Shown piece after piece: positions 1 through 64,000 of a stretch of 64,000 nucleotides of DNA (position 1 is its first letter; the number at the start of each line of letters is the position of its first letter). Below the pieces are notes generated by a model. That model saw only the letters and a program-made list of their open reading frames with translations, did no database searches and had not been told where the DNA came from. The translations under genes were made by a program, and so were the position numbers. This stretch comes from Puniceicoccus vermicola (GTDB lineage Bacteria; Verrucomicrobiota; Verrucomicrobiia; Opitutales; Puniceicoccaceae): the NCBI RefSeq assembly GCF_014230055.1, contig NZ_JACHVA010000052.1, positions 1 through 64,000 of the forward strand. The letters are read 5' to 3'.

Positions 1-353
1 TTTTTTTTGAACTCTTCCACGTCATCATACCCGGCACGTTCGCAGGCTATCTCCAGGAATGACTTCTCCACTTCACTCGCAATAAACTGATCGGCCACGG
101 CCTTCTCCAATTGCTTTACACGCTCGCGCAGGCGCTTGAGTTCTATCTGTTCTTCTGGCGTTTCCACACGAACTACCTTGGGCAACATTGAGTTCTTTCC
201 AAACTCTTTCAGCCAGCCATGGATCGTCCGTGTTCCGGATATCCCGTAGTGACGACGGGCCTGCGTGATCGTCTCAAAACGACCATCCTCTAATTCCCGG
301 ACCACTCGCAACTTGAAGCTTTCGCTGTAGCGTATCGCACTTTTTGTTTTCAT
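1..353 (-). CDS. IS3-family transposase OrfA, 3' end outside window
   Basis: The minus-strand frame opens with ATG at 353 and runs through the left edge without a stop (117 codons seen). The N-terminus carries a helix-turn-helix typical of IS3-family OrfA: basic start, 'YSESFKLRVVRELEDG', then 'ARRHYGISGTRTIHGWLKEF'. It is followed by a leucine-zipper-like stretch around 'LKRLRERVKQLEKAV'. In the family OrfA binds the inverted repeats and is fused to the OrfB integrase by -1 frameshifting; OrfB would lie to the left of the window. A typical TG...CA element end lies about 50 bp upstream of the start. Subgroup (IS150-like) is inferred only from OrfA character and the end sequence. Confidence 0.8.
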   Translation of the reverse strand, partial: MKTKSAIRYSESFKLRVVRELEDGRFETITQARRHYGISGTRTIHGWLKEFGKNSMLPKVVRVETPEEQIELKRLRERVKQLEKAVADQFIASEVEKSFLEIACERAGYDDVEEFKK

Positions 354-377
354 CGGTTTTCCTTTCTTTTGCAAAAA

Positions 378-403
378 CCGACAACCTATTTCAGGTCGGG
401 ACA
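378..403 (-). mobile_element. Probable terminal inverted repeat of the IS3-type element
   Basis: Read on the minus strand from 403, the sequence starts TGTCCCGACCTGAAATAGG and continues to a T-rich stretch just before the transposase start. IS3-family elements end in 5'-TG and have their left terminal repeat a few tens of bases before OrfA, which fits. The partner end is outside the window, so the boundary at 403/404 is inferred. Confidence 0.5.
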
Positions 404-441
404 TTCGATGTTTAACGTTCAGCGTTCGACGTTTAATGTTC
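404..441. repeat. 17-bp imperfect direct repeat beside the IS end
   Basis: TTCGATGTTTAACGTTC (404-420) is repeated as TTCGACGTTTAATGTTC (425-441), 15 of 17 identical, with a 4-bp spacer. It begins exactly at the inferred IS boundary. The rest of 442-560 has no gene. It holds a small palindrome, GGGAGC-aggat-GCTCCC (488-504), of the type often dispersed in planctomycete and verrucomicrobial intergenic DNA. Confidence 0.5.
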
Positions 442-560
442 GCCATCTGACGGTCGGCCGGATGTGCGGCTGCCATTCCAATGCGACGGGAGCAGGATGC
501 TCCCGCTACTTTGCTTTGCGGTTTTGTGTCCAGACTTCCAAATTGATTACCGCCCACCGA

Positions 561-1346
561 CTACCGATCACCGCCTCCCGGCTCTTCGCTTTGTCTCCGC
601 GCGATGAAGATCATCAGGGTGCTGAAGGCGGCGTTTCCGAAGAGGAAGAGGGGGAATTGGAGTTTGCTGGGGAGGCTGTAGACGATGAGGAGCATCAGGG
701 GCCAGAAGCAGAGGGAGGTGGCCCAGATGGGGAGGATCCGGGTGCGGATGTTGGTGAAGGTGAGGGCGCGGAGTCCTTCGCGAAGGTTGGACCGATGTTC
801 GTAGAGGATGAACCAGGAGACGATGAAGGGGAGGACGAACGCGGGGGTGAAGAGCAATTGGTCGCAGACCACTTTGAGGAGGAGGGTGGCGGGATCATTT
901 CCGTTGCCGAAGATCTGGGCCTGAAACCAGTAGAAGCGATCGACGATGAGCCCGATGATGGCCCACATGGTGAATTGGTGGAGGAGTTCGCCCGCGGTAG
1001 GGTTGTCGCTGCCGGCGGGGCGGAAGCGGCGTTTCAAGAGCTCGGGGAGAATGCCGCCGCTGACGACGGTCGTGACGGCGGCAAAGAGGAGGCCGCCTTC
1101 GGTTTTGAAGTAGGCGACCTTGTCCAGCAGGGCGGCGCTGCCCTCGATCCAGTAGTAGCTGCAAACTACGGCTAGCGCGAGTCCCTGAATGATGAGGATG
1201 GCGGGCCAGTAGACCTGCAAGGCTTGGATGGCGGGACGGAGAAGCGACTTCAGGTCCGTTTTCACGCGAACTTCCGGGAATTCCGGCCTGTGGCGGCTTT
1301 GCGAGGCGAAGCAATTTTCGAGCGATTCATTTTGTGTTGGATTCAC
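561..1346 (-). CDS. Mpv17/PMP22-family integral membrane protein
   Basis: Best match by motif is the Mpv17/PMP22 family: four membrane segments, the 'KVVCDQLLFTP' motif in the middle (family K..DQ....P) and a final 'ILPIWATSLCFWPLMLLIVY' segment resembling the family WP...NF signature. In eukaryotes these are small organelle-membrane channels; the bacterial role is not established. The frame stays open upstream into the 125-bp repeat region, so the start is uncertain. GTG at 1346 has GGAGGG ten bases upstream and is preferred. GTG at 1265, just before 'KTDLKSLL', is the alternative and gives a size closer to eukaryotic members. The residues encoded upstream of 1346 are repeat-derived and not part of the protein. 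Confidence 0.65.
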   Translation of the reverse strand: MNPTQNESLENCFASQSRHRPEFPEVRVKTDLKSLLRPAIQALQVYWPAILIIQGLALAVVCSYYWIEGSAALLDKVAYFKTEGGLLFAAVTTVVSGGILPELLKRRFRPAGSDNPTAGELLHQFTMWAIIGLIVDRFYWFQAQIFGNGNDPATLLLKVVCDQLLFTPAFVLPFIVSWFILYEHRSNLREGLRALTFTNIRTRILPIWATSLCFWPLMLLIVYSLPSKLQFPLFLFGNAAFSTLMIFIARRQSEEPGGGDR

Positions 1347-1441
1347 GGGATCATCGCCCTCCGTCCTTGGGCCTGTCAATCGGTCTAAGAGGAGATGCTG
1401 AAGGACAATCGCGCCTTTGGAGGTTGAATGGATCTTTTGTG

Positions 1442-1941
1442 TGGGAGAGGAACGGCGATCGCCGTTTCTTCGGCAGTGCGAGAGATTACGAGCTTCTCGA
1501 CGCTTCCAACGAAATGGCTCTCGCCATTCCGCTCCCCCTTCCGGCGCGTCCTGATCCAACGATCTCATGGAGAGGAGCGGAGCTCGCCGTTTCTGTGGCA
1601 GTGCGAGAGATTACGACCTTCTCCACTCCTCCAACGAAATGGCTCTCGCCATTCCGCTCCCCCTTCCGGCGCGTCCCTATCCAACGATCTGATGGAGAGG
1701 AACGGCGATCGCCGTTTCTTTTGCAGTGCGAGAGATTACGACCTTCTCCGCTCCTCCAACGAAATGGCTCTCGCCATTCCGCTCCCACTGCCGACGCGTG
1801 CTTATCCAATGATCTCATGGAGAGGAACGGCGATCGCCGTTTCTTTTGCAGTGCGAGAGATTACGACCTTCTCCGCTCCTCCAACGAAATGGCTCTCGCC
1901 ATTCCGCTCCCACTGCCGACGCGTGCTTATCCAATGATCTC
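1442..1941. repeat. Four tandem copies of a 125-bp palindromic repeat
   Basis: Units start at 1442, 1567, 1692 and 1817, each exactly 125 bp, followed by a broken remnant from 1942. Units 3 and 4 are identical; units 1 and 2 differ at scattered positions. Each unit holds two hairpins: AACGGCGATCGCCGTT, a perfect 16-bp palindrome in units 1, 3 and 4 (mutated in unit 2), and AATGGC-tctc-GCCATT. 125 is not a multiple of 3, so successive copies are read in different frames, and several frames are open on both strands; it is therefore treated as non-coding. One full and one partial copy recur at 10999-11150. No gene is supported between 1347 and 2062. Confidence 0.9.
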
Positions 1942-2062
1942 ATGGAGAGTCGTTTCCTTTCGAAGTGTGTGAGCGCGGGGAGATTTTCTTGCTCTGCTAG
2001 CAGCTTTTGGTGAGGTTGGGGTTGCCCCAGGATTTCTCTGGCCGTTTCACAGGAGGGTGAAA

Positions 2063-2431
2063 ATGGGGCCCTTTTTGGTCCCGCGAATCCCGATGGCTGA
2101 ACTTCTCCTAGACTTTCTGATTTACTTCCTCGTCGCCACGTCTGTTTCGGCCGTAGTGCTGTGGGGGGCGGGGATGCTGACGGGAGTGGGATGTTCATTC
2201 TTGGAGATGTTGGTGGTGGCTGGAGGGGCGACTTTGGCGGGGATTCCCTTTCTGATCGCGACGCTGATCTGGGAGAGCGGATGGATTCTCCTGGCGGGCT
2301 GGGTGGTCTCGCTGATCGTCTTTGTCTGGCTTCTGAAGGTGGTGACTCGGGAGGACATCTTTCCGGATCTCTTTCTGATGATCGTCGTCTATTGCGGGAT
2401 TCGTTTCCTTCTCGGCTTCGCGGTGGGTTGA
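2063..2431 (+). CDS. Small four-helix membrane protein, function unknown
   Basis: A 122-residue, very hydrophobic protein with four predicted membrane segments (about residues 12-35, 40-62, 68-90 and 98-120). ATG at 2063 is chosen because AGGAGG sits six bases upstream; GTG at 2057 and ATG at 2093 are in-frame alternatives. No catalytic motif is visible and the family is not recognised. It lies 29 bp before the DUF418 gene on the same strand, so the two may be co-transcribed. The frame's clean hydrophobic pattern and good ribosome site argue that it is a real gene. Confidence 0.6.
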   Translation: MGPFLVPRIPMAELLLDFLIYFLVATSVSAVVLWGAGMLTGVGCSFLEMLVVAGGATLAGIPFLIATLIWESGWILLAGWVVSLIVFVWLLKVVTREDIFPDLFLMIVVYCGIRFLLGFAVG

Positions 2432-2460
2432 GGAATGCCGGGGAGTCTGGTGTTTTGGAG

Positions 2461-3666
2461 ATGAATACGGAGCAGCAGCCCGGTCCGGTCGACTCGTCAG
2501 AGCGGTTGGTCTTCATGGATGGACTGCGGGGGATGGCTCTGGGAGGAATTTTTCTCGTCAATATGGGGATCATGGCCGCGCCGAGTATGGCCTTTGGTCC
2601 GAATGAAATCGAATCGGGGCCGATTTCGACTGGGGTTTCATTGGTCCGTCATTTCTTGGCGGATGGGGCCTTTTTCTTTCTTTTCTCGCTCCTGTTTGGG
2701 GCGGGTTTTTCGATCATGATGGGACCGTTTGGACGGCGTTCCGGAGGGATTGGGCTCGCCGCCTACTACCGGCGTCTGTTGCTGATCGGGATTTTCGGCT
2801 TTCTCCATGTATGGCTCTTTTGGTGGGGGGACATTTTGATGATTTATGCTTTGGCGGGAGCTTGGCTGCCTCTCTTTCGGAAGCGCAAGGATCGGACGTT
2901 GCTAATCTGGGCGGTGGTCCTGGTTGTGGGGCCGTATCTGCTCTTTTCAGGATTACTCGAACTGTTTTCGACCAGTTCCGTGGGCTACGAAGAGTGGGAA
3001 GCCTCTTATTCAGCGGCGGTTCAGGCCTGGATATCCGCTTTGCTGGATGGCTACCGCAGCCCTGATTTCTCGGTGGTGTCCGAGATGCGGTGGGAGGAGT
3101 ATTTCTACAATCTCTGGGGCGGTGTCTTCTCTCTATTTTCGGCGCTCGGGTATATGCTCTTGGGGCTCTGGTTTGCCCGGCACGATCGGTTTCGGCTCGG
3201 CGGGGAGAACGGGCGGTTTTTCCAGAAGATGATTCCGGTGGCAGTGGCTTTGGCGATTCTCGGGAAAGCTGCCTATGTGTTTTGGCTTTACGGAGGTTAC
3301 ACCTTCGAGGGGGGCCTTCTCTTCTGGGTGGGGTTCAGCGTCGGTGGGCCGGCGTCGGGGCTGGTCTATTTTGGAGGGCTGCGCTGGTTCTATCTCCGGG
3401 GAAGAGCCTTGTGGTTGCAGAAGGGTTTGGAGGCGGCGGGGCGGATGGCATTGACCCAGTATCTGCTGCAGTCGGCTTTTATCAGTCTGCTCTTTTACGG
3501 TTATGGCTTCGGGCTCTATGGGAAGGTTTCACCCGCTCTGCAGATCCCCATCGTTCTCGGGTTCTTCGCCCTTCAGGTTCTGGTGAGTGTGCTTTGGTTC
3601 CGGCGGTTCTCGATTGGACCCCTCGAATGGATCTTGCGAAAGTTTACCTACGCTGGGAGTCGGTGA
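2461..3666 (+). CDS. DUF418 (YeiB-like) integral membrane protein
   Basis: A 401-residue polytopic membrane protein. The start 'MDGLRGMALGGIFLVNM' (about residues 20-36) and the C-terminal 'AAGRMALTQYLLQSAF' match the DUF418 family, which includes E. coli YeiB. The family is related to heparan-alpha-glucosaminide N-acetyltransferase-type membrane acyltransferases; the substrate is unknown. Around ten hydrophobic segments are visible. The open frame extends upstream to 2161 but that part overlaps the preceding gene in another frame, and family homology begins right after ATG 2461. The ribosome site is weak (GGAG directly adjacent), so the start is likely but not certain. Confidence 0.85.
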   Translation: MNTEQQPGPVDSSERLVFMDGLRGMALGGIFLVNMGIMAAPSMAFGPNEIESGPISTGVSLVRHFLADGAFFFLFSLLFGAGFSIMMGPFGRRSGGIGLAAYYRRLLLIGIFGFLHVWLFWWGDILMIYALAGAWLPLFRKRKDRTLLIWAVVLVVGPYLLFSGLLELFSTSSVGYEEWEASYSAAVQAWISALLDGYRSPDFSVVSEMRWEEYFYNLWGGVFSLFSALGYMLLGLWFARHDRFRLGGENGRFFQKMIPVAVALAILGKAAYVFWLYGGYTFEGGLLFWVGFSVGGPASGLVYFGGLRWFYLRGRALWLQKGLEAAGRMALTQYLLQSAFISLLFYGYGFGLYGKVSPALQIPIVLGFFALQVLVSVLWFRRFSIGPLEWILRKFTYAGSR

Positions 3667-3763
3667 GGGTTGGAAGGAGGCGGTGCTTTCCCCTCCGGAT
3701 TCTCCATCCAGGGCTTCTGCCTTTTCATTTCCCTTTTCGTAAGTCCTGTGATCGAGTTCAGGG

Positions 3764-4540
3764 ATGATTTTTCTCCGCCGGGTCGAGATTGATAGAGGAG
3801 GGAATGCGGAAGGGTATCCGTTTTCCGTCCCGGCCCTGGGTGAGTGGTCCTCGTTGGAGATCACGACGCCGGTGACTTTCTTCGTCGGCGAGAATGGATC
3901 GGGGAAATCGACGTTGTTGGAGGCGATGGCTTTGAAGGCCAAGCTGCCTCCGGCCACCGGGATGCCTCTTGAGCGCGACGCGACTCTCGCGCCAGTGCAG
4001 CCGCTCGCCACGGCCATGCGGCTCGGTTGGCGCCCCCGCACCCGATACGGCTTTTTCCTGCGGGCGGAGGATTTCTTCAACTTTGCCAGTGCGACCCGGC
4101 GTAGGGCGGAAAGCATGGACGAGATGGCCGATCGTTTCGCAGATGATCCGCGAGTGCGCGGCTATATGTTTGCCCAAAAGCAGGCGTTGACCTCCCGATA
4201 TGGCGAAGACCTGCACGCGGTCTCTCATGGGGAGGGTTTCTTGAAGTTTTTCGAATCGCGCTGCGTGCCGGGAGGTCTCTATTTGATCGACGAACCCGAG
4301 GCGGCCCTCTCGCCCCAGCGGCAGTTGGCGTTCCTGAGTCTCATGAAAACCCTGGTCGAGGAATCAGAAGCGCAGTTTATCATCGCTTCCCACTCGCCGA
4401 TTCTTCTGGGCTATCCCGGGGCGCGGATTCTGAGTTTTGACGATGGGGCGCTGGCCGAAGCGAGTTACGAGGATCTGACTCATGTGACCCTGACGAAGAG
4501 TTTTTTGAGCGATCCGGAGCGGTATTTCCGGCAGCTTTAA
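3764..4540 (+). CDS. Predicted ABC-type ATPase (COG3910-like)
   Basis: A 258-residue soluble ATPase with all ABC-fold motifs: Walker A GENGSGKST (residues 42-50), a signature-like 'SHGEGFLKFF', Walker B 'GLYLIDEPEAALSPQRQ' and an H-loop 'IASHSPILL'. It has no transmembrane part and no Zn-hook coiled coil. This is the short stand-alone type annotated as 'AAA family ATPase' or 'predicted ATPase', related to the ATPase half of OLD/RecF-like proteins. Role unknown; no nuclease or toxin partner is adjacent, so a defence function is not supported. ATG 3764 follows the DUF418 gene by 97 bp. After the stop, a short C/G hairpin and a T-run near 4541-4564 may act as a weak terminator. Confidence 0.8.
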   Translation: MIFLRRVEIDRGGNAEGYPFSVPALGEWSSLEITTPVTFFVGENGSGKSTLLEAMALKAKLPPATGMPLERDATLAPVQPLATAMRLGWRPRTRYGFFLRAEDFFNFASATRRRAESMDEMADRFADDPRVRGYMFAQKQALTSRYGEDLHAVSHGEGFLKFFESRCVPGGLYLIDEPEAALSPQRQLAFLSLMKTLVEESEAQFIIASHSPILLGYPGARILSFDDGALAEASYEDLTHVTLTKSFLSDPERYFRQL

Positions 4541-4641
4541 CTCCAGGAGCGGAGCCGTTTTTTATTCTGTGATATTTCGGGAATAAAAGAGTGATTTTAG
4601 GACTCCTCCTTAGATGGACCATCGCGTATTTTGTGGTGGTC

Positions 4642-4677
4642 GGCTTCTCCTCAACTTCAGGCTTCTTCTCAACTTCA
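4642..4677. repeat. Two tandem 18-bp repeats upstream of the giant secreted gene
   Basis: GGCTTCTCCTCAACTTCA (4642-4659) is followed directly by GGCTTCTTCTCAACTTCA (4660-4677), one mismatch in 18. It ends 11 bases before ATG 4689, in the position of a leader or ribosome-binding region. The region has no clear Shine-Dalgarno sequence, so the repeat could influence translation. That is speculation from position alone. Confidence 0.6.
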
Positions 4678-4688
4678 GATAATTTTTT

Positions 4689-7600
4689 ATGATTCCTAGA
4701 TCTCGCTTAAATTGGGGGAGGGTGGTCCTTTCGGCCTTCCTGATCGTTTTGATGAACGCGATGGTCTCTGCGGCGACCTATTCGGAATGGGTGGCCGCGG
4801 AAGGATTAACGGGGGCGGATGGAGATCCAGATGCAAATCCGGATGGTGACTCCTTTGTCAATGCCTTGGAATACCTGTTCGTCCTCGATCCTGAGGTGGA
4901 GGATTCCGTCGCGGCAGCGGGAGTGGCCGTGGTGCGCAACGAATCGGGAGACCTGTTTGTCCGCTGGCCCCAGCGGGTTGCTCTGGATTCCGGGGGAGAA
5001 GTGATTCTGGAAGTGTCGGACTCACTGGCGGTGAATGATTGGACAGCGATGTCTACCTTTCCTGCCCCGGCAGCGGATCCGATGAATCCGGAACGCGAGT
5101 ATCTTTTCCAATACGTCAATCCCGAGTCTTCCGGGGAGTTTTACCGTCTGAAGGTGGATTTCCCCTTTGCGCCGGATCTAGAGGAGACGGTTCTGGTGGG
5201 ATCGTCGGTCGGGGCGGAGTGGGACTCGATGGGAGAGGTCGGTGACGTCTATGTGCGTCAAGTGGAGCCGCCGGTCAGCGCCTCGGACGATCGGCCGAAC
5301 ACCTCGAAATACCCCTCGGCGGTGGGGACGGAACGGGTCTCCTTTACCGAATGGCTCTCCGACGACTATGCAGACGACGGACGTAGCCCTCAGCGGCGCT
5401 CCTGGATGGGCTGGTTTCTCTGGGGGGACGGAGCACCTCCTCCCGGAAAGACGGCGGGTTGGCCTTTCAGCGGGGACTACGACGACAGCGACTGGGACTA
5501 TTTTGTCTATCAATTCCCGGCGGGCAACGATTCATCCACGACCGGTGACTGGAACGCCGTGCGGGTCGACCAGCAACCGCTCTACATGCAGCCGTTGCGC
5601 CTGAACTACAACTGGGCTCCGGGCCTCTTCGGCTATGAAAATCAGCCGATGCGGAATTTTCCGGACAACACCAAATTCTGGAAGGACAAGACCATCGTGA
5701 GAGGGATCAACCTCTCGCCGAATTATCCGTACTTCGTCCAATACGGAGACCGGATCGACGATACGGGCGTGCCGGCCTGGCCGGACGACTGGCGTGAGTC
5801 CTGGATCCGGATGAAAGTCCGGCCTCTGGAAACTCTGGTTCTGGTTCCTTCCAATTTGACGGCCGACGAACTCCTGACCGAGGGCGACTATAATAACGTG
5901 GGCTCGGTGGCCTCGCCGGACTACGAAGTTTTTCCGTATCCGGTGTGGAATACGAAATTGGCTCCGAGCGAGCAGACGCCCTACGCCATCCTGACGGATC
6001 AGATTGGCGATTGGCACGCGGACATCGTCTACGAAGGCACCCGTCCCGGAGCGGATGGTTACGAGAGTAACCGCTACCGCCGTTCGGATTTCTCGGCAGA
6101 TGGGCTCGGCAATTATTTGAAGCTGACCGTGGCGCAGGGCTCACCATTTGTCTGGGGGGAGACGAATAACAGCCGCTACATGATCTTCTACGATCTCATC
6201 CGCGAGAACACGATAGGCCGGATCGACAACAATACCGGCTCGGACGCCGAGTTTCTCTCCGACGGTCCGTATCCCGTGCCCGGCGTGTCAGGGGTGAGCT
6301 ACGTTCTGGCCTACGGCAACCAGACGAACCCCAATCAGTGGTTCCTGAACGTCGAGCCGGAGTTCTCCTCGCTGCCAGACCCTTCGAAGCCGGAGGAAAC
6401 CGTCCCGGGTGGATTCAATCCTCCGGGCGAGCAGAGCAACCACACTTATTTTGCGATCTATTTCCGAACGGATGCAGTCGAGGAGGTTTCCCTCGGGAGC
6501 GGGGAGAACGACAGTGACGGCACCGATGCCAACGGTAATCCATACTTCCAGCTGGAGTTCAAGGACACTGGCAAGAACTGGTTTGTCGTCGGCCAAGTGC
6601 CGGTGGCCCGCTACTACGACCCGGGTGTTTCCGAGGACGACCGATCGGTCCTCGACCAAGCGGCCAAGGATTGGGCTGACCAGATGGGTAAGTACGCTTT
6701 CAACTTTCCGACCGATACCTCCATCGACTACTCGGTGACGAATATGTATCGGGTGGATACCGACTTTAACGCGAGCTTTGCCAACCCCTACGTCGAGATC
6801 GGGGCGACGGATGCTGCGGCGATGACCGCCGATCCGGCCAAGACGGTCTGGACCCTGCGTCCCCACCACTATCAACCGCTGACTCTCGGGCCGGATCTCT
6901 CGACCGCGGCGAAAACGCCAGTTGTTTGGGAGCCACTGCAGACGACCGGGATCGATTTTCCCGCGGTGGCGTCTCCGCCGAACGCCAACAAGACGAACAC
7001 TTCGACCGAAGCACGCTGGGGATATTGGCATCCACAGGGGAACCTGAAGCCGGTGATCGCGGGTAACTTTTCGATCGCCTATCCATTTCAGAATTTTCTC
7101 CCGGTGCTGCCGCCGCCGAATTGGGAGAAGAACTACGAACAGACCGGAATTCAGGTCGTTCGGATCACGAATGTCGGTACGGGTTATGAGCGGATCACCG
7201 GAAAGCCCCAGGCGACGCTTACTGTCACGGATCCGGGCTCGACAGGATCCGGCGCGACTTTCGATGTGAAGCTCGAGCCGAATACGGGTCGGATTCTGCA
7301 GGTCGATGTGGTCTCGCCCGGTTCGGGCTATCCCGATGGAAACCCTCCGCCCGCGGACAAGGTGCAGTTCACCATCGATCCGCCACAGTCGACCGGTGGC
7401 GTGCAAGCCGAAGGGCGGGTGCAGATCGGAGGCGGGAAAGTTCTCGCAGTCTTCCTCAACGAAAAGGGTTCCGGCTATCGGTCGACCGTGGAGATCAGTC
7501 AAACCGGCAACGAGTCGGTGGATCCTCCGATCGTTGTCCCCAACTTTGACCCGAATACCGGGCAGATGGTTCCGGGGCTGGCCAAAGTGATTTCCGGAGG

Positions 7601-10600
7601 CTCAGGTTTTAATTTTGCTGAACCGATCCAGGCGAAGGTGATTGGCACAGGTTCAGGAGCGACGGTTGAAGTTGCCGAGCCGGGACAGGTCTTTGCCGTA
7701 GTTGACAGTTTGATCGCCGGATTCAACGGCAATGGGATCTACCCGAGCTCGGGGAATCTGACGGCGGACGCCGCGAATATCGAAGTCAACATCGTTCCGG
7801 CCACCGAAGGAGGGAGCACTCCGGATGCTGAGGTGATTCTGACGGCGGTTCCTACTTTCTTCAATGCGGTCGTGGAGAATCCGGGTTCGGGATACGACTC
7901 GGCCCCGACCGGAAGTATTACCGACGACGAGGGTAAGACCTTTGAGTTTACGACGGAGATTAACGGTGGACAAGTGATCAAGGTGAACCGTGGGCCCTCT
8001 CAGCCCAATCCGGTGCTGACCACTCCGAAGGCGGTTACTTTTACCGGGGGCAATCCGGATACTGCGGCGGCGGCCACTGCCTATCCGGGAGCCACGATCA
8101 CCGGGGTGCGTTTGACGGGCCCGGCTGTCGGAGGATATACGAGCGATTCCGAAGTCACCTTTTCCGGAGGCGCGGTCGGCCCGGGTTCGGGGAGCGGAAC
8201 GTTTGAGCCGCCGGTCTTCGACTTTTCGGTTTCCGCCGGGAAATTGGTCCTAAACGGTTTCGATAGCGGCCAAAACGGTGCGGGTTTCTGGGGCCCGGCG
8301 CGGTTCCGTGTCAAAGGCGGAAAAGGGTTCCGGGCTGCTGCCGAGGTTTTTGTCAACGAAGCCGGAGTGATCGAAAACGTCCGGGTTCTGCGCCAGGGAT
8401 CGAACTACCCGAGCGATGTGGATGTTTACCTGACCCAGGGCGGAGGAGCCTCCGGAAGCGGGGCGACTTTTGATGTGACCGTGACGGATGGGAAGATCAC
8501 CGGAGTCGAAGTCACGAACGGGGGAACCGGCTACAATACGCAGGGGAACACCATCCAGTTCATGGCTGTGGGCGGTGGGGACCCGGTCAACCAACCAGCC
8601 AAAGGGGCATGGGCGGAGATCACGGCGGATCCGGATGGCAGTGGCGGATTGACCAATGCCACGATTGTCAATGATCCGCAGCAGGGTGGCTATCTGGATA
8701 GCGCCGATATTGTCCCCACGGTCGATTCACCACCTCTGGTCGTTGAGTATTTCGACGTGCCGAATCGACAGATGATTTCGCCCAATCATGCGCAGGGATA
8801 CATCACCCGGATTGTCCCCGGAACGATTAACGTGGAGCAGGTCATCTACGACAGTTTAATCACCGAATTCACCAGTCTGGGCTCGGCAAACCTGAAGCCC
8901 TTTGGCGGTGGTTTTGGCGGTGCGAGTGCGCCCGACGGCTACGGACTGGGAAATCAACTTTCGGCGACTTCGAAGTTTATTGGGACGCTCTTTCAGTTGC
9001 GGAGTCAGGTGGCGAGCGAGGGGCAGGATTTGCCCAATCTCGCTCCCAGCTCCTTCGCCCGGGCCGCCGCCAACACCTTGGCGGATTCCTACGAGCTGCC
9101 GATCTACCGGGATCACAACCCAGGATCGACCCTGACGGGCGCCCTCGAGACCTCGGTGCAGGCATTGCAGCGAACCCTCTCCTTGCTGCATTCCGATCCC
9201 GCGTATTCGAACAATCCGCCGAGCGATAGCACGACGGCCTGGAAGCTCGAATACTACACCGGATATGATTCGGGGGCGGGGCGGATGCTGATCAACCCGA
9301 CTGCCTCACTGCCGGCGCAGGGAATCGTCAGCCGGACGGATTCCCCGCCGGAGATTTCCTCGGAGGAGAACGATCCCAAGGTGGGCTTGGCCAAATGGAA
9401 ACCGGGGATGCTCTGGAGTGGATTCGGAGTTTCCGACCAGTGGAACGACCAGCACTACTTCTTCGGCTATTATCTAGGAACGGCAGGCCTGGCCGCTCTC
9501 TTTGATGGGTCCTGGCTGGATTCGATTCCGGGAGAGCCCGAGAACCTCTGGTCTCACCCGGACCAAATGGGGCAGGCGATCGACCAATGGTATCTCTCCG
9601 TGGCCAATGACCCGGACAACGCCACGCTGACCTCGGCTTTGAATTCCGTGCCGGAGTTCTCCTTTCAGAAGTTCCCGTTCTTTGACCAATGGAGTGGCCA
9701 CGGGTGGGCGACCGGGATCCCTCCCGGACCCGCGGGATCGATCGAGAACGGTACCCTCGGAAGCAACTATGTCCCATGGTCGATCATGGTGACTTCGGGC
9801 ACGGGTGTTTTTGGTTACGGAGACGAGAACGAGAACTCGATCTGGGAAGGTCTCCAATCCTTCAGTGCAGCAATTCTCTGGGGCGCGGGCACCGATCGGA
9901 AGCCTCTGGTCGATACCGGGATGTATCTCCTCTCCACCGGCATGGCTGCCGGTGACCTGTATTTTCAGGATAAGAACTACAACCTTTCGGCGTCACCACA
10001 GAACGAATACTCCTGGGTGCCGGTCACGACGGTCGATTCGAGTGCCGTCGCCAACAATGGGGGGAATAATTCGATTCCGGCGGGCACGGACTACAACAGT
10101 GGGGCGGGCGAAGCTTTCTACACCGCACCGGAGTTCTTCGGTGGGGAAGCCGCGGCCGGGATGTCGATGGTCCGTAAATTTGGACCAACGCTGAACAACT
10201 TCTTTTATGCGTTTCCCACCGGCTCGAAATTCATTGAAGCCTATCCTCCGACAGCCTGGACGCTGGGCATATCCCGGAACACCGATTACATGAAGAAGTG
10301 GGCGGGAGCGATGATGCGGGAGGAGTGGACTGCCGCCCGCGATTCAGCCTTGTTCCAACCCGCGAACTGGTTGGCCATGGCCATGACCTCGGCCTTGTCG
10401 GGAGTCCCTTACAATCCGGGAGATGTTCCGTACCCGATGACTGGAACCACTCCGAACGCCGATGCGCCTGCACCCTACAGCGAACGACTCTGGTCGAGCT
10501 GGGTGACGATGGATGCGGCCGCCGGAGACGAAGCTTCGATGCAGCCGGCCTTCAAACCAGTGACCGTTCTTCATTTCCTGCAGGCCTTCGAGGAGTATGG

Positions 10601-10874
10601 GAACCCGGATTGGACCTACATCGGCAAATCCGTGAACTCCGGGGGAGCGGAAGTGGACGAGGTGGTGCTGATGGCCGCCTTCACCAAAGAAGTTCCGGAG
10701 GAGAACAAAGTGATTACGACCTTCGTCGCCTTCAATCCGGGATGGGAGGAACGTTACGCTCAGTTTGACCGCCTTGATTCGAATGGATCCGTGGGCAATG
10801 CAAACGTGAGCGGGCTCATCACCATTCCCGCCAAAAAGATGGCCATGAAGACGGTCGAATTCACGGGACTCTGA
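4689..10874 (+). CDS. Giant secreted GH81-like endo-beta-1,3-glucanase with inserted repeat region
   Basis: 2061 residues. A signal peptide ends about residue 28 (VSA|ATYS). An Asp-rich segment 'DGDPDANPDGDSFVNALEY' (near 42-60) is common in verrucomicrobial secreted enzymes. A beta-rich part (about 180-800) is followed by about 500 residues of degenerate 'GSGATFDV...GTGY' repeats (about 820-1340), then an alpha-helical part with GH81 hallmarks. These are WNDQHYFFGYYLG (D1587), WSGHGWATG (H1671) and ENENSIWEGLQSFSAAILWG (E1720). GH81 enzymes cleave beta-1,3-glucans such as laminarin, using an Asp in the HxHYGY block and Glu in an ES.SEA block. Here the second Glu is present (E1720), but the residue four before it is Asn1716, with Glu1715 next to it, so catalysis needs checking. 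The repeat block splits the usual GH81 N-terminal beta domain from the helical domain. Length is about two to three times that of ordinary GH81 proteins. Confidence 0.7.
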   Translation: MIPRSRLNWGRVVLSAFLIVLMNAMVSAATYSEWVAAEGLTGADGDPDANPDGDSFVNALEYLFVLDPEVEDSVAAAGVAVVRNESGDLFVRWPQRVALDSGGEVILEVSDSLAVNDWTAMSTFPAPAADPMNPEREYLFQYVNPESSGEFYRLKVDFPFAPDLEETVLVGSSVGAEWDSMGEVGDVYVRQVEPPVSASDDRPNTSKYPSAVGTERVSFTEWLSDDYADDGRSPQRRSWMGWFLWGDGAPPPGKTAGWPFSGDYDDSDWDYFVYQFPAGNDSSTTGDWNAVRVDQQPLYMQPLRLNYNWAPGLFGYENQPMRNFPDNTKFWKDKTIVRGINLSPNYPYFVQYGDRIDDTGVPAWPDDWRESWIRMKVRPLETLVLVPSNLTADELLTEGDYNNVGSVASPDYEVFPYPVWNTKLAPSEQTPYAILTDQIGDWHADIVYEGTRPGADGYESNRYRRSDFSADGLGNYLKLTVAQGSPFVWGETNNSRYMIFYDLIRENTIGRIDNNTGSDAEFLSDGPYPVPGVSGVSYVLAYGNQTNPNQWFLNVEPEFSSLPDPSKPEETVPGGFNPPGEQSNHTYFAIYFRTDAVEEVSLGSGENDSDGTDANGNPYFQLEFKDTGKNWFVVGQVPVARYYDPGVSEDDRSVLDQAAKDWADQMGKYAFNFPTDTSIDYSVTNMYRVDTDFNASFANPYVEIGATDAAAMTADPAKTVWTLRPHHYQPLTLGPDLSTAAKTPVVWEPLQTTGIDFPAVASPPNANKTNTSTEARWGYWHPQGNLKPVIAGNFSIAYPFQNFLPVLPPPNWEKNYEQTGIQVVRITNVGTGYERITGKPQATLTVTDPGSTGSGATFDVKLEPNTGRILQVDVVSPGSGYPDGNPPPADKVQFTIDPPQSTGGVQAEGRVQIGGGKVLAVFLNEKGSGYRSTVEISQTGNESVDPPIVVPNFDPNTGQMVPGLAKVISGGSGFNFAEPIQAKVIGTGSGATVEVAEPGQVFAVVDSLIAGFNGNGIYPSSGNLTADAANIEVNIVPATEGGSTPDAEVILTAVPTFFNAVVENPGSGYDSAPTGSITDDEGKTFEFTTEINGGQVIKVNRGPSQPNPVLTTPKAVTFTGGNPDTAAAATAYPGATITGVRLTGPAVGGYTSDSEVTFSGGAVGPGSGSGTFEPPVFDFSVSAGKLVLNGFDSGQNGAGFWGPARFRVKGGKGFRAAAEVFVNEAGVIENVRVLRQGSNYPSDVDVYLTQGGGASGSGATFDVTVTDGKITGVEVTNGGTGYNTQGNTIQFMAVGGGDPVNQPAKGAWAEITADPDGSGGLTNATIVNDPQQGGYLDSADIVPTVDSPPLVVEYFDVPNRQMISPNHAQGYITRIVPGTINVEQVIYDSLITEFTSLGSANLKPFGGGFGGASAPDGYGLGNQLSATSKFIGTLFQLRSQVASEGQDLPNLAPSSFARAAANTLADSYELPIYRDHNPGSTLTGALETSVQALQRTLSLLHSDPAYSNNPPSDSTTAWKLEYYTGYDSGAGRMLINPTASLPAQGIVSRTDSPPEISSEENDPKVGLAKWKPGMLWSGFGVSDQWNDQHYFFGYYLGTAGLAALFDGSWLDSIPGEPENLWSHPDQMGQAIDQWYLSVANDPDNATLTSALNSVPEFSFQKFPFFDQWSGHGWATGIPPGPAGSIENGTLGSNYVPWSIMVTSGTGVFGYGDENENSIWEGLQSFSAAILWGAGTDRKPLVDTGMYLLSTGMAAGDLYFQDKNYNLSASPQNEYSWVPVTTVDSSAVANNGGNNSIPAGTDYNSGAGEAFYTAPEFFGGEAAAGMSMVRKFGPTLNNFFYAFPTGSKFIEAYPPTAWTLGISRNTDYMKKWAGAMMREEWTAARDSALFQPANWLAMAMTSALSGVPYNPGDVPYPMTGTTPNADAPAPYSERLWSSWVTMDAAAGDEASMQPAFKPVTVLHFLQAFEEYGNPDWTYIGKSVNSGGAEVDEVVLMAAFTKEVPEENKVITTFVAFNPGWEERYAQFDRLDSNGSVGNANVSGLITIPAKKMAMKTVEFTGL

Positions 10875-11312
10875 GGACGTCTGGATTGGCAGGCGGAGAG
10901 GCATGCGGGGCGGAATGAATTCCGCGTTCCGCGGGCTCTGTTCTTGGGCAGTGTGAAGGACATTTGTGTCCTTTGGGTGCGGAACAGGAGTGGAATTTGC
11001 GGAGAGGAACGGCGATCGCCGTTTCTTCGGCAGTGCGAGAGATTACGACCTTCTCCACTCCTCAACGAAATGGCTCTCGCCATTCCGCTCCCACTTCCTA
11101 CGCGTCCCTATCTAACGATCTCATGGAGAGGAACGGCGATAGCCGTTTCTTCCGATGCGCTGGCAGGGAAGGGAGGCGCTAAAGCAACCTCCCCACTGTG
11201 AGTGTGTGGAGTGGATTTTTTTTCGCCTCCGCTCCGACGGCGGAGGGTTGCTCGTACTAACTGGGAGTCCGGCTTGCTCATTTCGTGGGTCCGTGCTGGG
11301 GTATAGGCTGTT
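10875..11312. other. Intergenic region without a supported gene
   Basis: Downstream of the giant gene lies a small hairpin, GCGGAAT-ga-ATTCCGC (10910-10925), with no T-run. It is followed by copies of the 125-bp repeat (10999-11150). The remaining 160 bp up to the MFS start show no hairpin or promoter that I can defend. Confidence 0.6.
10999..11150. repeat. Second locus of the 125-bp palindromic repeat
   Basis: One full copy (about 10999-11122, 124 bp because one C is missing in 'CTCCTCAACG') is followed by a truncated second copy starting at 11123, which has lost the perfect palindrome (GCGATAGCC instead of GCGATCGCC). The same two hairpins and the same orientation occur as at 1442-1941, 9 kb away. 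This shows that the unit is a dispersed family and not a one-off tandem duplication. Confidence 0.85.
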
Positions 11313-12587
11313 GTGAAGTCTTCCTTTCAGAACCTTTTGCGGGCGTTTCGTTATCCGAATTATCGGCGGTTTTTCCTTGGGCAGGGGATTGCGGTGGCCG
11401 GGTTTTGGATGTCGGTCTCGGCGATGGGGTGGTTGCTCTACCGGTTGACCGATGATCCGTTTATGCTGGGTCTGATGGGGTTTTGCATGCACGGGCCTAC
11501 CTTTTTTCTGACGCCTTTCGGCGGAGTGGTCGGTGACCGGATCAGTCGGCGCAATGTGATCATTGTCGCTCAGTCGATGAATTGTTTGATCTTTGCGGGG
11601 TTGGCGGTTTTGACCCTCATGGGAGTGGTGGAGGTTTGGCAGATCCTGACGGGTTGTGTCTTGCTGGGGATCGTGAAGGCATTTGAGATGCCGGCGCGTC
11701 AGGCCTTGGTGGTCGATGTTGTCGATCGTCGGGAGGATCTCTCCAACGCGATTGCTCTCAATTCGACGGTCTTTCACTGTGGCCGTTTGACGGGGCCGAT
11801 TTTGGCCGGGGTGCTGATCATCCCGTTGGCCGGAGAAGGAGCCTGTTTTTTAATTCACAGTATCGGCCTGATCATAGCGGTGCGTTGTTTTGTTTCCCTG
11901 ACGGTGAAGGGACCGAAGAAAAGCAGCGTGAAGAAGGCGGTCTTTCGCGAGATGGGGGAGGGATTTTCCTATGCCTTTGGTTTTCCGCCCGTGAGGGCTC
12001 TCTTGCTGCTCCTCTTCGCTTTTGCGTTGATGGGACAACCCTACAATAGCTTGCTCCCGGTTTTCGCTCGAACCGTTCTGGAGGGGAGCTCGTCAACCTT
12101 TGGGTTTTTGGTGGGAGCCAGTGGATTTGGGGCGGTGGTCGCGGCCTTGGGATTAGCTTCGCGCAGTTCCATCCTCGGGATGGGGCGCGTCATTTTCATC
12201 AGCGGTCTCGTTTATGGATTGGCCCTGTTTGCCTTTGCCGAGTCGCGGATGATGATTGCCTCGATTCTACTGCAATTTGTGGCAGGCTATACGAGTATCA
12301 ATGTGATGGTCGGAGCCAATACAATCATCCAGACCTTGGTCGACGATCAGTTGCGGGGGAGGGTGATGAGTTTGCTGGGGATGGTCTATCTCGGAACTCT
12401 TCCTTTTGGGACTTTGATCTTCGGTCGGCTGGCGGCTTCGATCGGAGCTCCGCAAACGGTGATGTTCGGTGCGGCTGGAGTTTTGGCGGCGGTGGCGGTC
12501 TTCGGATATCGCCTGCCGGGCTTGCGTAAGGTTTCCCATTCCCGGTTGGTTGAGAAGGGGATCATGCCGGAGTCGGCCTCTTCGTAA
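11313..12587 (+). CDS. MFS transporter (MFS_3/EntS-like)
   Basis: 424 residues with 11-12 membrane segments. The N-terminal 'FRYPNYRRFFLGQGIAVAGF' and the loop 'GVVGDRISRRNVII' after helix 2 are typical of the MFS_3 family (enterobactin exporter EntS and macrolide-efflux-like proteins), driven by proton antiport. The substrate cannot be read from sequence. Start is GTG 11313, with only a weak G-rich ribosome site. It stands alone between the repeat locus and the DUF486 gene. No siderophore genes are nearby, so a siderophore role is not supported. Confidence 0.85.
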   Translation: MKSSFQNLLRAFRYPNYRRFFLGQGIAVAGFWMSVSAMGWLLYRLTDDPFMLGLMGFCMHGPTFFLTPFGGVVGDRISRRNVIIVAQSMNCLIFAGLAVLTLMGVVEVWQILTGCVLLGIVKAFEMPARQALVVDVVDRREDLSNAIALNSTVFHCGRLTGPILAGVLIIPLAGEGACFLIHSIGLIIAVRCFVSLTVKGPKKSSVKKAVFREMGEGFSYAFGFPPVRALLLLLFAFALMGQPYNSLLPVFARTVLEGSSSTFGFLVGASGFGAVVAALGLASRSSILGMGRVIFISGLVYGLALFAFAESRMMIASILLQFVAGYTSINVMVGANTIIQTLVDDQLRGRVMSLLGMVYLGTLPFGTLIFGRLAASIGAPQTVMFGAAGVLAAVAVFGYRLPGLRKVSHSRLVEKGIMPESASS

Positions 12588-12641
12588 GGCGGGGGATTTT
12601 TTGGTTTTCTCTGGAAACTAATTGGGGCAATAAGTCTGGGT

Positions 12642-12998
12642 ATGAATCCTGTCCTCGGCACGGTGCTGCTTCTCATCGGGAGCAATGTCTTCATGACTTT
12701 TGCCTGGTATGCGCATTTAAAGGAACTGAATGCCAAGCCGTGGATTATCGCGGTCCTGGTTAGCTGGGGAATCGCGTTTTTCGAATATTCTCTGCAGGTG
12801 CCAGCGAATCGTCTCGGCTTCACACGGCTCTCAGTCGCGGAGTTGAAGGTCATGCAAGAGGTGATTACTCTGAGCGTCTTCGTGCCTTTCTCGGTGTTCT
12901 ATCTGAAGGAGCCGCTGAAGCTTGATTACCTCTGGGCGGGTCTTTGCTTGGTCGGAGCGGTGTTTTTTATGTTTCGCGGAAAATTTGCCGGAGCCTGA
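12642..12998 (+). CDS. DUF486/DMT_6 small membrane protein
   Basis: 118 residues, four membrane segments, with 'NVFMTFAWYAHLK' near residue 15 and 'ANRLGFTRLSVAELKVMQEV' in the middle. These are hallmarks of the DUF486 family (drug/metabolite transporter superfamily, DMT_6), whose substrate is unknown. Length equals the family's usual length. Its last 73 bases overlap, tail to tail, the end of the P-loop kinase gene on the opposite strand. Confidence 0.85.
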   Translation: MNPVLGTVLLLIGSNVFMTFAWYAHLKELNAKPWIIAVLVSWGIAFFEYSLQVPANRLGFTRLSVAELKVMQEVITLSVFVPFSVFYLKEPLKLDYLWAGLCLVGAVFFMFRGKFAGA

Positions 12999-13513
12999 TC
13001 GGTCCGGGAGGCCCAGAGCTTTTTGAGCAGATCTTGGAAGGCTCTATCTATGGATGTGGTTGCCGTGTCGATCACGATGCGGTCCTCGGTCCATTTCTCG
13101 TAGTCGCGGTCGAGGACATCCTGCCAACTCGGCAGCCGGAGACCGGGAACTTCGTTCTTTCGGGTCTCTATCCGGATGCGATGTTCGTCTTGGTCGGAGC
13201 AGACGACTTCGATGTCGACCCATCGAGCCCCGGAAAGAATCGCGACTTCTCTCCACTCTTCTCGCGTCAGTTCGCAGGGGTTGCAAGAGTCGGCGATGAC
13301 GGGACTGCCGAGGCGGAGATTGTCGGAGGCGATTCGGTAGGCGATCCGATAACCCTCTCCCTCGACCTCGATATTGCAATGGTCGCGGAGCCCTTGTTCG
13401 AGGGTGTCGATGCGTAGCCAGGTGGCTCCCGTGTGGGCCGCCAGCCGTTTGGAGAGGGTGGACTTTCCGGTGCCGGGCAGACCGGAGAAGATGTAAAGGA
13501 TTGGGGTGTCCAT
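12926..13513 (-). CDS. P-loop kinase (AAA_33-like), substrate unknown
   Basis: 195 residues. Walker A is in 'FSGLPGTGKSTLSKRLA' (residues 8-24), followed by 'WLRIDTLEQGLRD', where the Asp resembles the substrate-binding Asp of small-molecule kinases. 'VIADSCNP' serves as Walker B-like segment, and an Arg-rich lid region 'DEHRIRIETRKNEVPG' follows. This places it with AAA_33 kinases (gluconate, chloramphenicol and polynucleotide kinase-like). ATG 13513 is preferred over the TTG three codons upstream. It is the second gene after a metallophosphoesterase (52-bp gap). The C-terminus (about 20 residues) is encoded in the overlap with the convergent DUF486 gene and looks disordered and basic. Confidence 0.75.
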   Translation of the reverse strand: MDTPILYIFSGLPGTGKSTLSKRLAAHTGATWLRIDTLEQGLRDHCNIEVEGEGYRIAYRIASDNLRLGSPVIADSCNPCELTREEWREVAILSGARWVDIEVVCSDQDEHRIRIETRKNEVPGLRLPSWQDVLDRDYEKWTEDRIVIDTATTSIDRAFQDLLKKLWASRTDQAPANFPRNIKNTAPTKQRPAQR

Positions 13514-13565
13514 GACTTTCAAGAGTTGGGAACGGATCGGTGGCCAGGAAATGTTCGCCGAGAAA

Positions 13566-14345
13566 CTAGACCGCTTGTTGGATCTTCAAGTCCTGGCCCT
13601 CCAGGATTCCATAGCAGGTCTGTCCACCATCGAGGCACCAGCTCCGTCCATTTTGCCGGGCACCCCGCTGAGATCGGGTGTGGCCGACGATTTGGGGAAG
13701 CGGTAAGCTGTCTGCGAACTCGGTCCAGCATTGCCAAGTGAGGCCGCCGACTGGCTCCTCACCACCGCGGGCGATGCCGGGAGCCAGGAGAGGAGAGTAT
13801 TGCTTGTGGAATTGGCGCAGGACGCTTTCGCATTCTTTCTCTAAGATGGAGAGAGAATCGGAGGTCTGGTTCGACTGCGGCCAGAAGCGTTCAGCAACCC
13901 CGGCGTGGGACAGCAGGTAGCCGTTGATCACGTGGAAGAGGCGGAAGGTGCGGACCAATTCGGGGGGCAAGATCTCGAAGATCTTGTTGACGGCGATTCC
14001 GGAAACGGGGACGCCTGCGTTGGTGCGGGGGAGGGCTTTTCGCTCGTTGCCATTCCAGTTGCGATGAGCCTCAAGGTACGGGATGTCATGGTTGCCCCAG
14101 AGGAAGGTGACCTTCCCCGTTTGGGTGCTGGCAAAATCCCGAATGAACTGGGCTGTCTCTTCGACGCTGGCAACGTCTTCCGGTCGCTCCCGGGTATCAA
14201 AATAGTCGCCGAGAAAAATACAATGGTCCCAGTCGCCAGCTTGCTGGATGATCTTTTGGAGCCAGGGGATATCCTGGTGAATGTCCGGAATGATCAGACA
14301 TCTTCCCACATTGAGATGAGGAGTGGTCTGTTCTTCGAGAGTCAT
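13566..14345 (-). CDS. Calcineurin-like metallophosphoesterase
   Basis: 259 residues with the full dimetal phosphoesterase motif set in order: 'CLIIPDIHQD' (D-x-H), 'IFLGDYFDTR' (GDxxD), 'FLWGNHDIPY' (GNH[DE]), 'YLLSHAGV' (GH-like) and 'IVGHTRSQ' (GHT). It should hydrolyse a phosphomonoester or diester with Mn or Fe; substrate unknown. ATG 14345 is chosen because GGAG lies seven bases upstream; the longer frame (to 14384) adds an unrelated tail. It is followed by the P-loop kinase on the same strand, suggesting a kinase/phosphatase pair acting on one substrate or on polynucleotide ends. Upstream 14346-14634 holds no gene. Confidence 0.85.
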   Translation of the reverse strand: MTLEEQTTPHLNVGRCLIIPDIHQDIPWLQKIIQQAGDWDHCIFLGDYFDTRERPEDVASVEETAQFIRDFASTQTGKVTFLWGNHDIPYLEAHRNWNGNERKALPRTNAGVPVSGIAVNKIFEILPPELVRTFRLFHVINGYLLSHAGVAERFWPQSNQTSDSLSILEKECESVLRQFHKQYSPLLAPGIARGGEEPVGGLTWQCWTEFADSLPLPQIVGHTRSQRGARQNGRSWCLDGGQTCYGILEGQDLKIQQAV

Positions 14346-14634
14346 AGTTGTACTCCTGAGTAATGATTTGCGGAATTTTTCCAAGGTTGAAGTTTTGCCG
14401 GTCCGGCGAGGCGGAAGGAAGCTGCGCGATTCGCGATACGGTTTAATTGGGGAGTGGGGATGGCGAACCGGGAGCTTTTTCAGTTCCGGGGTTTCCGATT
14501 TGAAGCCATCTTGTAATTTTGTGGCGGAAAAATGAATACGACTAGTTTCTGGGGATAATACTTTCGGAGGATAAGCGGAAGAGTCTGGGGAGATTGACCT
14601 GCCGCGTGATTCCCCGGATTCTTAGGCAGTTGAT

Positions 14635-15120
14635 ATGAAAGAAAAACCCCAAGAGCCTCCCAAGGAGGGCCGTTCCGAAGGCTCTCGGATTCTGGCCTTC
14701 ATTCTCGATGATCTGATTCCGATTCCCGGAACCAAGGCGAGGATCGGCCTGGATCCGATCATCGGGCTCATTCCCGGAGTGGGGGACGGTTCGACGACCG
14801 CAGTCGGTTCCTATATTCTCGTCCAAGGACTAAACAAGGGGGTGTCGCGAATCGTTTTGATTCGGATGGCGATCAATCTCCTGATCAATGGAATCTTTGG
14901 GGCGATCCCGATTCTTGGGGATCTCTTTTCGGCCTGGTTTAAGTCAAACCAGAGGAACTACCGTTTGCTGGAAAAGCATCGCAATGGTGCGAAGAAGGCG
15001 ACGGCCATGGACTGGATCGTGGTGATTGGCGCCCTCGTCTTTGTCATCGCGGTGGCGGTGGGGCTTTCGTTCCTCGTCGGGCTGGTCTTTTACCGTTTAC
15101 TCTCGGTGCTCTTTGGTTGA
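14635..15120 (+). CDS. DUF4112 membrane protein
   Basis: 161 residues. The DUF4112 signature is clear: 'LDDLIPIPGTKARIGLDPII', then 'LIPGVGDGSTT' and 'GAIPILGDLFSAWFKSNQRN'. It has two to three membrane segments, the last at the C-terminus (about 128-158). Function of the family is unknown. The start has only a weak ribosome site (AGGCAG). It is monocistronic and convergent with the anti-sigma factor gene; an octanucleotide repeat begins directly after its stop codon. Confidence 0.85.
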   Translation: MKEKPQEPPKEGRSEGSRILAFILDDLIPIPGTKARIGLDPIIGLIPGVGDGSTTAVGSYILVQGLNKGVSRIVLIRMAINLLINGIFGAIPILGDLFSAWFKSNQRNYRLLEKHRNGAKKATAMDWIVVIGALVFVIAVAVGLSFLVGLVFYRLLSVLFG

Positions 15121-15173
15121 CGGTGAGTCGGTGAGTCGGTGAGTCGGTGAGTCGGTGAGTCGGTGAGTCGGTG
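15121..15173. repeat. Octanucleotide tandem repeat (CGGTGAGT)n
   Basis: Six perfect copies of CGGTGAGT (15121-15168) and a partial seventh. It lies between the convergent ends of the DUF4112 and anti-sigma genes, immediately after a TGA, so changes in copy number would not alter either protein. Confidence 0.95.
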
Positions 15174-15234
15174 GACGGTTGTCGGTGGGCTGTGGGGAAG
15201 CTTTCGCAAACGGTTTCGGACTTGGAGTGCAGGG

Positions 15235-15999
15235 TTAGCTGCGAGTCTCGACTTCGGCGCTGACTAGGACTACGGGGCCGGTTGGGGCTGGAGATCCGCC
15301 TGTGGGCTCAATGCTGACCGCAAACCGGAGGGAGCGTTCCTCTTGCGGGTTGCTCTCGAAATTCTCGAAGGCCATGAACTCCTGTCCGCTGGCGAAGGTT
15401 TCGCCGGGAATCGGGTCTTCCTGGGTATCGTCGAGAGCCCAGATTTGGTAGGCGTGATCGTGTGGCGCATCGGGAAGGGAGCCTGCTACGAGATAGGCCG
15501 TTTTTTTCTGCGAATCCCAAAGCGCCACGGTTTGAGAGCCCGCGAAGTTTTCTTCCTGAGCTTCGAAGGGAATCACACGGAGGTTGGAGAGGACGCTGGA
15601 AGACTCCTGAAGGGTGGCAATCTGGCGACGGAGACGGTTCAATTGCTCCTGCTCACCGCGAAGAGTAAAGAAGGCGTAGGCCGCGAGGCAAAGCGCGAAG
15701 CCCGCAGCAACGGCCCAAGCGGGACTGCTCCAAAACGAAACGATCTTCGAGTTCTCGTGGGGAGTCGTCTCTTTCTCTCCTGAACGCTTCGCGGCGGCCA
15801 ATATTTGATCGGGGATATGGGCGGGGGCTTCGGCCTCCGGGGTTGCGAGGGCCAACGTTTCATGGCCGCGGGCAAGTTCTTGAACATGGGCAGCGAGTTG
15901 CGGATCCCCTTCGAGCTTCTGTTCAAAGGCGCGTGATTGCGCTTCGTCTAAATCCCCGAGGATGTAGGCGAGAGCGGTATCTTCGAGTTCCTTATTCAT
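15235..15999 (-). CDS. RskA-like anti-sigma factor
   Basis: 254 residues. The N-terminal part (1-70) is an anti-sigma domain with 'DTALAYILGDLDEAQSRAFE'. A single membrane helix lies at about 93-113, followed by a short coiled coil and a C-terminal RskA-type domain containing 'AYLVAGSLPDAPHDHAYQIW' (family motif '...LP.l...YQvWl'). It should hold the ECF sigma factor at the inner membrane until a signal releases it, probably by regulated proteolysis. ATG 15999 has GGGAGG five bases upstream; longer frames are artefacts of the overlapping sigma gene. It overlaps the sigma gene by 8 bp, so translation is probably coupled. Confidence 0.85.
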   Translation of the reverse strand: MNKELEDTALAYILGDLDEAQSRAFEQKLEGDPQLAAHVQELARGHETLALATPEAEAPAHIPDQILAAAKRSGEKETTPHENSKIVSFWSSPAWAVAAGFALCLAAYAFFTLRGEQEQLNRLRRQIATLQESSSVLSNLRVIPFEAQEENFAGSQTVALWDSQKKTAYLVAGSLPDAPHDHAYQIWALDDTQEDPIPGETFASGQEFMAFENFESNPQEERSLRFAVSIEPTGGSPAPTGPVVLVSAEVETRS

Positions 16000-16597
16000 G
16001 GAGGCCTCCCTCTTTGTGCAGCGAATCCCGCAGGCTGAGCAAGCCCCTTCGAATACGGGCTTTGATGGTGCCGAGGGGCTGACCCAGCTTTTTTCCGATC
16101 TCCCGGTGCGGCAGCCCGGCGAAAAAGGCGAGGCGGATGGCCTCGCGGGAATCCGGAGCGAGACGCCCGAGACATTCATCCAAACGTTGGCGGTCTTCGT
16201 TTTTTACGGTTTCGTCGCGTGGAGCGGCTTCAGCGGAAGGCTCGACATCGCGGTCGGAGGCCTCGTCTTGAAAGCGCTCAAGATTCTCTTGGGTGCGTCC
16301 AGTCTTGCGGATGCGATCAATCCCCCGATTGCGGGCGATGGCAAAAATCCAGGAGATTCCCGATCCACGTGCCTGGGTAAAGCGATCGGCTTTCTCCCAT
16401 ACCTCGGTAAAGACTTCTTGCTGGACCTCGGTGGCATCCGATTCGTTGTGAAGCATGTTTCGGAGGTAGCCGTATACTCGCCCGCCCAAGAGAGAGTAGA
16501 GGGTCCGAAGGTCATCCTCGCTACCGGAGGCGATGCCTTGGAGACAGTCTTCCACCTTGCGGCGAAGAGCGTCGGTCTCCTGTTCAGAATTAGGCAT
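15992..16597 (-). CDS. ECF-type RNA polymerase sigma factor (SigK/ECF19-like)
   Basis: 201 residues. Region 2 contains 'LYSLLGGRVYGYLRNML' and 'DATEVQQEVFTEVWEKADRF'; 2.4 is 'GSGISWIFAIARNRGIDRIR'. Region 4 is a helix-turn-helix 'LPHREIGKKLGQPLGTIKAR'. It has no extra domain. The start is taken at ATG 16597, where homology begins; the frame extends 89 codons further but that part reads as divergent-promoter DNA. It sits upstream of an RskA-like gene (8-bp overlap) and divergent from a fasciclin gene. That matches the sigK-rskA plus mpt70/mpt83 pattern of mycobacteria, and the SigK-like assignment rests on this context. Confidence 0.88.
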   Translation of the reverse strand: MPNSEQETDALRRKVEDCLQGIASGSEDDLRTLYSLLGGRVYGYLRNMLHNESDATEVQQEVFTEVWEKADRFTQARGSGISWIFAIARNRGIDRIRKTGRTQENLERFQDEASDRDVEPSAEAAPRDETVKNEDRQRLDECLGRLAPDSREAIRLAFFAGLPHREIGKKLGQPLGTIKARIRRGLLSLRDSLHKEGGLHE

Positions 16598-16759
16598 GGA
16601 GGTACAGGAATGAGCACTCCTCTCGAAGGGCAATCCCAAACTGGCCAAGGTCGTGATGGGGGCGCTCGCCAAGGAAGAGAGGATCGGATTCTGCAAGAGG
16701 CTTGGGCTCACATAAGAGAATACGGATGCCGGTGGGTTTTGGACGCAGAAAACTTTTTT

Positions 16760-16787
16760 GCATCCAATCGGGGATTCTCGTCGTAAC
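16760..16787 (+). promoter_or_regulatory. Candidate ECF sigma-dependent promoter of the fasciclin gene
   Basis: GCATCC (16760-16765), a 16-bp spacer and CGTAAC (16782-16787), 58 bp before the fasciclin ATG. It resembles the CCATCC-N16/17-CG(A/T)A pattern reported for SigK-type promoters. It fits the idea that the divergent sigma factor controls this gene. Found by eye in a short region, so a chance match is possible. Confidence 0.35.
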
Positions 16788-16844
16788 CCCTTTTGAACGG
16801 ACGATTCGGTCCGGCAAAACCAGAAACCTAATCGAAAAGTAACT

Positions 16845-17459
16845 ATGAATACCAAAAAACTCATTCAATCTCTCGGAATTCTTCCTCTCTGTGCCGCTGC
16901 TTCGCTGTTGGCGGAAGAGCGTGAGGTGGGACCCTCTCATTTGTGGAATGGTCCATCCATGGGGGATGAAGAGACCATGACCGTCGAGGTCGGCGGAGCC
17001 CCAATGTATCCTTCGAAAACGATTGTCGAAAACGCCATGAACTCGGATGAGCACGAGACGTTGGTGGCGGCCGTGAAAGCCGCAGGTCTTGTCGACACGC
17101 TGCAGTCGGAAGGCCCATTTACCGTGTTTGCTCCAACGGATGCCGCCTTTGAGGCTCTGCCCGAGGGAACCGTCGAATCACTCCTGGAGCCGGAGGCCCA
17201 GGGCCAGCTGCAAACAATCCTGACCTACCACGTCATCCCCGGGAGCATGGACTCTGAGGCGATCCGCGAAGCTTTGCAGGCCAATGGGGGGTCCATGGAG
17301 GTGGAAACGGTCGCGGGTGAATCTTTGACCGTCTCGATGAATGGGGCCTCGAATCTCGTCCTCGAAGATGCCTCCGGGAATACGGCTCGTATTTTGACGT
17401 ATGATGTCTACCAGAGCAACGGTGTGATCCATGTCATCGACACGGTTCTTCTCCCGTAA
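16845..17459 (+). CDS. Secreted fasciclin (FAS1)-domain protein
   Basis: 204 residues. The signal peptide is 'MNTKKLIQSLGILPLCAAAS' with cleavage near residue 23. One FAS1 domain follows (about 57-204), with the H1 box 'GPFTVFAPTDAAFEALP', the YH motif 'ILTYHVIPG' and the H2 box 'NGVIHVIDTVLLP'. FAS1 domains mediate adhesion or cell-surface binding; the mycobacterial homologues MPT70 and MPT83 are SigK targets. Here the gene diverges from the sigma/anti-sigma pair, with a candidate ECF promoter in between and a strong terminator after the stop. Confidence 0.92.
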   Translation: MNTKKLIQSLGILPLCAAASLLAEEREVGPSHLWNGPSMGDEETMTVEVGGAPMYPSKTIVENAMNSDEHETLVAAVKAAGLVDTLQSEGPFTVFAPTDAAFEALPEGTVESLLEPEAQGQLQTILTYHVIPGSMDSEAIREALQANGGSMEVETVAGESLTVSMNGASNLVLEDASGNTARILTYDVYQSNGVIHVIDTVLLP

Positions 17460-17509
17460 GAGAGAATTGTAGATCTTGGGTCTCTCTGCTGAGGGGGGCC
17501 GGTTTGTGG

Positions 17510-17540
17510 CCCGTCGGGAAGTTTTCCCGGCGGGTCTTTT
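17510..17540 (+). terminator. Rho-independent terminator of the fasciclin gene
   Basis: CCCGtCGGGAA paired with TTCCCGgCGGG (17510-17534), a GC-rich stem, followed by TCTTTT. It lies 50 bp after the fasciclin stop. Confidence 0.8.
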
Positions 17541-17555
17541 GGGGGCCGGAGGGAG

Positions 17556-17574
17556 CACAGGCTGGCAGCCTGTG
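17556..17574. repeat. Dispersed-type palindrome CACAGGCTG-g-CAGCCTGTG
   Basis: A 19-bp perfect inverted repeat with a one-base centre, next to GGGAGCA, lying between the terminator and the end of the SGNH esterase gene. It is of the same style as the GGGAGC-aggat-GCTCCC element at 488. Such palindromes are often dispersed in this kind of genome; only one copy is in this window. Confidence 0.6.
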
Positions 17575-17577
17575 GTA

Positions 17578-18567
17578 CTATTTGTGGATGAGTGGGGAGC
17601 CGAGTTTCAGGAAGTTTTCTCCCATGATTTGATAGCCTTCGGCGCTGGGATGGAGGTTGTCGGGAAGGTGCTGGGCGAGGGATTCGCCGAAGAGCTCGAG
17701 GCCGTCGAGGTAGTGGAGGTGGGAATCGCCGAGTTTTTGGAAGAGTTCAGCGGTTTCCCGCACTTGAGCGCGGTAGTCGGCCAGAGTCATCGAACAGGCG
17801 TTTGGATTGGTTTCCCGCTCGCAACCGTAGATGGGAGAGATGAGGAGGAGGGGTGTGTCCGGGTGCTTCTCACGGATGATCTCGACGCTGGCGATGAGAT
17901 TTTGGGCGAAGCTGCGTGCGCTCAAGCTTCCTCGTCCGTAGATGTTGATTCCTGCACAGATGGAGATGGCGTCGGCGGGCAGATCCCGAATGAGGCGGGC
18001 AATTTGGATGTCGAGATGGCATTCACCTCCAAAACCGAGGGAGGTCAGGTTGAGGTCCTGATCTCGTGCGACAATGGCCGGCCAAGTCAGAGTTGGGGAT
18101 TGGGCCGAGCGGCAGTGAGTGATGGAGCTTCCATAGGTGATCCATCGGGGGCGGTCGTCCTGCTGGACCGCGAGTGAGGCGTTGTCGTCGATTTCAAGAT
18201 GCTCGAGAAAAAAGTCAGCGAACTGGGGCAGCCAGAGTTCGAGACGCTTGTCGCCGGAGGGCAGCCCTGCGCAAGAAAACTCGGTGGCATCCGTGAGGTC
18301 GATCGTTTCGAAAAGCTTCCCGTCGACACAGAGATTGAGTTTGGGGTTCTCGGTCTCGATTCGATGAAATTTCCCAGCAATGCGGGTCGTGGAGCTGCCG
18401 AATGCGATACGCACCCCAGCGGACTTGCTGGCTTTTTCGAGTAGCTGGGGGTGGAAGAGCGTTTTGCGGGAAAAGGGGATGCGCCAAGGGCGGGTGAAGG
18501 AATCCGTTTGCTCGAGGGAGACAGATCCGGGCCAGGATAGACGTGGGTCAGAATGGAGAATGCGCAT
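17578..18567 (-). CDS. SGNH/GDSL-family hydrolase with N-terminal beta domain
   Basis: 329 residues, no signal peptide. Residues 1-135 form a beta-rich accessory domain. From 142 an SGNH hydrolase begins: block I 'WITYGSSITHC' (GSS in place of GDS; nucleophile probably Ser148), 'SLGFGGECHLD' (block II Gly), 'ICAGINIYG' at the block III position, and 'LPDNLHPSAEGY' (Asp303, His306). It resembles carbohydrate esterase 2/3-type deacetylases and GDSL esterases, probably removing acyl groups from a sugar; the exact substrate is unknown. Monocistronic, minus strand, with the Fur gene 66 bp upstream. Confidence 0.8.
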   Translation of the reverse strand: MRILHSDPRLSWPGSVSLEQTDSFTRPWRIPFSRKTLFHPQLLEKASKSAGVRIAFGSSTTRIAGKFHRIETENPKLNLCVDGKLFETIDLTDATEFSCAGLPSGDKRLELWLPQFADFFLEHLEIDDNASLAVQQDDRPRWITYGSSITHCRSAQSPTLTWPAIVARDQDLNLTSLGFGGECHLDIQIARLIRDLPADAISICAGINIYGRGSLSARSFAQNLIASVEIIREKHPDTPLLLISPIYGCERETNPNACSMTLADYRAQVRETAELFQKLGDSHLHYLDGLELFGESLAQHLPDNLHPSAEGYQIMGENFLKLGSPLIHK

Positions 18568-18633
18568 CGTCTGAAACTAGAGATGCAAACGGGACCCTGT
18601 CCAGTGCAGGAGTGGGGCTTGTGAAAGGGGAGG

Positions 18634-19125
18634 CTACTCGCCTTCGGGATTTTTCCCGTTGCGGGAGCAGTGGCCGCAGCGATGGAGTTCGTCGCAGGTC
18701 GCTTCGATACGGAGGCTCATTTTCTTGGGGCTGAAACCGGTTTGGTGGGCGGCCCCACTTTCGCGTAGCGAGAGGCAGGGATTCTCCATCGGGATGACTT
18801 GGCCGCAGTCCTTGCAGACGACATGGCTGGTCGCGGAGGTATGAGCCCCGACGACGCTGTATTGTTTCTTCCGATCGATTCCCTCGATCTCCGTGATCAG
18901 TCCGGCTTCCTGGAGGGCGGAGAGGGTGCGATAGACGGTGGAAAGCGAAATCAGACCATCCTCTTGACGGGCGTTGTGGAGGAGTTCTTCGGCGTCGAAG
19001 GCTTCGGCGGAGGCAAAAGCCGTGCGGCATATAATTTTCCGGACGGCGGTCAAGGTCATGCCTCGAGCCTTCCAGTGGGCCAGGGCTTGTTCCATCAGGA
19101 ACTCGACGTCCGGATTCTTGAGCAC
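18634..19125 (-). CDS. Fur-family metal-responsive repressor
   Basis: 163 residues. Winged-helix part with 'GMTLTAVRKIICRTAF' and 'LISLSTVYRTLSALQEAGLI' (recognition helix). The C-terminal dimer domain has 'HVVCKDCGQV' (C104, C107) and 'HRCGHCSRNG' (C150, C153), the four-cysteine structural zinc site. It could be Fur, Zur or PerR; sequence alone does not decide. The frame's first codon is GTG 19125 with no ribosome site; ATG 19092 is an alternative. It follows a 127-residue protein gene with a 12-bp gap and is probably co-transcribed. A Fur-type palindrome lies upstream of that first gene, suggesting autoregulation. Confidence 0.9.
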   Translation of the reverse strand: MLKNPDVEFLMEQALAHWKARGMTLTAVRKIICRTAFASAEAFDAEELLHNARQEDGLISLSTVYRTLSALQEAGLITEIEGIDRKKQYSVVGAHTSATSHVVCKDCGQVIPMENPCLSLRESGAAHQTGFSPKKMSLRIEATCDELHRCGHCSRNGKNPEGE

Positions 19126-19137
19126 GGGGAACGCGCG

Positions 19138-19521
19138 TCAGGCCGCGCAGAGAGGTTCTTTAAAGCGGAATCGAATATCGATTTTAGGGCTGTCGTAGAC
19201 CCGGTTGTCGCGGAACTCCTTCATAATGCCCAAGCAGTAGCTTTCCATTTCGTCGGCATCCAGGAAGACTGGAATGCGCTCGAGTTCGCGGCGGTTGTTG
19301 TCGAGGGCGACAATCTCCAAGTGCTTCTCGAGAAGTTCGCGCAAGCGCTGAAGGGCGGCTTGCTCGCGGGATTGGCTGAAAATCTTGAAGTAGCAGCGTA
19401 CGCAGAGCCCGGCGTCACTCTGGTCCAAGGCAGCTGCGCGCAAATCCAACAGATCGTCAGCCGCGTGTTTGATTGCGCGGGCAACGGGAGTCAGTGCTGC
19501 ATCGATTTCCGACTTTTCCAT
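19138..19521 (-). CDS. Unknown protein co-transcribed with the Fur-family regulator
   Basis: 127 residues, mostly helical, not recognised. It has a CxxC-type pair in 'GLCVRCYFKIF' (about C40 and C43), a charged helix 'LQRLRELLEKHLEIVALDNN', and ends '...EPLCAA'. No signal peptide or membrane segment. ATG 19521 lies 20 bp from a 19-bp palindrome resembling a Fur box. Its position as first gene of the operon suggests a role in metal or redox homeostasis, but that is only context. Confidence 0.6.
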   Translation of the reverse strand: MEKSEIDAALTPVARAIKHAADDLLDLRAAALDQSDAGLCVRCYFKIFSQSREQAALQRLRELLEKHLEIVALDNNRRELERIPVFLDADEMESYCLGIMKEFRDNRVYDSPKIDIRFRFKEPLCAA

Positions 19522-19540
19522 GGCCGCGAAATGAATCGCG

Positions 19541-19559
19541 ATTGAGACTTAGTTGCAAT
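19541..19559 (-). promoter_or_regulatory. Candidate Fur-type operator of the fur operon
   Basis: ATTGAGACTTAGTTGCAAT is palindromic at 14 of 18 positions around its centre (ATTG..ACT-t-AGT..CAAT), the size of a Fur-family box. It lies 20-38 bp before the first start codon of the operon that contains the Fur gene. It shares TGAGACTnA with a second site at 19924-19938. Confidence 0.5.
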
Positions 19560-19568
19560 GCTATTGTG

Positions 19569-19604
19569 AAAAAAAGAGGAGAACTTTAAGAAAAGTTCTC
19601 CTCT
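19569..19604 (-). terminator. Terminator of the Cys-rich mini-protein gene
   Basis: A 12-bp perfect stem, AGAGGAGAACTT (19575-19586) paired with AAGTTCTCCTCT (19593-19604), loop of six. On the minus strand it is followed by a run of seven T. It lies 38 bp past the stop of the 65-residue gene. Confidence 0.85.
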
Positions 19605-19642
19605 GGATTAAAAAATCTTATCCGAAGAAAAGGCTTATGGCC

Positions 19643-19840
19643 TTATTTTTTCGTGAACTCGCCGCACCAGTCGTCGGAAGCGGTCTTCGGGAAGCGTGTC
19701 TCGAACTTCACGTCGTCGGCCACGGTGAAAGAGATTTCCTGTGGAGGCTGACGACGGCATTCGCCTTCAGATTCCGACTTTGCATTCCAATGTGCGCAAG
19801 CTTCACATACTTCGGTTTTATTTTCGGTCTTGGTTGTCAT
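19643..19840 (-). CDS. Cys-rich 65-residue mini-protein
   Basis: 65 residues with four cysteines: 'VCEACAHW' (C12, C15), 'GECRRQPP' (C28) and 'SDDWCGEF' (C59). This C-x2-C ... CRRxPP ... WCGEF pattern recurs in small conserved proteins of many Gram-negative bacteria and suggests a single zinc or Fe-S site. Function unknown. It is a compact unit with its own terminator and lies divergent from the ABC ATPase gene, with a Fur-type site in between, so metal-dependent control is likely. Confidence 0.8.
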   Translation of the reverse strand: MTTKTENKTEVCEACAHWNAKSESEGECRRQPPQEISFTVADDVKFETRFPKTASDDWCGEFTKK

Positions 19841-19918
19841 AATTTTGTTTGGGTTACGATTTTTAGACTACGAATGGTGCGGCTTTCCTCAAGAGATATG
19901 ATTCGTAATCAAGCATTT

Positions 19919-19939
19919 GCAAATGATAGTCAGTCTCAT
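19919..19939. promoter_or_regulatory. Second Fur-type operator, between the Cys-rich gene and the ABC ATPase gene
   Basis: On the minus strand TGAGACTGACTATCA (19938-19924) matches the 7-1-7 Fur/PerR consensus TGATAATnATTATCA at 12 of 14 positions. It shares TGAGACTnA with the site upstream of the Fur operon. It is 79 bp before the Cys-rich start and about 100 bp before the ABC gene start, so it could serve either. Confidence 0.5.
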
Positions 19940-20037
19940 AAGGGGGAGGGTTTTTGGATGAATCTACCTTGGGGTATTCAGGGCTACGCTGGGGCTTCGA
20001 TCGGCGATCGAGGGTCATGGAGTTTGACCGGGAGGCG

Positions 20038-20871
20038 ATGGTTTCCGAGGATTCCCGGCCAGTGGCTATGAATGAAAAGAAGGATCAGAAATCGGTCGTC
20101 CTGTCGGTGGAGAAGCTCGTCCTCTACGGAGGGAACACGGAGATTTTAAAGGGGATCGATTGGGAGGTGTCTCGGGGAGAGCATTGGGCGATCCTGGGAG
20201 CGAATGGTTGCGGGAAGTCTTCCTTACTGGCGGCAATTCTGGCCTATCGTCCCGCAGCGAAAGGGGAAATTTGTTTATTGGGAGAACGCTATGGGCGTTT
20301 TAACTGGCCGGAGTTGCGGAAGCGGATCGGGATGGTCAGCAGCGTGCTGAGCTATCGGGTTCCCGCGGAGGAGACGGCTTTGGAAACGGTTCTCAGTGGA
20401 GAAGCGGCCCAACTCGGGTTTTGGAGTCGATCCGAGACGGTGAATGGGGCGAAGGCACTGCAGTGTCTGGAGGAGATGGGCGTGCGACGCTTGGCGGATC
20501 GTCGTTGGGCGGTTCTCAGCCAAGGAGAGCGGCAGAAGGTATTTATCGCGCGGGCATTGATGCAGGATCCGGCTATGTTGATCCTGGATGAGCCCTGCGC
20601 CGGACTTGATCCGGTGGCTCGGGAGCAATTTCTGGTAAGTCTTCGTAAACTCGCCCAGCGCGAAAGTGGACCGACTCTGCTCTTTGTGACCCATCACGTG
20701 GAGGAAATCTTTCCGGAGATCAGCCATGTTTTGGTCCTACAAGAAGGAAGGGTTCTCGGGGCGGGAGTGAAAGAGGATGTATTGGAATCGGAACTCTTGA
20801 GTCGAGCCTTTGGAGCTCCAGTGACGGTAGAAAATTGGGGGCAAGACCGCTGGCGGCTTACACCTAATTGA
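20038..20871 (+). CDS. ABC transporter ATP-binding protein (YlmA/ModF-like)
   Basis: About 277 residues. Walker A 'LGANGCGKSSLL', signature 'LSQGERQKVFIARAL', Walker B 'AMLILDEPCAGLD', H-loop 'LLFVTHHVEEI'. The overall shape ('ILKGIDWEVSRGEHWAILG') matches the YlmA/ModF-like single-domain ATPases. No permease or binding protein is adjacent, so it is an orphan: either it works with a permease encoded elsewhere or has a non-transport role. The start is uncertain: ATG 20038 (GGGAGG close by) or ATG 20068 (where homology begins); the longest frame starts at 19954. A Fur-type site upstream suggests metal control. Confidence 0.8.
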   Translation: MVSEDSRPVAMNEKKDQKSVVLSVEKLVLYGGNTEILKGIDWEVSRGEHWAILGANGCGKSSLLAAILAYRPAAKGEICLLGERYGRFNWPELRKRIGMVSSVLSYRVPAEETALETVLSGEAAQLGFWSRSETVNGAKALQCLEEMGVRRLADRRWAVLSQGERQKVFIARALMQDPAMLILDEPCAGLDPVAREQFLVSLRKLAQRESGPTLLFVTHHVEEIFPEISHVLVLQEGRVLGAGVKEDVLESELLSRAFGAPVTVENWGQDRWRLTPN

Positions 20872-21007
20872 TTCTGATGGAGGGATTGGTTTTTTGAATC
20901 GATTTTCGGCTCTGATTTGAGCAGGTTAGGGTTGAAAATACGGGAGAGCTGATCATTTTATTCTTAGCCGGGAACGTCCTTCCGGCGAGGTTTTAGATTT
21001 TTCCCCG

Positions 21008-24000
21008 GTGAGACCCAAAAGTATTCGCACTGCACTCGTCCTCGCGTTTGCCGGGGTAGTTGCGATTGTTCTCGCTCAAGGGATTCTGAGCTACTGGAAA
21101 GGCTTTCGGGCCGAGTATATCATGGCGAAGTCGTACCATTCTTCCTTCGCGGAGGAAGTTGCTGCAGACAATATGCTTAAAGCTGCTCATGATATTCGAG
21201 TAAACATTCGTTCGCCTGAAAAACACGGAGAAGTCGGCGAGGAGATTTCTCAATTCCTTGAGGGAGTTGGAGAATCGATCCGAGCCACGCGGGCTTCATT
21301 GGATTCCGTGAAATATCTTGGAAAGGAAGATCGGGTCGCCGAAGAAGAGGCAGAAATTGTATTACTCGGCTCATTGCAGCGATTTGGTGATGAAATGGCG
21401 GGGATATGGCAGGAAGCTACGTCAGTGGGCGTCGACGTGGGCGTGAGTGTTCAGGAGCGAGTTATCGGGATCGTCGAGAGAGAGGTGCTTCCCCGTCTTT
21501 ATGCATACAGGGAGCATTCACGGGAGGACTTGGCCCGGGAAGGGAATGATATCCTGAAGGTGGTCTCGGGATTCGGCACCCTCCTTTTTTCTGCAATCTT
21601 GATTTGCCTCTTTATCTCAGTCGTAGCGGGTTTCTTCCTTTACCGGCGGATTATTGGCCCGGTCAACGAAATCACCCGGGACGTCGAGAAACTCAGTGCC
21701 GTAAATGCCGAGGGCAGAATTGCGCCCACGGGTGCGAAGGAGATGGACCGCCTGGGCACTTCGTTCAATGCCTTGATGGATTCGTTGGAGGAAGCGAACC
21801 GGAAGCGAGACGAATTAAAAGAACTGGCAGAGAAGAGGAGCCATGAATTGAGCAGAGTCCTGGAGCTCATTCCAGACATCGTGTGTGCGGTCGATTTTTC
21901 GGGCCGACTGGTTGAAGTGAATCGAGGATTCGAAAGGGTTTTGGGTTATTCACGGGAAGAGGTGATGGCCACGAATATTTTCGATTTGATTCATCCTGAC
22001 GATCGGGAGGCCGCCGTCGTCGAGACGGAATCGATTCTGGTCGAGGGGAGAGTGGTGAGGGCTTTTGAAAATCGCTATCGTCACAAGAATGGTGAGTGGC
22101 GCAACTTTTCGTGGAGTGCTGATCCATCGATGGAGGAGGGGATCATCTATGCGATCGGGAGAGACGTTACCGATCAGGTCCGTGCGCGCGAAGAGGAGGA
22201 AAAGTCGTTCGAGAAAGCTCTTCAATCAAGGCAAGCGCTGATCCGAGTGCGCGATTCGGTTCAATCGGATCGGCAAAAATTTTTCGAACAGGTTACGGAA
22301 GCTTGCGTGGAGATCCTCGAAGTCGATCGGGCGAGTGTGTGGCAGTTTGTCGAGGAAACGAATCAAGCCGTGCGGATCGATCTGTATGAGCCCAAGGAAA
22401 ATGCGCATGGGGCAGAGTTCACGATCTCTCTCGATGACTATCCGACCTATTTTAAGGCCATCAAGCGACTGGCTCCTCTCGCAGTTGAGGATGTCTACTC
22501 GGATCCGGTCACTCGGGAGTTTGCCGAAAAGGAGTATCGCCCGTTGGGGATTTGTTCGATTCTGGATGTCCCAATTCGTGCGGGAGGAACGCTCTCCGGA
22601 ATTCTTTCCTGCGAGCAGGTGGGGGAATCGCGTTCTTGGACGGATTCGGATGTGAAGTTTCTCTCAGAAATCGTCGGGTCAGTATTGCTCCAGTTCGAGT
22701 TCGAGGAGCGCAATGAGGCAGAGAGGAAATTGCGGGCGAGTGAAGAATATAACCGTTCGATCGTCGAGAATTCCGAGGACTGCTTGAAGGTGCTTTCACT
22801 GGACGGCCGACTCTTGGATATGGCTGATCCAGGGAAGAGGATCATGGAAGTCTCGGATTTTGAAGAGATTCGCAATTCGGACTGGCCTGCGTTTTGGAGT
22901 GAGCCCTACCGGACTGAAGTGAGAAAAGCAGTCAAGACAGCGGCGGGGGGGAAGGTCGTCCGTTTCCGGGGACAATGCCCGACGATGGGAGGAAGACACC
23001 GGTGGTGGGATGTGATTGTCTCCCCCATCATGGATGCCTCAGGCGAAGTCTATCGGTTGCTTGCGGTCTCGCGGGACGTGACCGAGCAGAAAGAGGCGGA
23101 ACAGCAGTTGGAGGAATTCAACGAGAGCCTCGAGCAGGAGGTCATGAAGAGAACGACCGAGCTGGTCTCCAGTGAGGAGCGGTTCCGGATGATGATCGAG
23201 CAAGTGAAAGACTATGCGATCTTCATGCTGGATCCAGAGGGGAAGGTCGTGACCTGGAATGCGGGAGCCGAGAGGTTGATGAATTTTCGGCAGGAGGAGA
23301 TTCTGGGGAGGCACTATTCCGTTTTCTACTCGGAAAACGATGTGAAAGAGGGGTTGCCCGAGCATTTCCTGGAAATTGCCCGCGAGAAGGGACGATATCG
23401 GCTCGAAGGGTGGCATATCCGCAAAGACGGGTCCCGCTTTTGGGCGGAGGTTATGATTTCCTCGATATACGCTCCAGACGGCAAGATGCGGGGATTCGTT
23501 AAAGTGACCCGGGATTTGACCGAGCGCCGCGAAGCCGATCAGGCTCTGAAGAAGGCGTTTCAAGCCCAGAAAGAACTCACGCGCAAGGCCCAGGCAGGAG
23601 AAAGGGCGAAGAGCGATTTTCTTGCGGTGATGAGCCATGAGTTGAGAACTCCTATGAACGGCATCATTGGCTTTTCGGAGCTCCTCTTGGGGTCTTCTGA
23701 TCTTTCCGACGAGGATCGGGATTTTGTCGAGACGCTCAGTGAAAGTAGTCACGGTCTCTTGCGCATCCTCGATGATATTCTGGACTTTATCAGCAGCGAA
23801 TCGGGAACGATGCATATCGAGAAAGCGCCGTTCCAACCGCGTAAACTTTTGGAAGAGGTTCGTTTGGTGATTTCGCCGTTGGCGGCGAAGAAAGGTCTGG
23901 CACTCCTTCTCGATGTGGGAGAGGAAGTTCCCGATAAATTAGATTCTGATGGGGCGCGTCTCCGGCAGATCATGATGAACCTGCTGGGCAATGCCGTGAA

Positions 24001-24769
24001 ATTCACCAAGGAAGGATCCGTTCGGCTCTCGATGAATCGGCTGGAGAAGGAGGGAGATGAATTGTGGTGGAGAATCTCCGTCGAGGACACCGGGCCTGGC
24101 ATCCCCAAGTCTCAGCGAGAAGAGGTTTTTGATCCCTTCTACCAGGCAGATTCCGGTTCCTCGCGCCGTTTCGATGGCTCTGGGTTGGGCTTGTCGATTT
24201 CCCGGAGACTGGCTGAACTGATGGGCGGGACCTTGGAATTGGATAGCGGGGCCGAGATGGGTTCGACTTTTGTTTTGAATCTTCCGATGAAACGGGCTGA
24301 GCCGGAGAAGAATGAAGGTTCCAAGAATGGCAGCTCCGAAGAGGTTCAGGAGAAATTGCTGGCTTCGGAGATTCCTCTGAAAATCATGGTCGTTGAGGAT
24401 AATCTCGTGAACCGGAAGATGATGATGACCCTCTTGTCGAAACTCGGTTACGATCCAATTTTTGCGAAAGACGGGAAAGAAGCTCTGGATGTCTACAAAA
24501 CCTCGCGACCTCAATGCATCTTCATGGACCTGCAGATGCCGGAAATGAATGGCGTTGAAGCGACGGAGGCGATTCGGAAGTTCGAGGACGAAGAGAAATG
24601 GGCACCGGCCTTCATTTCCGCGCTGACCGCCAATACGGTGATTGCCGATCGAACCCGCTGCTTTCAGGCGGGAATGTCTTTCTACCTGAACAAGCCGGTC
24701 CGCCGGAATACGGTGATTGCCGTTCTGATGCAGGCCGAGGAATTTTTGAAAGAAAACGCGACGGGCTGA
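21008..24769 (+). CDS. Hybrid sensor histidine kinase (HAMP-PAS-GAF-PAS-PAS-HisKA-HATPase-REC)
   Basis: 1253 residues, start GTG 21008. Two membrane helices (about 8-28 and 187-212) enclose a helical extracytoplasmic sensor. Then HAMP (to about 265), PAS (280-390), GAF (410-560), PAS (580-695) and PAS (720-840). HisKA follows with 'VMSHELRTPMNG' (His877), then HATPase_c (950-1095; 'MNLLGNAVKFT', 'DTGPGIP', 'GSGLGLSI'). The C-terminal receiver has 'IFMDLQMPEMNG' (Asp1174). It should phosphorylate its own receiver and pass the phosphate to an Hpt protein elsewhere. No cognate regulator is adjacent. The signal cannot be read from sequence. Both neighbours are separate transcription units. Confidence 0.93.
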   Translation: MRPKSIRTALVLAFAGVVAIVLAQGILSYWKGFRAEYIMAKSYHSSFAEEVAADNMLKAAHDIRVNIRSPEKHGEVGEEISQFLEGVGESIRATRASLDSVKYLGKEDRVAEEEAEIVLLGSLQRFGDEMAGIWQEATSVGVDVGVSVQERVIGIVEREVLPRLYAYREHSREDLAREGNDILKVVSGFGTLLFSAILICLFISVVAGFFLYRRIIGPVNEITRDVEKLSAVNAEGRIAPTGAKEMDRLGTSFNALMDSLEEANRKRDELKELAEKRSHELSRVLELIPDIVCAVDFSGRLVEVNRGFERVLGYSREEVMATNIFDLIHPDDREAAVVETESILVEGRVVRAFENRYRHKNGEWRNFSWSADPSMEEGIIYAIGRDVTDQVRAREEEEKSFEKALQSRQALIRVRDSVQSDRQKFFEQVTEACVEILEVDRASVWQFVEETNQAVRIDLYEPKENAHGAEFTISLDDYPTYFKAIKRLAPLAVEDVYSDPVTREFAEKEYRPLGICSILDVPIRAGGTLSGILSCEQVGESRSWTDSDVKFLSEIVGSVLLQFEFEERNEAERKLRASEEYNRSIVENSEDCLKVLSLDGRLLDMADPGKRIMEVSDFEEIRNSDWPAFWSEPYRTEVRKAVKTAAGGKVVRFRGQCPTMGGRHRWWDVIVSPIMDASGEVYRLLAVSRDVTEQKEAEQQLEEFNESLEQEVMKRTTELVSSEERFRMMIEQVKDYAIFMLDPEGKVVTWNAGAERLMNFRQEEILGRHYSVFYSENDVKEGLPEHFLEIAREKGRYRLEGWHIRKDGSRFWAEVMISSIYAPDGKMRGFVKVTRDLTERREADQALKKAFQAQKELTRKAQAGERAKSDFLAVMSHELRTPMNGIIGFSELLLGSSDLSDEDRDFVETLSESSHGLLRILDDILDFISSESGTMHIEKAPFQPRKLLEEVRLVISPLAAKKGLALLLDVGEEVPDKLDSDGARLRQIMMNLLGNAVKFTKEGSVRLSMNRLEKEGDELWWRISVEDTGPGIPKSQREEVFDPFYQADSGSSRRFDGSGLGLSISRRLAELMGGTLELDSGAEMGSTFVLNLPMKRAEPEKNEGSKNGSSEEVQEKLLASEIPLKIMVVEDNLVNRKMMMTLLSKLGYDPIFAKDGKEALDVYKTSRPQCIFMDLQMPEMNGVEATEAIRKFEDEEKWAPAFISALTANTVIADRTRCFQAGMSFYLNKPVRRNTVIAVLMQAEEFLKENATG

Positions 24770-24855
24770 GTCGGCAGAGCAATCACAGGATCGCGGCGGG
24801 GGAAGGGAATCAATCCGTCCTCCGATCTCTCCTCGTTGCAGGCGGTTGGGCCGGG

Positions 24856-25461
24856 TCAGGGCTTAAGGCCGCGAAAGAAAGTATCAAAGGTCAGGTCGAA
24901 GGGGATCGCCTTTTGGCCTTTGGCGCGGAGGTAGTTGTAATAAAGTCCGGTGAAGAGCGCGTAGAGCGCTTCGGAAGCTTCACTGGGTTCGATTTCCGGG
25001 CGAAGCTGTCCGAGAGCCTGTGCCTTTTGCAGCTGTTCGGTGATGATCTCTGAGCAGCTGCTGACTTTTTCCTCTTCCATCTCTTGGACTTTCTCCATCT
25101 CTTCGCGCCCATCGCACCGGAGGTAGATCCAATGCACCTTACAGGCTCGCTCGTCGTTGGCCAGCTTGTGGATGGCGCTCTTTGACCAGCGTTTGAGAGC
25201 TTCCAGAGGATCCTGCAAATCCATTTCCGCAAGTTCCTTGCGGATGGTTTCTGCCGGGAGGCGCACACTTTCCATCAGTCGGGCGATGATCTCTCCCTTG
25301 TTCTTAAAGTGGTGATAGACCGCGCCTCGAGTGACGCCACAGCTCTCGGCAATTCCCTGCAAGGTCGTGCGGGCTACTCCGTGGCGAAGAAACTCCTCAA
25401 TCGCAGCTTCAAGAATTGCTGCGTGGGTTTGTTCGGACTCGTCTTTCGTTCTTCGTGGCAT
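24856..25461 (-). CDS. TetR/AcrR-family repressor of the adjacent RND pump
   Basis: 201 residues. TetR DNA-binding domain: 'AAILEAAIEEFLRHGVARTT' then 'IAESCGVTRGAVYHHFKNKG'. The C-terminal ligand domain resembles AcrR. ATG 25461 is chosen because family homology begins there (MPRRTKDE); the longer frame reads the operator region. It diverges from an RND adaptor-pump-channel operon. A palindrome resembling the E. coli AcrR operator lies between them, over the adaptor start codon. It should repress the pump and be released by binding pump substrates. Confidence 0.9.
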   Translation of the reverse strand: MPRRTKDESEQTHAAILEAAIEEFLRHGVARTTLQGIAESCGVTRGAVYHHFKNKGEIIARLMESVRLPAETIRKELAEMDLQDPLEALKRWSKSAIHKLANDERACKVHWIYLRCDGREEMEKVQEMEEEKVSSCSEIITEQLQKAQALGQLRPEIEPSEASEALYALFTGLYYNYLRAKGQKAIPFDLTFDTFFRGLKP

Positions 25462-25524
25462 GGGTAAAAAATAACAATTTCCGTTTGACCTTCTTATGAA
25501 GCAGGGCAATCTGCAATCAAAATC

Positions 25525-25542
25525 ATACATCCATGAATGTAT
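25525..25542. promoter_or_regulatory. AcrR-type operator overlapping the adaptor start codon
   Basis: ATACATCCATGAATGTAT is a near-perfect 18-bp palindrome (16 of 18). It closely follows the known E. coli AcrR site core CATACATttgTGAATGTAT. It contains the ATG (25533) of the adaptor gene, so repressor binding could block both transcription and translation start. Confidence 0.65.
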
Positions 25543-26783
25543 CTAAAAAACATCTTTTGAAAATTTCTCTTTTCACGGCGACGAGTTCGCTTGCAGCAAT
25601 TCTGGCGGGATGCTCGCACGAATCCGGGGATTCGGCGCATGCCGGTGGTCCGGGAGCTGGGGGACCGCCCCGGGTCGACGTGGTGAAGGTCGCGCCGGAG
25701 ACGATTGAGTGGAATCAATCTTACCCGGGTCGGGTAGAAGGGTTGCGCCGCATTGTGATTCGGCCCCGAGTGGGCGGGTTGATTCTCAACCGCGAATTTG
25801 AGGAGGGGAACGTTGTCGAGAAGGATGAGGTGCTTTTTCAGATCGATCCGGATCCTTACGAGGTGACTCTCCGCCAAGCCCAGGCCCAGGCAGAGAGAGC
25901 CCAGGCGAATTTTCGTCAGGCTGAGCGTGAATGGACCCGGGCGAAAAAGCTTTTCGATACGGACGCCTTGAGTGAGCGTCAGCGGGATCAGAGCCAGTCG
26001 GATTACGAACTCGCCAAGGCGGATGTCGCCGTGGCCGATGCGGCGGTTGCCGAAGCTCAGTTGCAGCTCGATTATACGGAAGTTAAGAGTCCGGAGACCG
26101 GAGTCACCGGGCTGGAAGAATTTCCTGAGGGCAGTTTGGTCAATGAGGGCGAGCGCCTAACCGAGGTTACTCAAATCGATCCTTTCTACGTTCTCTTCTC
26201 CTTGCCGGAAGGGGATCCGGCCTTCGCGACCGTTCTCGATCAGCGAGACGACTCGGCGGACTATGAACTGAAGATGCGACTGCGAAGTGGAGCGGTCTTT
26301 TCCGAGGAGGGGAAGATCAACTTCGTGGCCAGCCGAATCGACGACCAGACCGGTACGGTCCGCGTCCGGGCTGAATTCTCGAACCCGGACCATCAGGTCC
26401 TTCCCGGCCAGTTTGTGCGGGTCTTTTTTGACGGTCTGAATCTAAAGGGCAGCTATGTCATTCCGGAAGATGCGGTCTTGACCACGGCGAACGGCAGCTT
26501 GGTTTACGTCGTTGGCGAAGGCAATGTGGTCACGCCTCGCCCGGTTCAACTGGGACCGGTGATCAAGAAGGGACAAGTCGTGCAAGGGGGGCTCTCCGAA
26601 GGAGACCGTGTCGTGACTTCTTCGCTGATTCGAATTCGTCCCGGGCAGGAAATCCAGCCGATCGAGAAGAAGATGGAAGGCGACTCCTCGGCGATGGAAA
26701 GTTCTTCTGCCGCGGATACGGAATCGTCGCAGGGAGGTGAAAATTCCGCACCTGAGAAACCACAAACAGAAGCGCAGGAATAA
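25533..26783 (+). CDS. RND efflux periplasmic adaptor lipoprotein (AcrA-like)
   Basis: 416 residues. Lipoprotein signal with lipobox LAGC (Cys27). Then the membrane-fusion fold: lipoyl half 'IVIRPRVGGLILNREFEEG', helical hairpin (about 115-165, rich in Ala/Gln/Glu), second lipoyl half 'YTEVKSPETGVTG', beta-barrel, and a membrane-proximal part with 'VLPGQFVRVFF'. It bridges the RND pump and the outer-membrane channel. A Ser/Glu-rich tail of about 40 residues ends the protein. First gene of a three-gene operon (33 bp to the pump). No clear ribosome site precedes ATG 25533, which lies inside the repressor palindrome. Confidence 0.93.
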   Translation: MNVSKKHLLKISLFTATSSLAAILAGCSHESGDSAHAGGPGAGGPPRVDVVKVAPETIEWNQSYPGRVEGLRRIVIRPRVGGLILNREFEEGNVVEKDEVLFQIDPDPYEVTLRQAQAQAERAQANFRQAEREWTRAKKLFDTDALSERQRDQSQSDYELAKADVAVADAAVAEAQLQLDYTEVKSPETGVTGLEEFPEGSLVNEGERLTEVTQIDPFYVLFSLPEGDPAFATVLDQRDDSADYELKMRLRSGAVFSEEGKINFVASRIDDQTGTVRVRAEFSNPDHQVLPGQFVRVFFDGLNLKGSYVIPEDAVLTTANGSLVYVVGEGNVVTPRPVQLGPVIKKGQVVQGGLSEGDRVVTSSLIRIRPGQEIQPIEKKMEGDSSAMESSSAADTESSQGGENSAPEKPQTEAQE

Positions 26784-26816
26784 CGTTCGCGTTAATCCAA
26801 CACCTTTTCCAAAAAC

Positions 26817-29800
26817 ATGTTCTCAAGATTTTTTATCGACCGTCCGGTATTCGCGACGGTGCTGTCCATCGTCATCATCCTGGCGGGTGTCGCCTCGATG
26901 GTCAGCCTTCCGATTTCGCAATACCCCGAGATCGTTCCTCCTGAAGTTTCCGTAAGTGCCCGCTATCCAGGGGCCAACGCAAACACCATCTCCGAGACCG
27001 TCGCTTCCCCGCTGGAACAGCAGATCAACGGGGTCGACGATATGATTTATATCCGATCGACTGCTTCGGACGATGGGTCTCTCGGGATTTCGGTTACTTT
27101 CGAAGTCGGCACGGATCCGGATCAGAACACGATCAACGTCAACAACCGTGTGCAGGCCGCCCTTTCGCAGTTGCCGGAGGAGGTTCAGCGTCAAGGGGTG
27201 ACGGTCCGCAAGCAATCATCGACGATTCTTCAGGTGGTGAATCTTTTTTCGCCGGACGGACAATATCAGCCGTTGTTTCTTTCCAACTACGCTTTGTTGA
27301 ACGTCCTCGACGAGCTCAAGCGGGTCAAGGGAGTGGGGGATGCGTCACTCTTCGGTCAGCTCAATTATTCGATGCGTGTCTGGCTCCGGCCCGACAAGCT
27401 CGCGGAGTATGATATGACTCCCGTCGATGTCTCGACCGCGATTCGTGAGCAGAATTCTCAATTCGCCGCGGGTAAATTTGGAGCCGAGCCATCCTCTTCG
27501 AATCCAGCTTTTACCTATACGGTCACGACTCCGGGACGTCTGGTCGACAAGAGTGAATTTGAGGATATCATTCTCCGCTCGGACGATACGGGGGGAATTC
27601 TCCGGTTGGGAGACGTGGCTCGCATTGAGCTCGGATCCCAGGCCTATTCGCAAGAGTCTTCGCTGAACGGTCAGCCCGCTGTGGCCATGGGGATTTATCT
27701 CCAACCGGGAGCGAATGCGTTGTCGACCGCCGAGGCGGTTCGCAATCGCTTGGAAGAGCTTTCGAAGACCTTCCCGACCGGGGTGGAGTTTGCGATACCA
27801 TTCGACACGACCCGTTTTGTTGATGTCGCGGTCGAAGGGGTGATCCATACTTTTGTCGAGGCCTGTCTGCTCGTGATCTTGGTGGTCTTTATCTTTCTGC
27901 AGAGCTGGAGGGCGACTCTCATTCCTCTGTTGGCCGTACCGATTTCGATTATTGGGACCTTTGCCGGAATGTCGGCGCTCGGGTTCTCCATTAACCTTTT
28001 GACGCTCTTCGGGCTCATTCTCGCCATCGGGATTGTGGTCGATGACGCGATTATCGTCTTGGAGAATGTGGAGCGTATCATGCGGACGGAGAAGAAGTCT
28101 CCGAGGGATGCTGCAATTGCGGCGATGAAAGAGGTCACGGGCCCGGTCATCGCAATTGTCCTCGTGCTTTGTGCGGTCTTCGTGCCAGTCGCCTTCATCG
28201 GAGGCTTGGCTGGTGAGATGTATCGACAGTTTGCGATTACGATTGCTATCTCGGTGATCATTTCCGGTTTCGTGGCGTTGACGCTGACTCCGGTGCTTTC
28301 GGCACTTTTCCTCAAGGAAGACCACTCGGAGCCGAAGGGGCCGTTCCGCCTCTTTAATCGTGGATTTGACTGGATCACCGATCGCTATGTCAGCGGCGTA
28401 ACCTTCTTCCTGAAGCACTGGATCCTCGGGCTTTCCTCGATTCTGATTTTCCTCGGTGCAGCCATGTACCTTTGGCAGAAAGTGCCTTCGTCACTCGTCC
28501 CCGAGGAGGACCAGGGATATGTTATTGCCTTCCAATACCTGATGCCGGGGACGGCCTTGAATCGGACGTTGGATGTTTCTGGCCCATTTACCGAAGCGGT
28601 CATGGAGAATCCTGCGGTGGAAGATATCATCACGATCACCGGTTTGGATTTGGCCACACGTGCTGGCCGGACCAATGCGGCTGTCTCGTTTATCCCTCTC
28701 AAGGATTGGGATGAGCGTAAGGCTGAAAGCTTGCAGGCTGCGAATGTCGCGAATCAGTTGACGGGTGTCGGTATGGGAGGATTCCCCGATGCATTGATCT
28801 TTGTTGTGAACGCTCCTCCCATTACTGGTCTGAGCAGCACGGGCGGTTTCGAAGGATATATTCAGAATCGTGTCGGCGCCTCGCCGGAGGAAATGGCGGG
28901 AGTTTTGAATGAGTTCATTGCCGCCGCATCCGAGCGGGAGGAACTGTCGGGAATGCGTTCAGCCTTCAACGCTTCGGTGCCTCAGTATCAAGTGACCGTG
29001 GACCGCGAAAAGGCGCGTTCGATGGGAGTGAAGATCAATGACATCTTCACCACGATGCAAAGCACTTTTGGGTCATTATATGTAAACGACTTCACTCTAT
29101 ATGGTAGAAGTTACCAAGTGACGATTCAGGCCGAAGGAGATTTCCGCGAAAGTCCTGAGGATCTCCGCAATGTATTTGTCCGTTCGGCGAACGGGCGGAT
29201 GGTGCCTCTCTACAGTCTGCTCAGTTTTGAGAAGACGGTGGGGCCAGACGTGATCGAGCGATTCAATCTCTTCCCGGCTGGCAAGATCCAGGGGGCTCCG
29301 GCACCCGGCTATAGTAGTGGTCAGGCCCTGGAGGCGATGGAAGAACTCGCGGCAGAAGTTCTGCCTGAGGGATACACTCTGGCCTGGACGGGTCAGGCCT
29401 ATCAGGAACGGGCTTCGGCCAACACGTCGACCTACGCTTTTGCCTTCGGGATTGTCATGATCTTTCTGATTCTCGCGGCGCAATACGAACAATGGTCATT
29501 GCCGTTTGCGGTGATCACTGCAGTTCCTTATGCGATTTTTGGCGCGATCGCTCTAGTATTTATTCGCGGGCTGGAGATCGATATCTACTTCCAGATCAGT
29601 CTGCTGGTCCTCACCGGTCTCGCTGCGAAGAACGCGATTTTGATCGTCGAGTTCGCGGTGATGAAGCGCAAGGAGGGGATGAGCCGTCGGGATGCCGCGA
29701 TTGAGGGCGCCAAGCTTCGTTTCCGGCCGATCGTCATGACCTCGCTCGCCTTTATCCTTGGGGTGGTGCCACTGGCAGTGAGCTCAGGGGCCGGTGCGGC

Positions 29801-29936
29801 AAGCCGCCACTCCATCGGAACTGGAGTCATCGGAGGAATGTTGGCAGCGACCTTCATCTCCATCCTTTTCGTTCCCTTATTCTATCGGTTGATTGACCGA
29901 GCCGCGGATCACGAGAAGGTTATAGGAGAAAAATGA
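26817..29936 (+). CDS. RND multidrug efflux pump (AcrB/HAE1-like)
   Basis: 1039 residues, usual length for HAE1 pumps. The N-terminus '[20 protein letters not shown]' is typical; twelve membrane helices and two large periplasmic loops are visible. The proton-relay Asp pair is in '[18 protein letters not shown]' (TM4), with the family motif '[14 protein letters not shown]' in TM10-11. It exports hydrophobic drugs or lipids using proton flow. It sits between the adaptor and the channel genes; its stop overlaps the start of the channel gene (ATGA). Confidence 0.96.
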
Positions 29937-31420
29937 GAGGGAAATCTATGAAAGGAATTTTGAGTCTCGGAGCCGCGTCGGCGTTGTGGGTAATCACAGG
30001 TTGTTCGCTCGCTCCCGATTATGAGCGCCCAGAGGATGACTTTCCGTCTGAGCTTGGCTTGGCGGGAACGCTGAAGGACGGCGACAACGAAGATTCGCTC
30101 GATCAATGGTGGGAGGCCTTTGATGATCCGACTCTAAACGAGTGGGTCGCCAAAACCCTCGAAGCCAATGGGGATCTCGGCGAGGCCGCGGCCCGCATTC
30201 GTCAGGCTCGAGCTCTCTACGGATTGGAAGCCGCGCAGCTCTGGCCGAATATCGACTTTGAGGGCACGGCCGCTCGGACGGAAGCCCCCGATTACCAAGT
30301 GTCTCCGGGGCAGGACAACCCCAGTAACCAGTTTGGTTTATCGGGACTCCTGAACTACGAGGTGGATCTCTTCAACAAGCTGGGTGATGCAAAAGATGCA
30401 GCTCGTGAGGATCTTCTCTCCACCTCCTATGCCTTCTTCACTCTCCGGAACTCGTTGATTTCGGAAACGGTTTCAGCTTACTACGGACTTCAGTCCTCGG
30501 TGAACCAGCTGGCCTTGGCGCAGGAGACGATCCAAACCCGCGAGGAGGCTGTTGGTTTTCAGCAGAAGCGTTTTGATGCCGGATTCTCGACAGAGTTGGA
30601 GTTGCAACAGTCGAAGGCTGAACTGGCGGATGCGAAGGTGAGGGTCCCTCAGTTTCAGGAAGCCATCCTGACTTATCAGACCTCGCTCTTGATTCTTTCC
30701 GGTGCCGATCCCTCGGCTTTCTGGAACCGGGATGTCTTTTCCGACGAGCCCAAGGAGCTGCCCGAGGTGCCAGAAGTGGCAGTAGACTTGATCCCTTCCT
30801 CGGTTCTGGAACGGCGCCCAGACATTCTCTCGGCAGAAGCGGCCTTGCGTTCGACCTATGAGAACATCGGAGTCGCCAAGGCTCAGCGTTGGCCAAGCCT
30901 TTCCTTGGGCGCTCTTTTGGGCACATCGGCGGCGCAGTTCGACAATCTTTTCACCTCGCCCTCCCAGACTTGGAACATTGGGGCTAACGTGACCGGACCC
31001 ATTATTGATTTTGGTCGTAACAAGAATCGGGTCCTGGCGGCAGAGGCTCGTCAAGAAGAGGCCTTTTGGATCTACAAGAATACGGTGCGCGAGGCTTTCA
31101 GCGAAGTGAATGAATCGATTCTAACTCTTCGCTATCGTGAGGAGCTGGTTGCGGCCCGGGTGAATCAGGAGAAGGCTTCGAGCCGCCTCTTGGAGTTGGC
31201 CAAGGAGCAGTATGATGAGGGTTTCTCGGAGTATATTGATTACTTGGATGCCGAGCGTCAGTCGTTCGAGGCGGAATTAACTCTCGAAGAATCCCGGTTT
31301 CGTCGCCTGAATGCGGCCGTCAATCTGTTCAAGGCTCTTGGTGGAGGCTGGGAAGGCCAGTTGGACGAGTCGGCAATGGAGCCTTTTGATCCGCAGAACG
31401 GAGAGGAAGTCGAAGAGTAA
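29933..31420 (+). CDS. RND efflux outer-membrane channel lipoprotein (OprM/NodT-like)
   Basis: 495 residues. Lipoprotein signal with '[14 protein letters not shown]' (lipobox ITGC). Two OEP repeats of long helices and beta strands follow; '[20 protein letters not shown]' is the typical OprM/NodT motif. It forms the trimeric exit duct of the pump. ATG 29933 has AGGAG five bases upstream and overlaps the pump stop as ATGA; ATG 29948 (GAGGG upstream) is a second possible start. Last gene of the operon; a hairpin 67 bp downstream can end transcription from both sides. Confidence 0.93.
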
Positions 31421-31479
31421 TCCGGGGCTGATTTACCCGATCCTCCTCACGGCTCGGCACACCTCCGAGCATTTTTGCC

Positions 31480-31512
31480 AAAAAAAGCCCCGCCTCTCGA
31501 GAGAGGCGGGGC
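31480..31512 (-). terminator. Terminator between the RND operon and the small lipoprotein
   Basis: GCCCCGCCTCTC and GAGAGGCGGGGC form a 12-bp perfect stem (31487-31512). On the minus strand it is followed by seven T. It serves the minus-strand lipoprotein gene and may stop the RND operon as well. Confidence 0.85.
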
Positions 31513-31575
31513 GAAATCAATTGCGGCTGCGACTCGAGTAGAATCTCTGTCGCGAATCAGGCCGCTTCGTTGAAA

Positions 31576-31785
31576 TTAGTTGGTGGCGTCTTCGACGGCG
31601 TCGCCAGTTTCCTCGGCGGCATCTTGAACGGCGTCCGTGGTTTCATCGGCTGCGTTTTCAATCGCATCGCCGGTGTTATCTGCGGCGTCTTCCATGTTTC
31701 CGTCACAGCCCGTCATCACGAAGGCGGAACCTCCGATAGTGAGAAGCAAGGCGAGGAGTTGGAGTGCTTTCTTTGTCTGTTTCAT
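31576..31785 (-). CDS. Small lipoprotein with Ala/Asp helical repeats
   Basis: 69 residues. Signal peptide with lipobox VMTGC (Cys27). The mature part is about 43 residues, made of degenerate repeats such as 'DAADNTGDAIENAADETTDA', predicted as one amphipathic helix. Such acidic Ala-rich mini-lipoproteins (resembling entericidin or Lpp-like proteins) are common in Gram-negative bacteria and may stabilise the envelope. ATG 31785 is chosen because the signal peptide starts there; the longer frame has no supporting feature. Confidence 0.75.
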   Translation of the reverse strand: MKQTKKALQLLALLLTIGGSAFVMTGCDGNMEDAADNTGDAIENAADETTDAVQDAAEETGDAVEDATN

Positions 31786-32038
31786 AGTCTTTTCTTTGGA
31801 TTGGGTCACTCCAGACATTTGTCGGAGTGAGTCATGTGGTTTGATTGAAAGTTTCTGGTTTTCGAGCAAGGAGCGAATCTTTTCGGGTTCATTCCCGTCG
31901 AGTTGATCCTCGCTCGAAATTGGCGTTAGTTAGTGAATTATGGTTTTAGTTCTATCAGAACGGCGGAAATGTAAAAGAAATAGGCCCTCATCCTTTTAGA
32001 CGATGGTCTTGTTGTGCTCAAATAAGAGCAAGGAAAAA

Positions 32039-32076
32039 GAAAACTTGGTAGGTGGGGGCGTGCATGGCAAGTTTTC
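32039..32076. promoter_or_regulatory. 9-bp inverted repeat upstream of the FNT gene
   Basis: GAAAACTTG (32039-32047) and CAAGTTTTC (32068-32076) are perfect inverted arms 20 bp apart, ending 43 bp before the FNT start. This could be an operator or a leader hairpin. Nothing else in 31870-32118 is supported. Confidence 0.3.
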
Positions 32077-32118
32077 CATGGTGAAAGGTTCAAGCTCGGA
32101 GGTTGATCAGGAGTCAGT

Positions 32119-32943
32119 ATGAAGAAGTCCGAAGAAAAAGAAAAAGGATTGTCGAGGGACGATCAGTCCGAGGTTCAGGAACGTTCCGGTCTGCGCTCGC
32201 CGGTGATTTACGAAGTGGTGCGGCAGGAGGGATACGAGGAGCTATCGCGTCCGGTGAAATCTTTGTGCTGGTCAGGCTTTGCCGCAGGGGTCGCCCTGAG
32301 TTTTTCCATTTATTGTAAGGCTTTTCTCTCGGTCGCTCTCCAAGATGTGCCGGCGGGGGAAGCTCTCTCGAACTTGGGATATACGGTCGGATTTGTCATC
32401 GTGGTTTTGGGGCGGATGCAATTGTTCACCGAGAACACGATCACCGCCGTTCTTCCACTTTTCGCCGATTTTCGAGGAGTTCGTCTTTATGAAACTCTCC
32501 GGCTCTGGGGCATCGTCTTCTTGACCAATATGTTGGGCTCGTTTGCCTCCGCTCTGGGCGTCTGGAAGCTCCGGCTGCTACCCGATGAGAAGATCGAGGC
32601 CGTGGTGGATGTCTCCCGCCATCTTGCAGAATACAGTTTCTGGGAGAACTTGGCTTATGGAGTTCCGGCGGGATTTCTGGTTGCGGCGATTGTCTGGCTG
32701 ATGCCCGGAGCGAAGCAGGGTGGTTTCTGGATCGTGGTCCTTCTCAGTTTTATGATCCCGATGGGAGGTCTGACCCACGTGGTGGCGGGTTCGACCGAGT
32801 GGTTCTTTCTCGCTTTGGACGGGGAGGTTTCCTGGGCAACGAGTTGGGGGCAGGGGATTTTTCCCACGCTCTTGGGAAATATCCTCGGGGGGACGGGAAT
32901 GTTCGCCGTGATCTGCTATGGGCAGGTCCAGGATGAGCTTTAG
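32119..32943 (+). CDS. Formate/nitrite transporter-family channel (YfdC-like)
   Basis: 274 residues. Six membrane segments with the FNT pattern: 'GFAAGVALSFSIYCKAFL' (TM1), 'GYTVGFVIVVLGRMQLFTEN' (TM2 and loop), 'GSFASALGVW' (TM3-4). This is the YfdC branch, whose substrate is not established, not the FocA/NirC branch. A charged 45-residue N-terminal tail precedes TM1, as in YfdC. AGGAG six bases before ATG 32119 supports the start. Monocistronic. Confidence 0.85.
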   Translation: MKKSEEKEKGLSRDDQSEVQERSGLRSPVIYEVVRQEGYEELSRPVKSLCWSGFAAGVALSFSIYCKAFLSVALQDVPAGEALSNLGYTVGFVIVVLGRMQLFTENTITAVLPLFADFRGVRLYETLRLWGIVFLTNMLGSFASALGVWKLRLLPDEKIEAVVDVSRHLAEYSFWENLAYGVPAGFLVAAIVWLMPGAKQGGFWIVVLLSFMIPMGGLTHVVAGSTEWFFLALDGEVSWATSWGQGIFPTLLGNILGGTGMFAVICYGQVQDEL

Positions 32944-33018
32944 TTCGCGGACGAAAAGCAACGGTTTTGCGAGGCCGACTGGTCGACGGCAACTGCTCTG
33001 GCCGGAACTGCGAGGATC

Positions 33019-33222
33019 TTAATTCTTGGGGTCCGGGTCTGAATCCTGTTGGGCACGACGTGCTGGATCGACCTGTTCCGCTTGCGGCTCGGCATAGGAG
33101 GTGCCCTTCTCGATATCCTTGTGGGTGGATTTACTTTTACGGGAAGTGCCAGACGAGAAAATGCCCACCATGAGGATGATTAAAAGAAGGATTCCGATGA
33201 TGGCAAAAATGTATCCGTACAT
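33019..33222 (-). CDS. Small single-span membrane protein
   Basis: 67 residues: one N-terminal membrane helix (about 3-24, 'GYIFAIIGILLLIILMVGIF') and a polar, charged tail (Ser/Lys then Gln/Asp-rich). Not recognised. No strong ribosome site. The clear hydrophobic-then-polar layout and isolated position suggest a real gene. The 232 bp between it and the DUF1573 gene hold nothing I can defend. Confidence 0.55.
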   Translation of the reverse strand: MYGYIFAIIGILLLIILMVGIFSSGTSRKSKSTHKDIEKGTSYAEPQAEQVDPARRAQQDSDPDPKN

Positions 33223-33454
33223 AGGCGATTAATTGGTTATTGGGTGAAACGAGGAAAGATGCGGGCTGGGCCGGGAGGCATCCGTCTCGGAATAGCGAGC
33301 TTCTTGATGAGTCTGGATAGTTTTGAAAACATCGTGTTGGATGGCAACGGGGCCTATCATCGTACTTATGGACGATTTCCATCCGTTAGATACTTCTGGT
33401 CTTGGTTGCACTGGGACTTCAGAGGGTTTTTACTAAGATTTATTAACTTTTTCC

Positions 33455-34123
33455 GTGAAAGCCCTTCTCCATAGCGTTTTTGGACTGCTTCCTCTGTTCT
33501 GCTTGGCGTCTCAGTTGAGCTTTGAGAACAAGAGCTTGGAGCTGCCCTGCGAACTCGGTCAGAAGGAGGTTATTGCGGTTTTTCCCTTTGAGAATAAGGG
33601 GGAGGAGCCCATCGCCATTGTCCATATTCGATCCACTTGTGGATGCACAGTCGCGGAGTGGGAAAAGAAAGAGTATGCCCCCGGAGAAAAGGGAGAGGTG
33701 CGCGCCGTATTCACCATCGGAGATCGAGTAGGACTTCAGCGTAAGGCCCTCGAGGTCATCACGGATGAGGAGGACGATGACACAACTCGTTTGACGCTCT
33801 CAACGACGATTCCCGAGTTGGGTAAAGTGCGGCCTGCGGTGGTTCTCTGGGATAGTGATCATGAAGGGGTGGAGAAAAGGGTCCGATTGATCACCCATCC
33901 GGGGGTTCGTTGGAAGATTCTCGATCCCTTGGTTAGTTTCCCGTTCCGGATTCGTGAAATCAAATCCGAAAAGAAGGATCAGATCTATTTGGGGATCACC
34001 CCAAAATCGGGCTCCAGCGTTCCCCGGGCGAAATTACGGTTTCAATTCACGAACGACGAAGGGATGTCGGAAACCAAGAATCTGCATCTGTTGGTGAAAA
34101 CGCCGAGTTCGCCGAAAGATTAG
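33455..34123 (+). CDS. DUF1573 (Ig-like) secreted protein
   Basis: 222 residues. Short signal peptide (about 1-18), then a DUF1573 domain: 'VIAVFPFENKGEEPIAIVHI' and the hallmark 'STCGCTVAEWEKKEYAPGEKG'. The CGC cysteines are conserved in the family; DUF1573 domains have an Ig/MSP-like fold and unknown role, and are frequent in Bacteroidetes, Planctomycetes and Verrucomicrobia. The C-terminal half (about 125-222) is a second beta domain. Start GTG 33455 has no good ribosome site. Its stop overlaps the end of the convergent ankyrin gene by 4 bp. Confidence 0.8.
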   Translation: MKALLHSVFGLLPLFCLASQLSFENKSLELPCELGQKEVIAVFPFENKGEEPIAIVHIRSTCGCTVAEWEKKEYAPGEKGEVRAVFTIGDRVGLQRKALEVITDEEDDDTTRLTLSTTIPELGKVRPAVVLWDSDHEGVEKRVRLITHPGVRWKILDPLVSFPFRIREIKSEKKDQIYLGITPKSGSSVPRAKLRFQFTNDEGMSETKNLHLLVKTPSSPKD

Positions 34124-34641
34124 GATCGGCGGAATTGTCGGAGGAGGGTTCCGAAGGAGGATAAGATTCCCGTAGAGAGGCCGATCCGACTGCGGGCTCT
34201 TTCGTTCGCTCCTGCCTCGCGGAGATATTGCGCGGTTTCGGTCCGGCCGAACATAGAGGCGAAGAGAAGTGGAGTCATTCCTCCTCCGTTGTCGGCTTCG
34301 AGGTCGGCTCCGTGTTCGACGAGGATCTGTGCGACCTCCGTGTTTCCTTTGAAGGCGACGCCGCCGAGTGGGGTCTGGCCACGCGCATTGCGCTCATCGA
34401 CCCGGGCTCCCGCTTTGAGTAACCTCGCAACCGTTTCCTTTTCCCCGTGGTAGGCGGCGAGCATGAGAAGCGTGTTTCCCTTGGCATCCTTGAGATTTAC
34501 TGGAAGCCCTGCCTGGATCATCGGTTCGAGGATTTCCCAATCCCCGGAGCGTGCGGCATCCAAGGCCATGATCTGCAGCTGGGCATAGCGGTCTTCTTCT
34601 TGAGGGGTCGTTTGGGTTTCCATGGTTTCGGGTCCGTTCAT
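34120..34641 (-). CDS. Ankyrin-repeat protein (AnkB-like), catalase partner
   Basis: 173 residues with four ankyrin repeats: 'VNLKDAKGNTLLMLAAYHGE', 'VDERNARGQTPLGGVAFKGN', 'LEADNGGGMTPLLFASMFGR' and a first, degenerate one. Its start is 19 bp after the catalase stop, same strand, so it is probably co-transcribed. In Pseudomonas, ankB follows a catalase gene and is needed for full catalase activity; the same role is inferred here. The start could also be ATG 34623; longer frames overlap the catalase gene. No signal peptide in the chosen form. Confidence 0.8.
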   Translation of the reverse strand: MNGPETMETQTTPQEEDRYAQLQIMALDAARSGDWEILEPMIQAGLPVNLKDAKGNTLLMLAAYHGEKETVARLLKAGARVDERNARGQTPLGGVAFKGNTEVAQILVEHGADLEADNGGGMTPLLFASMFGRTETAQYLREAGANERARSRIGLSTGILSSFGTLLRQFRRS

Positions 34642-34660
34642 TGGATTTTCGTAGTGGGGC

Positions 34661-36133
34661 TCAGGCCTCGACTGGCTTTGCGCCATCGTTGCCCTCCTCA
34701 AGAGCGCGGCGGACGCCAGCACCATAGTCGGGATCAGCTTGGTCGAAGTGGCCGAGTTGCCTTTGGATAATACTCTCGGGGACGCCCTCCATCGAACCGG
34801 CGATGTTATAAAAGAGCTGTTCTTTCTGATCGTCGCTCATGAGGCGGAAGAGCTCGCCGGCCTGAGTGTAATCATCGTTGCCGTCACGGTGATTGTAGCG
34901 GTCTGCATCTCCCGAAATGCGGAGAGGTGGCTCGGCAAAGCTTTCATCCTGCACCGGGCCGCCAAAGCTGTTTGGCTCGTAGTAGGCATCCGTGCCTTGG
35001 GGTGCGTCAAAACGCATGGGACCGTCGGCATGGTAGTGGTTGACCTTGGCAGCTTTCGGCCGGTTGACCGGGATCATTTCGTAGTGTGTTCCCACCCGAT
35101 AGCGGTGAGAGTCGGCGTAGGAGAAGATCCGGGCCTGAAGCATTTTGTCGGGAGAGAATCCGATTCCAGGGACGATGTTCGAAGGGCTGAAAGAGGATTG
35201 TTCCACCTCGGCAAAATAGTTCTGCGGATTGCGATTGAGCTCCAGAATGCCGACGTCGATGAGTGGATAGTCAGAATGCGACCACACCTTGGTCAGATCG
35301 AAAGGGTTCCAACGATAGGTCTCCGCTTCTTTCTCGGGCATGATTTGCACGCAGAAACGCCATTTGGGAAAGTCACCCCTCTCGATCGATTCATAGAGGT
35401 CTCGCTGCGAGCTTTCTCGGTCTTCGGAGACGATTCGGGCTGCCTCCTCGTTGCTGAGGGTTTCGATTCCCTGGAGGGTCTTGAAGTGGAACTTTACCCA
35501 GAATCGTTCGTCGTTCGCATTGATGAAGCTGTAGGTGTGGCTGCCGTAGCCGTTCACGTGACGGTAGCCGCGGGGTAGTCCTCGGTCGGACATCAAAATC
35601 GTGACCTGATGGAGGCTCTCGGGGCTTAGAGACCAGAAATCCCAGGCGGCGGTCATGTTTCGAAGATTTGTCCGGGGATGACGCTTTTGCGTATGAATGA
35701 AGTCGGGGAATTTATACGGATCGCGGACGAAGAAGACCGGAGTGTTGTTGCCCACGAGGTCCCAGTTGCCTTGTTCGGTGTAGAATTTCAGGGCAAACCC
35801 ACGGACGTCGCGCTCCGCGTCAGCAGCCCCGCGTTCTCCGGCGACCGTAGAAAATCGGAGAAAGCATTCCGTCTCCTTGCCGATCTCGCCAAAGATCGCC
35901 GCTTTGCTGTACTCGGTAATGTCGTGGGTGATGGTGAGTTTCCCGTAGGCAGCGGATCCCTTGGCGTGTACGGTGCGCTCCGGAATGCGCTCCCGGTTTT
36001 GGTGGGCAAGCTTTTCGAGGAGCTGATAGTCCTGCATGAGCAACGGACCCCGCGGACCGGCACTTAGAGAATTCTGGTTGTCGGCGATTGGGTTTCCGGC
36101 CGATGTCGTTAGGGTTGGTTCTTTCTGGCTCAT
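34661..36133 (-). CDS. katA: Monofunctional haem catalase
   Basis: 490 residues, a small-subunit (clade 3-like) catalase. The catalytic His is in '[12 protein letters not shown]' (His56), the distal Asn in '[14 protein letters not shown]' (Asn129/130), and the haem-ligand Tyr in '[14 protein letters not shown]' (Tyr339, R-x3-Y). It splits hydrogen peroxide to water and oxygen in the cytoplasm; no signal peptide. It is followed by an AnkB-like gene and diverges from oxyR, with an OxyR-like palindrome between them, so peroxide induction through OxyR is expected. Confidence 0.96.
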
Positions 36134-36208
36134 TTTTTTGATTCGGTTTCTAGGTTTTCTGCGCGCTCCTTCGGCTCGAGGCCGCTTATCGCTTACTTCT
36201 GCTAGATC

Positions 36209-36266
36209 ATATCATCCAGGTTGATATTTGTGAAATATTTCGTTTTCATGGAAATCATTGATATCA
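36209..36266. promoter_or_regulatory. Candidate OxyR-binding region between katA and oxyR
   Basis: ATATCA-tccaggt-TGATAT (36209-36227) is a perfect 6-bp inverted repeat with a 7-bp spacer, the geometry of an OxyR half-site. A second palindrome, TGATATCA (36259-36266), lies just before the oxyR start. Its position over the divergent promoters suits both activation of katA and autorepression. Confidence 0.45.
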
Positions 36267-36269
36267 TCT

Positions 36270-37166
36270 ATGGAAGTTCATCAGGTTCGGTATTTTGTGG
36301 AGGTGGTGCGCTTGGGGAATTTTACCCGGGCCGCGGAGCGGTGTCATGTGACCCAGCCGACCCTGAGTCACCAGATTCGGAAGTTGGAAGACGAACTGGG
36401 CGAGCCCTTACTACAGCGTCGGAAAAAGGGAACCGCGCCTACCTTTTTCGGTGAGCGATTCTATCCGCGGGCTCTTCGTATTCTTGAAGAGATTGAGAGC
36501 GCGAAGGAGGACGCTCTTTCGTTTTCGACTGAGATCCGGGGAAGGTTGAGGCTCGGCGCGATCCCCACAGTCGCCCCGTACTTGCTACCAGCCCTCATTC
36601 GGGAGGCGACGATTCGGTATCCGGGGTTGTATTTTGAAGTCTCGGAAGAGCCGACCCATGAATTGCTAGCTCAGATGAGACGCGGCTCTTTGGACTTGGC
36701 CCTGGTCAGCCCGCCGATTCTTGGGGAGGACTGGAATTTTCAAAAAATTTGCGATGACGAGCTTCTGGTTACCCTCCCAAAGGATCATTCATTGGCGGGG
36801 GAGAAGGCCATTGCCTTGGTGGACATCGTCGATCGGCCCCTCGTTCTCATGAAAGAAACTCACTGTCTCCGGGGGCAAACGTTGCAGCTCTGTCAGCGAG
36901 CCCAAATCGAGCCAGAAGTGAGGATCGAGAGTTCCCAGTTGGATACCGTATTGGCGATGGTCGAGATTGGTCTCGGGCTCTCCATTACGCCCAAAATGGC
37001 ACTTCCTTTTCTGGGGGGAAGAGACGTTGTTTTTCGTTCCCTGGCGCCGGATCCTCAGTTTCGAAGGGTAAGTCTTGCTTGGCCGAAGCAAACCAGCCGT
37101 ACCCGCGCCTTCGATGCTTTTTTGCAGGTAGCCGGAGAATTGCCCGAAATGGGGCCACCGTCCTAG
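36270..37166 (+). CDS. oxyR: OxyR peroxide-sensing LysR-type regulator
   Basis: 298 residues from ATG 36270 (the TTG four codons earlier is not used). LysR helix-turn-helix: 'GNFTRAAERCHVTQPTLSHQ'. The regulatory domain holds 'ETHCLRGQTLQLC', whose two cysteines fall at residues 199 and 208, the same numbers as the redox pair of E. coli OxyR. Peroxide should oxidise Cys199 to a disulfide with Cys208 and switch on target genes. It diverges from katA, the expected main target. Confidence 0.94.
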   Translation: MEVHQVRYFVEVVRLGNFTRAAERCHVTQPTLSHQIRKLEDELGEPLLQRRKKGTAPTFFGERFYPRALRILEEIESAKEDALSFSTEIRGRLRLGAIPTVAPYLLPALIREATIRYPGLYFEVSEEPTHELLAQMRRGSLDLALVSPPILGEDWNFQKICDDELLVTLPKDHSLAGEKAIALVDIVDRPLVLMKETHCLRGQTLQLCQRAQIEPEVRIESSQLDTVLAMVEIGLGLSITPKMALPFLGGRDVVFRSLAPDPQFRRVSLAWPKQTSRTRAFDAFLQVAGELPEMGPPS

Positions 37167-37170
37167 CGCT

Positions 37171-37728
37171 TCAAATCAGAGTGTTCTCGTCGAGCTCATC
37201 GTCGTCGTCGTCGATGGGGTCATGCTTTACCGGCTTGGGTTGCTTCGGGGGGGCGGGGGGCTTTTCTTCCAGTTTCTCCTCTTCGACCGGGACGACGATT
37301 TTTTCCTCCGCCGGTCCGAGAATGGGTTCTTGGACTGGTTCAGGTTCTTCGGCGGGGGCGACTGGTTCTTCTTGCACGAGCGGGATGGACGATGAGGCCT
37401 CTTCGTGAACCTTTTGGAAAAGATCTCGGCAGCGCTCTTGCATAAGCTCGTAGTCGGATCCGGGGGCAAACCCATGTTCCTTGGCCTCAGTCAGCACTGC
37501 GCGCAGCTCGTTGACCGGATCCTCCACTTTCCAGAGAAGCTCCTTCATCGTTTCATCGGAGTCTGACTGGGCAGCCTCGCCAAGTCGGAAGGGGATCTCG
37601 ACTGCGGCGGCAGTCATACGGTTCCGCAACGGGAAGTCTTCAATGCCGCGGCTAAAGTCGAAAATTGAATCTGTAAGGAGGGAAGCCTCTTTCCAGAGCG
37701 GATATTCGGTAAAATTTTGGTAAGGCAT
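37171..37728 (-). CDS. Four-helix-bundle (S23/IVP-like) protein with acidic Pro-rich tail
   Basis: 185 residues from ATG 37728. Residues 1-115 match the four-helix-bundle family related to the 23S rRNA intervening-sequence protein: 'MPYQNFTEYPLWKEASLLTD' and 'NRMTAAAVEIPFRLGEAAQS'. The tail (about 115-185) is rich in Pro, Glu and Asp, ends in a run of acidic residues, and looks disordered. Family members are often solitary genes of unknown function. The tail is unusual for the family. It lies 49 bp downstream of an unknown gene on the same strand. Confidence 0.65.
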   Translation of the reverse strand: MPYQNFTEYPLWKEASLLTDSIFDFSRGIEDFPLRNRMTAAAVEIPFRLGEAAQSDSDETMKELLWKVEDPVNELRAVLTEAKEHGFAPGSDYELMQERCRDLFQKVHEEASSSIPLVQEEPVAPAEEPEPVQEPILGPAEEKIVVPVEEEKLEEKPPAPPKQPKPVKHDPIDDDDDELDENTLI

Positions 37729-37777
37729 GAGAGAAGAGATAGTGTTGGTATGGTTCGCGGTCAATGCGCAGGCGAGG

Positions 37778-38398
37778 TTATCGCCTTCTCCGATCGTCGG
37801 AGAAGAGCTCCATCTGTGGGGCTTTCACCATGTCGTAGATCTTGAGAAGCCGCAGGAGGTGGAGTGCTTCCGATTTTTGGTAGCTGTAGTTGGCCTCGAT
37901 CCCCTGAAGGAGATTTTCCAAAATGGTGCGGAAGGTGATGATGAAGTCGATCCCGTGTTCTTTCAGCAATTGGATCGACTCCTCGCGATGTGGCTCCGTA
38001 GACGGAAGGCCGGGGAGAACGAGGATTCGGGTGACCGGATCGACCTTTCCGATCAGATCTTGATCTTCGGCAAAATACTTTTCGACGGCATCCAGCACGT
38101 CTTTCTTGAGGAAATCAAAGATCTTACTGCTCTGCTTCAGCATCCGGGGGGTGAATGAAGAGGTGTGCCATCCTTTGACGACTACCAGGGCCCGATGGAT
38201 CGACTGAATGTCTCCCGAAAAGAGCTGAAATCCGCGCGAGGCACTGGGCTCTTCAGGAGCTGGGTTGTAGACTAAGAGATCGACTTCTTCATCTGCGCGT
38301 TTCTTGCGAGCCTGCACCTGGTATTTCCGTAATTGACGAACCAGAAATCCGTTCAATTCGAAATACTCTCGAACAATGTTTTCATCAAATCCTGCCAC
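37778..38398 (-). CDS. Unknown conserved-looking protein, nuclease-like fold possible
   Basis: 206 residues, start GTG 38398. The N-terminal half has 'FDENIVREYFELNGFLVRQL', 'EEVDLLVYNP' and 'RALVVVKGWHT'. The spacing of helix, Glu/Asp beta strand and beta strand with Lys looks like a PD-(D/E)XK nuclease core, but this is weak. The C-terminal half is helical with no motif I know. It may be co-transcribed with the four-helix-bundle gene. No restriction or defence gene is next to it. Confidence 0.6.
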   Translation of the reverse strand: MAGFDENIVREYFELNGFLVRQLRKYQVQARKKRADEEVDLLVYNPAPEEPSASRGFQLFSGDIQSIHRALVVVKGWHTSSFTPRMLKQSSKIFDFLKKDVLDAVEKYFAEDQDLIGKVDPVTRILVLPGLPSTEPHREESIQLLKEHGIDFIITFRTILENLLQGIEANYSYQKSEALHLLRLLKIYDMVKAPQMELFSDDRRRR

Positions 38399-38518
38399 GA
38401 TCTACTCTATGAGTCTCCTGTGATAGATGATGTCGGCTCGCCCGGAGGGTTCAAGCCCGAAGGAACTCACGGAGTCGGCCCGATTGCGTTTGTTCCGGAC
38501 GGAACCGAGGAAGAGTTT

Positions 38519-38556
38519 CTGCGACCGCAGGCCCGCGCAGCTAAAGCTGAGCGGCT
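38519..38556. repeat. 38-bp palindromic repeat, copy 1
   Basis: CTGCGACCGCAG (near-palindrome) followed by GCGCAGCTAAAGCTGAGCGG, which contains the hairpin CAGCT-aa-AGCTG. 36 of 38 bases match copy 2. Confidence 0.8.
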
Positions 38557-38686
38557 TCTTATTTCGGCGACTCACCCAAGCACCGGCTGCTTGAGCTGCC
38601 GACACGTTTGAGCGGTTACTCCGAGTAGGGGAGTAGCTTCAGCTGCCCCCATTGCGTTTTTTTGGCCGGTATCTTGGCAGAGCCTT

Positions 38687-38724
38687 CTGCGATCGCAGGA
38701 CCGCGCAGCTAAAGCTGAGCGGCT
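38687..38724. repeat. 38-bp palindromic repeat, copy 2
   Basis: CTGCGATCGCAG is here a perfect 12-bp palindrome, followed by the same CAGCT-aa-AGCTG hairpin. Same orientation as copy 1, 168 bp away. Two hairpins per unit is also the layout of the 125-bp family, but the sequences are different. Confidence 0.8.
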
Positions 38725-38756
38725 ACTTTTTCCGCACAACGGGTTTCAGGCTCAAT

Positions 38757-40295
38757 CTATTCGGTAATGATCTCGAAGAGAGTGACCGTGCCACTGACTT
38801 CGAAGGCGACGGCCAAAAGCGGCGATCCGGTTGGGCTCTCCTTGGCTGGGATCACGATCATGCCTTCGGGAGCGAGGTCTCCTGCGGTTCCCTTGGCGGG
38901 ATCTCCGGAAAAATTGCGGGTGTTGACGTAGGTTAGCCACTCGGGGGCGGTTGGATCGCTAAGGTCGAAGGCCATGATTCCCCCGACTCGTTCCAAGCCT
39001 AGGAAGAGGAGAGGGGTTCCGTCGATTACTGCCGAGGTGATGGCTTCGGGCTCAGGACCTTTATCATCGCTTCGGTTATCGAAAGAGTCGTTCTCGTCGT
39101 TGTTGGAGTTGAAGTTTTCGGGGATGAGTTCGGCTAGCTTTTCTTCAATCAACGAGCCGCTGTCATAGATGATGGCTCCATTGGCATCCAGAATTGAAAA
39201 GGATCGGCCACCAAAGTTGTAGAGCTCTTCATATTCGCCGTCGCCATCGATATCTCCCAGGGTGTTCGTGACCTTGAGGCGACCGAGGTTCTTTTTGGAG
39301 AGGAGCTCATCGGCATTGGGAAAAGCTTCTGTATCCAGAGTCAGGTCCTTCACGCGAACCTCCTCGCTCCAGCCGTCGTAGTCCCGTGCGTCGCCTTCGT
39401 TTGCCGTCGCAAAGTAAAGCTCACCGCCGATCTCGATGGCGGTGATCGTGTCAGGCTGGTAGAGTCCGTAAACGGGCCAGTTGCGGATGCGGATCTCCTT
39501 GTCTTTGTCACTGGCATCAAACGGGATCTCGCGATGGTCCTGGAATCCGAGACCGACGATGGCGGTGATCGCCATCTCATTCAGATCGATGATGCCTACG
39601 GCGTTGCTTTCCTGAAGGGTGACCATCGCCATCTGGCCGTCGGGTGAGACGGCGATGTATTCCGGCTCCAGATTCTGAGAAAGCGAGGAATTTGGATTGC
39701 CCGGACTGATGCCCTCGATCTCCATCCCATCAAAAGCTGTGAAGGGGAGGGTGACCGCCTCGGGGAAACCTGCCGAAAGGTCGGAGGGTATCTCGATGAT
39801 CGAAACTGAACCCTCAGGGTCGATGGAATAGTCGTCGGAGGGTTCTCCTTCATTTGCGCAGAGGAGCATCTGGCCGTTCGGCGTGAAAGTCACCATGTCG
39901 GGCAGAGCACCGACTTCAACCTGACTCAGCGGATTACCCTCGCGATCAAAGAAGGCCACCAATCCTGGATCTGTGTTGGGATCTGCTGAAATGGCAAGAG
40001 CGATCAAACCCTCGTGGACCGCGACGGACTGGACATCGGCACCGAGACTGTCGATGGTGATCGAGAAGGAACGAGTGGGATTGGAAACGTCGGAAATATC
40101 GATCACGTCGATGCCGGGAAGGTCTCCATTGACGACATACAACTGCTTGGATTCGGGATCGAATTGAAGAATTTCAGCAGCTGACTCGTCGAAGACTCCC
40201 GTTTTCCAAGTGCCGACCGGTTTTAAGGTCAGGGCGCTGGCGGAGATCGCCGGAAGCAGGATGAGCGAGGAAAGAGTGGCGATGGATCGTTTCAT
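38757..40295 (-). CDS. Secreted choice-of-anchor I family protein
   Basis: 512 residues. Signal peptide to about residue 21 (ASA|LTLK). The mature part is a beta-propeller-like protein with the choice-of-anchor I signature: 'LQFDPESKQLYVVNGDLPGI', 'LPDMVTFTPNGQMLLCANEG' and 'LEPEYIAVSPDGQMAMVTLQ', then 'ATANEGDARDYDGWSEEVRV' and 'EAITSAVIDG'. A Ca-binding-like loop 'GDIDGDGEYEE' lies near 345. These proteins are cell-surface or periplasmic and often linked to phosphatase modules; exact activity unknown. No C-terminal anchor is present. It is monocistronic, downstream of a porin gene. Confidence 0.85.
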   Translation of the reverse strand: MKRSIATLSSLILLPAISASALTLKPVGTWKTGVFDESAAEILQFDPESKQLYVVNGDLPGIDVIDISDVSNPTRSFSITIDSLGADVQSVAVHEGLIALAISADPNTDPGLVAFFDREGNPLSQVEVGALPDMVTFTPNGQMLLCANEGEPSDDYSIDPEGSVSIIEIPSDLSAGFPEAVTLPFTAFDGMEIEGISPGNPNSSLSQNLEPEYIAVSPDGQMAMVTLQESNAVGIIDLNEMAITAIVGLGFQDHREIPFDASDKDKEIRIRNWPVYGLYQPDTITAIEIGGELYFATANEGDARDYDGWSEEVRVKDLTLDTEAFPNADELLSKKNLGRLKVTNTLGDIDGDGEYEELYNFGGRSFSILDANGAIIYDSGSLIEEKLAELIPENFNSNNDENDSFDNRSDDKGPEPEAITSAVIDGTPLLFLGLERVGGIMAFDLSDPTAPEWLTYVNTRNFSGDPAKGTAGDLAPEGMIVIPAKESPTGSPLLAVAFEVSGTVTLFEIITE

Positions 40296-40321
40296 GGGTT
40301 TAAAAAAATCGAAGCATGACT

Positions 40322-40374
40322 TGTCACAGGTTTTACCGGCTTGGACAAGCGGGTAGCTTCGAAACTCTGTGACA
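40322..40374 (-). promoter_or_regulatory. Inverted repeat TGTCACAG ... CTGTGACA upstream of the choice-of-anchor I gene
   Basis: TGTCACAG (40322-40329) and CTGTGACA (40367-40374) are perfect inverted 8-bp arms, 27-79 bp before the start codon. TGTCACA also occurs upstream of the porin gene (41917-41923). Pho-box half sites have a related sequence (CTGTCAT/C), so phosphate control is possible but unproven. The remaining 40375-40533 holds nothing I can support. Confidence 0.3.
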
Positions 40375-40533
40375 TTCTCGATACAGAGGGAGAGGGGACC
40401 GGGACCATTCGTGATTCCGGTATACCTAGTGTTGGAACCCCCTGATCTGGAGTTGTCGCTCGATAACCACGGTTGGATCTGTGGCCTCTTTCTGAAAACT
40501 AAAGTTCGCTGATCCTAAGCGCGTAGAGCTGTA

Positions 40534-40566
40534 CAAAAAAAGCGGGCCGGATTGCTCCGGCCCGCT
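40534..40566 (-). terminator. Terminator of the porin gene
   Basis: AGCGGGCCGGA (40541-40551) pairs with TCCGGCCCGCT (40556-40566), loop of four. On the minus strand a run of eight T/U follows. It is 39 bp after the porin stop. Confidence 0.88.
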
Positions 40567-40605
40567 CGGGATTTGTCCAACTGATAAGAAGGATTGAGAA
40601 TTTAA

Positions 40606-41808
40606 TTAGAAGCGCATGCGAAGGGCACCGTAAACGGTGACGGCTTCGACTTGGTCAGTTCCTTCGTTTTCGAGGGTGGAGTAGGCTACGCCGCCCATGA
40701 CCTTCAGGTTGTTGCCGGAGATGTAGTAGTTCGCTCCGAGATACCAGGACTGCCATTTGTCGCCTTCGTCGGCGTCGGAGTCACCCTTGGCATCGTCGAT
40801 CGCAGCACGACCGAGGTAGCGGGACTGAACACCAATCGTGTCGCTGGTGTTGGAGTCAAGATAGTCGTATTGACCGACGATCTGCAGCTTGGGAGTGACG
40901 TAGAACCAAGGCATCACAACTACACCAGTGACGTCTGCCTCTTCTTCGGTGAGCGTTCCCCAGAGGAGGTTACCCATGATCCCGAAAGCACCGACTTCGA
41001 ATTCGGCCCCGAGCGAGTAAGATTGCTCAAACTGATAGGCTTCGTCGCTGTCGTTGTCTTGATTCTGAATGGTGTCGAAGAAGATACCTGCTGACATGTC
41101 TTCGGGAAGATAGTCGCTTGCATCGAAACCGGCGCGGAGATTGTATTGGAAGTGTGAATCCAAGTCGGAGTCGATCACGTTGTCGTTCTCGTTCTCACCG
41201 TTGAAAATACCGGCGACCAGTGCGATCGGCCCAGCTTCCCCTTCGGCCCACATTCCGACGTTCTTTTCGGCGGCGAAGAAGTTGGCAGCGTAGGAGCGCT
41301 CAATGGTGATGATGTCAGTCGAGGAAGTCGCTTCTTCCATGCCGATGACCGGCTTGGTCTTTCCGACTCCGATGTCCACACCGTCGATACCGGTGTAAAC
41401 CATGGTCCCGGTATCGAGGTTCGCGCCTTCAGGGAGAAGGTTCATCCGGAAGTCGAACTTCAGGTTCTGATAGAGAGAGCCCTGGGTTCCGATGCGGAGA
41501 CGGCGGATTTCAAAAGTGCTATAGTCGTTGGTCGGTGCACCATCGACGTCCGAGGACGGAGAAACGTATCCGAACTGGAACTGTGCACGACCGCGGATGA
41601 CCAGCTTCTTCGTGTCGCTGCGCTTAGGAGTCACATAGACCGGATCCTTGTCAGAGGAGGATCCTTTCATGCTGTTTGCCTGCGCCTCGGTGATGAAGCC
41701 GTTTGCTACTAGCGTATCCAAAAGTTGAGCATCAGCCGCTGAGGCAGATCCAACTCCGAGCAACGCACCTGCAGCCATAAGGCCGAGGATCTTCGTTTTA
41801 TTCTTCAT
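40606..41808 (-). CDS. OprP/OprO-type outer-membrane porin
   Basis: 400 residues. Signal peptide to residue 24 (ASA|ADAQ), then a short helical 'LLDTLVANGFITEAQANSMK' segment typical of this porin type. A 16-strand beta barrel follows ('LVIRGRAQFQFGYV', 'FEIRRLRIGTQGSLYQNLKF' near the start; C-terminal Phe in 'YGALRMRF'). The family (phosphate-selective porins O and P) passes phosphate or polyphosphate in Pseudomonas; the specificity here is inferred only. Followed by a strong terminator. Confidence 0.9.
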   Translation of the reverse strand: MKNKTKILGLMAAGALLGVGSASAADAQLLDTLVANGFITEAQANSMKGSSSDKDPVYVTPKRSDTKKLVIRGRAQFQFGYVSPSSDVDGAPTNDYSTFEIRRLRIGTQGSLYQNLKFDFRMNLLPEGANLDTGTMVYTGIDGVDIGVGKTKPVIGMEEATSSTDIITIERSYAANFFAAEKNVGMWAEGEAGPIALVAGIFNGENENDNVIDSDLDSHFQYNLRAGFDASDYLPEDMSAGIFFDTIQNQDNDSDEAYQFEQSYSLGAEFEVGAFGIMGNLLWGTLTEEEADVTGVVVMPWFYVTPKLQIVGQYDYLDSNTSDTIGVQSRYLGRAAIDDAKGDSDADEGDKWQSWYLGANYYISGNNLKVMGGVAYSTLENEGTDQVEAVTVYGALRMRF

Positions 41809-42153
41809 GTCTGGGTTTTGTTGTTTTGTTTTCGTGGCCAGTAATTTTTGTAAGCCAGCGCGATCGAATCCGCGTCTCTCTATACGGGCAATCCCGAATC
41901 AGATTTGTGTCTGTATTGTCACAATGCCCCTATAGTCTCGGCGCAAGGCTGTTGTCGGCTTTGGGCAGGGGAGGCGAATCTGATGAGCTGTGGACGAGAG
42001 TTGGCGAGCCTTTGGAATGGGAACGGAAGGCGTCTTTGGGGCCGCGATTGGAGTTTCGACCTCGATGGTTTTCCTTCTTGTCCGGTTTAGCGCGGTTCTC
42101 GAGCGTCCCGGGGCGGGCCTCGATTTTATCCGGTCTTCGAGTCGTATTCAGGA
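41809..42153. other. Region without a well-supported gene
   Basis: The plus-strand frame 41826-42212 is open but has no recognisable feature and poor protein character. It may be the damaged 5' part of the next small gene. TGTGTCT-gtat-TGTCACA (41906-41923) repeats TGT..C at an 11-bp spacing, reminiscent of a Pho box, about 100 bp before the porin start, but it points the opposite way. Confidence 0.4.
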
Positions 42154-42450
42154 TTGAAAATACAGGAAGTGGCGGAGGGCGAGAGGATCTCCGAGTTTCT
42201 GCTTCAGGTTGAAGGGGAGGATTTCTCGGGTAACGCCGTAACCAAGGTATGGAGTTTGAAGCTGAAAGAGGGAGGTTCAGGTCGGGAGAGGATTGAGCCG
42301 GAGGATCTTTTTGTTTCTGAGCCGAGGGGAGAAGAGATTGTCTTGGTGGATCGAGTGGGTTTTGGGTCCCATGCGGACCGGCCGGGATTGCTTTTCAATT
42401 ATCGAATCGAGAGGGTTCGCGTCTCGGTGATCCGTCCTGACAAGGAATGA
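42154..42450 (+). CDS. Short unknown protein, possibly remnant
   Basis: 98 residues from TTG 42154, with protein-like composition: 'GERISEFLLQVEGEDFSGNA', 'IEPEDLFVSEPRGEEIVLVD', 'YRIERVRVSVIRPD'. Not recognised. In the same frame a stop (TAG at 42088) lies 63 bp upstream, while another open frame covers 41826-42212. The gene may therefore be the 3' part of a frame-shifted or truncated gene. No ribosome site was found. Confidence 0.35.
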   Translation: MKIQEVAEGERISEFLLQVEGEDFSGNAVTKVWSLKLKEGGSGRERIEPEDLFVSEPRGEEIVLVDRVGFGSHADRPGLLFNYRIERVRVSVIRPDKE

Positions 42451-42618
42451 TCTTTTGTGCCAGCTCTCGGGCTTCTGGGATTGCTCATTTTCCGGCAGTG
42501 GAGATTGAATCGTCGGGAGTTGTGAGGGAAATCCTTATCGTTTTCGCGGCACGTATTTTTCGAAATAGGAGCAGTGGGCTTTCTGTCTTGCCGGATATTT
42601 TCGGCTCGGTAGAGTTTT

Positions 42619-43854
42619 ATGATCATGAGTGCGCGTGGCATTTTTGACCGTTTTATCCGCCGCCCTTTAATTCTGGGTGGTCTCTTCATGGTAGTTTGCC
42701 TGAGGGGAGAGGAGGAAACCTATTCGGAATGGACCGGGATTGACGGGCGCACTTTGGAAGCTCGCATCAATTTTGTCGAAAAAGGGTTGGTGCGGATGGA
42801 GCGCGTGGATGGAGTTGTCTTCGATATTCCGATTGAGCGCTTTGCCGAGAAGGATCGTTCAAAGATTCTGGCTTGGAAGCCGCCTCAGATCGAAGTGCCC
42901 GAAGCGGATGATGCGGTCTTGGTTCTCGAAACGGAAAATGGACGGGGCAGTGGCTTCTTGGTCCAGAGTATGGGAGAGGTCTGGGTTTACACGAATCAGC
43001 ACGTGATCGGCGATGCCTCTTCGGTGCGAGCCATGGACACTCATGGGAATGAGATTGAGCTGGGGCGTTTAGAGATTGCTAAGGATCGGGATATTGCCCG
43101 ATTCAGGACCTCGACCAACCGTGGCTTGGAATTGTCCTCGGGCACCAAGACGGGTGAGAAAATTGTCGTTTTCGGCAACAGTCAGGGGACTGGAGTGATT
43201 ACTCGTAGTAAGGGAGAGGTCTTGGGCATTTCCTGGAAAACGGTGGAGGTCTCTGCAGAGATCGTTTCCGGAAATTCGGGTGGGCCAGTGATGACCGAAG
43301 AAGGAGAGGTCTTGGGGATTTCCACTTATGTCCAATTTGGCGAATACTCTGCAGATCGCACTGTGGAAGATACCCGGTATGAGAAGCCGCGGCGTTTTGC
43401 CCTGAGGCTTGATCGGCCCATCGACTTTGTTGAAGTGACTCGCTGGGATTATGAGCAGGTATACAATACACTCCACGAACATTTTTCCGTGTTCGACGAG
43501 AGCTTCGCTTTTGCGATGACGATTCTTTCTGACCCTACCGGGCGAGTGATGACGGGTAATTTTGATTCTTCGGAGGTCGTAAAGATCGCTGAAGATCATA
43601 ACGACGATGTTGCCCGGATTCCGGGATTAGCGAGCTCGGGAATCTCCTATCGCAGTAAGGTTCGTAAAATTTCCTCCCGTTTTATCGATACTCTGGAGGA
43701 TGCCTACCGGGTTGGAGAGAATTCTCTCAAAGAGGCTCGGTTCTCACTGCGTGACGAGCGTTTTGGCTGGTTTCAGTCGCAGATCAAAGAGCGAGAGGAG
43801 ATGCAGGCGGGTTTGAAGCAAGAGGTAGAACGAGTTGAAAATTCCTTCAATTGA
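42619..43854 (+). CDS. SHD1-trypsin-like serine protease, secreted
   Basis: 411 residues. The N-terminal signal or anchor helix (about 15-28) is followed by an SHD1-like domain (34-85; 'YSEWTGIDGRTLEARI'). A trypsin/DegP-type protease domain comes next: His128 in 'VYTNQHVIG', Asp158 in 'AKDRDIARF', Ser220 in 'VSGNSGGPVM'. The C-terminal third (about 270-411) is helical with a coiled coil and no PDZ. All three catalytic residues are present. SHD1 plus protease is a combination typical of planctomycetes and verrucomicrobia. ATG 42619 or 42625. It converges on the bcs operon; a link to cellulose export is not supported. Confidence 0.85.
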   Translation: MIMSARGIFDRFIRRPLILGGLFMVVCLRGEEETYSEWTGIDGRTLEARINFVEKGLVRMERVDGVVFDIPIERFAEKDRSKILAWKPPQIEVPEADDAVLVLETENGRGSGFLVQSMGEVWVYTNQHVIGDASSVRAMDTHGNEIELGRLEIAKDRDIARFRTSTNRGLELSSGTKTGEKIVVFGNSQGTGVITRSKGEVLGISWKTVEVSAEIVSGNSGGPVMTEEGEVLGISTYVQFGEYSADRTVEDTRYEKPRRFALRLDRPIDFVEVTRWDYEQVYNTLHEHFSVFDESFAFAMTILSDPTGRVMTGNFDSSEVVKIAEDHNDDVARIPGLASSGISYRSKVRKISSRFIDTLEDAYRVGENSLKEARFSLRDERFGWFQSQIKEREEMQAGLKQEVERVENSFN

Positions 43855-43989
43855 GTCAGTGCTACCTTTTTCACAGGAGGGCTCAGCACTCTACCGCCAC
43901 CTCCCTTGCGGTCTCGTTGACTTGAGAAAGCTCGACCAGCTTCAGGTGTAGATTCGGACCCAGGTCCGGCAACCGGGGCGAACCGCAAG

Positions 43990-46212
43990 TTAATACTGAT
44001 AATTCGGGAAGTCGGTTTCCAAGAGCCCTTCACGGGGTTCAAAGAAGATCGTGGTGTAGATGCCTCCCCGGATTTCTTCGTAGCTCGGGGTCTTGTTGTA
44101 CCCGATTTCTGCCCCGAAGGCCCATTGCTCGGTGAGGAACATCATTCCTTTCAGATTGGAAATGAGGATACCGGTCGATTCGCTGGTGCCGCTGAAGGTG
44201 CGGTTGTCAGGAGCGAGCGGAAAGTAGTTGGAAGAGGCCTGTTTGTTCGACTGACCGCCGGCGCCGAGTTCCCCTTTGAAGAGGTAGTCTTTCCCTTCCT
44301 CCGTCATGAACTGCAGATTGATCAATCCTTGAGCCAGGTATTCGGGACTGAAGTAACCCCCGTGACCGTAGGTGAAGAAGTTTTGGTTATTGTTAAAGCT
44401 GTAGAAGGTGATGATGGGGCCGAAGTTCACATAGTGGAAATCATCAGGCTTGAAGGTCCGGGTCAGGCCGAGGTCGATTCGGATCTTTTCGTTATCGGCT
44501 ACATTCTGACCGCTCAACTTGGCGATTTCCATCGATCCGTAGAAGTTCAGGGTTTCCTTGAACGAGTGGAAGACGGAGAGGTGAAGGCCGGTTTCAAGGA
44601 CGCGCCCCCAGACCAGTGAGGAGTAGGGGTCTTTCATCCCGGTGTAACTCAGGAGCGACTCTTTGACGGAGCGGCGGTAGATTTCCAGGTCCCATGAACC
44701 GGAGTCGTAGAGGGTTTGGAATCCGACGCGCCCGGTGAAATCAGAATCGGCTGCTCCTCCCAATGGAGTCATCCCGATTTCGATGTAGGGCGAGATCCAA
44801 TCCTCGCGGTAGTAGCCGATCGTCGGCTCGATCATTCCATTGTAGGAGGTGTTCGGGGTAATGACGTAACCCGGATTCGGAGTGGTGGGATACAATCCAA
44901 TCGTGGCGAAGTTGGGAAGCTCGCCTGCATCCAGATTAACCAATCCGATGCTGACGTCGAAGCGGTTGACTGCGTCGGAAAAAATGGTTCCTGAAACTTT
45001 CGGACCGTAGGCAGCATTTAGCTCGCTCAAGCCGGGATCGCCGTCTCGGGCGACAAATTCGACAGAAAGTTCCGCTTTGGGGGCGTTGATGTTTTGGGTC
45101 AGCGGCATACTTTCGGCCTCGCCGCGAGGAGCCAGCTGGCTCGCCTTGAGATAGAGGCGGCGATCATAGTAGCGCTCGCTGGTGTAGAGAGCGTAAATGT
45201 CGCCGAGGGGGCCGCCATATTCATTGACGAGTTTCTGGATGCGGTCCCAGTTCCCTTCTCGCGACAGTGAGGCGTAGAGGCCTACAGCGGCAACTTGGTC
45301 GCGGTCCTGCCGGTAAAGGTCGAGGAAGAGGTTGGCGGACTTGTCGAGCTGATTGAGGTGGTAGTAGCTCCAAGCTTCGATCACGCGCTCACCCCGGGTC
45401 AGCGGGCGATTCTGGGAAATGCGTTTCAGATCGGTGAGGGTATCCTCATAGCGCTCCGCCTTGAAGGAGGAGATGGCGCGGGTCATGTAGATGTCTCCGA
45501 GGATGTCCTGCATTCCCGGGTAGGCCGTCAATTTCCAGCGGGCGACGGCTTCGGCCTGCTGAAGGTATCCTTCATTGTAGAGGGAGAGGGCGAGCCCGTA
45601 GGCCGCTTCGTTGAAATTCTCGTCCCAGCGGAGGGATTGTTCAAACCACTCGATGGCCTTGGGGTAGTTCTCGTCCTTGAAGTAGGACCACCCGAGGGCA
45701 CCAGCCATTCCGACGTCCTGATTTTCGAGGACCCAAGGTTCGAGTTCAGCATATTGCTTGTCGGCGAGGAGTTGCCCGGGATCAAAACCGCTCTCGGCGA
45801 CTTGTTCTTCCTGTGCGAACCCTGTCTGGGTGTCGCCAAAAACGATGGTCGGGCTGTTGGGAGACTCAATTGCCTCGGCAACTGGCTGTGGGGCGGGGAG
45901 GAGAACCTGGGTGGGGATTCCCTGTTGGCCGACGGCTTGACTCCGTGGGCGCTGAGTAGGGACAACCGTGCTCGGGGGGCCGGATTGGGCAGGGCTGGTT
46001 TCGGGGAGAAAGTAGGAGGGATCCTGATTGGCCGTGGGGGCCGAACCTCGGGATTGGGGGGTAGGATTGGCTGGGCTCGGCGCAAGAATCTCTTCCATTG
46101 ATGTAGGGAAGAGGCCTTGTTCCTCATAGTTTTGAGCGCCTAGGGTTTGTCCGAGAAGGATTGCCGAGGTCATCCAGGCGATTCGCCAGCGAGATGAGTT
46201 AACAAGGTTCAT
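43990..46212 (-). CDS. bcsC: Cellulose export protein BcsC-like (TPR plus outer-membrane barrel)
   Basis: 740 residues, last gene of the operon. Signal peptide to about 26, then a Pro/Ser/Gln-rich linker (about 30-135), five or six TPR repeats (about 145-365), and the BCSC_C outer-membrane barrel (about 390-740) with 'YGHGGYFSPEYLAQ', a BcsC landmark. E. coli BcsC has about 1157 residues and many more TPRs, so this is a short form with a nearly complete barrel. It should guide the glucan through periplasm and outer membrane. It starts 31 bp after bcsZ. Confidence 0.85.
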   Translation of the reverse strand: MNLVNSSRWRIAWMTSAILLGQTLGAQNYEEQGLFPTSMEEILAPSPANPTPQSRGSAPTANQDPSYFLPETSPAQSGPPSTVVPTQRPRSQAVGQQGIPTQVLLPAPQPVAEAIESPNSPTIVFGDTQTGFAQEEQVAESGFDPGQLLADKQYAELEPWVLENQDVGMAGALGWSYFKDENYPKAIEWFEQSLRWDENFNEAAYGLALSLYNEGYLQQAEAVARWKLTAYPGMQDILGDIYMTRAISSFKAERYEDTLTDLKRISQNRPLTRGERVIEAWSYYHLNQLDKSANLFLDLYRQDRDQVAAVGLYASLSREGNWDRIQKLVNEYGGPLGDIYALYTSERYYDRRLYLKASQLAPRGEAESMPLTQNINAPKAELSVEFVARDGDPGLSELNAAYGPKVSGTIFSDAVNRFDVSIGLVNLDAGELPNFATIGLYPTTPNPGYVITPNTSYNGMIEPTIGYYREDWISPYIEIGMTPLGGAADSDFTGRVGFQTLYDSGSWDLEIYRRSVKESLLSYTGMKDPYSSLVWGRVLETGLHLSVFHSFKETLNFYGSMEIAKLSGQNVADNEKIRIDLGLTRTFKPDDFHYVNFGPIITFYSFNNNQNFFTYGHGGYFSPEYLAQGLINLQFMTEEGKDYLFKGELGAGGQSNKQASSNYFPLAPDNRTFSGTSESTGILISNLKGMMFLTEQWAFGAEIGYNKTPSYEEIRGGIYTTIFFEPREGLLETDFPNYQY

Positions 46213-46243
46213 AGAATCAATGATGCGTTGGTTTACGAAAGCG

Positions 46244-47335
46244 TTATGGATGAGGCAATGAAGAATACTTTTTCGATTCTTGCTCTGCGATGTCGGAAAG
46301 GAGCCTCAGGCAGGCGGAATAATAGGAAGAGTAATTTTCGGAGGATCCAGAGGGCGCCGGGACGTTCTTTGGATCGATCAGATGGTAGACGGCGATCATG
46401 CCCGGAATCACGGTGTACTCGCCCGGTTCATTTGTGGCGAGGTTCACTTGATCTGGGAGGAGATAGATATTTGAGGTATGTTTAGCCCAGTTACGGAAGG
46501 GTTCGTAGAGCGCGGAATCATTTTCTCCTGCCCAGTCGAGGTAGAGGGGAATCCGGACTGCGTTGTAGCCGTAGACTGGAGTGAAATTCTCGGGGAGCCT
46601 GAGGGAGCCGTCTTTTGAGATAAAAAGCCAGTCGGGGGGGAGGTCCCATTTTCCGAATCGGGCTTTTGCAATGAGACGGGTTCCGGAAAGGTAGAGGCTG
46701 TCCCAAATGTAGGAGGGATCCATGCGCTTGACGTCGAGTAAGGCAGGAAAAACCCAGTAGCTGAGGTTAACGATGACCCCGTCGGACTTCTCGAATCCGG
46801 CTCCTCCAGGGAGAAGAAGGGGGCCGTAATTGCTGTCGACTACCATCGTTTGCCGGAGCGTCCGCACGATTTGCTTCGACTCTTCGAGTAGTCGCTCGTT
46901 TTGCCAAAGCTCGTTGGCGCGTAGGAGTGCCCAGGCGATGAGGAGATCTCCATCCGTAGCGTTGTTCTTATCGGTGGTGGGATTTGGCTTTTGCGCCGGA
47001 TCCCATTTCCAGGCGAAAAGGTTGTCGTCGCGAACTTGGAGATTCTTTTGTGTCCAGGACCAGATGATCGAAAAGGTGGCGAGATCTCGGTTTTTCACCG
47101 CAAGGAGCATCCCGTAACCCTGTCCCTCCGAATGGGAAATGTCTCCGTTTGCGGTGTCGATGACGCGCCCGTCGGAGGAAACGAAGTCCTTCTTGAAGGC
47201 GTTCCAGTCCTGCTTGCCTTGGGTGTTACGCGCCAAAGTAAATCCTTTGAAATTCGACTGAGCGTCGGCGAGGGAGGCGGTCGCGGTCAATAAGAACAGC
47301 GTCAGGATACTCGCGAAGGGGCGTTTGAAGTCCAT
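46244..47335 (-). CDS. bcsZ: Periplasmic endo-beta-1,4-glucanase GH8 (BcsZ)
   Basis: 363 residues. Signal peptide to about residue 25 (ADA|QSNF). GH8 domain: the catalytic acid is in 'GDISHSEGQGYGMLLAV' (Glu70), then 'NNATDGDLLIAWALL' (Asp128), both conserved in BcsZ; 'PVYGYNAVRIPLYLDW' closes the (alpha/alpha)6 fold. It trims or edits nascent cellulose in the periplasm and is needed for good export in other bacteria. Third gene of the operon, 15 bp after bcsB. Confidence 0.93.
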   Translation of the reverse strand: MDFKRPFASILTLFLLTATASLADAQSNFKGFTLARNTQGKQDWNAFKKDFVSSDGRVIDTANGDISHSEGQGYGMLLAVKNRDLATFSIIWSWTQKNLQVRDDNLFAWKWDPAQKPNPTTDKNNATDGDLLIAWALLRANELWQNERLLEESKQIVRTLRQTMVVDSNYGPLLLPGGAGFEKSDGVIVNLSYWVFPALLDVKRMDPSYIWDSLYLSGTRLIAKARFGKWDLPPDWLFISKDGSLRLPENFTPVYGYNAVRIPLYLDWAGENDSALYEPFRNWAKHTSNIYLLPDQVNLATNEPGEYTVIPGMIAVYHLIDPKNVPAPSGSSENYSSYYSACLRLLSDIAEQESKKYSSLPHP

Positions 47336-47350
47336 GAATCGATACGCTGG

Positions 47351-49498
47351 TTATTCTTTACGACGTTGGGCGATGGTGCGGTCCATATGCTTCAAGACCA
47401 AGAGGGTCATGAGAATAAATGCGAGGAAGACCAAGGCGGAGAATATGTACCAAATGCGGAGGGAAACTCCGTATCCCCAGGGGATGGGAACAATCGTTTC
47501 GCGGAAGGATACTTCGCGGAAGCTCTTGTCCGGAAGAAAGGCGCGGACGCTGCTGGGGGTGTCGTTCCAAGAGAAGAGGTAGCCGTCAATTTGCGACCAG
47601 AAGGGAACAGTGACCAACTCGCGGACGCGGTCAAGAAGGAGCTCGTCAGTGCGGGCGGTAACGACGAGGATCCAGCGGGAATCAGTTTCGGGTGAAGGGA
47701 AACTGGTCATCACAGCGCGTGAGCCGATGGGTGTCCTGGAGGAGCTTCGCTCTTCGGGGCTCAGGACCCCGTCGCCATCTTCGTCAGTCGGTTGGTTGAC
47801 TTCGATTTTTTTGAATTCATCGCGAATTCCAGAGAAGAAACGCTCGATGGCTGTGGGTTCTCGCTCTTCTTCGGAGTACTCTATCTCTTCCTCGTTCTTG
47901 CTGGAGCCCAATTCAGAAAAACTGGCCTCGGGGATGCGTTCCCTTAGCGTGGTCGGAATCCGGGATTGAGCCCCGATCACGATGAGATGTCGATCCGGGT
48001 TGGCGTAAGTGAAGCTGACTTCGGATCCGTATAAAAAGGTGTTGGAGGTCTGGGAGAGTTTTGCGATGAGCATCCATGCTGCGCAGACGGTCTCGGAACG
48101 GTTGTCGGTGAGGAGAAAAGAAATCTCCGAACCGTCGGGTTGCCCAACAAAGGGGTAGAGGGTGCGGCTGGTGAGCTTCAAGTCAGGAAGTCTGGCTCCG
48201 CGGGGGACGTTGGGAATCTCGATGGAGGAGTCCGTGAAGATTAGCAGATCGTTGGCCGGCAACCCACGTGGGCTGAGCGAGAACTGGGAAGATCCTCCCG
48301 AGTCGGTCGTTAGCTCGAGAAGATTGCGTCCCGACTGAAATTTTCCAATTGGCAGTGAGAAGGTGACAAAGCGGCCCTCATTGTCGGAGGGGATGGTTTC
48401 CCCCCACGGCGTGCGAAGGACTTCGCTTCCGTTGAGCCGGACGACGAGGGCATCGCTGGATCTTCTCGTGTTCTGCCCGACGGAGAAATGAACCATCATG
48501 TTCACTTTGGCGGAGGGGCGGTCAAAAATGTCGGCGGGGAAGAAAATTTGCAGGCCGATTCCACCCGTGCGGACAGGACGGATCGGAGCACCGATCTGTT
48601 GTAGCTGGGCAAAGGTGTAGGTATCGCCGGGATTGACCGGAGGTTGGCCAAAGTAGGGGGGGGTCTCGGGGAAGAGGACGCGACGGATCGAGAGGAACTG
48701 GGCCGCTGGCAAGTCCATATTCACAAACCCGAGGGCGAGGACTGACTCGTGAATCCCTTTTTGCGTAGTTCCGGTAATGACGAGTACCGGTTCCTCTTGA
48801 TAGCCGGGCATGGGAACCAGGCACATGCCGCTTTCTCCAATTTCTTGGGAGAGGTCCGGGCTGAGGATGCTGGCCAGCTCGGTCTTGGTGCCGATCAATA
48901 CGTTGAAACGGCCAGGGACCAAGCGCGGACCGTAGGTAATCAGAAGAGGTTTTAGGTCGGTGCGGAGTCCGAGGCCTTGCACGATTGCCGCGCCGAGGGT
49001 GACTTGTTCTTGAGTCAATAACTCGCTGGCACCCGGAAAGGTGAGGTTGACCCGGACAGAGTCGGGCGCTCTCCCACGGAGAACCTCGTTGAGGTTCGAC
49101 ATGAGGAAAGGGTTGACTTCGCCTTCGGCGTATTCGGGGAGAGAATTGTCCGCAGGCGGAGTCTTCGGAGCGGCTGCAGGACTTGATTCCCTTGCTTCTG
49201 GCTTTGGTGTCGTTGTTGGTGTGGCGGGCGTCTGAGCTGCCTTGGGAGTCGCTGTTGGTTTCGCCGTTGCCTTCTGTGGAGGAGATGCGGGCTGGGCAGG
49301 TTCGGATTCGCGGAGAAACTCGGGGACAACGGGCTCGGCCGGCTCGGAAGAGGTATCCGGAGCGGGTTGGTCCTCGCGGAGTCCACGGAGAAGATCGTCC
49401 AATGTAGTCGATTGCCCGGAGCTGATTCCCGGCGTGAATGCGGAAAGTATGCAAGCGGCTGCGAGCGATAATCTGAATCGTCGACGAATGTCCATCAT
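47351..49498 (-). CDS. bcsB: Cellulose synthase periplasmic subunit BcsB with EF-hand loop
   Basis: 715 residues from ATG 49498, which overlaps the bcsA stop (ATGA). Signal peptide to about 30, then a Pro/Ala/Thr-rich linker (about 50-125). BcsB carbohydrate-binding and flavodoxin-like domains alternate (about 130-650), with 'SSDALVVRLNGSEVLRTPWG' as a typical segment. A C-terminal membrane helix 'LRIWYIFSALVFLAFILMTL' completes the BcsA channel. Unusual: a canonical EF-hand loop DEDGDGVLSPEE (residues 572-583) sits in a charged insertion before the last domain. BcsB otherwise binds the emerging glucan. Confidence 0.9.
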   Translation of the reverse strand: MMDIRRRFRLSLAAACILSAFTPGISSGQSTTLDDLLRGLREDQPAPDTSSEPAEPVVPEFLRESEPAQPASPPQKATAKPTATPKAAQTPATPTTTPKPEARESSPAAAPKTPPADNSLPEYAEGEVNPFLMSNLNEVLRGRAPDSVRVNLTFPGASELLTQEQVTLGAAIVQGLGLRTDLKPLLITYGPRLVPGRFNVLIGTKTELASILSPDLSQEIGESGMCLVPMPGYQEEPVLVITGTTQKGIHESVLALGFVNMDLPAAQFLSIRRVLFPETPPYFGQPPVNPGDTYTFAQLQQIGAPIRPVRTGGIGLQIFFPADIFDRPSAKVNMMVHFSVGQNTRRSSDALVVRLNGSEVLRTPWGETIPSDNEGRFVTFSLPIGKFQSGRNLLELTTDSGGSSQFSLSPRGLPANDLLIFTDSSIEIPNVPRGARLPDLKLTSRTLYPFVGQPDGSEISFLLTDNRSETVCAAWMLIAKLSQTSNTFLYGSEVSFTYANPDRHLIVIGAQSRIPTTLRERIPEASFSELGSSKNEEEIEYSEEEREPTAIERFFSGIRDEFKKIEVNQPTDEDGDGVLSPEERSSSRTPIGSRAVMTSFPSPETDSRWILVVTARTDELLLDRVRELVTVPFWSQIDGYLFSWNDTPSSVRAFLPDKSFREVSFRETIVPIPWGYGVSLRIWYIFSALVFLAFILMTLLVLKHMDRTIAQRRKE

Positions 49499-51720
49499 GG
49501 GTTCTCGGTACGTGGTGCTCGGGATCCAAATCCTCCCAGGATGGAGCCGATGAGATGACCTATGTGTGCGATTGAGTATTTGACGCCAATGCCCAAAAGG
49601 AAAAGGAAGCTTCCTATAACGCCGAGACGGCATTCCCGGTTGTGCTGGAAGGCCATCCAGCGGGTGCTGCTACCGGTGACAAATCGGACTTTTGCTTTCC
49701 GCTCGTCTAGGTCGGTGTGATTGAACTCGGCTCCAAGAGCCAGCATTTCGGAATCCTCGTCATAGCGGAGGATCCGCAGGTCAATGTTGAACGCGAATTC
49801 GACTTTTCTCCCCGAAGCATAGACTTCGAGCACGGCTTGATTCTCATTTTGAATGTCCTTCTCGTAAGAGGGCTTGAGAAGCATTCGGCAGCCACCGAGG
49901 GAAATGTCGACGATCCGGCAGTCGTAGCGTTCTTCTCCAATCCGCAGTTTAGCTTCCATGTTGACCGGCATGCGCGGTGTCGCCCGGCGCTGACGTCTCT
50001 CGAGGAGTGCACCGATTGCCGCAAGGAGGATGACCGTATTGAAGAAACCGAATCCCATCGTCACCAGGGTTGCGGTGTTCTGATCAGGCACCGCGAAGTA
50101 GCGGGCCGCCCCGAAACACAGTGCAGTGACATTGATGATGAAGAGGATGTAGAAGGGGTAGGCGAGGGGAGAGATGAAAGTGCGGTTTAGGAATTCCCCT
50201 TTCGGCGTCACCTTGAAGGCCGGAGCACGCGGTCGCAGCATCGTTTTCACGATAGCGGGCAGACAGTAGACCGATTGAATCAACTCGTACAGCTCCGAGA
50301 CAAAAGATCTTCGGACCCTTCCATAAAGATAACTCGATACGGTCATGACCGCGATTAGGTGCGGAACGGCGTAGGCGGAGAAGGTTTGCCAGTTGGCGGC
50401 GTAGATTTTCAGACCGAAGACCAAGAAGGCCACTGGCGCCAAGAGGAAGACGAGCCGGGCAAATGGGAAAAACCAAAAGAGGCAGCTGTTTGCGTAGCAA
50501 ATGCGTTGCGGAATGCTGAGGCCCCGGGCGATCAGAGGACGCTTGAGGAGGAAGATCTGGATCATTCCGGTCGCCCACCGAATCCGTTGTCCAATAAAGC
50601 CACCCATGGTTTCCGGTTGGAGACCCGAGAGCATCGGCTCGGAAATGAAGGCGCTGTTGTAGCCTAGGGTGTGTAGCGAAATAGCGGTTTCGGCGTCTTC
50701 GGTAATGGTCTCGCCGGACATCCCCCCTTGTTTCTCAATGAGGCTTCGCTTCAGTAGAGCTCCAGAGCCACAGAAGAACGAGGAATTCCAGTAATCAAGT
50801 CCCTGCTGGACCACTCGATAGAACATTTCGTTCTCACTGGGAGCGGAGTAGAAGGTGTTGAGGTTCTTCTCGATCGGGTCGGGATTGACGAAAAAGTGCG
50901 GGGTTTGCACCAGAAACAGCTTTTCGTCCTGATTGAAGAGGCCGACGGTGTTTTCGAGGAAATTTTCGGTCGGAACGTGGTCGGCGTCGAGAATGAGAAG
51001 AAGGTCGCCGTTGGTCTTCTTCATCGCGTCGTTGATATTCCCGGCCTTGGCGTGCTGGTTACGCTCGCGGGTCACATACTGAACCCCTAATTTGTTGCAG
51101 AGGCGAAATAGGCTCTCGCGGCGAGTTAGTGCCTGTTCGCGGGATGCGTCATTCCCGGTCGTGCATTTCTGATCAGTACCCCCGTCATCCAGGAGATAGA
51201 CTTTGCGCTTGTGCTCGGGATAGCGCATTTGCAGCGCGGCCATCATCGTCACTTCCAGGATTTCCTCGCTCTCATTGTAGGAAGGAATCATGACGTCGAT
51301 TGTGGGGAGCTCGCTGACAGGAGGCAGCGGCACGGGTTTCCGCTCAAAGGGCCTTACATTTACGAAAGAGCCGAGTAGGAAGATCATAATCCCGTACATT
51401 TCTGCTAGGAAAAGAATGATCGCGATGGAGAAACTGACCCAGTCGTAGAACTCCAGAGTCTCTAGTGACCGCCAGAAGAAATAACGAAGAACGATGAAAA
51501 AGGCGAAACAGAGGAAAACCACTCGGGTCGTCGGCGTCCGCTTCATGAAGCGGAAGACGAAAAGTCCAAGGAGCAACCCGCCTGCTAAATACCATTGCGA
51601 GCGGTGCTCAAGGTGCAATGCGCAGACAAACAGAAACGTCAGGAAGGTGAGAAACCACAAGAAAACGACCAGAGAAAGGTGTTTTGATTTATGGCGAGCT
51701 GTTTTTGAAGTTTGGACCAC
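49495..51720 (-). CDS. bcsA: Cellulose synthase catalytic subunit BcsA with PilZ domain
   Basis: 741 residues. N-terminal membrane helices, then a GT2 domain with all cellulose-synthase landmarks: DDGG (178-181), DAD (245-247), FCGS (316-319), TED (340-342, catalytic base) and QRIRW (378-382). More membrane helices follow, then PilZ with the c-di-GMP motifs RRQRR (575-579) and DISLGG (605-610). It makes beta-1,4-glucan from UDP-glucose and extrudes it, switched on by c-di-GMP. Start is GTG 51720 with no clear ribosome site. First gene of bcsA-B-Z-C. No bcsQ, bcsE or bcsG is present. Confidence 0.96.
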   Translation of the reverse strand: MVQTSKTARHKSKHLSLVVFLWFLTFLTFLFVCALHLEHRSQWYLAGGLLLGLFVFRFMKRTPTTRVVFLCFAFFIVLRYFFWRSLETLEFYDWVSFSIAIILFLAEMYGIMIFLLGSFVNVRPFERKPVPLPPVSELPTIDVMIPSYNESEEILEVTMMAALQMRYPEHKRKVYLLDDGGTDQKCTTGNDASREQALTRRESLFRLCNKLGVQYVTRERNQHAKAGNINDAMKKTNGDLLLILDADHVPTENFLENTVGLFNQDEKLFLVQTPHFFVNPDPIEKNLNTFYSAPSENEMFYRVVQQGLDYWNSSFFCGSGALLKRSLIEKQGGMSGETITEDAETAISLHTLGYNSAFISEPMLSGLQPETMGGFIGQRIRWATGMIQIFLLKRPLIARGLSIPQRICYANSCLFWFFPFARLVFLLAPVAFLVFGLKIYAANWQTFSAYAVPHLIAVMTVSSYLYGRVRRSFVSELYELIQSVYCLPAIVKTMLRPRAPAFKVTPKGEFLNRTFISPLAYPFYILFIINVTALCFGAARYFAVPDQNTATLVTMGFGFFNTVILLAAIGALLERRQRRATPRMPVNMEAKLRIGEERYDCRIVDISLGGCRMLLKPSYEKDIQNENQAVLEVYASGRKVEFAFNIDLRILRYDEDSEMLALGAEFNHTDLDERKAKVRFVTGSSTRWMAFQHNRECRLGVIGSFLFLLGIGVKYSIAHIGHLIGSILGGFGSRAPRTENP

Positions 51721-51888
51721 TGTAAAATATTTGTAAGCAATCTATGGACCAAGAAATGGTTAGTGCAATTTGATTCCAGACTAAAGACAGATTTTTCTCC
51801 GAAATCCACAGTAAACTGAGTGGTCCGGGCATGGTCCACATGGGCAGCGAATAGCCCATGCGTGGTCTGTGCGGGAGGAACGGGAGCT
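51721..51888. other. Intergenic region between trxB and bcsA
   Basis: 168 bp, upstream of bcsA and downstream of trxB. A hairpin-capable stretch (CCACATGGGC ... GCCCATGCGTGG, around 51836-51866) may end trxB transcription, but it has no T-run. No c-di-GMP riboswitch or clear promoter was recognised. Confidence 0.4.
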
Positions 51889-52818
51889 CTAGATGACTCC
51901 GAGGGCGCGCTCGGCTTCGATTGCCGCTTGGCAACCCATTCCTGCCGCCGTAATCGCCTGACGGTAGACGTGGTCGGCGCAGTCTCCGGCGACATAGACG
52001 CGTGGGGCGGAGGTCAGGACATTGCTCGTTCCTTCCGGAATGAGATAGCCCTCGTCATCCATGGCGAGTTTGCCTTGGAAGGGCGCGGTGTTTGGAATGT
52101 GCCCGATCGCGATGAAGACACCTTTGCAGTCGATCGTTTGGGCCTCGCCGTTCTCGCGGTGCCTGACGTTGATCCCGGTCACCAAGCCGTTTTCATCGGG
52201 CACGATGCCTTCCACCACGGTGTTCCAGACCATTTCGATCTTCTCGTGGGAGACGGCTCTCTCCGCCATGATCGGGGAAGCGCGGAGCTCATCGCGGCGG
52301 TGGATCAAGTAAACTTTGGAGCAAAATCGAGTGAGGAAGAGGGCTTCTTCGCAAGCGGAGTCTCCTCCTCCGACAACGACGACGTCCATGTCGCGGTAAA
52401 AGGCCCCATCGCAGGTGGCACAGGTGGTTACGCCCTTGCCGCCATACATTTCTTTCTCCCCTGGAACTCCGAGTAGCCTCGGTGAAGCGCCGGTAGCGAT
52501 CACCAATGAGCGGGTTTCATATTCCTTCGAGGCAGTTTTCAGGGTGATGGGATCTGACTCCACATCAGCATCTTCAACCAAGGCGACTTCGAAGCGGGCT
52601 CCGAAGCGGGCGGCCTGCTTGCGCATGTTGTCCATGAGCTGGAATCCATCGATGCCCTCCGGGAATCCCGGAAAGTTCTCCACTTCCGAGGTCGTGGTCA
52701 ATTGGCCGCCGGGCTGCGATCCTTCGAGGACGAGCGGGTTCAAGTTGGCCCGTGCCGCATAGATTGCTGCTGTCAGCCCTGCGCATCCGGATCCGAGGAT
52801 AATGAGATTTTCCGCCAT
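51889..52818 (-). CDS. trxB: Thioredoxin reductase
   Basis: 309 residues, the usual length. FAD motif '[20 protein letters not shown]' (6-25), the redox-active pair in '[10 protein letters not shown]' (Cys133, Cys136), NADPH motif '[17 protein letters not shown]', and C-terminal FAD motif '[11 protein letters not shown]'. It reduces thioredoxin with NADPH in the cytoplasm. ATG 52818 is where homology begins; the longer frame reads through the cysE end. It follows cysE by 31 bp and is probably co-transcribed. Confidence 0.97.
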
Positions 52819-52849
52819 AAAATTGTTCTGTAGTGAAAACGGGGCGAAA

Positions 52850-53689
52850 TCAACTCCGAGCTTGGAATCCGGAGATTTTCGCTTCGTCGGATTCCGATCC
52901 GCATCGCACGTCGTGGTCCATCTTCCGCGCAGGATCGTCCCCATTGGACATTCCCACGATGCGCGAGGGAACCCCCACAACCGTGACGTTGGGTGGAACG
53001 GATTCGAGGACAACACTGTTGGCCCCGATTCGTGAGCAGGCCCCGATCGTGATGTTGCCGAGGATCTTCGCCCCCGCCCCGATGAGGACGCCGCGCTCGA
53101 TCTTCGGGTGGCGGTCTCCACTTTCCTTTCCGGTGCCCCCTAAGGTCACTGCGTGGAGAATCGAAACATCGTCGGCAATCCGGCTTGTCTCACCCGCGAC
53201 AAATCCAGTCGCATGGTCGAGCAAAATGCCGGAACCCACGACGGCCGCAGGGTGAATGTCGACGCCGAAAAATTCAGAATTGAGGCTTTGGAGGTGGAGG
53301 GCCAGCTGACGGCGACCGTTTTTCCAGAGCCAGTGGGAGACCCGGTGGCAGCAGATCGCCTTGAAGCCTTTGTAGTAGAGGACCGGGGTGATGTGATTTT
53401 CGCAGGCCGGGTCCCGTTCATAGATCGCTTCGATGTCTTTCCGGATGGCCTGGCCGATCTGGGGATCTCCGCGCATGGCTTCGAGGAAAACCTCCTCAAG
53501 GTGGAATTCCCAATGCGAGAGGAAGGTGAGCTTTTCCGCTAGGCGAAAACTGAGAACTTCCTCCAGCGAGGAACGATCGAGGACAATCTCCTGAATCTGG
53601 CACGCGAGGACAGGCTCACTCTCGATTATTTCGACAGCGTCCTGGCGAATCTTCTCCCATATGGGGTCGGAGATCGTTTTTTCAGTCAT
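52850..53689 (-). CDS. cysE: Serine O-acetyltransferase
   Basis: 279 residues. N-terminal SAT helical domain ('[20 protein letters not shown]'), then left-handed beta helix with '[20 protein letters not shown]', '[14 protein letters not shown]' and '[20 protein letters not shown]', all conserved in CysE. It makes O-acetylserine for cysteine synthesis. ATG 53689 has AAGGGA five bases upstream; ATG 53731 is an alternative. Pairing with trxB links cysteine supply and thiol redox. It may be feedback-inhibited by cysteine as in the family. Confidence 0.95.
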
Positions 53690-53784
53690 GGATTCCCTTA
53701 AATCGTTCAGGCGGGTTGAAATCTCGGCCATACTAAGTTCCTGTTCAGTCTCGCGACTTTCGCAACCCTCAATCGAAAACTACC

Positions 53785-54372
53785 ATGAAGAAAAAATTGT
53801 TTCTTTTCGCCCTGTCTCTCGTTGCCTCCTCTGCTTTTGCAGCGGTCCAGAATGGAGAAGAGGCTCCGGATTTCACTTTGATGGACACCGATGGGGAGGA
53901 GGTCTCCCTCTCTGATTTTGACGGACAGTATGTCGTCTTGGAGTGGCTCAATCACGGGTGCCCCTTCGTAAAGGCGCACTACAATTCCGGAAATATGCAA
54001 TCGCTGCAGGAGGAATATACGGATCAGGACGTTGTTTGGCTCTCCATTGTCTCTTCGGCTCCCGGCAAGCAGGGCCACGACACGGCTGAAGGGCACCAAA
54101 AGACGGCGAAAGAAAAGGGTTCAAATGCCACCGCCATTCTCATGGATGAATCCGGTGAGGTGGGTCAAATGTATGGTGCCAAGACCACTCCGCATATGTT
54201 CATCATCGATCCAGAAGGTGTGCTGATCTACCAAGGAGGCATTGATGATTCACCCCGTGGCGACCCCGCCGAAGCCAACAACTACGTTTCCGCTGCCCTT
54301 GACGCTTCCATGGCCGGAGAAAAAGTTGAGCAGGCCAGCACGCGCCCTTACGGCTGCTCGGTAAAATATTAA
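53785..54372 (+). CDS. Periplasmic peroxiredoxin-like/thioredoxin-fold protein
   Basis: 195 residues. Signal peptide to residue 19 (AFA|AVQN). Thioredoxin-like AhpC/TSA fold: 'GEEAPDFTLMDTDGEEVSLS', then 'VVLEWLNHGCPFVKAHY', where a single Cys (followed by Pro-Phe-Val) replaces the CxxC, typical of the PRX_like1 group. 'TTPHMFIIDPEG' carries the cis-Pro. It probably handles thiol or peroxide chemistry outside the cytoplasm. A hairpin at 54392-54423 (AGCCCGtCT with AGgCGGGCT) may be its terminator. Divergent from cysE. Confidence 0.85.
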   Translation: MKKKLFLFALSLVASSAFAAVQNGEEAPDFTLMDTDGEEVSLSDFDGQYVVLEWLNHGCPFVKAHYNSGNMQSLQEEYTDQDVVWLSIVSSAPGKQGHDTAEGHQKTAKEKGSNATAILMDESGEVGQMYGAKTTPHMFIIDPEGVLIYQGGIDDSPRGDPAEANNYVSAALDASMAGEKVEQASTRPYGCSVKY

Positions 54373-54450
54373 TCGAAAGCTTTCTTCCGAGAGCCCGTCT
54401 TCGGTTTTCCCTGGAGGCGGGCTTTCCGCTAGGCTCGACATTCCAGACTT

Positions 54451-54939
54451 ATGCCATTTCTCCAGACCGAAGCCATCATTCCGCTCCCAAGGGAGGAGGT
54501 CTTTCCCTTTTTCGCGCTGGCTGAGAACCTTGAGAAAATTACCCCCGACTCCCTGAAGTTTGAGATTCTCACTCCTCTCCCAATTGAAATGGAGGAGGGC
54601 GTTCTCATCGATTATCGTCTTCGCATCGGCGGAATCCCGCAATCCTGGCAGACTTTGATCAGCCGATGGGATCCTCCGTTTCAGTTCGTCGACGAACAAA
54701 TGAAGGGCCCCTATCGTAAATGGGTCCACACCCACACCTTTCGGGAATGCGATGCGGGGACGGAAATGACGGACCGGGTCGAATACGAATTGCCATTCGG
54801 TCCCTTGGGGAAAATCGCACACCCCATCATCCGCCGACAGCTCCGAAAGATTTTCACTCACCGCAATGCGGTGATTGGAGACTTCTTCACCATCCCGAAG
54901 TCTTCCGGCATCGTTCGAGGGCCGATCGTCTTTGGTTAA
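54451..54939 (+). CDS. SRPBCC-family (START-like) protein
   Basis: 162 residues. Helix-grip fold typical of SRPBCC proteins: 'LPREEVFPFFALAENLEKIT' at the N-terminus, 'IDYRLRIGGIPQSWQTLISR' and 'FTHRNAVIGDFF' near the end. It resembles the stand-alone domain that is fused to SDR proteins such as YfcH. It binds a hydrophobic ligand in the family; ligand unknown. Single gene 78 bp after the peroxiredoxin-like gene. Confidence 0.85.
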   Translation: MPFLQTEAIIPLPREEVFPFFALAENLEKITPDSLKFEILTPLPIEMEEGVLIDYRLRIGGIPQSWQTLISRWDPPFQFVDEQMKGPYRKWVHTHTFRECDAGTEMTDRVEYELPFGPLGKIAHPIIRRQLRKIFTHRNAVIGDFFTIPKSSGIVRGPIVFG

Positions 54940-55048
54940 TCGCCCGCGCGTAAATCGTAAAAAGCCATTTTGAAGTGCTCAATGGTTTGGGTTGGAACGA
55001 GTTGACGTCGCGACTCCTCTCGCGGTCAAAGGGCAGGGAATCCCGTTT

Positions 55049-56155
55049 CTATTGGTTTCCCGGTGGAGAGTAGCCGAGCTCTTCCAAAGTTTTTCGCAAG
55101 AGGGGGCGGAGCTCCCGGGCTAGGTCTTTGTTGGCGTAGCCGACCCAAGCGACGGGACTGGTCGTATCGAGCGGGGATTGCAGGGGATTTCCCCAAGGAT
55201 CTTCTATAATACAGCCGGAAGCGCGGGCGATGGGGAGGCAAGCGAGGTCGTAGGGGTGACAGGTGAGGGCCTCGGGCAAACCCAACCGGGCGAACACCAA
55301 AGGACGAAGATCGGCGACCAGACGGTCCCTTCCGGCGAGGAGTTCGAAAAGTTGACCTCCTGAAGAGATGTATTGGTCCGTGAAGACCAGCGGCGTTGCG
55401 GAGGGAATCTCTGGGAGATGCTTCCGGAGAAATGTCGACTCGATCTCTTGGATCGCTTCGCGACCTTCGGGAAAGTAGGCAGCGAAACTCGCAAATCCGT
55501 GTCGCAGGTCGGTTGCCCGGGAGGGCCGGAGGAAGATGGTTTGAGGTTTCTCCGCGGTGCCGAAGTCGCGGATGGTTTCACAATGGAAAACGCCCGGTAC
55601 GGTTTCCCAAGAGCAGGCACTGTCGGAAATTTGCTGGCGGCTGGTCGGAATCTCTATCATCGCTCCGGCTCGGAGGTCTGCGAGTGTTGGGAGCATGTCA
55701 GCTTGGTCCCCGGCCTCGGCGGCTCCGGCCTCGGCGGCGCCAGCCTCGGCGGCGCCAGCCTCGGCGGCCCCGGCCAACATCCAGGCTGAGCGTTTGTCAT
55801 ACATGAGACCGCGTGTTCCGTCGATGGGGTCGATGAGAATGGTAATGATTTTCTCGGGGGCGTTCCGGGGAAACCGTTCGCCGGTCTCGTCCCCGAGACC
55901 TTCGGCAATTACGTCGGCCGGATATTCCTCGGGCCAGTTTTTCTCAAACCAGTCGATGAGGACTTCTTCGCTGATGCGGTCAATTTGGTAGATCGTGTCG
56001 GCCGAGGTAACGCGGTGGATCGCCGCCGAATTCGCCTGCGGGTTGCGATCTCGTTCCTCGCGGATGCCTTCGCGGATGGAGGATCCCAGATCGAAGAGGA
56101 GCCGGGCGATTCGCTTCCAATCCTCTGGGCCCAATCTTACCGGGTGCTTGCTCAC
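55049..56155 (-). CDS. Inositol monophosphatase-family protein with Ala/Glu repeat insertion
   Basis: 368 residues. IMPase motifs: metal site 'IAEGLGDETGE', 'ILIDPIDGTRGLM' (D-P-I-D-G-T) and 'CHPYDLACLPIARASGC' (second Asp). All metal ligands appear present. Directly after 'SAWMLAGAA' is a run of AGAAE repeats, encoded by four tandem 15-bp units. Substrate unknown: inositol phosphate, histidinol phosphate or 3'-phosphoadenosine phosphate are all possible in this fold. Its start overlaps the coaX stop (ATGA), so it is the last gene of the operon. Confidence 0.85.
   Translation of the reverse strand: MSKHPVRLGPEDWKRIARLLFDLGSSIREGIREERDRNPQANSAAIHRVTSADTIYQIDRISEEVLIDWFEKNWPEEYPADVIAEGLGDETGERFPRNAPEKIITILIDPIDGTRGLMYDKRSAWMLAGAAEAGAAEAGAAEAGAAEAGDQADMLPTLADLRAGAMIEIPTSRQQISDSACSWETVPGVFHCETIRDFGTAEKPQTIFLRPSRATDLRHGFASFAAYFPEGREAIQEIESTFLRKHLPEIPSATPLVFTDQYISSGGQLFELLAGRDRLVADLRPLVFARLGLPEALTCHPYDLACLPIARASGCIIEDPWGNPLQSPLDTTSPVAWVGYANKDLARELRPLLRKTLEELGYSPPGNQ
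55710..55769. repeat. 15-bp tandem repeat inside the IMPase-like gene
   Basis: Four units of the type CCGGCCTCGGCGGCG (variants with A for G and a changed last base), 55710-55769, plus a partial fifth. Fifteen bases equal five codons, so gain or loss of a unit keeps the frame and adds or removes AGAAE. Confidence 0.95.
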
Positions 56156-56946
56156 TTGGACTTAGACCCTGAGGGTAGTCCGAGCAGGTCGGGAGCCCGG
56201 CTGAGAACTCCTTCGAGAGTGAGGTGTGGGAAGAACGGTAGGCCACCGATCCAGCTTTCCTTGACCCAATTGAAGCTGCCACCGGTCACGAGCACTTTAG
56301 GTTCGCGGCCATCGATCGTGACGATCTCCTCCGTTGTGGTCGCGACGAGTTCACGAATCATTCCGGCAAAGCCTTTTGTGCAGCCGACTTCCATCGCTTC
56401 CTCGGTGGAGCGACCGATGCCGGTTCGGCGATGAATTCGGCTGAGGTCGAGGGGCGGAAGCAGAGCCGTTTTCTCAGTTAGGTATTCCGAGAGGAAGGCA
56501 AAACCGGGAGCGATCGCGCCCCCTTCATATCCATTTGTAGCGGTTATCGCGTCGAGAGTCACCGCAGTGCCCATGTCGATCACGATGAAGGGAGGCTCGG
56601 CATGGATAAGCCCTCCGAGAGCATTGGCAAGGCGGTCGGGGCCGAGCTGGGTCGGTTTTGGATAGTGAATCCGGAGAGGGCCGACGCGCTCGTGCGTCAA
56701 AAATTCGCAGGGGATGCTGGCCTCCTCTGATTGCTCTTTCAGAACTTGGCTCACCCGGGGAACGACGGAACATGCGATGACTCCATCGGGGGCAGGGTGA
56801 GGACTGTTGGGCTGGAGAAGGGGACGAAAGTCGAGGGCGTCACCGCGGGAGGTGAGATTGCCGTGGGCGATTAAGTTCTCATCGGAGAACAATCCCCAGT
56901 GGGCACGGCTGTTTCCAATATCGACGGTGAGGATCGTTGCGCTCAT
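56152..56946 (-). CDS. coaX: Type III pantothenate kinase
   Basis: 264 residues, usual length. ASKHA motifs: 'TILTVDIGNSRAHWGLF' (phosphate 1, Asp9), 'QLGPDRLANALGG' (substrate site GxDR), 'FIVIDMGTAVTLDAI' (phosphate 2), 'YEGGAIAPGFAFLSEYL' (adenosine side). It phosphorylates pantothenate, the first step of coenzyme A synthesis, using a monovalent cation. Overlaps the IMPase-like gene by 4 bp; thrH lies 43 bp upstream. Confidence 0.95.
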   Translation of the reverse strand: MSATILTVDIGNSRAHWGLFSDENLIAHGNLTSRGDALDFRPLLQPNSPHPAPDGVIACSVVPRVSQVLKEQSEEASIPCEFLTHERVGPLRIHYPKPTQLGPDRLANALGGLIHAEPPFIVIDMGTAVTLDAITATNGYEGGAIAPGFAFLSEYLTEKTALLPPLDLSRIHRRTGIGRSTEEAMEVGCTKGFAGMIRELVATTTEEIVTIDGREPKVLVTGGSFNWVKESWIGGLPFFPHLTLEGVLSRAPDLLGLPSGSKSK

Positions 56947-56989
56947 GGGGGCGAGAATATGGTTCGCGACCAGAATCGATGAAACTCGA

Positions 56990-57595
56990 TTAGCTTTGCA
57001 GAAGCGGCTCGAGGTAGCCCCGCAATTGTTCGTGGGTTTCCGCTACGGGCCAGTCTGGCTTTTCATTTCGCAGGGATTCCGGGGGCCGAAAGAGAATCGC
57101 TTGGTCTGATGACTCGAGCATGCTCACGTCGTTGTAAGAATCCCCTGCGGCGAAGATTTGAAAGCCAAGCCCGCGGAAGGCCTCCACCGCCCGACGCTTC
57201 TGATCTTGCTGGCGGAGGCGATAATCGGTGATCCAGCCATCCTGGTCGATGACGAGCTCGTGGCAAAAGAGGGTGGGGTGTCCCAGTTGAGCCATCAGAG
57301 GGCCGGCGAACTGAGCAAAGGTGTCGGAAAGGATGATCACCCGTGTCTGAGCGCTTAGCCAAGAAATGAACTCACGGGCTCCCTCCAAAGGCTGCATTTC
57401 ACTGATGACCTGGTGGATCGTCTCGACCCGGATTCCGTTCTCGCGGAGGATATCCAGACGGTAACGCATCAGGACGTCGTAGTCCGGCTCGTCACGAGTG
57501 GTGCGGAGAAGGGCGTGGATACCTGTGCGTTTAGCCAGGCTCACCCAGATTTCAGGGACGAGAACTCCTTCAAGGTCGAGCGTTACCAGATGCAT
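56990..57595 (-). CDS. thrH: ThrH phosphoserine phosphatase/homoserine phosphotransferase
   Basis: 201 residues. HAD-superfamily motifs: 'LDLEGVLVPEIW' (Asp7, D-x-E-G-V as in ThrH), 'TTRDEPDYDVLMRYRLDIL' (cap), 'VIILSDTFAQFAGPL' (motif II) and 'AAGDSYNDVSML' (motif III). In Pseudomonas ThrH dephosphorylates phosphoserine and can pass the phosphate to homoserine. ATG 57595 matches the known ThrH start; ATG 57604 is three codons earlier. It is in an operon with a 2-hydroxyacid dehydrogenase and others, pointing to serine or one-carbon metabolism. Confidence 0.93.
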   Translation of the reverse strand: MHLVTLDLEGVLVPEIWVSLAKRTGIHALLRTTRDEPDYDVLMRYRLDILRENGIRVETIHQVISEMQPLEGAREFISWLSAQTRVIILSDTFAQFAGPLMAQLGHPTLFCHELVIDQDGWITDYRLRQQDQKRRAVEAFRGLGFQIFAAGDSYNDVSMLESSDQAILFRPPESLRNEKPDWPVAETHEQLRGYLEPLLQS

Positions 57596-57648
57596 GGGCA
57601 CCATTCCCGCTTTCTCGTCGTCCGAAGTCAAGCAACTGCGCAGCGTTC

Positions 57649-57981
57649 CTAATATCGGGGAATCGATGGATCGATCTCGTGAGACCACGCATCAATCCCC
57701 CCGGACATGGATTGGGCTTGCTCAAAACCTTTTCTTCGGAGAAATCCGGTAACTTGCAGGCTCCGCATCCCATGGTGACAGTAGACGATCAGTGGCTGGT
57801 CGCGTGGAATTTCTGACCACTTCTCGCTGATACTTTGCATTGGCAGGTGGAGATCCGGCTCCAGATGGGCGGTTTGCACTTCGAAGGCTTCGCGAACGTC
57901 GAGGAAAAGCAGATTTTCTTCGGCTTTTCGCCGAGCATAAGCTTCGGAGACGCTGACTTCGGTTGGGAGGGATTTGTTCAT
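57649..57981 (-). CDS. Single-domain rhodanese
   Basis: 110 residues. Rhodanese homology domain: 'LLFLDVREAFEVQTAHL', the active-site loop 'PLIVYCHHGMRS' (Cys68, six-residue loop CHHGMR), and 'VTGFLRRKGFEQAQSMSGGI'. Single-domain rhodaneses carry sulfane sulfur for sulfur transfer or thiosulfate use. ATG 57981 is chosen where homology begins. It lies 35 bp after the dehydrogenase and 53 bp before thrH, same strand. Confidence 0.92.
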   Translation of the reverse strand: MNKSLPTEVSVSEAYARRKAEENLLFLDVREAFEVQTAHLEPDLHLPMQSISEKWSEIPRDQPLIVYCHHGMRSLQVTGFLRRKGFEQAQSMSGGIDAWSHEIDPSIPRY

Positions 57982-58016
57982 CGGAAATCTGAGGACGGGT
58001 TCGAGTTGCGGCGGAA

Positions 58017-58994
58017 CTAGACGGTATTCTGGGGGCGCTCGGCCAGAAAGGCGGAGATGTTCGACGCGAGTGTGGCCATGAGGCGGGTCCGCGCTTCGGT
58101 GCTGGCCCAAGCCACATGGGGAGTAATTGCAGTGCGAGGTGCCTTGAGCAGGGGATTATCGATTGAGGGGGGCTCCGTCGAGGTGACGTCTGCCCCGTAT
58201 CCGCCGAGTTTCCCGCTTTGGAGAGCTTCGGCAACCGCGTCTTCGTCGATGAGCGGCCCGCGTCCAGTGTTGAGGAGAAAGGCCCCATCCTTCATCGATT
58301 CCAGTGCTTCAGAATCGATCCACTTTTCGGTTTCGGTTGTCAAAGGGCAGTGCAACGAGATGACGTCGGCTCGGTGAAGAAACTCCTCTTTCTCGAGCCA
58401 CTCGCAGGCGAAATCGGTTTTCTTTTTCGAGCGGGAATGCACGAGGATATTCATTCCCAAGGCGGCGGCGATTCTCGCCGTGGCCTGAGCAATATCACCG
58501 CAGCCGACGATGCCAAAATTCTTATCGGCAAGCTCGATGATCGGTCCGGCCGTGATCGAAAAATCGGGTTGATTGGACCACTTGCCCGAACGGGAGAGTT
58601 CCGCTTGAGCAGAGAGTTTAGTGGCCAATTCCAGTAGCAAAGCGATCGCATGCTGGGCCACCGTAGGGGTCGAGTAGGAGGGGACGTTGGAAACGGTGAT
58701 CCCGAGTTCACGAGCCGCTTCCAAATCAACCGCATTGGTTCCCGTGCTCATGAGCCCGATGTAGCGTAGATTCGGGAGTTGCTGGAGAATTTCTTTGTGC
58801 AGAACGACCTTGTTGGTCAACAGGATCGAGGTCTCCGAGGCGCGCTCAAGAATTTCTTCAGGTTTGGTCCTCGGATAGAGTGTAACCGACCCCAGTTCGC
58901 TCAAGGGTTTCCAAGAGGGGTGTGCGGAATCGGACTGATCCACCGTGAGCGGTGAGGTCGTGTAGGCGTCCAGAACGACAATCGATGGCTTCAT
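58017..58994 (-). CDS. D-2-hydroxyacid dehydrogenase (glycerate/hydroxypyruvate reductase-like)
   Basis: 325 residues. NAD-binding fold: 'KNFGIVGCGDIAQATARIAA' (G-x-G-x2-A). Catalytic residues: Arg in 'LLNTGRGPLIDE', Glu in 'VTSTEPPS', His in 'ITPHVAWAS'. The family reduces 2-keto acids; similarity is closest in shape to glycerate dehydrogenase (HprA). With thrH this suggests glycine/serine or glyoxylate metabolism. ATG 58994 begins the homologous part. It is the first gene of the apparent five-gene operon. Confidence 0.9.
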   Translation of the reverse strand: MKPSIVVLDAYTTSPLTVDQSDSAHPSWKPLSELGSVTLYPRTKPEEILERASETSILLTNKVVLHKEILQQLPNLRYIGLMSTGTNAVDLEAARELGITVSNVPSYSTPTVAQHAIALLLELATKLSAQAELSRSGKWSNQPDFSITAGPIIELADKNFGIVGCGDIAQATARIAAALGMNILVHSRSKKKTDFACEWLEKEEFLHRADVISLHCPLTTETEKWIDSEALESMKDGAFLLNTGRGPLIDEDAVAEALQSGKLGGYGADVTSTEPPSIDNPLLKAPRTAITPHVAWASTEARTRLMATLASNISAFLAERPQNTV

Positions 58995-59120
58995 TCGAAT
59001 AAGGTAGAGGGAGCGGAATCCCAAAGACGAGACTCTTCTGGTTTTCGCATTGATTGCAGGGCGGAATCCTCGCCTCTCGGAGAGTTTCGGGAAGAGTCAA
59101 TAAACCGCTCATGCCTGATA

Positions 59121-59148
59121 TGTTAACCTGATGAAATTTAAGTTAACA
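59121..59148. promoter_or_regulatory. Inverted repeat TGTTAAC ... GTTAACA upstream of the TonB-dependent receptor
   Basis: Perfect 7-bp arms (59121-59127 and 59142-59148) with a 14-bp spacer, 38 bp before the receptor ATG. It is probably an operator or part of the promoter. No cobalamin riboswitch was recognised in 59025-59185. Confidence 0.4.
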
Positions 59149-59185
59149 CTTGCATTCGGTTCCTACCTTTTCTTGAAACGATAGG

Positions 59186-61015
59186 ATGCGTATACGAGCC
59201 ATTACCTTGCTGGGTTCTTTTTGCTCCCTTGCCACTGCTGCGGATGTAGCCATCGATGCGGTATCCCCGCCGGTATTATTGCCTGCAGTGGCGACCCCTT
59301 CGGCTACCTATGAGACTCCGGTTTCGGCGCTGCAGTTCGATCCGCGGGTCGATGTGCAAGGTCGTCTTTTCAACGAAGCGCAGGCGGATGTGACGGTACG
59401 GGGTGGTACCTTCGAAAGCACGGGTTTTGTCTTGGGAGCAGCGACTTTATTGGACCCGCAAACAGGTCACTATTTCGCGGATATCCCCGTCCCAACCGCA
59501 ATGCTTCTCGAGCCGACCATTCAAACGGGCTCGGAGAATACTTTGGGGTCATTCAACTCGACTGCCGGTTCGATCCGTTGGGGATGGGCACCCGTCAGGG
59601 AAGGGGGCCAGATTCTGGTGGGTTTCAGTCAGCACGATGGAAATACGCAGGAACTCCTGGGAGGCGTTGGTATCGGCACGGACCCTTGGGGAGGAGAATG
59701 GCTCGTCGACGGGAATTTTGCCCATTCGGAAGGAGATGGTGATTTGGACTACGCCGACCACCAGTTTCATCGGTATTCCGGAAGGGTGCAGCGGAGGAGT
59801 GATGTTACCCAGACGGATCTCTTCGCTGGATACCAGCACAAGGTCTTCGGCCTGCAAAATCTTTACGCAGCTCCTTATGACTCTTACGAAAAGGAAGATG
59901 TCGAGACTCGTCTCTTTTTACTGAATCATCGATACACCCCTGACGAAGACCAATGGCTGGAACTGACGGGTTACTATCGCCGGAACAACGACGATTACGA
60001 TTTCAACCGATTCAGCCCGAACTCCGGAAACCCTTTTGTTCATGAGACAAATAATGGGGGAGGAGCATTGAAAGGGTCTCAGCCGATCGGAGAATATCAG
60101 CTCCTCTACGGTGCGGAGATTTACGCAGACAGCATCGACAGTACCTCGCTCAACTTCGGACCTTACGATTCCCAGATTCTCGGATCGGCAAGCCTGGCCG
60201 GAAAACGCAGTTGGGAGGCGGACGAAGGAATCTGGACTGCACTGTTGGGAGCCAAATGGGATGACTCGAATCATTTTGACGGCGAAGTTCTCCCCGTCTC
60301 TCGCTTGGAATATAGGCAAGTCGACGACTATGGAGATGGATGGAACGCTTACGCGGACATCTCGGGAGCCAGTCAAGTCCCCGGCTACACGGCGGTAGCA
60401 TCCTCTCCCAATGGCGGAATCTTCCGGGGAAATCCCGACCTGGGACGGGAAACCTCATGGAGCTTCTCGCTAGGAGGAGGGGTAGACGAGGGTCCTTGGT
60501 CCATAGACTCAGCAGTGTTCGCCCGTCGGGATGACAACCTCTCCGACTGGACCTACAACACGAATAGTGGAGCCGCCCGCACCGCGAACCCCATCGACCT
60601 ATGGGTCTACGGCCTAGAGCTTCTGGGGCGCTACGGATGGGAGTCTGGAACCGTCTCCCTCGGATATGCCTGGCTCGAAAAGGACGAGGACTACGGCTCG
60701 ACCGAAGTCGACGCCAGCTTCTACGCCTTAAACTACCCCGAGCATCGCGTGACCCTAACCCTTCAGTGGGATTTGACCTCCTGGCTAGCTCTGCAAACCG
60801 ACACCGAATGGAGACTCCAGAGAGAAAACATTCTCCGCGAATCGAGCGATACCGCCCTGCTGACAGACCTAGCTTTCCGATTCCAAACCGAGAAACTCCC
60901 CGGAGCCGAACTTTGGGTAGGAGTCTGGAACCTATGGGACGACGACTTCCAAGAAGTCCCCGGCGTCCCCAGAGAAGGGCAAACCTTCTTCGCCAATCTC
61001 GCCTACCACTTTTAA
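59186..61015 (+). CDS. TonB-dependent outer-membrane receptor
   Basis: 609 residues. Signal peptide to about residue 19 (ATA|ADVA). The plug domain has 'DVQGRLFNEAQADVTVRGG' and 'ATLLDPQTGHYFADIPVP', matching the plug pattern of receptors with 'DPQTGH'. A 22-strand barrel follows, ending 'FFANLAYHF' (C-terminal Phe). It imports a bulky substrate using TonB; the substrate cannot be read from sequence. The N-terminal plug part and TonB box are short (about 30 residues before the plug), so the usual TonB box is not evident. Stand-alone gene. Confidence 0.85.
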   Translation: MRIRAITLLGSFCSLATAADVAIDAVSPPVLLPAVATPSATYETPVSALQFDPRVDVQGRLFNEAQADVTVRGGTFESTGFVLGAATLLDPQTGHYFADIPVPTAMLLEPTIQTGSENTLGSFNSTAGSIRWGWAPVREGGQILVGFSQHDGNTQELLGGVGIGTDPWGGEWLVDGNFAHSEGDGDLDYADHQFHRYSGRVQRRSDVTQTDLFAGYQHKVFGLQNLYAAPYDSYEKEDVETRLFLLNHRYTPDEDQWLELTGYYRRNNDDYDFNRFSPNSGNPFVHETNNGGGALKGSQPIGEYQLLYGAEIYADSIDSTSLNFGPYDSQILGSASLAGKRSWEADEGIWTALLGAKWDDSNHFDGEVLPVSRLEYRQVDDYGDGWNAYADISGASQVPGYTAVASSPNGGIFRGNPDLGRETSWSFSLGGGVDEGPWSIDSAVFARRDDNLSDWTYNTNSGAARTANPIDLWVYGLELLGRYGWESGTVSLGYAWLEKDEDYGSTEVDASFYALNYPEHRVTLTLQWDLTSWLALQTDTEWRLQRENILRESSDTALLTDLAFRFQTEKLPGAELWVGVWNLWDDDFQEVPGVPREGQTFFANLAYHF

Positions 61016-61046
61016 GTGACGGCCAATCGAGTTTTTTCCCCTGGCT

Positions 61047-61082
61047 GGAGATGTCGAATGGAAATGGCAGTTCGGCATCTCC
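61047..61082. repeat. Hairpin upstream of the RAYT gene
   Basis: GGAGATGtCGAA (61047-61058) pairs with TTCGgCATCTCC (61071-61082), 12-bp stem with one T-G pair and a 12-base loop. No T-run follows, so it is a weak terminator candidate for the receptor gene. Lying 74 bp before a REP-associated transposase start, it may be a REP-type element. Confidence 0.55.
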
Positions 61083-61155
61083 TTCGTTTCGGGGTAGATT
61101 AATAAACCAGGTTTAAAAATTTGATCTCCATTTGAAAGTCTGCTCTGCTGAGACC

Positions 61156-62106
61156 ATGAGAAGAAAACGGATGCGCCTCGATGGACAGACAGCTTACTAC
61201 CATGTGATGAGTCGGACAGTGAATGGGGAGGCTCTCTTTGGGGATCGGGAGAGGGAGGTTTTGCGGAAAATGATTTGGCAGGTGGCTGATTTCTCGGGGA
61301 TTCGGGTGGTTACTTATGCGGTGATGAAGAACCATTTTCATATTTTGGTGGAGGTGCCGGCGGAGGTTAGTATTTCAGACGAGGAGTTGGTTCGTCGGTA
61401 TCGTCGGCTTTATCCGAAGCCTACGCCTTGGAACCCGATGCCGGCGGAGGTGTTGGAGGGGCATCTTCGGGATAATTCTTTGGAGGGGATGGACTTGCGG
61501 AAGAGTCTGTTGCGACGGATGGGGGATGTTTCTTGGATGATGAAGACTCTGAAGCAGCGGTTTGCGATGTGGTTTAATCGATCGCGGGATCGCTTTGGGC
61601 CGCTTTGGTGTGAGCGGTTTAAGAGTGTCCTGGTGGAAGGGGATCGTTGGGCTTTGCGGACGGTGGCTGCCTATATTGACCTGAATGCGGTTCGGGCGGG
61701 GTTGGTGTCAGACCCTAAGGATTATCGGTTTTGTGGGTATGCCGAGGCACTGGGCGGGAGTCGGATGGCTCGGGCTGGGCTTTCTGTGGTGGATAAGGAT
61801 TTGGCTGGGTATCGGCAGACTTTGTATGGGGTCGGAGCCGGGGAGAAGGCTGAGAAGTGCTCGATTTCGCGGGAAGAAGCGGTGCGGGTGTTGGAAGAGG
61901 AGAAGGGGAAATTGCCTCTGTCCGTCGTTTTGCGGTGCCGGGTGCGTTATTTTACCGACGGGATGGTGCTGGGTTCGCCCTCGTTTGTGGAGGAGCAGGT
62001 GCAGGGAGATCCGGGGACGCGTCCGAAGCGGGCGCATGCGATGAGCGGGACCGACTGGGGTGGTTTGGCTGTTGGGACCGGGCTGCGGAAGGGTTTGTTC
62101 CGGTAG
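61156..62106 (+). CDS. REP-associated tyrosine transposase (RAYT, Y1_Tnp)
   Basis: 316 residues. Y1/HUH transposase domain: HUH motif 'VMKNHFHILVEVP' (His60, His62), 'RRLYPKPTPWNPMP', 'FAMWFNRSRDRFGPLWCERF', and catalytic Tyr173 in 'VAAYIDLNAVRAGLV', the classic RAYT signature. RAYTs are single-copy domesticated transposases that mobilise REP palindromes. ATG 61156 is chosen; TTG 61132 is upstream. Hairpin elements lie on both sides (61047-61082 and 62121-62192). The C-terminal part (about 200-316) is an extra domain of unknown role. Confidence 0.92.
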   Translation: MRRKRMRLDGQTAYYHVMSRTVNGEALFGDREREVLRKMIWQVADFSGIRVVTYAVMKNHFHILVEVPAEVSISDEELVRRYRRLYPKPTPWNPMPAEVLEGHLRDNSLEGMDLRKSLLRRMGDVSWMMKTLKQRFAMWFNRSRDRFGPLWCERFKSVLVEGDRWALRTVAAYIDLNAVRAGLVSDPKDYRFCGYAEALGGSRMARAGLSVVDKDLAGYRQTLYGVGAGEKAEKCSISREEAVRVLEEEKGKLPLSVVLRCRVRYFTDGMVLGSPSFVEEQVQGDPGTRPKRAHAMSGTDWGGLAVGTGLRKGLFR

Positions 62107-62120
62107 TTTTGCTTTTTCCG

Positions 62121-62192
62121 CATTGCTTGGAGTACATTCGAAAACTGATTTGCTCCTGCTATTGCCACGGAGCCCAGTTTTCCCAAGCATTG
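62121..62192. repeat. Nested hairpin element downstream of the RAYT gene
   Basis: Outer arms CATTGCTTGG (62121-62130) and CCAAGCATTG (62183-62192), 9 of 10 paired. Inner arms GAAAACTG (62140-62147) and CAGTTTTC (62175-62182), perfect. The right arms are contiguous, the left arms are 9 bases apart, giving a long bulged hairpin. It ends 7 bp before the next start codon, so it might also be a leader structure of that gene. Confidence 0.55.
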
Positions 62193-62199
62193 AGATTCG

Positions 62200-63147
62200 A
62201 TGTCAAGCAATGCGAAAAAGCTCCGTGTCGGGGTAGCCGGTGTCGGTTACCTCGGTCGTCACCACGTCCGGATTTATCACGAGCTCAAAGATCTCTGCGA
62301 GTTCGTTGGGATTTTTGAGGTCGATGATGAACGCGCCACGGAGGTGGTGGACCAGTATCAGTGTCCGCGTTTCTCCACGCTGGAAGAAATGGCTGAAGCT
62401 TGTGATGCGGTCAGTGTGGTGGTTCCGACGGATCGACATGCTGAGGTGTCATTGCCCCTGTTGGAAGGTGGGTGTCATCTGATGGTTGAGAAACCGATTT
62501 GTAAGAATCGAGAGGAGGCGGCTGCGATTCTGGCCAAGGCCCGTGAGAAAGAGCTTACGGTTCAGGTTGGGCATATCGAGCAGTACAATCCGGTTACTTC
62601 CTTTCTGGAAGAAGCGGTGCATCAACCGAAGTTCATTACCGCTGATCGGTTGGCTCCTTTCAATCCACGTGGAACTGAAGTCGGGGTGGTTCTCGATCTG
62701 ATGATTCACGATATTGGGGTCATTCTTCAGTTGGTGCAATCCCCGGTGGAGAGGATTGAGGCGGTTGGTGTGGATGTTCTCTCGAAGTCGGAGGATATCG
62801 CGAACGCGCGGATTGTCTTTGAGAACGGATGTGTGGCGAACATCAATACCAGCCGAGTGAGTTTGAAAAAGGTGAGGGAGATTCGGGTCTTTCAGCCGGA
62901 GTCTTACTTGTCTTTAGATTTCATGAACCAGAAAGGTCACCTCCTCCGGAAGGGACCGATGGGGCTGGCGAAGGAAGATATACCCATTGAGCCCGGCGAG
63001 CCTTTGCGGCTGGAGTTGGAATCGTTTCTGTCCTGCCTTAAGGATGGATCCGAGCCAAAGGTATCGGGTGTATCTGGATTGAAGGCGCTCGAAATTGCCT
63101 TGGAGGTCACTCGTCAGATTCGAGAAGGACAGTCTCTCGGCAAATGA
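62200..63147 (+). CDS. Gfo/Idh/MocA-family oxidoreductase
   Basis: 315 residues. NAD(P)-binding fold 'LRVGVAGVGYLGRHHVRIYH' (G-x-G-x2-G), EKP motif in 'CHLMVEKPICKN', and a C-terminal alpha/beta domain with 'VLDLMIHDIGVI' (Asp/His of the active site). It oxidises or reduces a sugar or sugar nucleotide. Its stop overlaps the lpxB start (ATGA); this oxidoreductase-lpxB pair occurs in several phyla and suggests a role in lipid A or sugar-nucleotide metabolism. Start ATG 62200. Confidence 0.92.
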   Translation: MSSNAKKLRVGVAGVGYLGRHHVRIYHELKDLCEFVGIFEVDDERATEVVDQYQCPRFSTLEEMAEACDAVSVVVPTDRHAEVSLPLLEGGCHLMVEKPICKNREEAAAILAKAREKELTVQVGHIEQYNPVTSFLEEAVHQPKFITADRLAPFNPRGTEVGVVLDLMIHDIGVILQLVQSPVERIEAVGVDVLSKSEDIANARIVFENGCVANINTSRVSLKKVREIRVFQPESYLSLDFMNQKGHLLRKGPMGLAKEDIPIEPGEPLRLELESFLSCLKDGSEPKVSGVSGLKALEIALEVTRQIREGQSLGK

Positions 63148-64000
63148 GTCGTTCGTCTCAGGTTCCTGAGATCAATCCTTTCGAGCCTCCCCGTGGAGGC
63201 CGGGTGGATGTTCTTGTCGTGGCGGGTGAACACAGTGGAGATCAGCACGCGGCGACGATGGTGAAAGATCTGCTGGGTGCGGATTCAGGTCTTTCTGTGA
63301 GTGCATTGGGAGGACCAGCTTTGGAAGAGGCAGGCGCTCAGGTTCTCTACGAGTTGACGGAGCTTTCGGTCGTTGGGATTGTTGAGGTGCTCGCCCACTA
63401 CGGGGAGTTTAAGAAACTCTTTGCCCAGACGGTGGAGTGGATCCGTGAATACAAGCCGAAGGTGGTTTGCCTTGTGGATTATCCGGGGTTCAACCTGAGG
63501 TTGGCGAAGGAACTTTGTCGACTGGGAATCAGCCGAAAAGGGGGAGGAGAGACGACCGTTCTCGCCTATATTAGCCCGCAAATCTGGGCATGGAAGAGCA
63601 AGCGTCGATTCAAGATGCAAGAGTGGCTGGACGAGGTGGGGACGATCTTCCCATTTGAAGTCGATTGTTACAAAGACACGACCCTTCCGGCTTTCTTCCT
63701 CGGACATCCTTTTGTCGATCCACGTTTCTCTTTGCAGGTGAAGTATGATCCAACAGGTCCATTGCTTCTTCTCCCGGGAAGTCGAACTGCGGCTGTGGGT
63801 CGGATTTTTCCTCGAATGCTTGCGGGGGTTGAGAAGGCTTCTGAAGAATGGCGGGGGCGCGGTGTGAGGATTTTGTATCCAGGGCCCCGGATTAAGTCTG
63901 AGCTCGAGCGAATTCTTTCGGAGGTCCAGCTATCTTTTGAGCCGGAGCTGCGTCCTGTTTCAGAGGGGTCTACAGGATCGGCGGTTTTGACCAGCAGTGG
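63144..64000 (+). CDS. lpxB: Lipid-A-disaccharide synthase, 3' end outside window
   Basis: 285 residues seen, open to the right edge. LpxB (GT19) motifs: 'LVVAGEHSGDQHAATMV' (AGExSGD), 'ALGGPALEEAG', 'LSVVGIVEVL', 'VVCLVDYPGFNLRLAKEL', 'YISPQIWAWKSKR', 'FPFEVDCY', 'FLGHPFVD' and 'LLLLPGSR'. It joins UDP-2,3-diacylglucosamine and lipid X in lipid A synthesis at the inner membrane. ATG 63144 overlaps the stop of the oxidoreductase (ATGA). The presence of lpxB shows a lipopolysaccharide-bearing outer membrane. Confidence 0.95.
   Translation, partial: MSRSSQVPEINPFEPPRGGRVDVLVVAGEHSGDQHAATMVKDLLGADSGLSVSALGGPALEEAGAQVLYELTELSVVGIVEVLAHYGEFKKLFAQTVEWIREYKPKVVCLVDYPGFNLRLAKELCRLGISRKGGGETTVLAYISPQIWAWKSKRRFKMQEWLDEVGTIFPFEVDCYKDTTLPAFFLGHPFVDPRFSLQVKYDPTGPLLLLPGSRTAAVGRIFPRMLAGVEKASEEWRGRGVRILYPGPRIKSELERILSEVQLSFEPELRPVSEGSTGSAVLTSS

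Follow-up and report, generated by a model that had tools for sequence, protein, structure and literature searches.

The analysed window, a stretch of 64,000 nucleotides from a Puniceicoccus vermicola contig, contains on its forward strand an intact open reading frame (4689-10874) that starts with ATG and codes for 2061 amino acids without interruption, at the interval given in the first-pass annotation. A frameshift or pseudogene was rejected, the reading frame being open in 13 loci and dN/dS being low. The encoded protein is a putatively secreted relative of the GH81 enzymes, which cleave beta-1,3-glucan, and is retained in a few Verrucomicrobiota. Its N terminus (residues 1-28; 4689-4772) is signal-peptide-like, with a basic start and a hydrophobic run (VVLSAFLIVLMNAMVSA) read from the translation, and is followed by a module with an acidic NPDGDSFVNALEY motif (residues 28-160; 4770-5168), tblastn matches covering residues about 22-160. 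The N half (residues 190-810; 5256-7118) represents an enlarged GH81 beta-sandwich part according to hhalign and fold comparison. The C half (residues 1387-2061; 8847-10871), assigned through PF17652, hhalign, PDB and fold comparisons, comprises the GH81 helical barrel and a terminal beta domain. Between the two halves, bounded by FLPVLPPP and YDSLITEF, lies an inserted GxGY repeat domain of 576 amino acids (residues 811-1386; 7119-8846).

By tblastn, some match to the 2061-residue protein was found in 25 of the 87 related genomes, mostly to the module at residues 28-160. This module recurs in many unrelated open reading frames of the order, which differ in length and in some cases exceed 3000 residues. 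Among the relatives, no neighbouring gene is conserved outside the genus and none points to glucan use; a sulfatase gene occurs nearby in L022 and L023 only, which is a weak signal. A complete bacterial cellulose operon was also annotated in the window (43990-51720, reverse strand), including BcsA with a PilZ domain, BcsB, GH8 (BcsZ) and BcsC; as a functional context for the GH81-like gene it was rejected, being more than 30 kb away. Other gene sets of the window are an ECF sigma factor with an RskA-type anti-sigma factor (15235-16864, reverse strand) and an RND efflux set made up of an HlyD-type fusion protein, an AcrB-type pump and an outer membrane factor (25533-31420, forward strand).

GH81 homology of both halves

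The likeness to GH81 noted at first pass was borne out for both halves by profile-profile and fold comparison. Against the canonical GH81 profile, hhalign returned an E-value of 2e-15 with the C half and one of 2e-10 with the N half (A3 vs A5), and no unrelated fold was seen. The C-half profile also retrieved the BhGH81 and CtLam81A structures from the PDB at E-values of 5e-9 to 1e-8, whereas a PDB search with the single sequence found no GH81, profiles alone reaching the family. The segment of residues 779-811 shares 48% identity with L042. PF17652, the model of the C-terminal GH81 barrel, is matched by all 13 members of the group, with a best E-value of 9e-13. For the protein studied here, the C half alone scores 28.6 bits against a cut-off of 25.6, whereas the full protein scores 25.5 bits, so that the clade is barely reached by automatic annotation. 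PF03639, the N-terminal GH81 model, was not matched by the N half in Pfam scans, and a search of the protein's own genome with it was uninformative, giving no match there or in the control genomes; homology of the N half to GH81 emerges only by profile-profile and fold comparison.

Structure prediction, a check proposed together with the first-pass claim, placed GH81 first for both halves. For the N-half model (residues 297-800), much of which is of low confidence, ten of ten GH81 structures ranked first with Z scores of 12.7-14.2, followed by the next match at 9.2. The top seven structural matches of the C-half model were likewise GH81 (Z 7.3-8.7), this model being of low confidence in the barrel: when residues 862-2061 were predicted, the repeats were good and most of the barrel had a pLDDT of 23-50. 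The GH81 endo-beta-1,3-glucanases CtLam81A (6fop), BhGH81 (5t4a), RmLam81A (4k35) and ScEng2 consist of a beta-sandwich, an (alpha/alpha)6 barrel and a small terminal beta domain, and these follow in the same order in the protein described here.

The inserted repeat domain and the clade that carries it

In true GH81 enzymes the counterparts of FLPVLPPP and YDSLITEF are adjacent, whereas here these motifs (residues 803-810 and 1387-1394) are 576 residues apart. Measured along the series LLPxLPxP, YDxAxM and DTYW, the distance from LP to DTYW is 613 residues compared with 39-44 in the true GH81 sequences measured. The continuity of the beta part and the barrel, a feature of GH81, is absent in this protein and, judged by these motifs, the insert (811-1386) falls exactly at the GH81 junction of the two parts. 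The first-pass annotation had described an N-terminal beta part separated from the helical domain by degenerate repeats at about 820-1340. The separation and the repeats hold, with slightly wider boundaries for the latter; the term degenerate does not, as the domain is conserved in all 13 members. The beta-sandwich and the barrel would probably pack as in GH81, with the GxGY domain nested at the linker.

The insert contains ten GxG/NY/F motifs compared with 1.2 expected, and the maximum in 5000 composition-preserving shuffles was seven. Its length varies from 560 to 715 amino acids in relatives, and its rate of evolution is only a little above that of the core (dN 0.13 vs 0.09). It was modelled as beta structure with mostly good confidence, and no second copy was found in its own genome. 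The insert resembles phage baseplate and virion families in sequence (E-value 1e-11) and has structural matches in BFVD. Virion proteins of T4-like phages and cyanophages (phrog_2885, phrog_460 and phrog_701) have the same GxGY beta repeats; there the repeats form part of the virion, whereas in the present case a glycosidase encloses them. These repeats (7119-8846) are common to a bacterial secreted enzyme and to cyanophage and T4-like virion proteins, and exchange may have taken place in either direction. In the present protein the repeats probably lie outside the core and would form a platform at the surface or for binding substrate.

Altogether we found 12 further distinct full-length homologues, with about 38-82% identity and the same layout. 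All of them, among them L028 from Cerasicoccus arenae, come from Verrucomicrobiota except L030, which lies on a contig labelled Elainella saxicola, a cyanobacterium, and may reflect transfer or contamination. This homologue is without the N-terminal module and has a C-terminal extension of more than 1000 residues. The split form is rare, as it occurs in only 6 of the 387 sampled genomes of the phylum Verrucomicrobiota. In a tree of the C half, its members part from 15 canonical GH81 proteins of the same phylum with support 100/100, on a branch whose length, about 4 changes per site, is rough given the divergent alignment. The split form is a sharply bounded sister clade of GH81 and not an ordinary member. 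Values of dN/dS are well below 0.1 in the N half, the insert and the C half (gene of the window vs L022, with synonymous sites near saturation), and purifying selection of this kind speaks for a functional protein. A literature search found no description of a split GH81 form with an altered catalytic block.

An altered catalytic block

Four acids have been reported as essential in ScEng2, namely D518, D588, E609 and E613 (PMC3627985). Three of these correspond by spacing and alignment to D1587, D1666 and E1720, which are invariant in all 13 members. D1587 (9447-9449), the putative general acid and catalytic Asp of NDxH, lies in NDQH where GH81 has NDHH or NDQH; D1666 and the equally invariant H1671 lie within FFDQWxGHGWA (9684-9701); E1720 is the second Glu of the GH81 motif ES.SE. 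In contrast, in the gap-free alignment the first Glu of this motif, the counterpart of E609, is not retained and is replaced by Asn1716 in 13 of 13, and the GH81-invariant Gln ahead of it is Glu1715, again in 13 of 13. The altered block (9828-9848) reads N1714-E1715-N1716-S1717-x-x-E1720 compared with N-Q-E-S-x-S-E in GH81. All of its named residues are invariant within the clade, while QES.SE is retained in all 20 canonical GH81 loci compared from the same phylum. The change from QE to EN preserves one acid and one amide. The first-pass annotation had placed D1587, H1671, E1715, N1716 and E1720 at these positions and had read the first Glu as Asn1716 with Glu1715 one residue earlier, and both observations extend to every relative.

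Further changes were found beyond those described at first pass. The motifs NDxH, FD-GH-WA-G and S--E are common to GH81 and this protein, as are the Asp and Tyr of DTYW, whose counterpart in the merged alignment is D1416-G-Y1418 (8934-8942). In contrast, the Trp and Lys of DTYWxGK are lost, a His of DHHFH is replaced by Phe1591, and the loop ahead of the catalytic block (9717-9827) is 24-30 residues longer, the stretch from D1666 to E1720 spanning 48-55 residues compared with 23-24 in true GH81. The canonical set has 43 invariant positions; in the clade, 19 of these are kept, 16 are variable and eight carry a different but likewise fixed residue, among them Phe1591 in place of His and the E-N pair in place of Q-E. 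This active-site pattern is fixed in 13 of 13 relatives, down to 39-44% identity.

The register of the block bears on its interpretation. With one gap, N1714 would match the Gln as an amide, and E1715, S1717 and E1720 would match Glu, Ser and Glu; Asn1716 would then be an insertion following the original catalytic Glu, now E1715 in a widened turn, and the protein would be an ordinary beta-1,3-glucanase. We regard this as rather improbable, as HMMER, hhalign and the MAFFT merge all align the block without a gap and other residues fixed in GH81 are changed too. Its functional outcome would be the same as that of a relocated base, and the two cannot be separated from the sequence.

Our preferred explanation, to which we give a probability of roughly one half, is that the protein is secreted and works as an active, stand-alone glycoside hydrolase of GH81 descent, with a relocated base and an altered substrate. 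Activity with a rearranged base is favoured because the acids are fixed and constrained, the new Glu stands beside the lost one, and the loop extension could reposition a Glu; three of the four ScEng2-essential acids and H1671 are kept. Hydrolysis would likely still be inverting, with D1587 donating the proton and a carboxylate of the rearranged N-E-N-S-x-x-E block activating water. The base would most likely be E1715, positioned by the longer preceding loop, with E1720 assisting or replacing it. The missing Trp and Lys of DTYWxGK, together with Phe1591 in place of His, suggest that the substrate differs from plain linear beta-1,3-glucan and is probably a related beta-glucan. On the other hand, by general geometry a Glu shifted back by one position in a helical block would face about 100 degrees away, which counts against a relocated base, as does the low confidence of the model in the active-site region. 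Gene context, with no conserved neighbour that hints at glucan use, lends the active reading no help either.

A further point against an active enzyme is that the Glu replaced by Asn is reported to be essential in ScEng2 and is the residue mutated in crystals, being Gln in BhGH81 (5t4c, 5upi) and Ala in CtLam81A E515A (6fop). As every member has Asn at the position that crystallographers mutate to leave substrate uncut, the protein might instead be a GH81 derivative that has lost catalysis and binds beta-glucan, either at the cell surface or in the surrounding medium, the repeats serving as a spacer or an additional surface for binding; the large repeat domain would fit such a binding or adhesive role. 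We consider this unlikely, since D1587, D1666, H1671 and E1720 are strictly kept and E1715 replaces an invariant Gln, and mere binding offers no clear reason to fix these residues. Of the two options raised at first pass, an active enzyme with changed spacing or a glucan-binding derivative, the conservation favours a working enzyme, although it does not amount to proof and the sequence does not decide between them.

The related inverting barrels GH65 and GH94 include phosphorylases that have no base. By analogy, the kept acid and altered base could point to a changed reaction, in which the sugar is transferred to an acceptor or phosphate instead of water for want of the water-activating Glu. 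A phosphate-dependent enzyme would fit poorly with the signal-like N terminus, and the new Glu adjoins the lost one; we give this explanation very little weight.

Returning to the relocated base, the clade carries a fixed change at the very Glu that is mutated to inactivate GH81 enzymes for crystallography, and so lets one ask in a natural setting whether the base of a glycosidase can shift along the polypeptide. In fold and ancestry the protein is GH81-like, and it is not classed as a standard member of the family since it departs from GH81 in the first catalytic Glu, the continuity of the two parts and the PF03639 match. We tentatively suggest, as a possibility short of an even chance, that the clade forms a glycoside hydrolase family of its own and a sister of GH81, marked by a one-residue shift of the catalytic carboxylate (Q-E to E-N), a loop extension, a nested beta-repeat domain and a different glucan. 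One genome (G069) holds both the split form and a canonical GH81 (L036), and the two therefore probably do different work.
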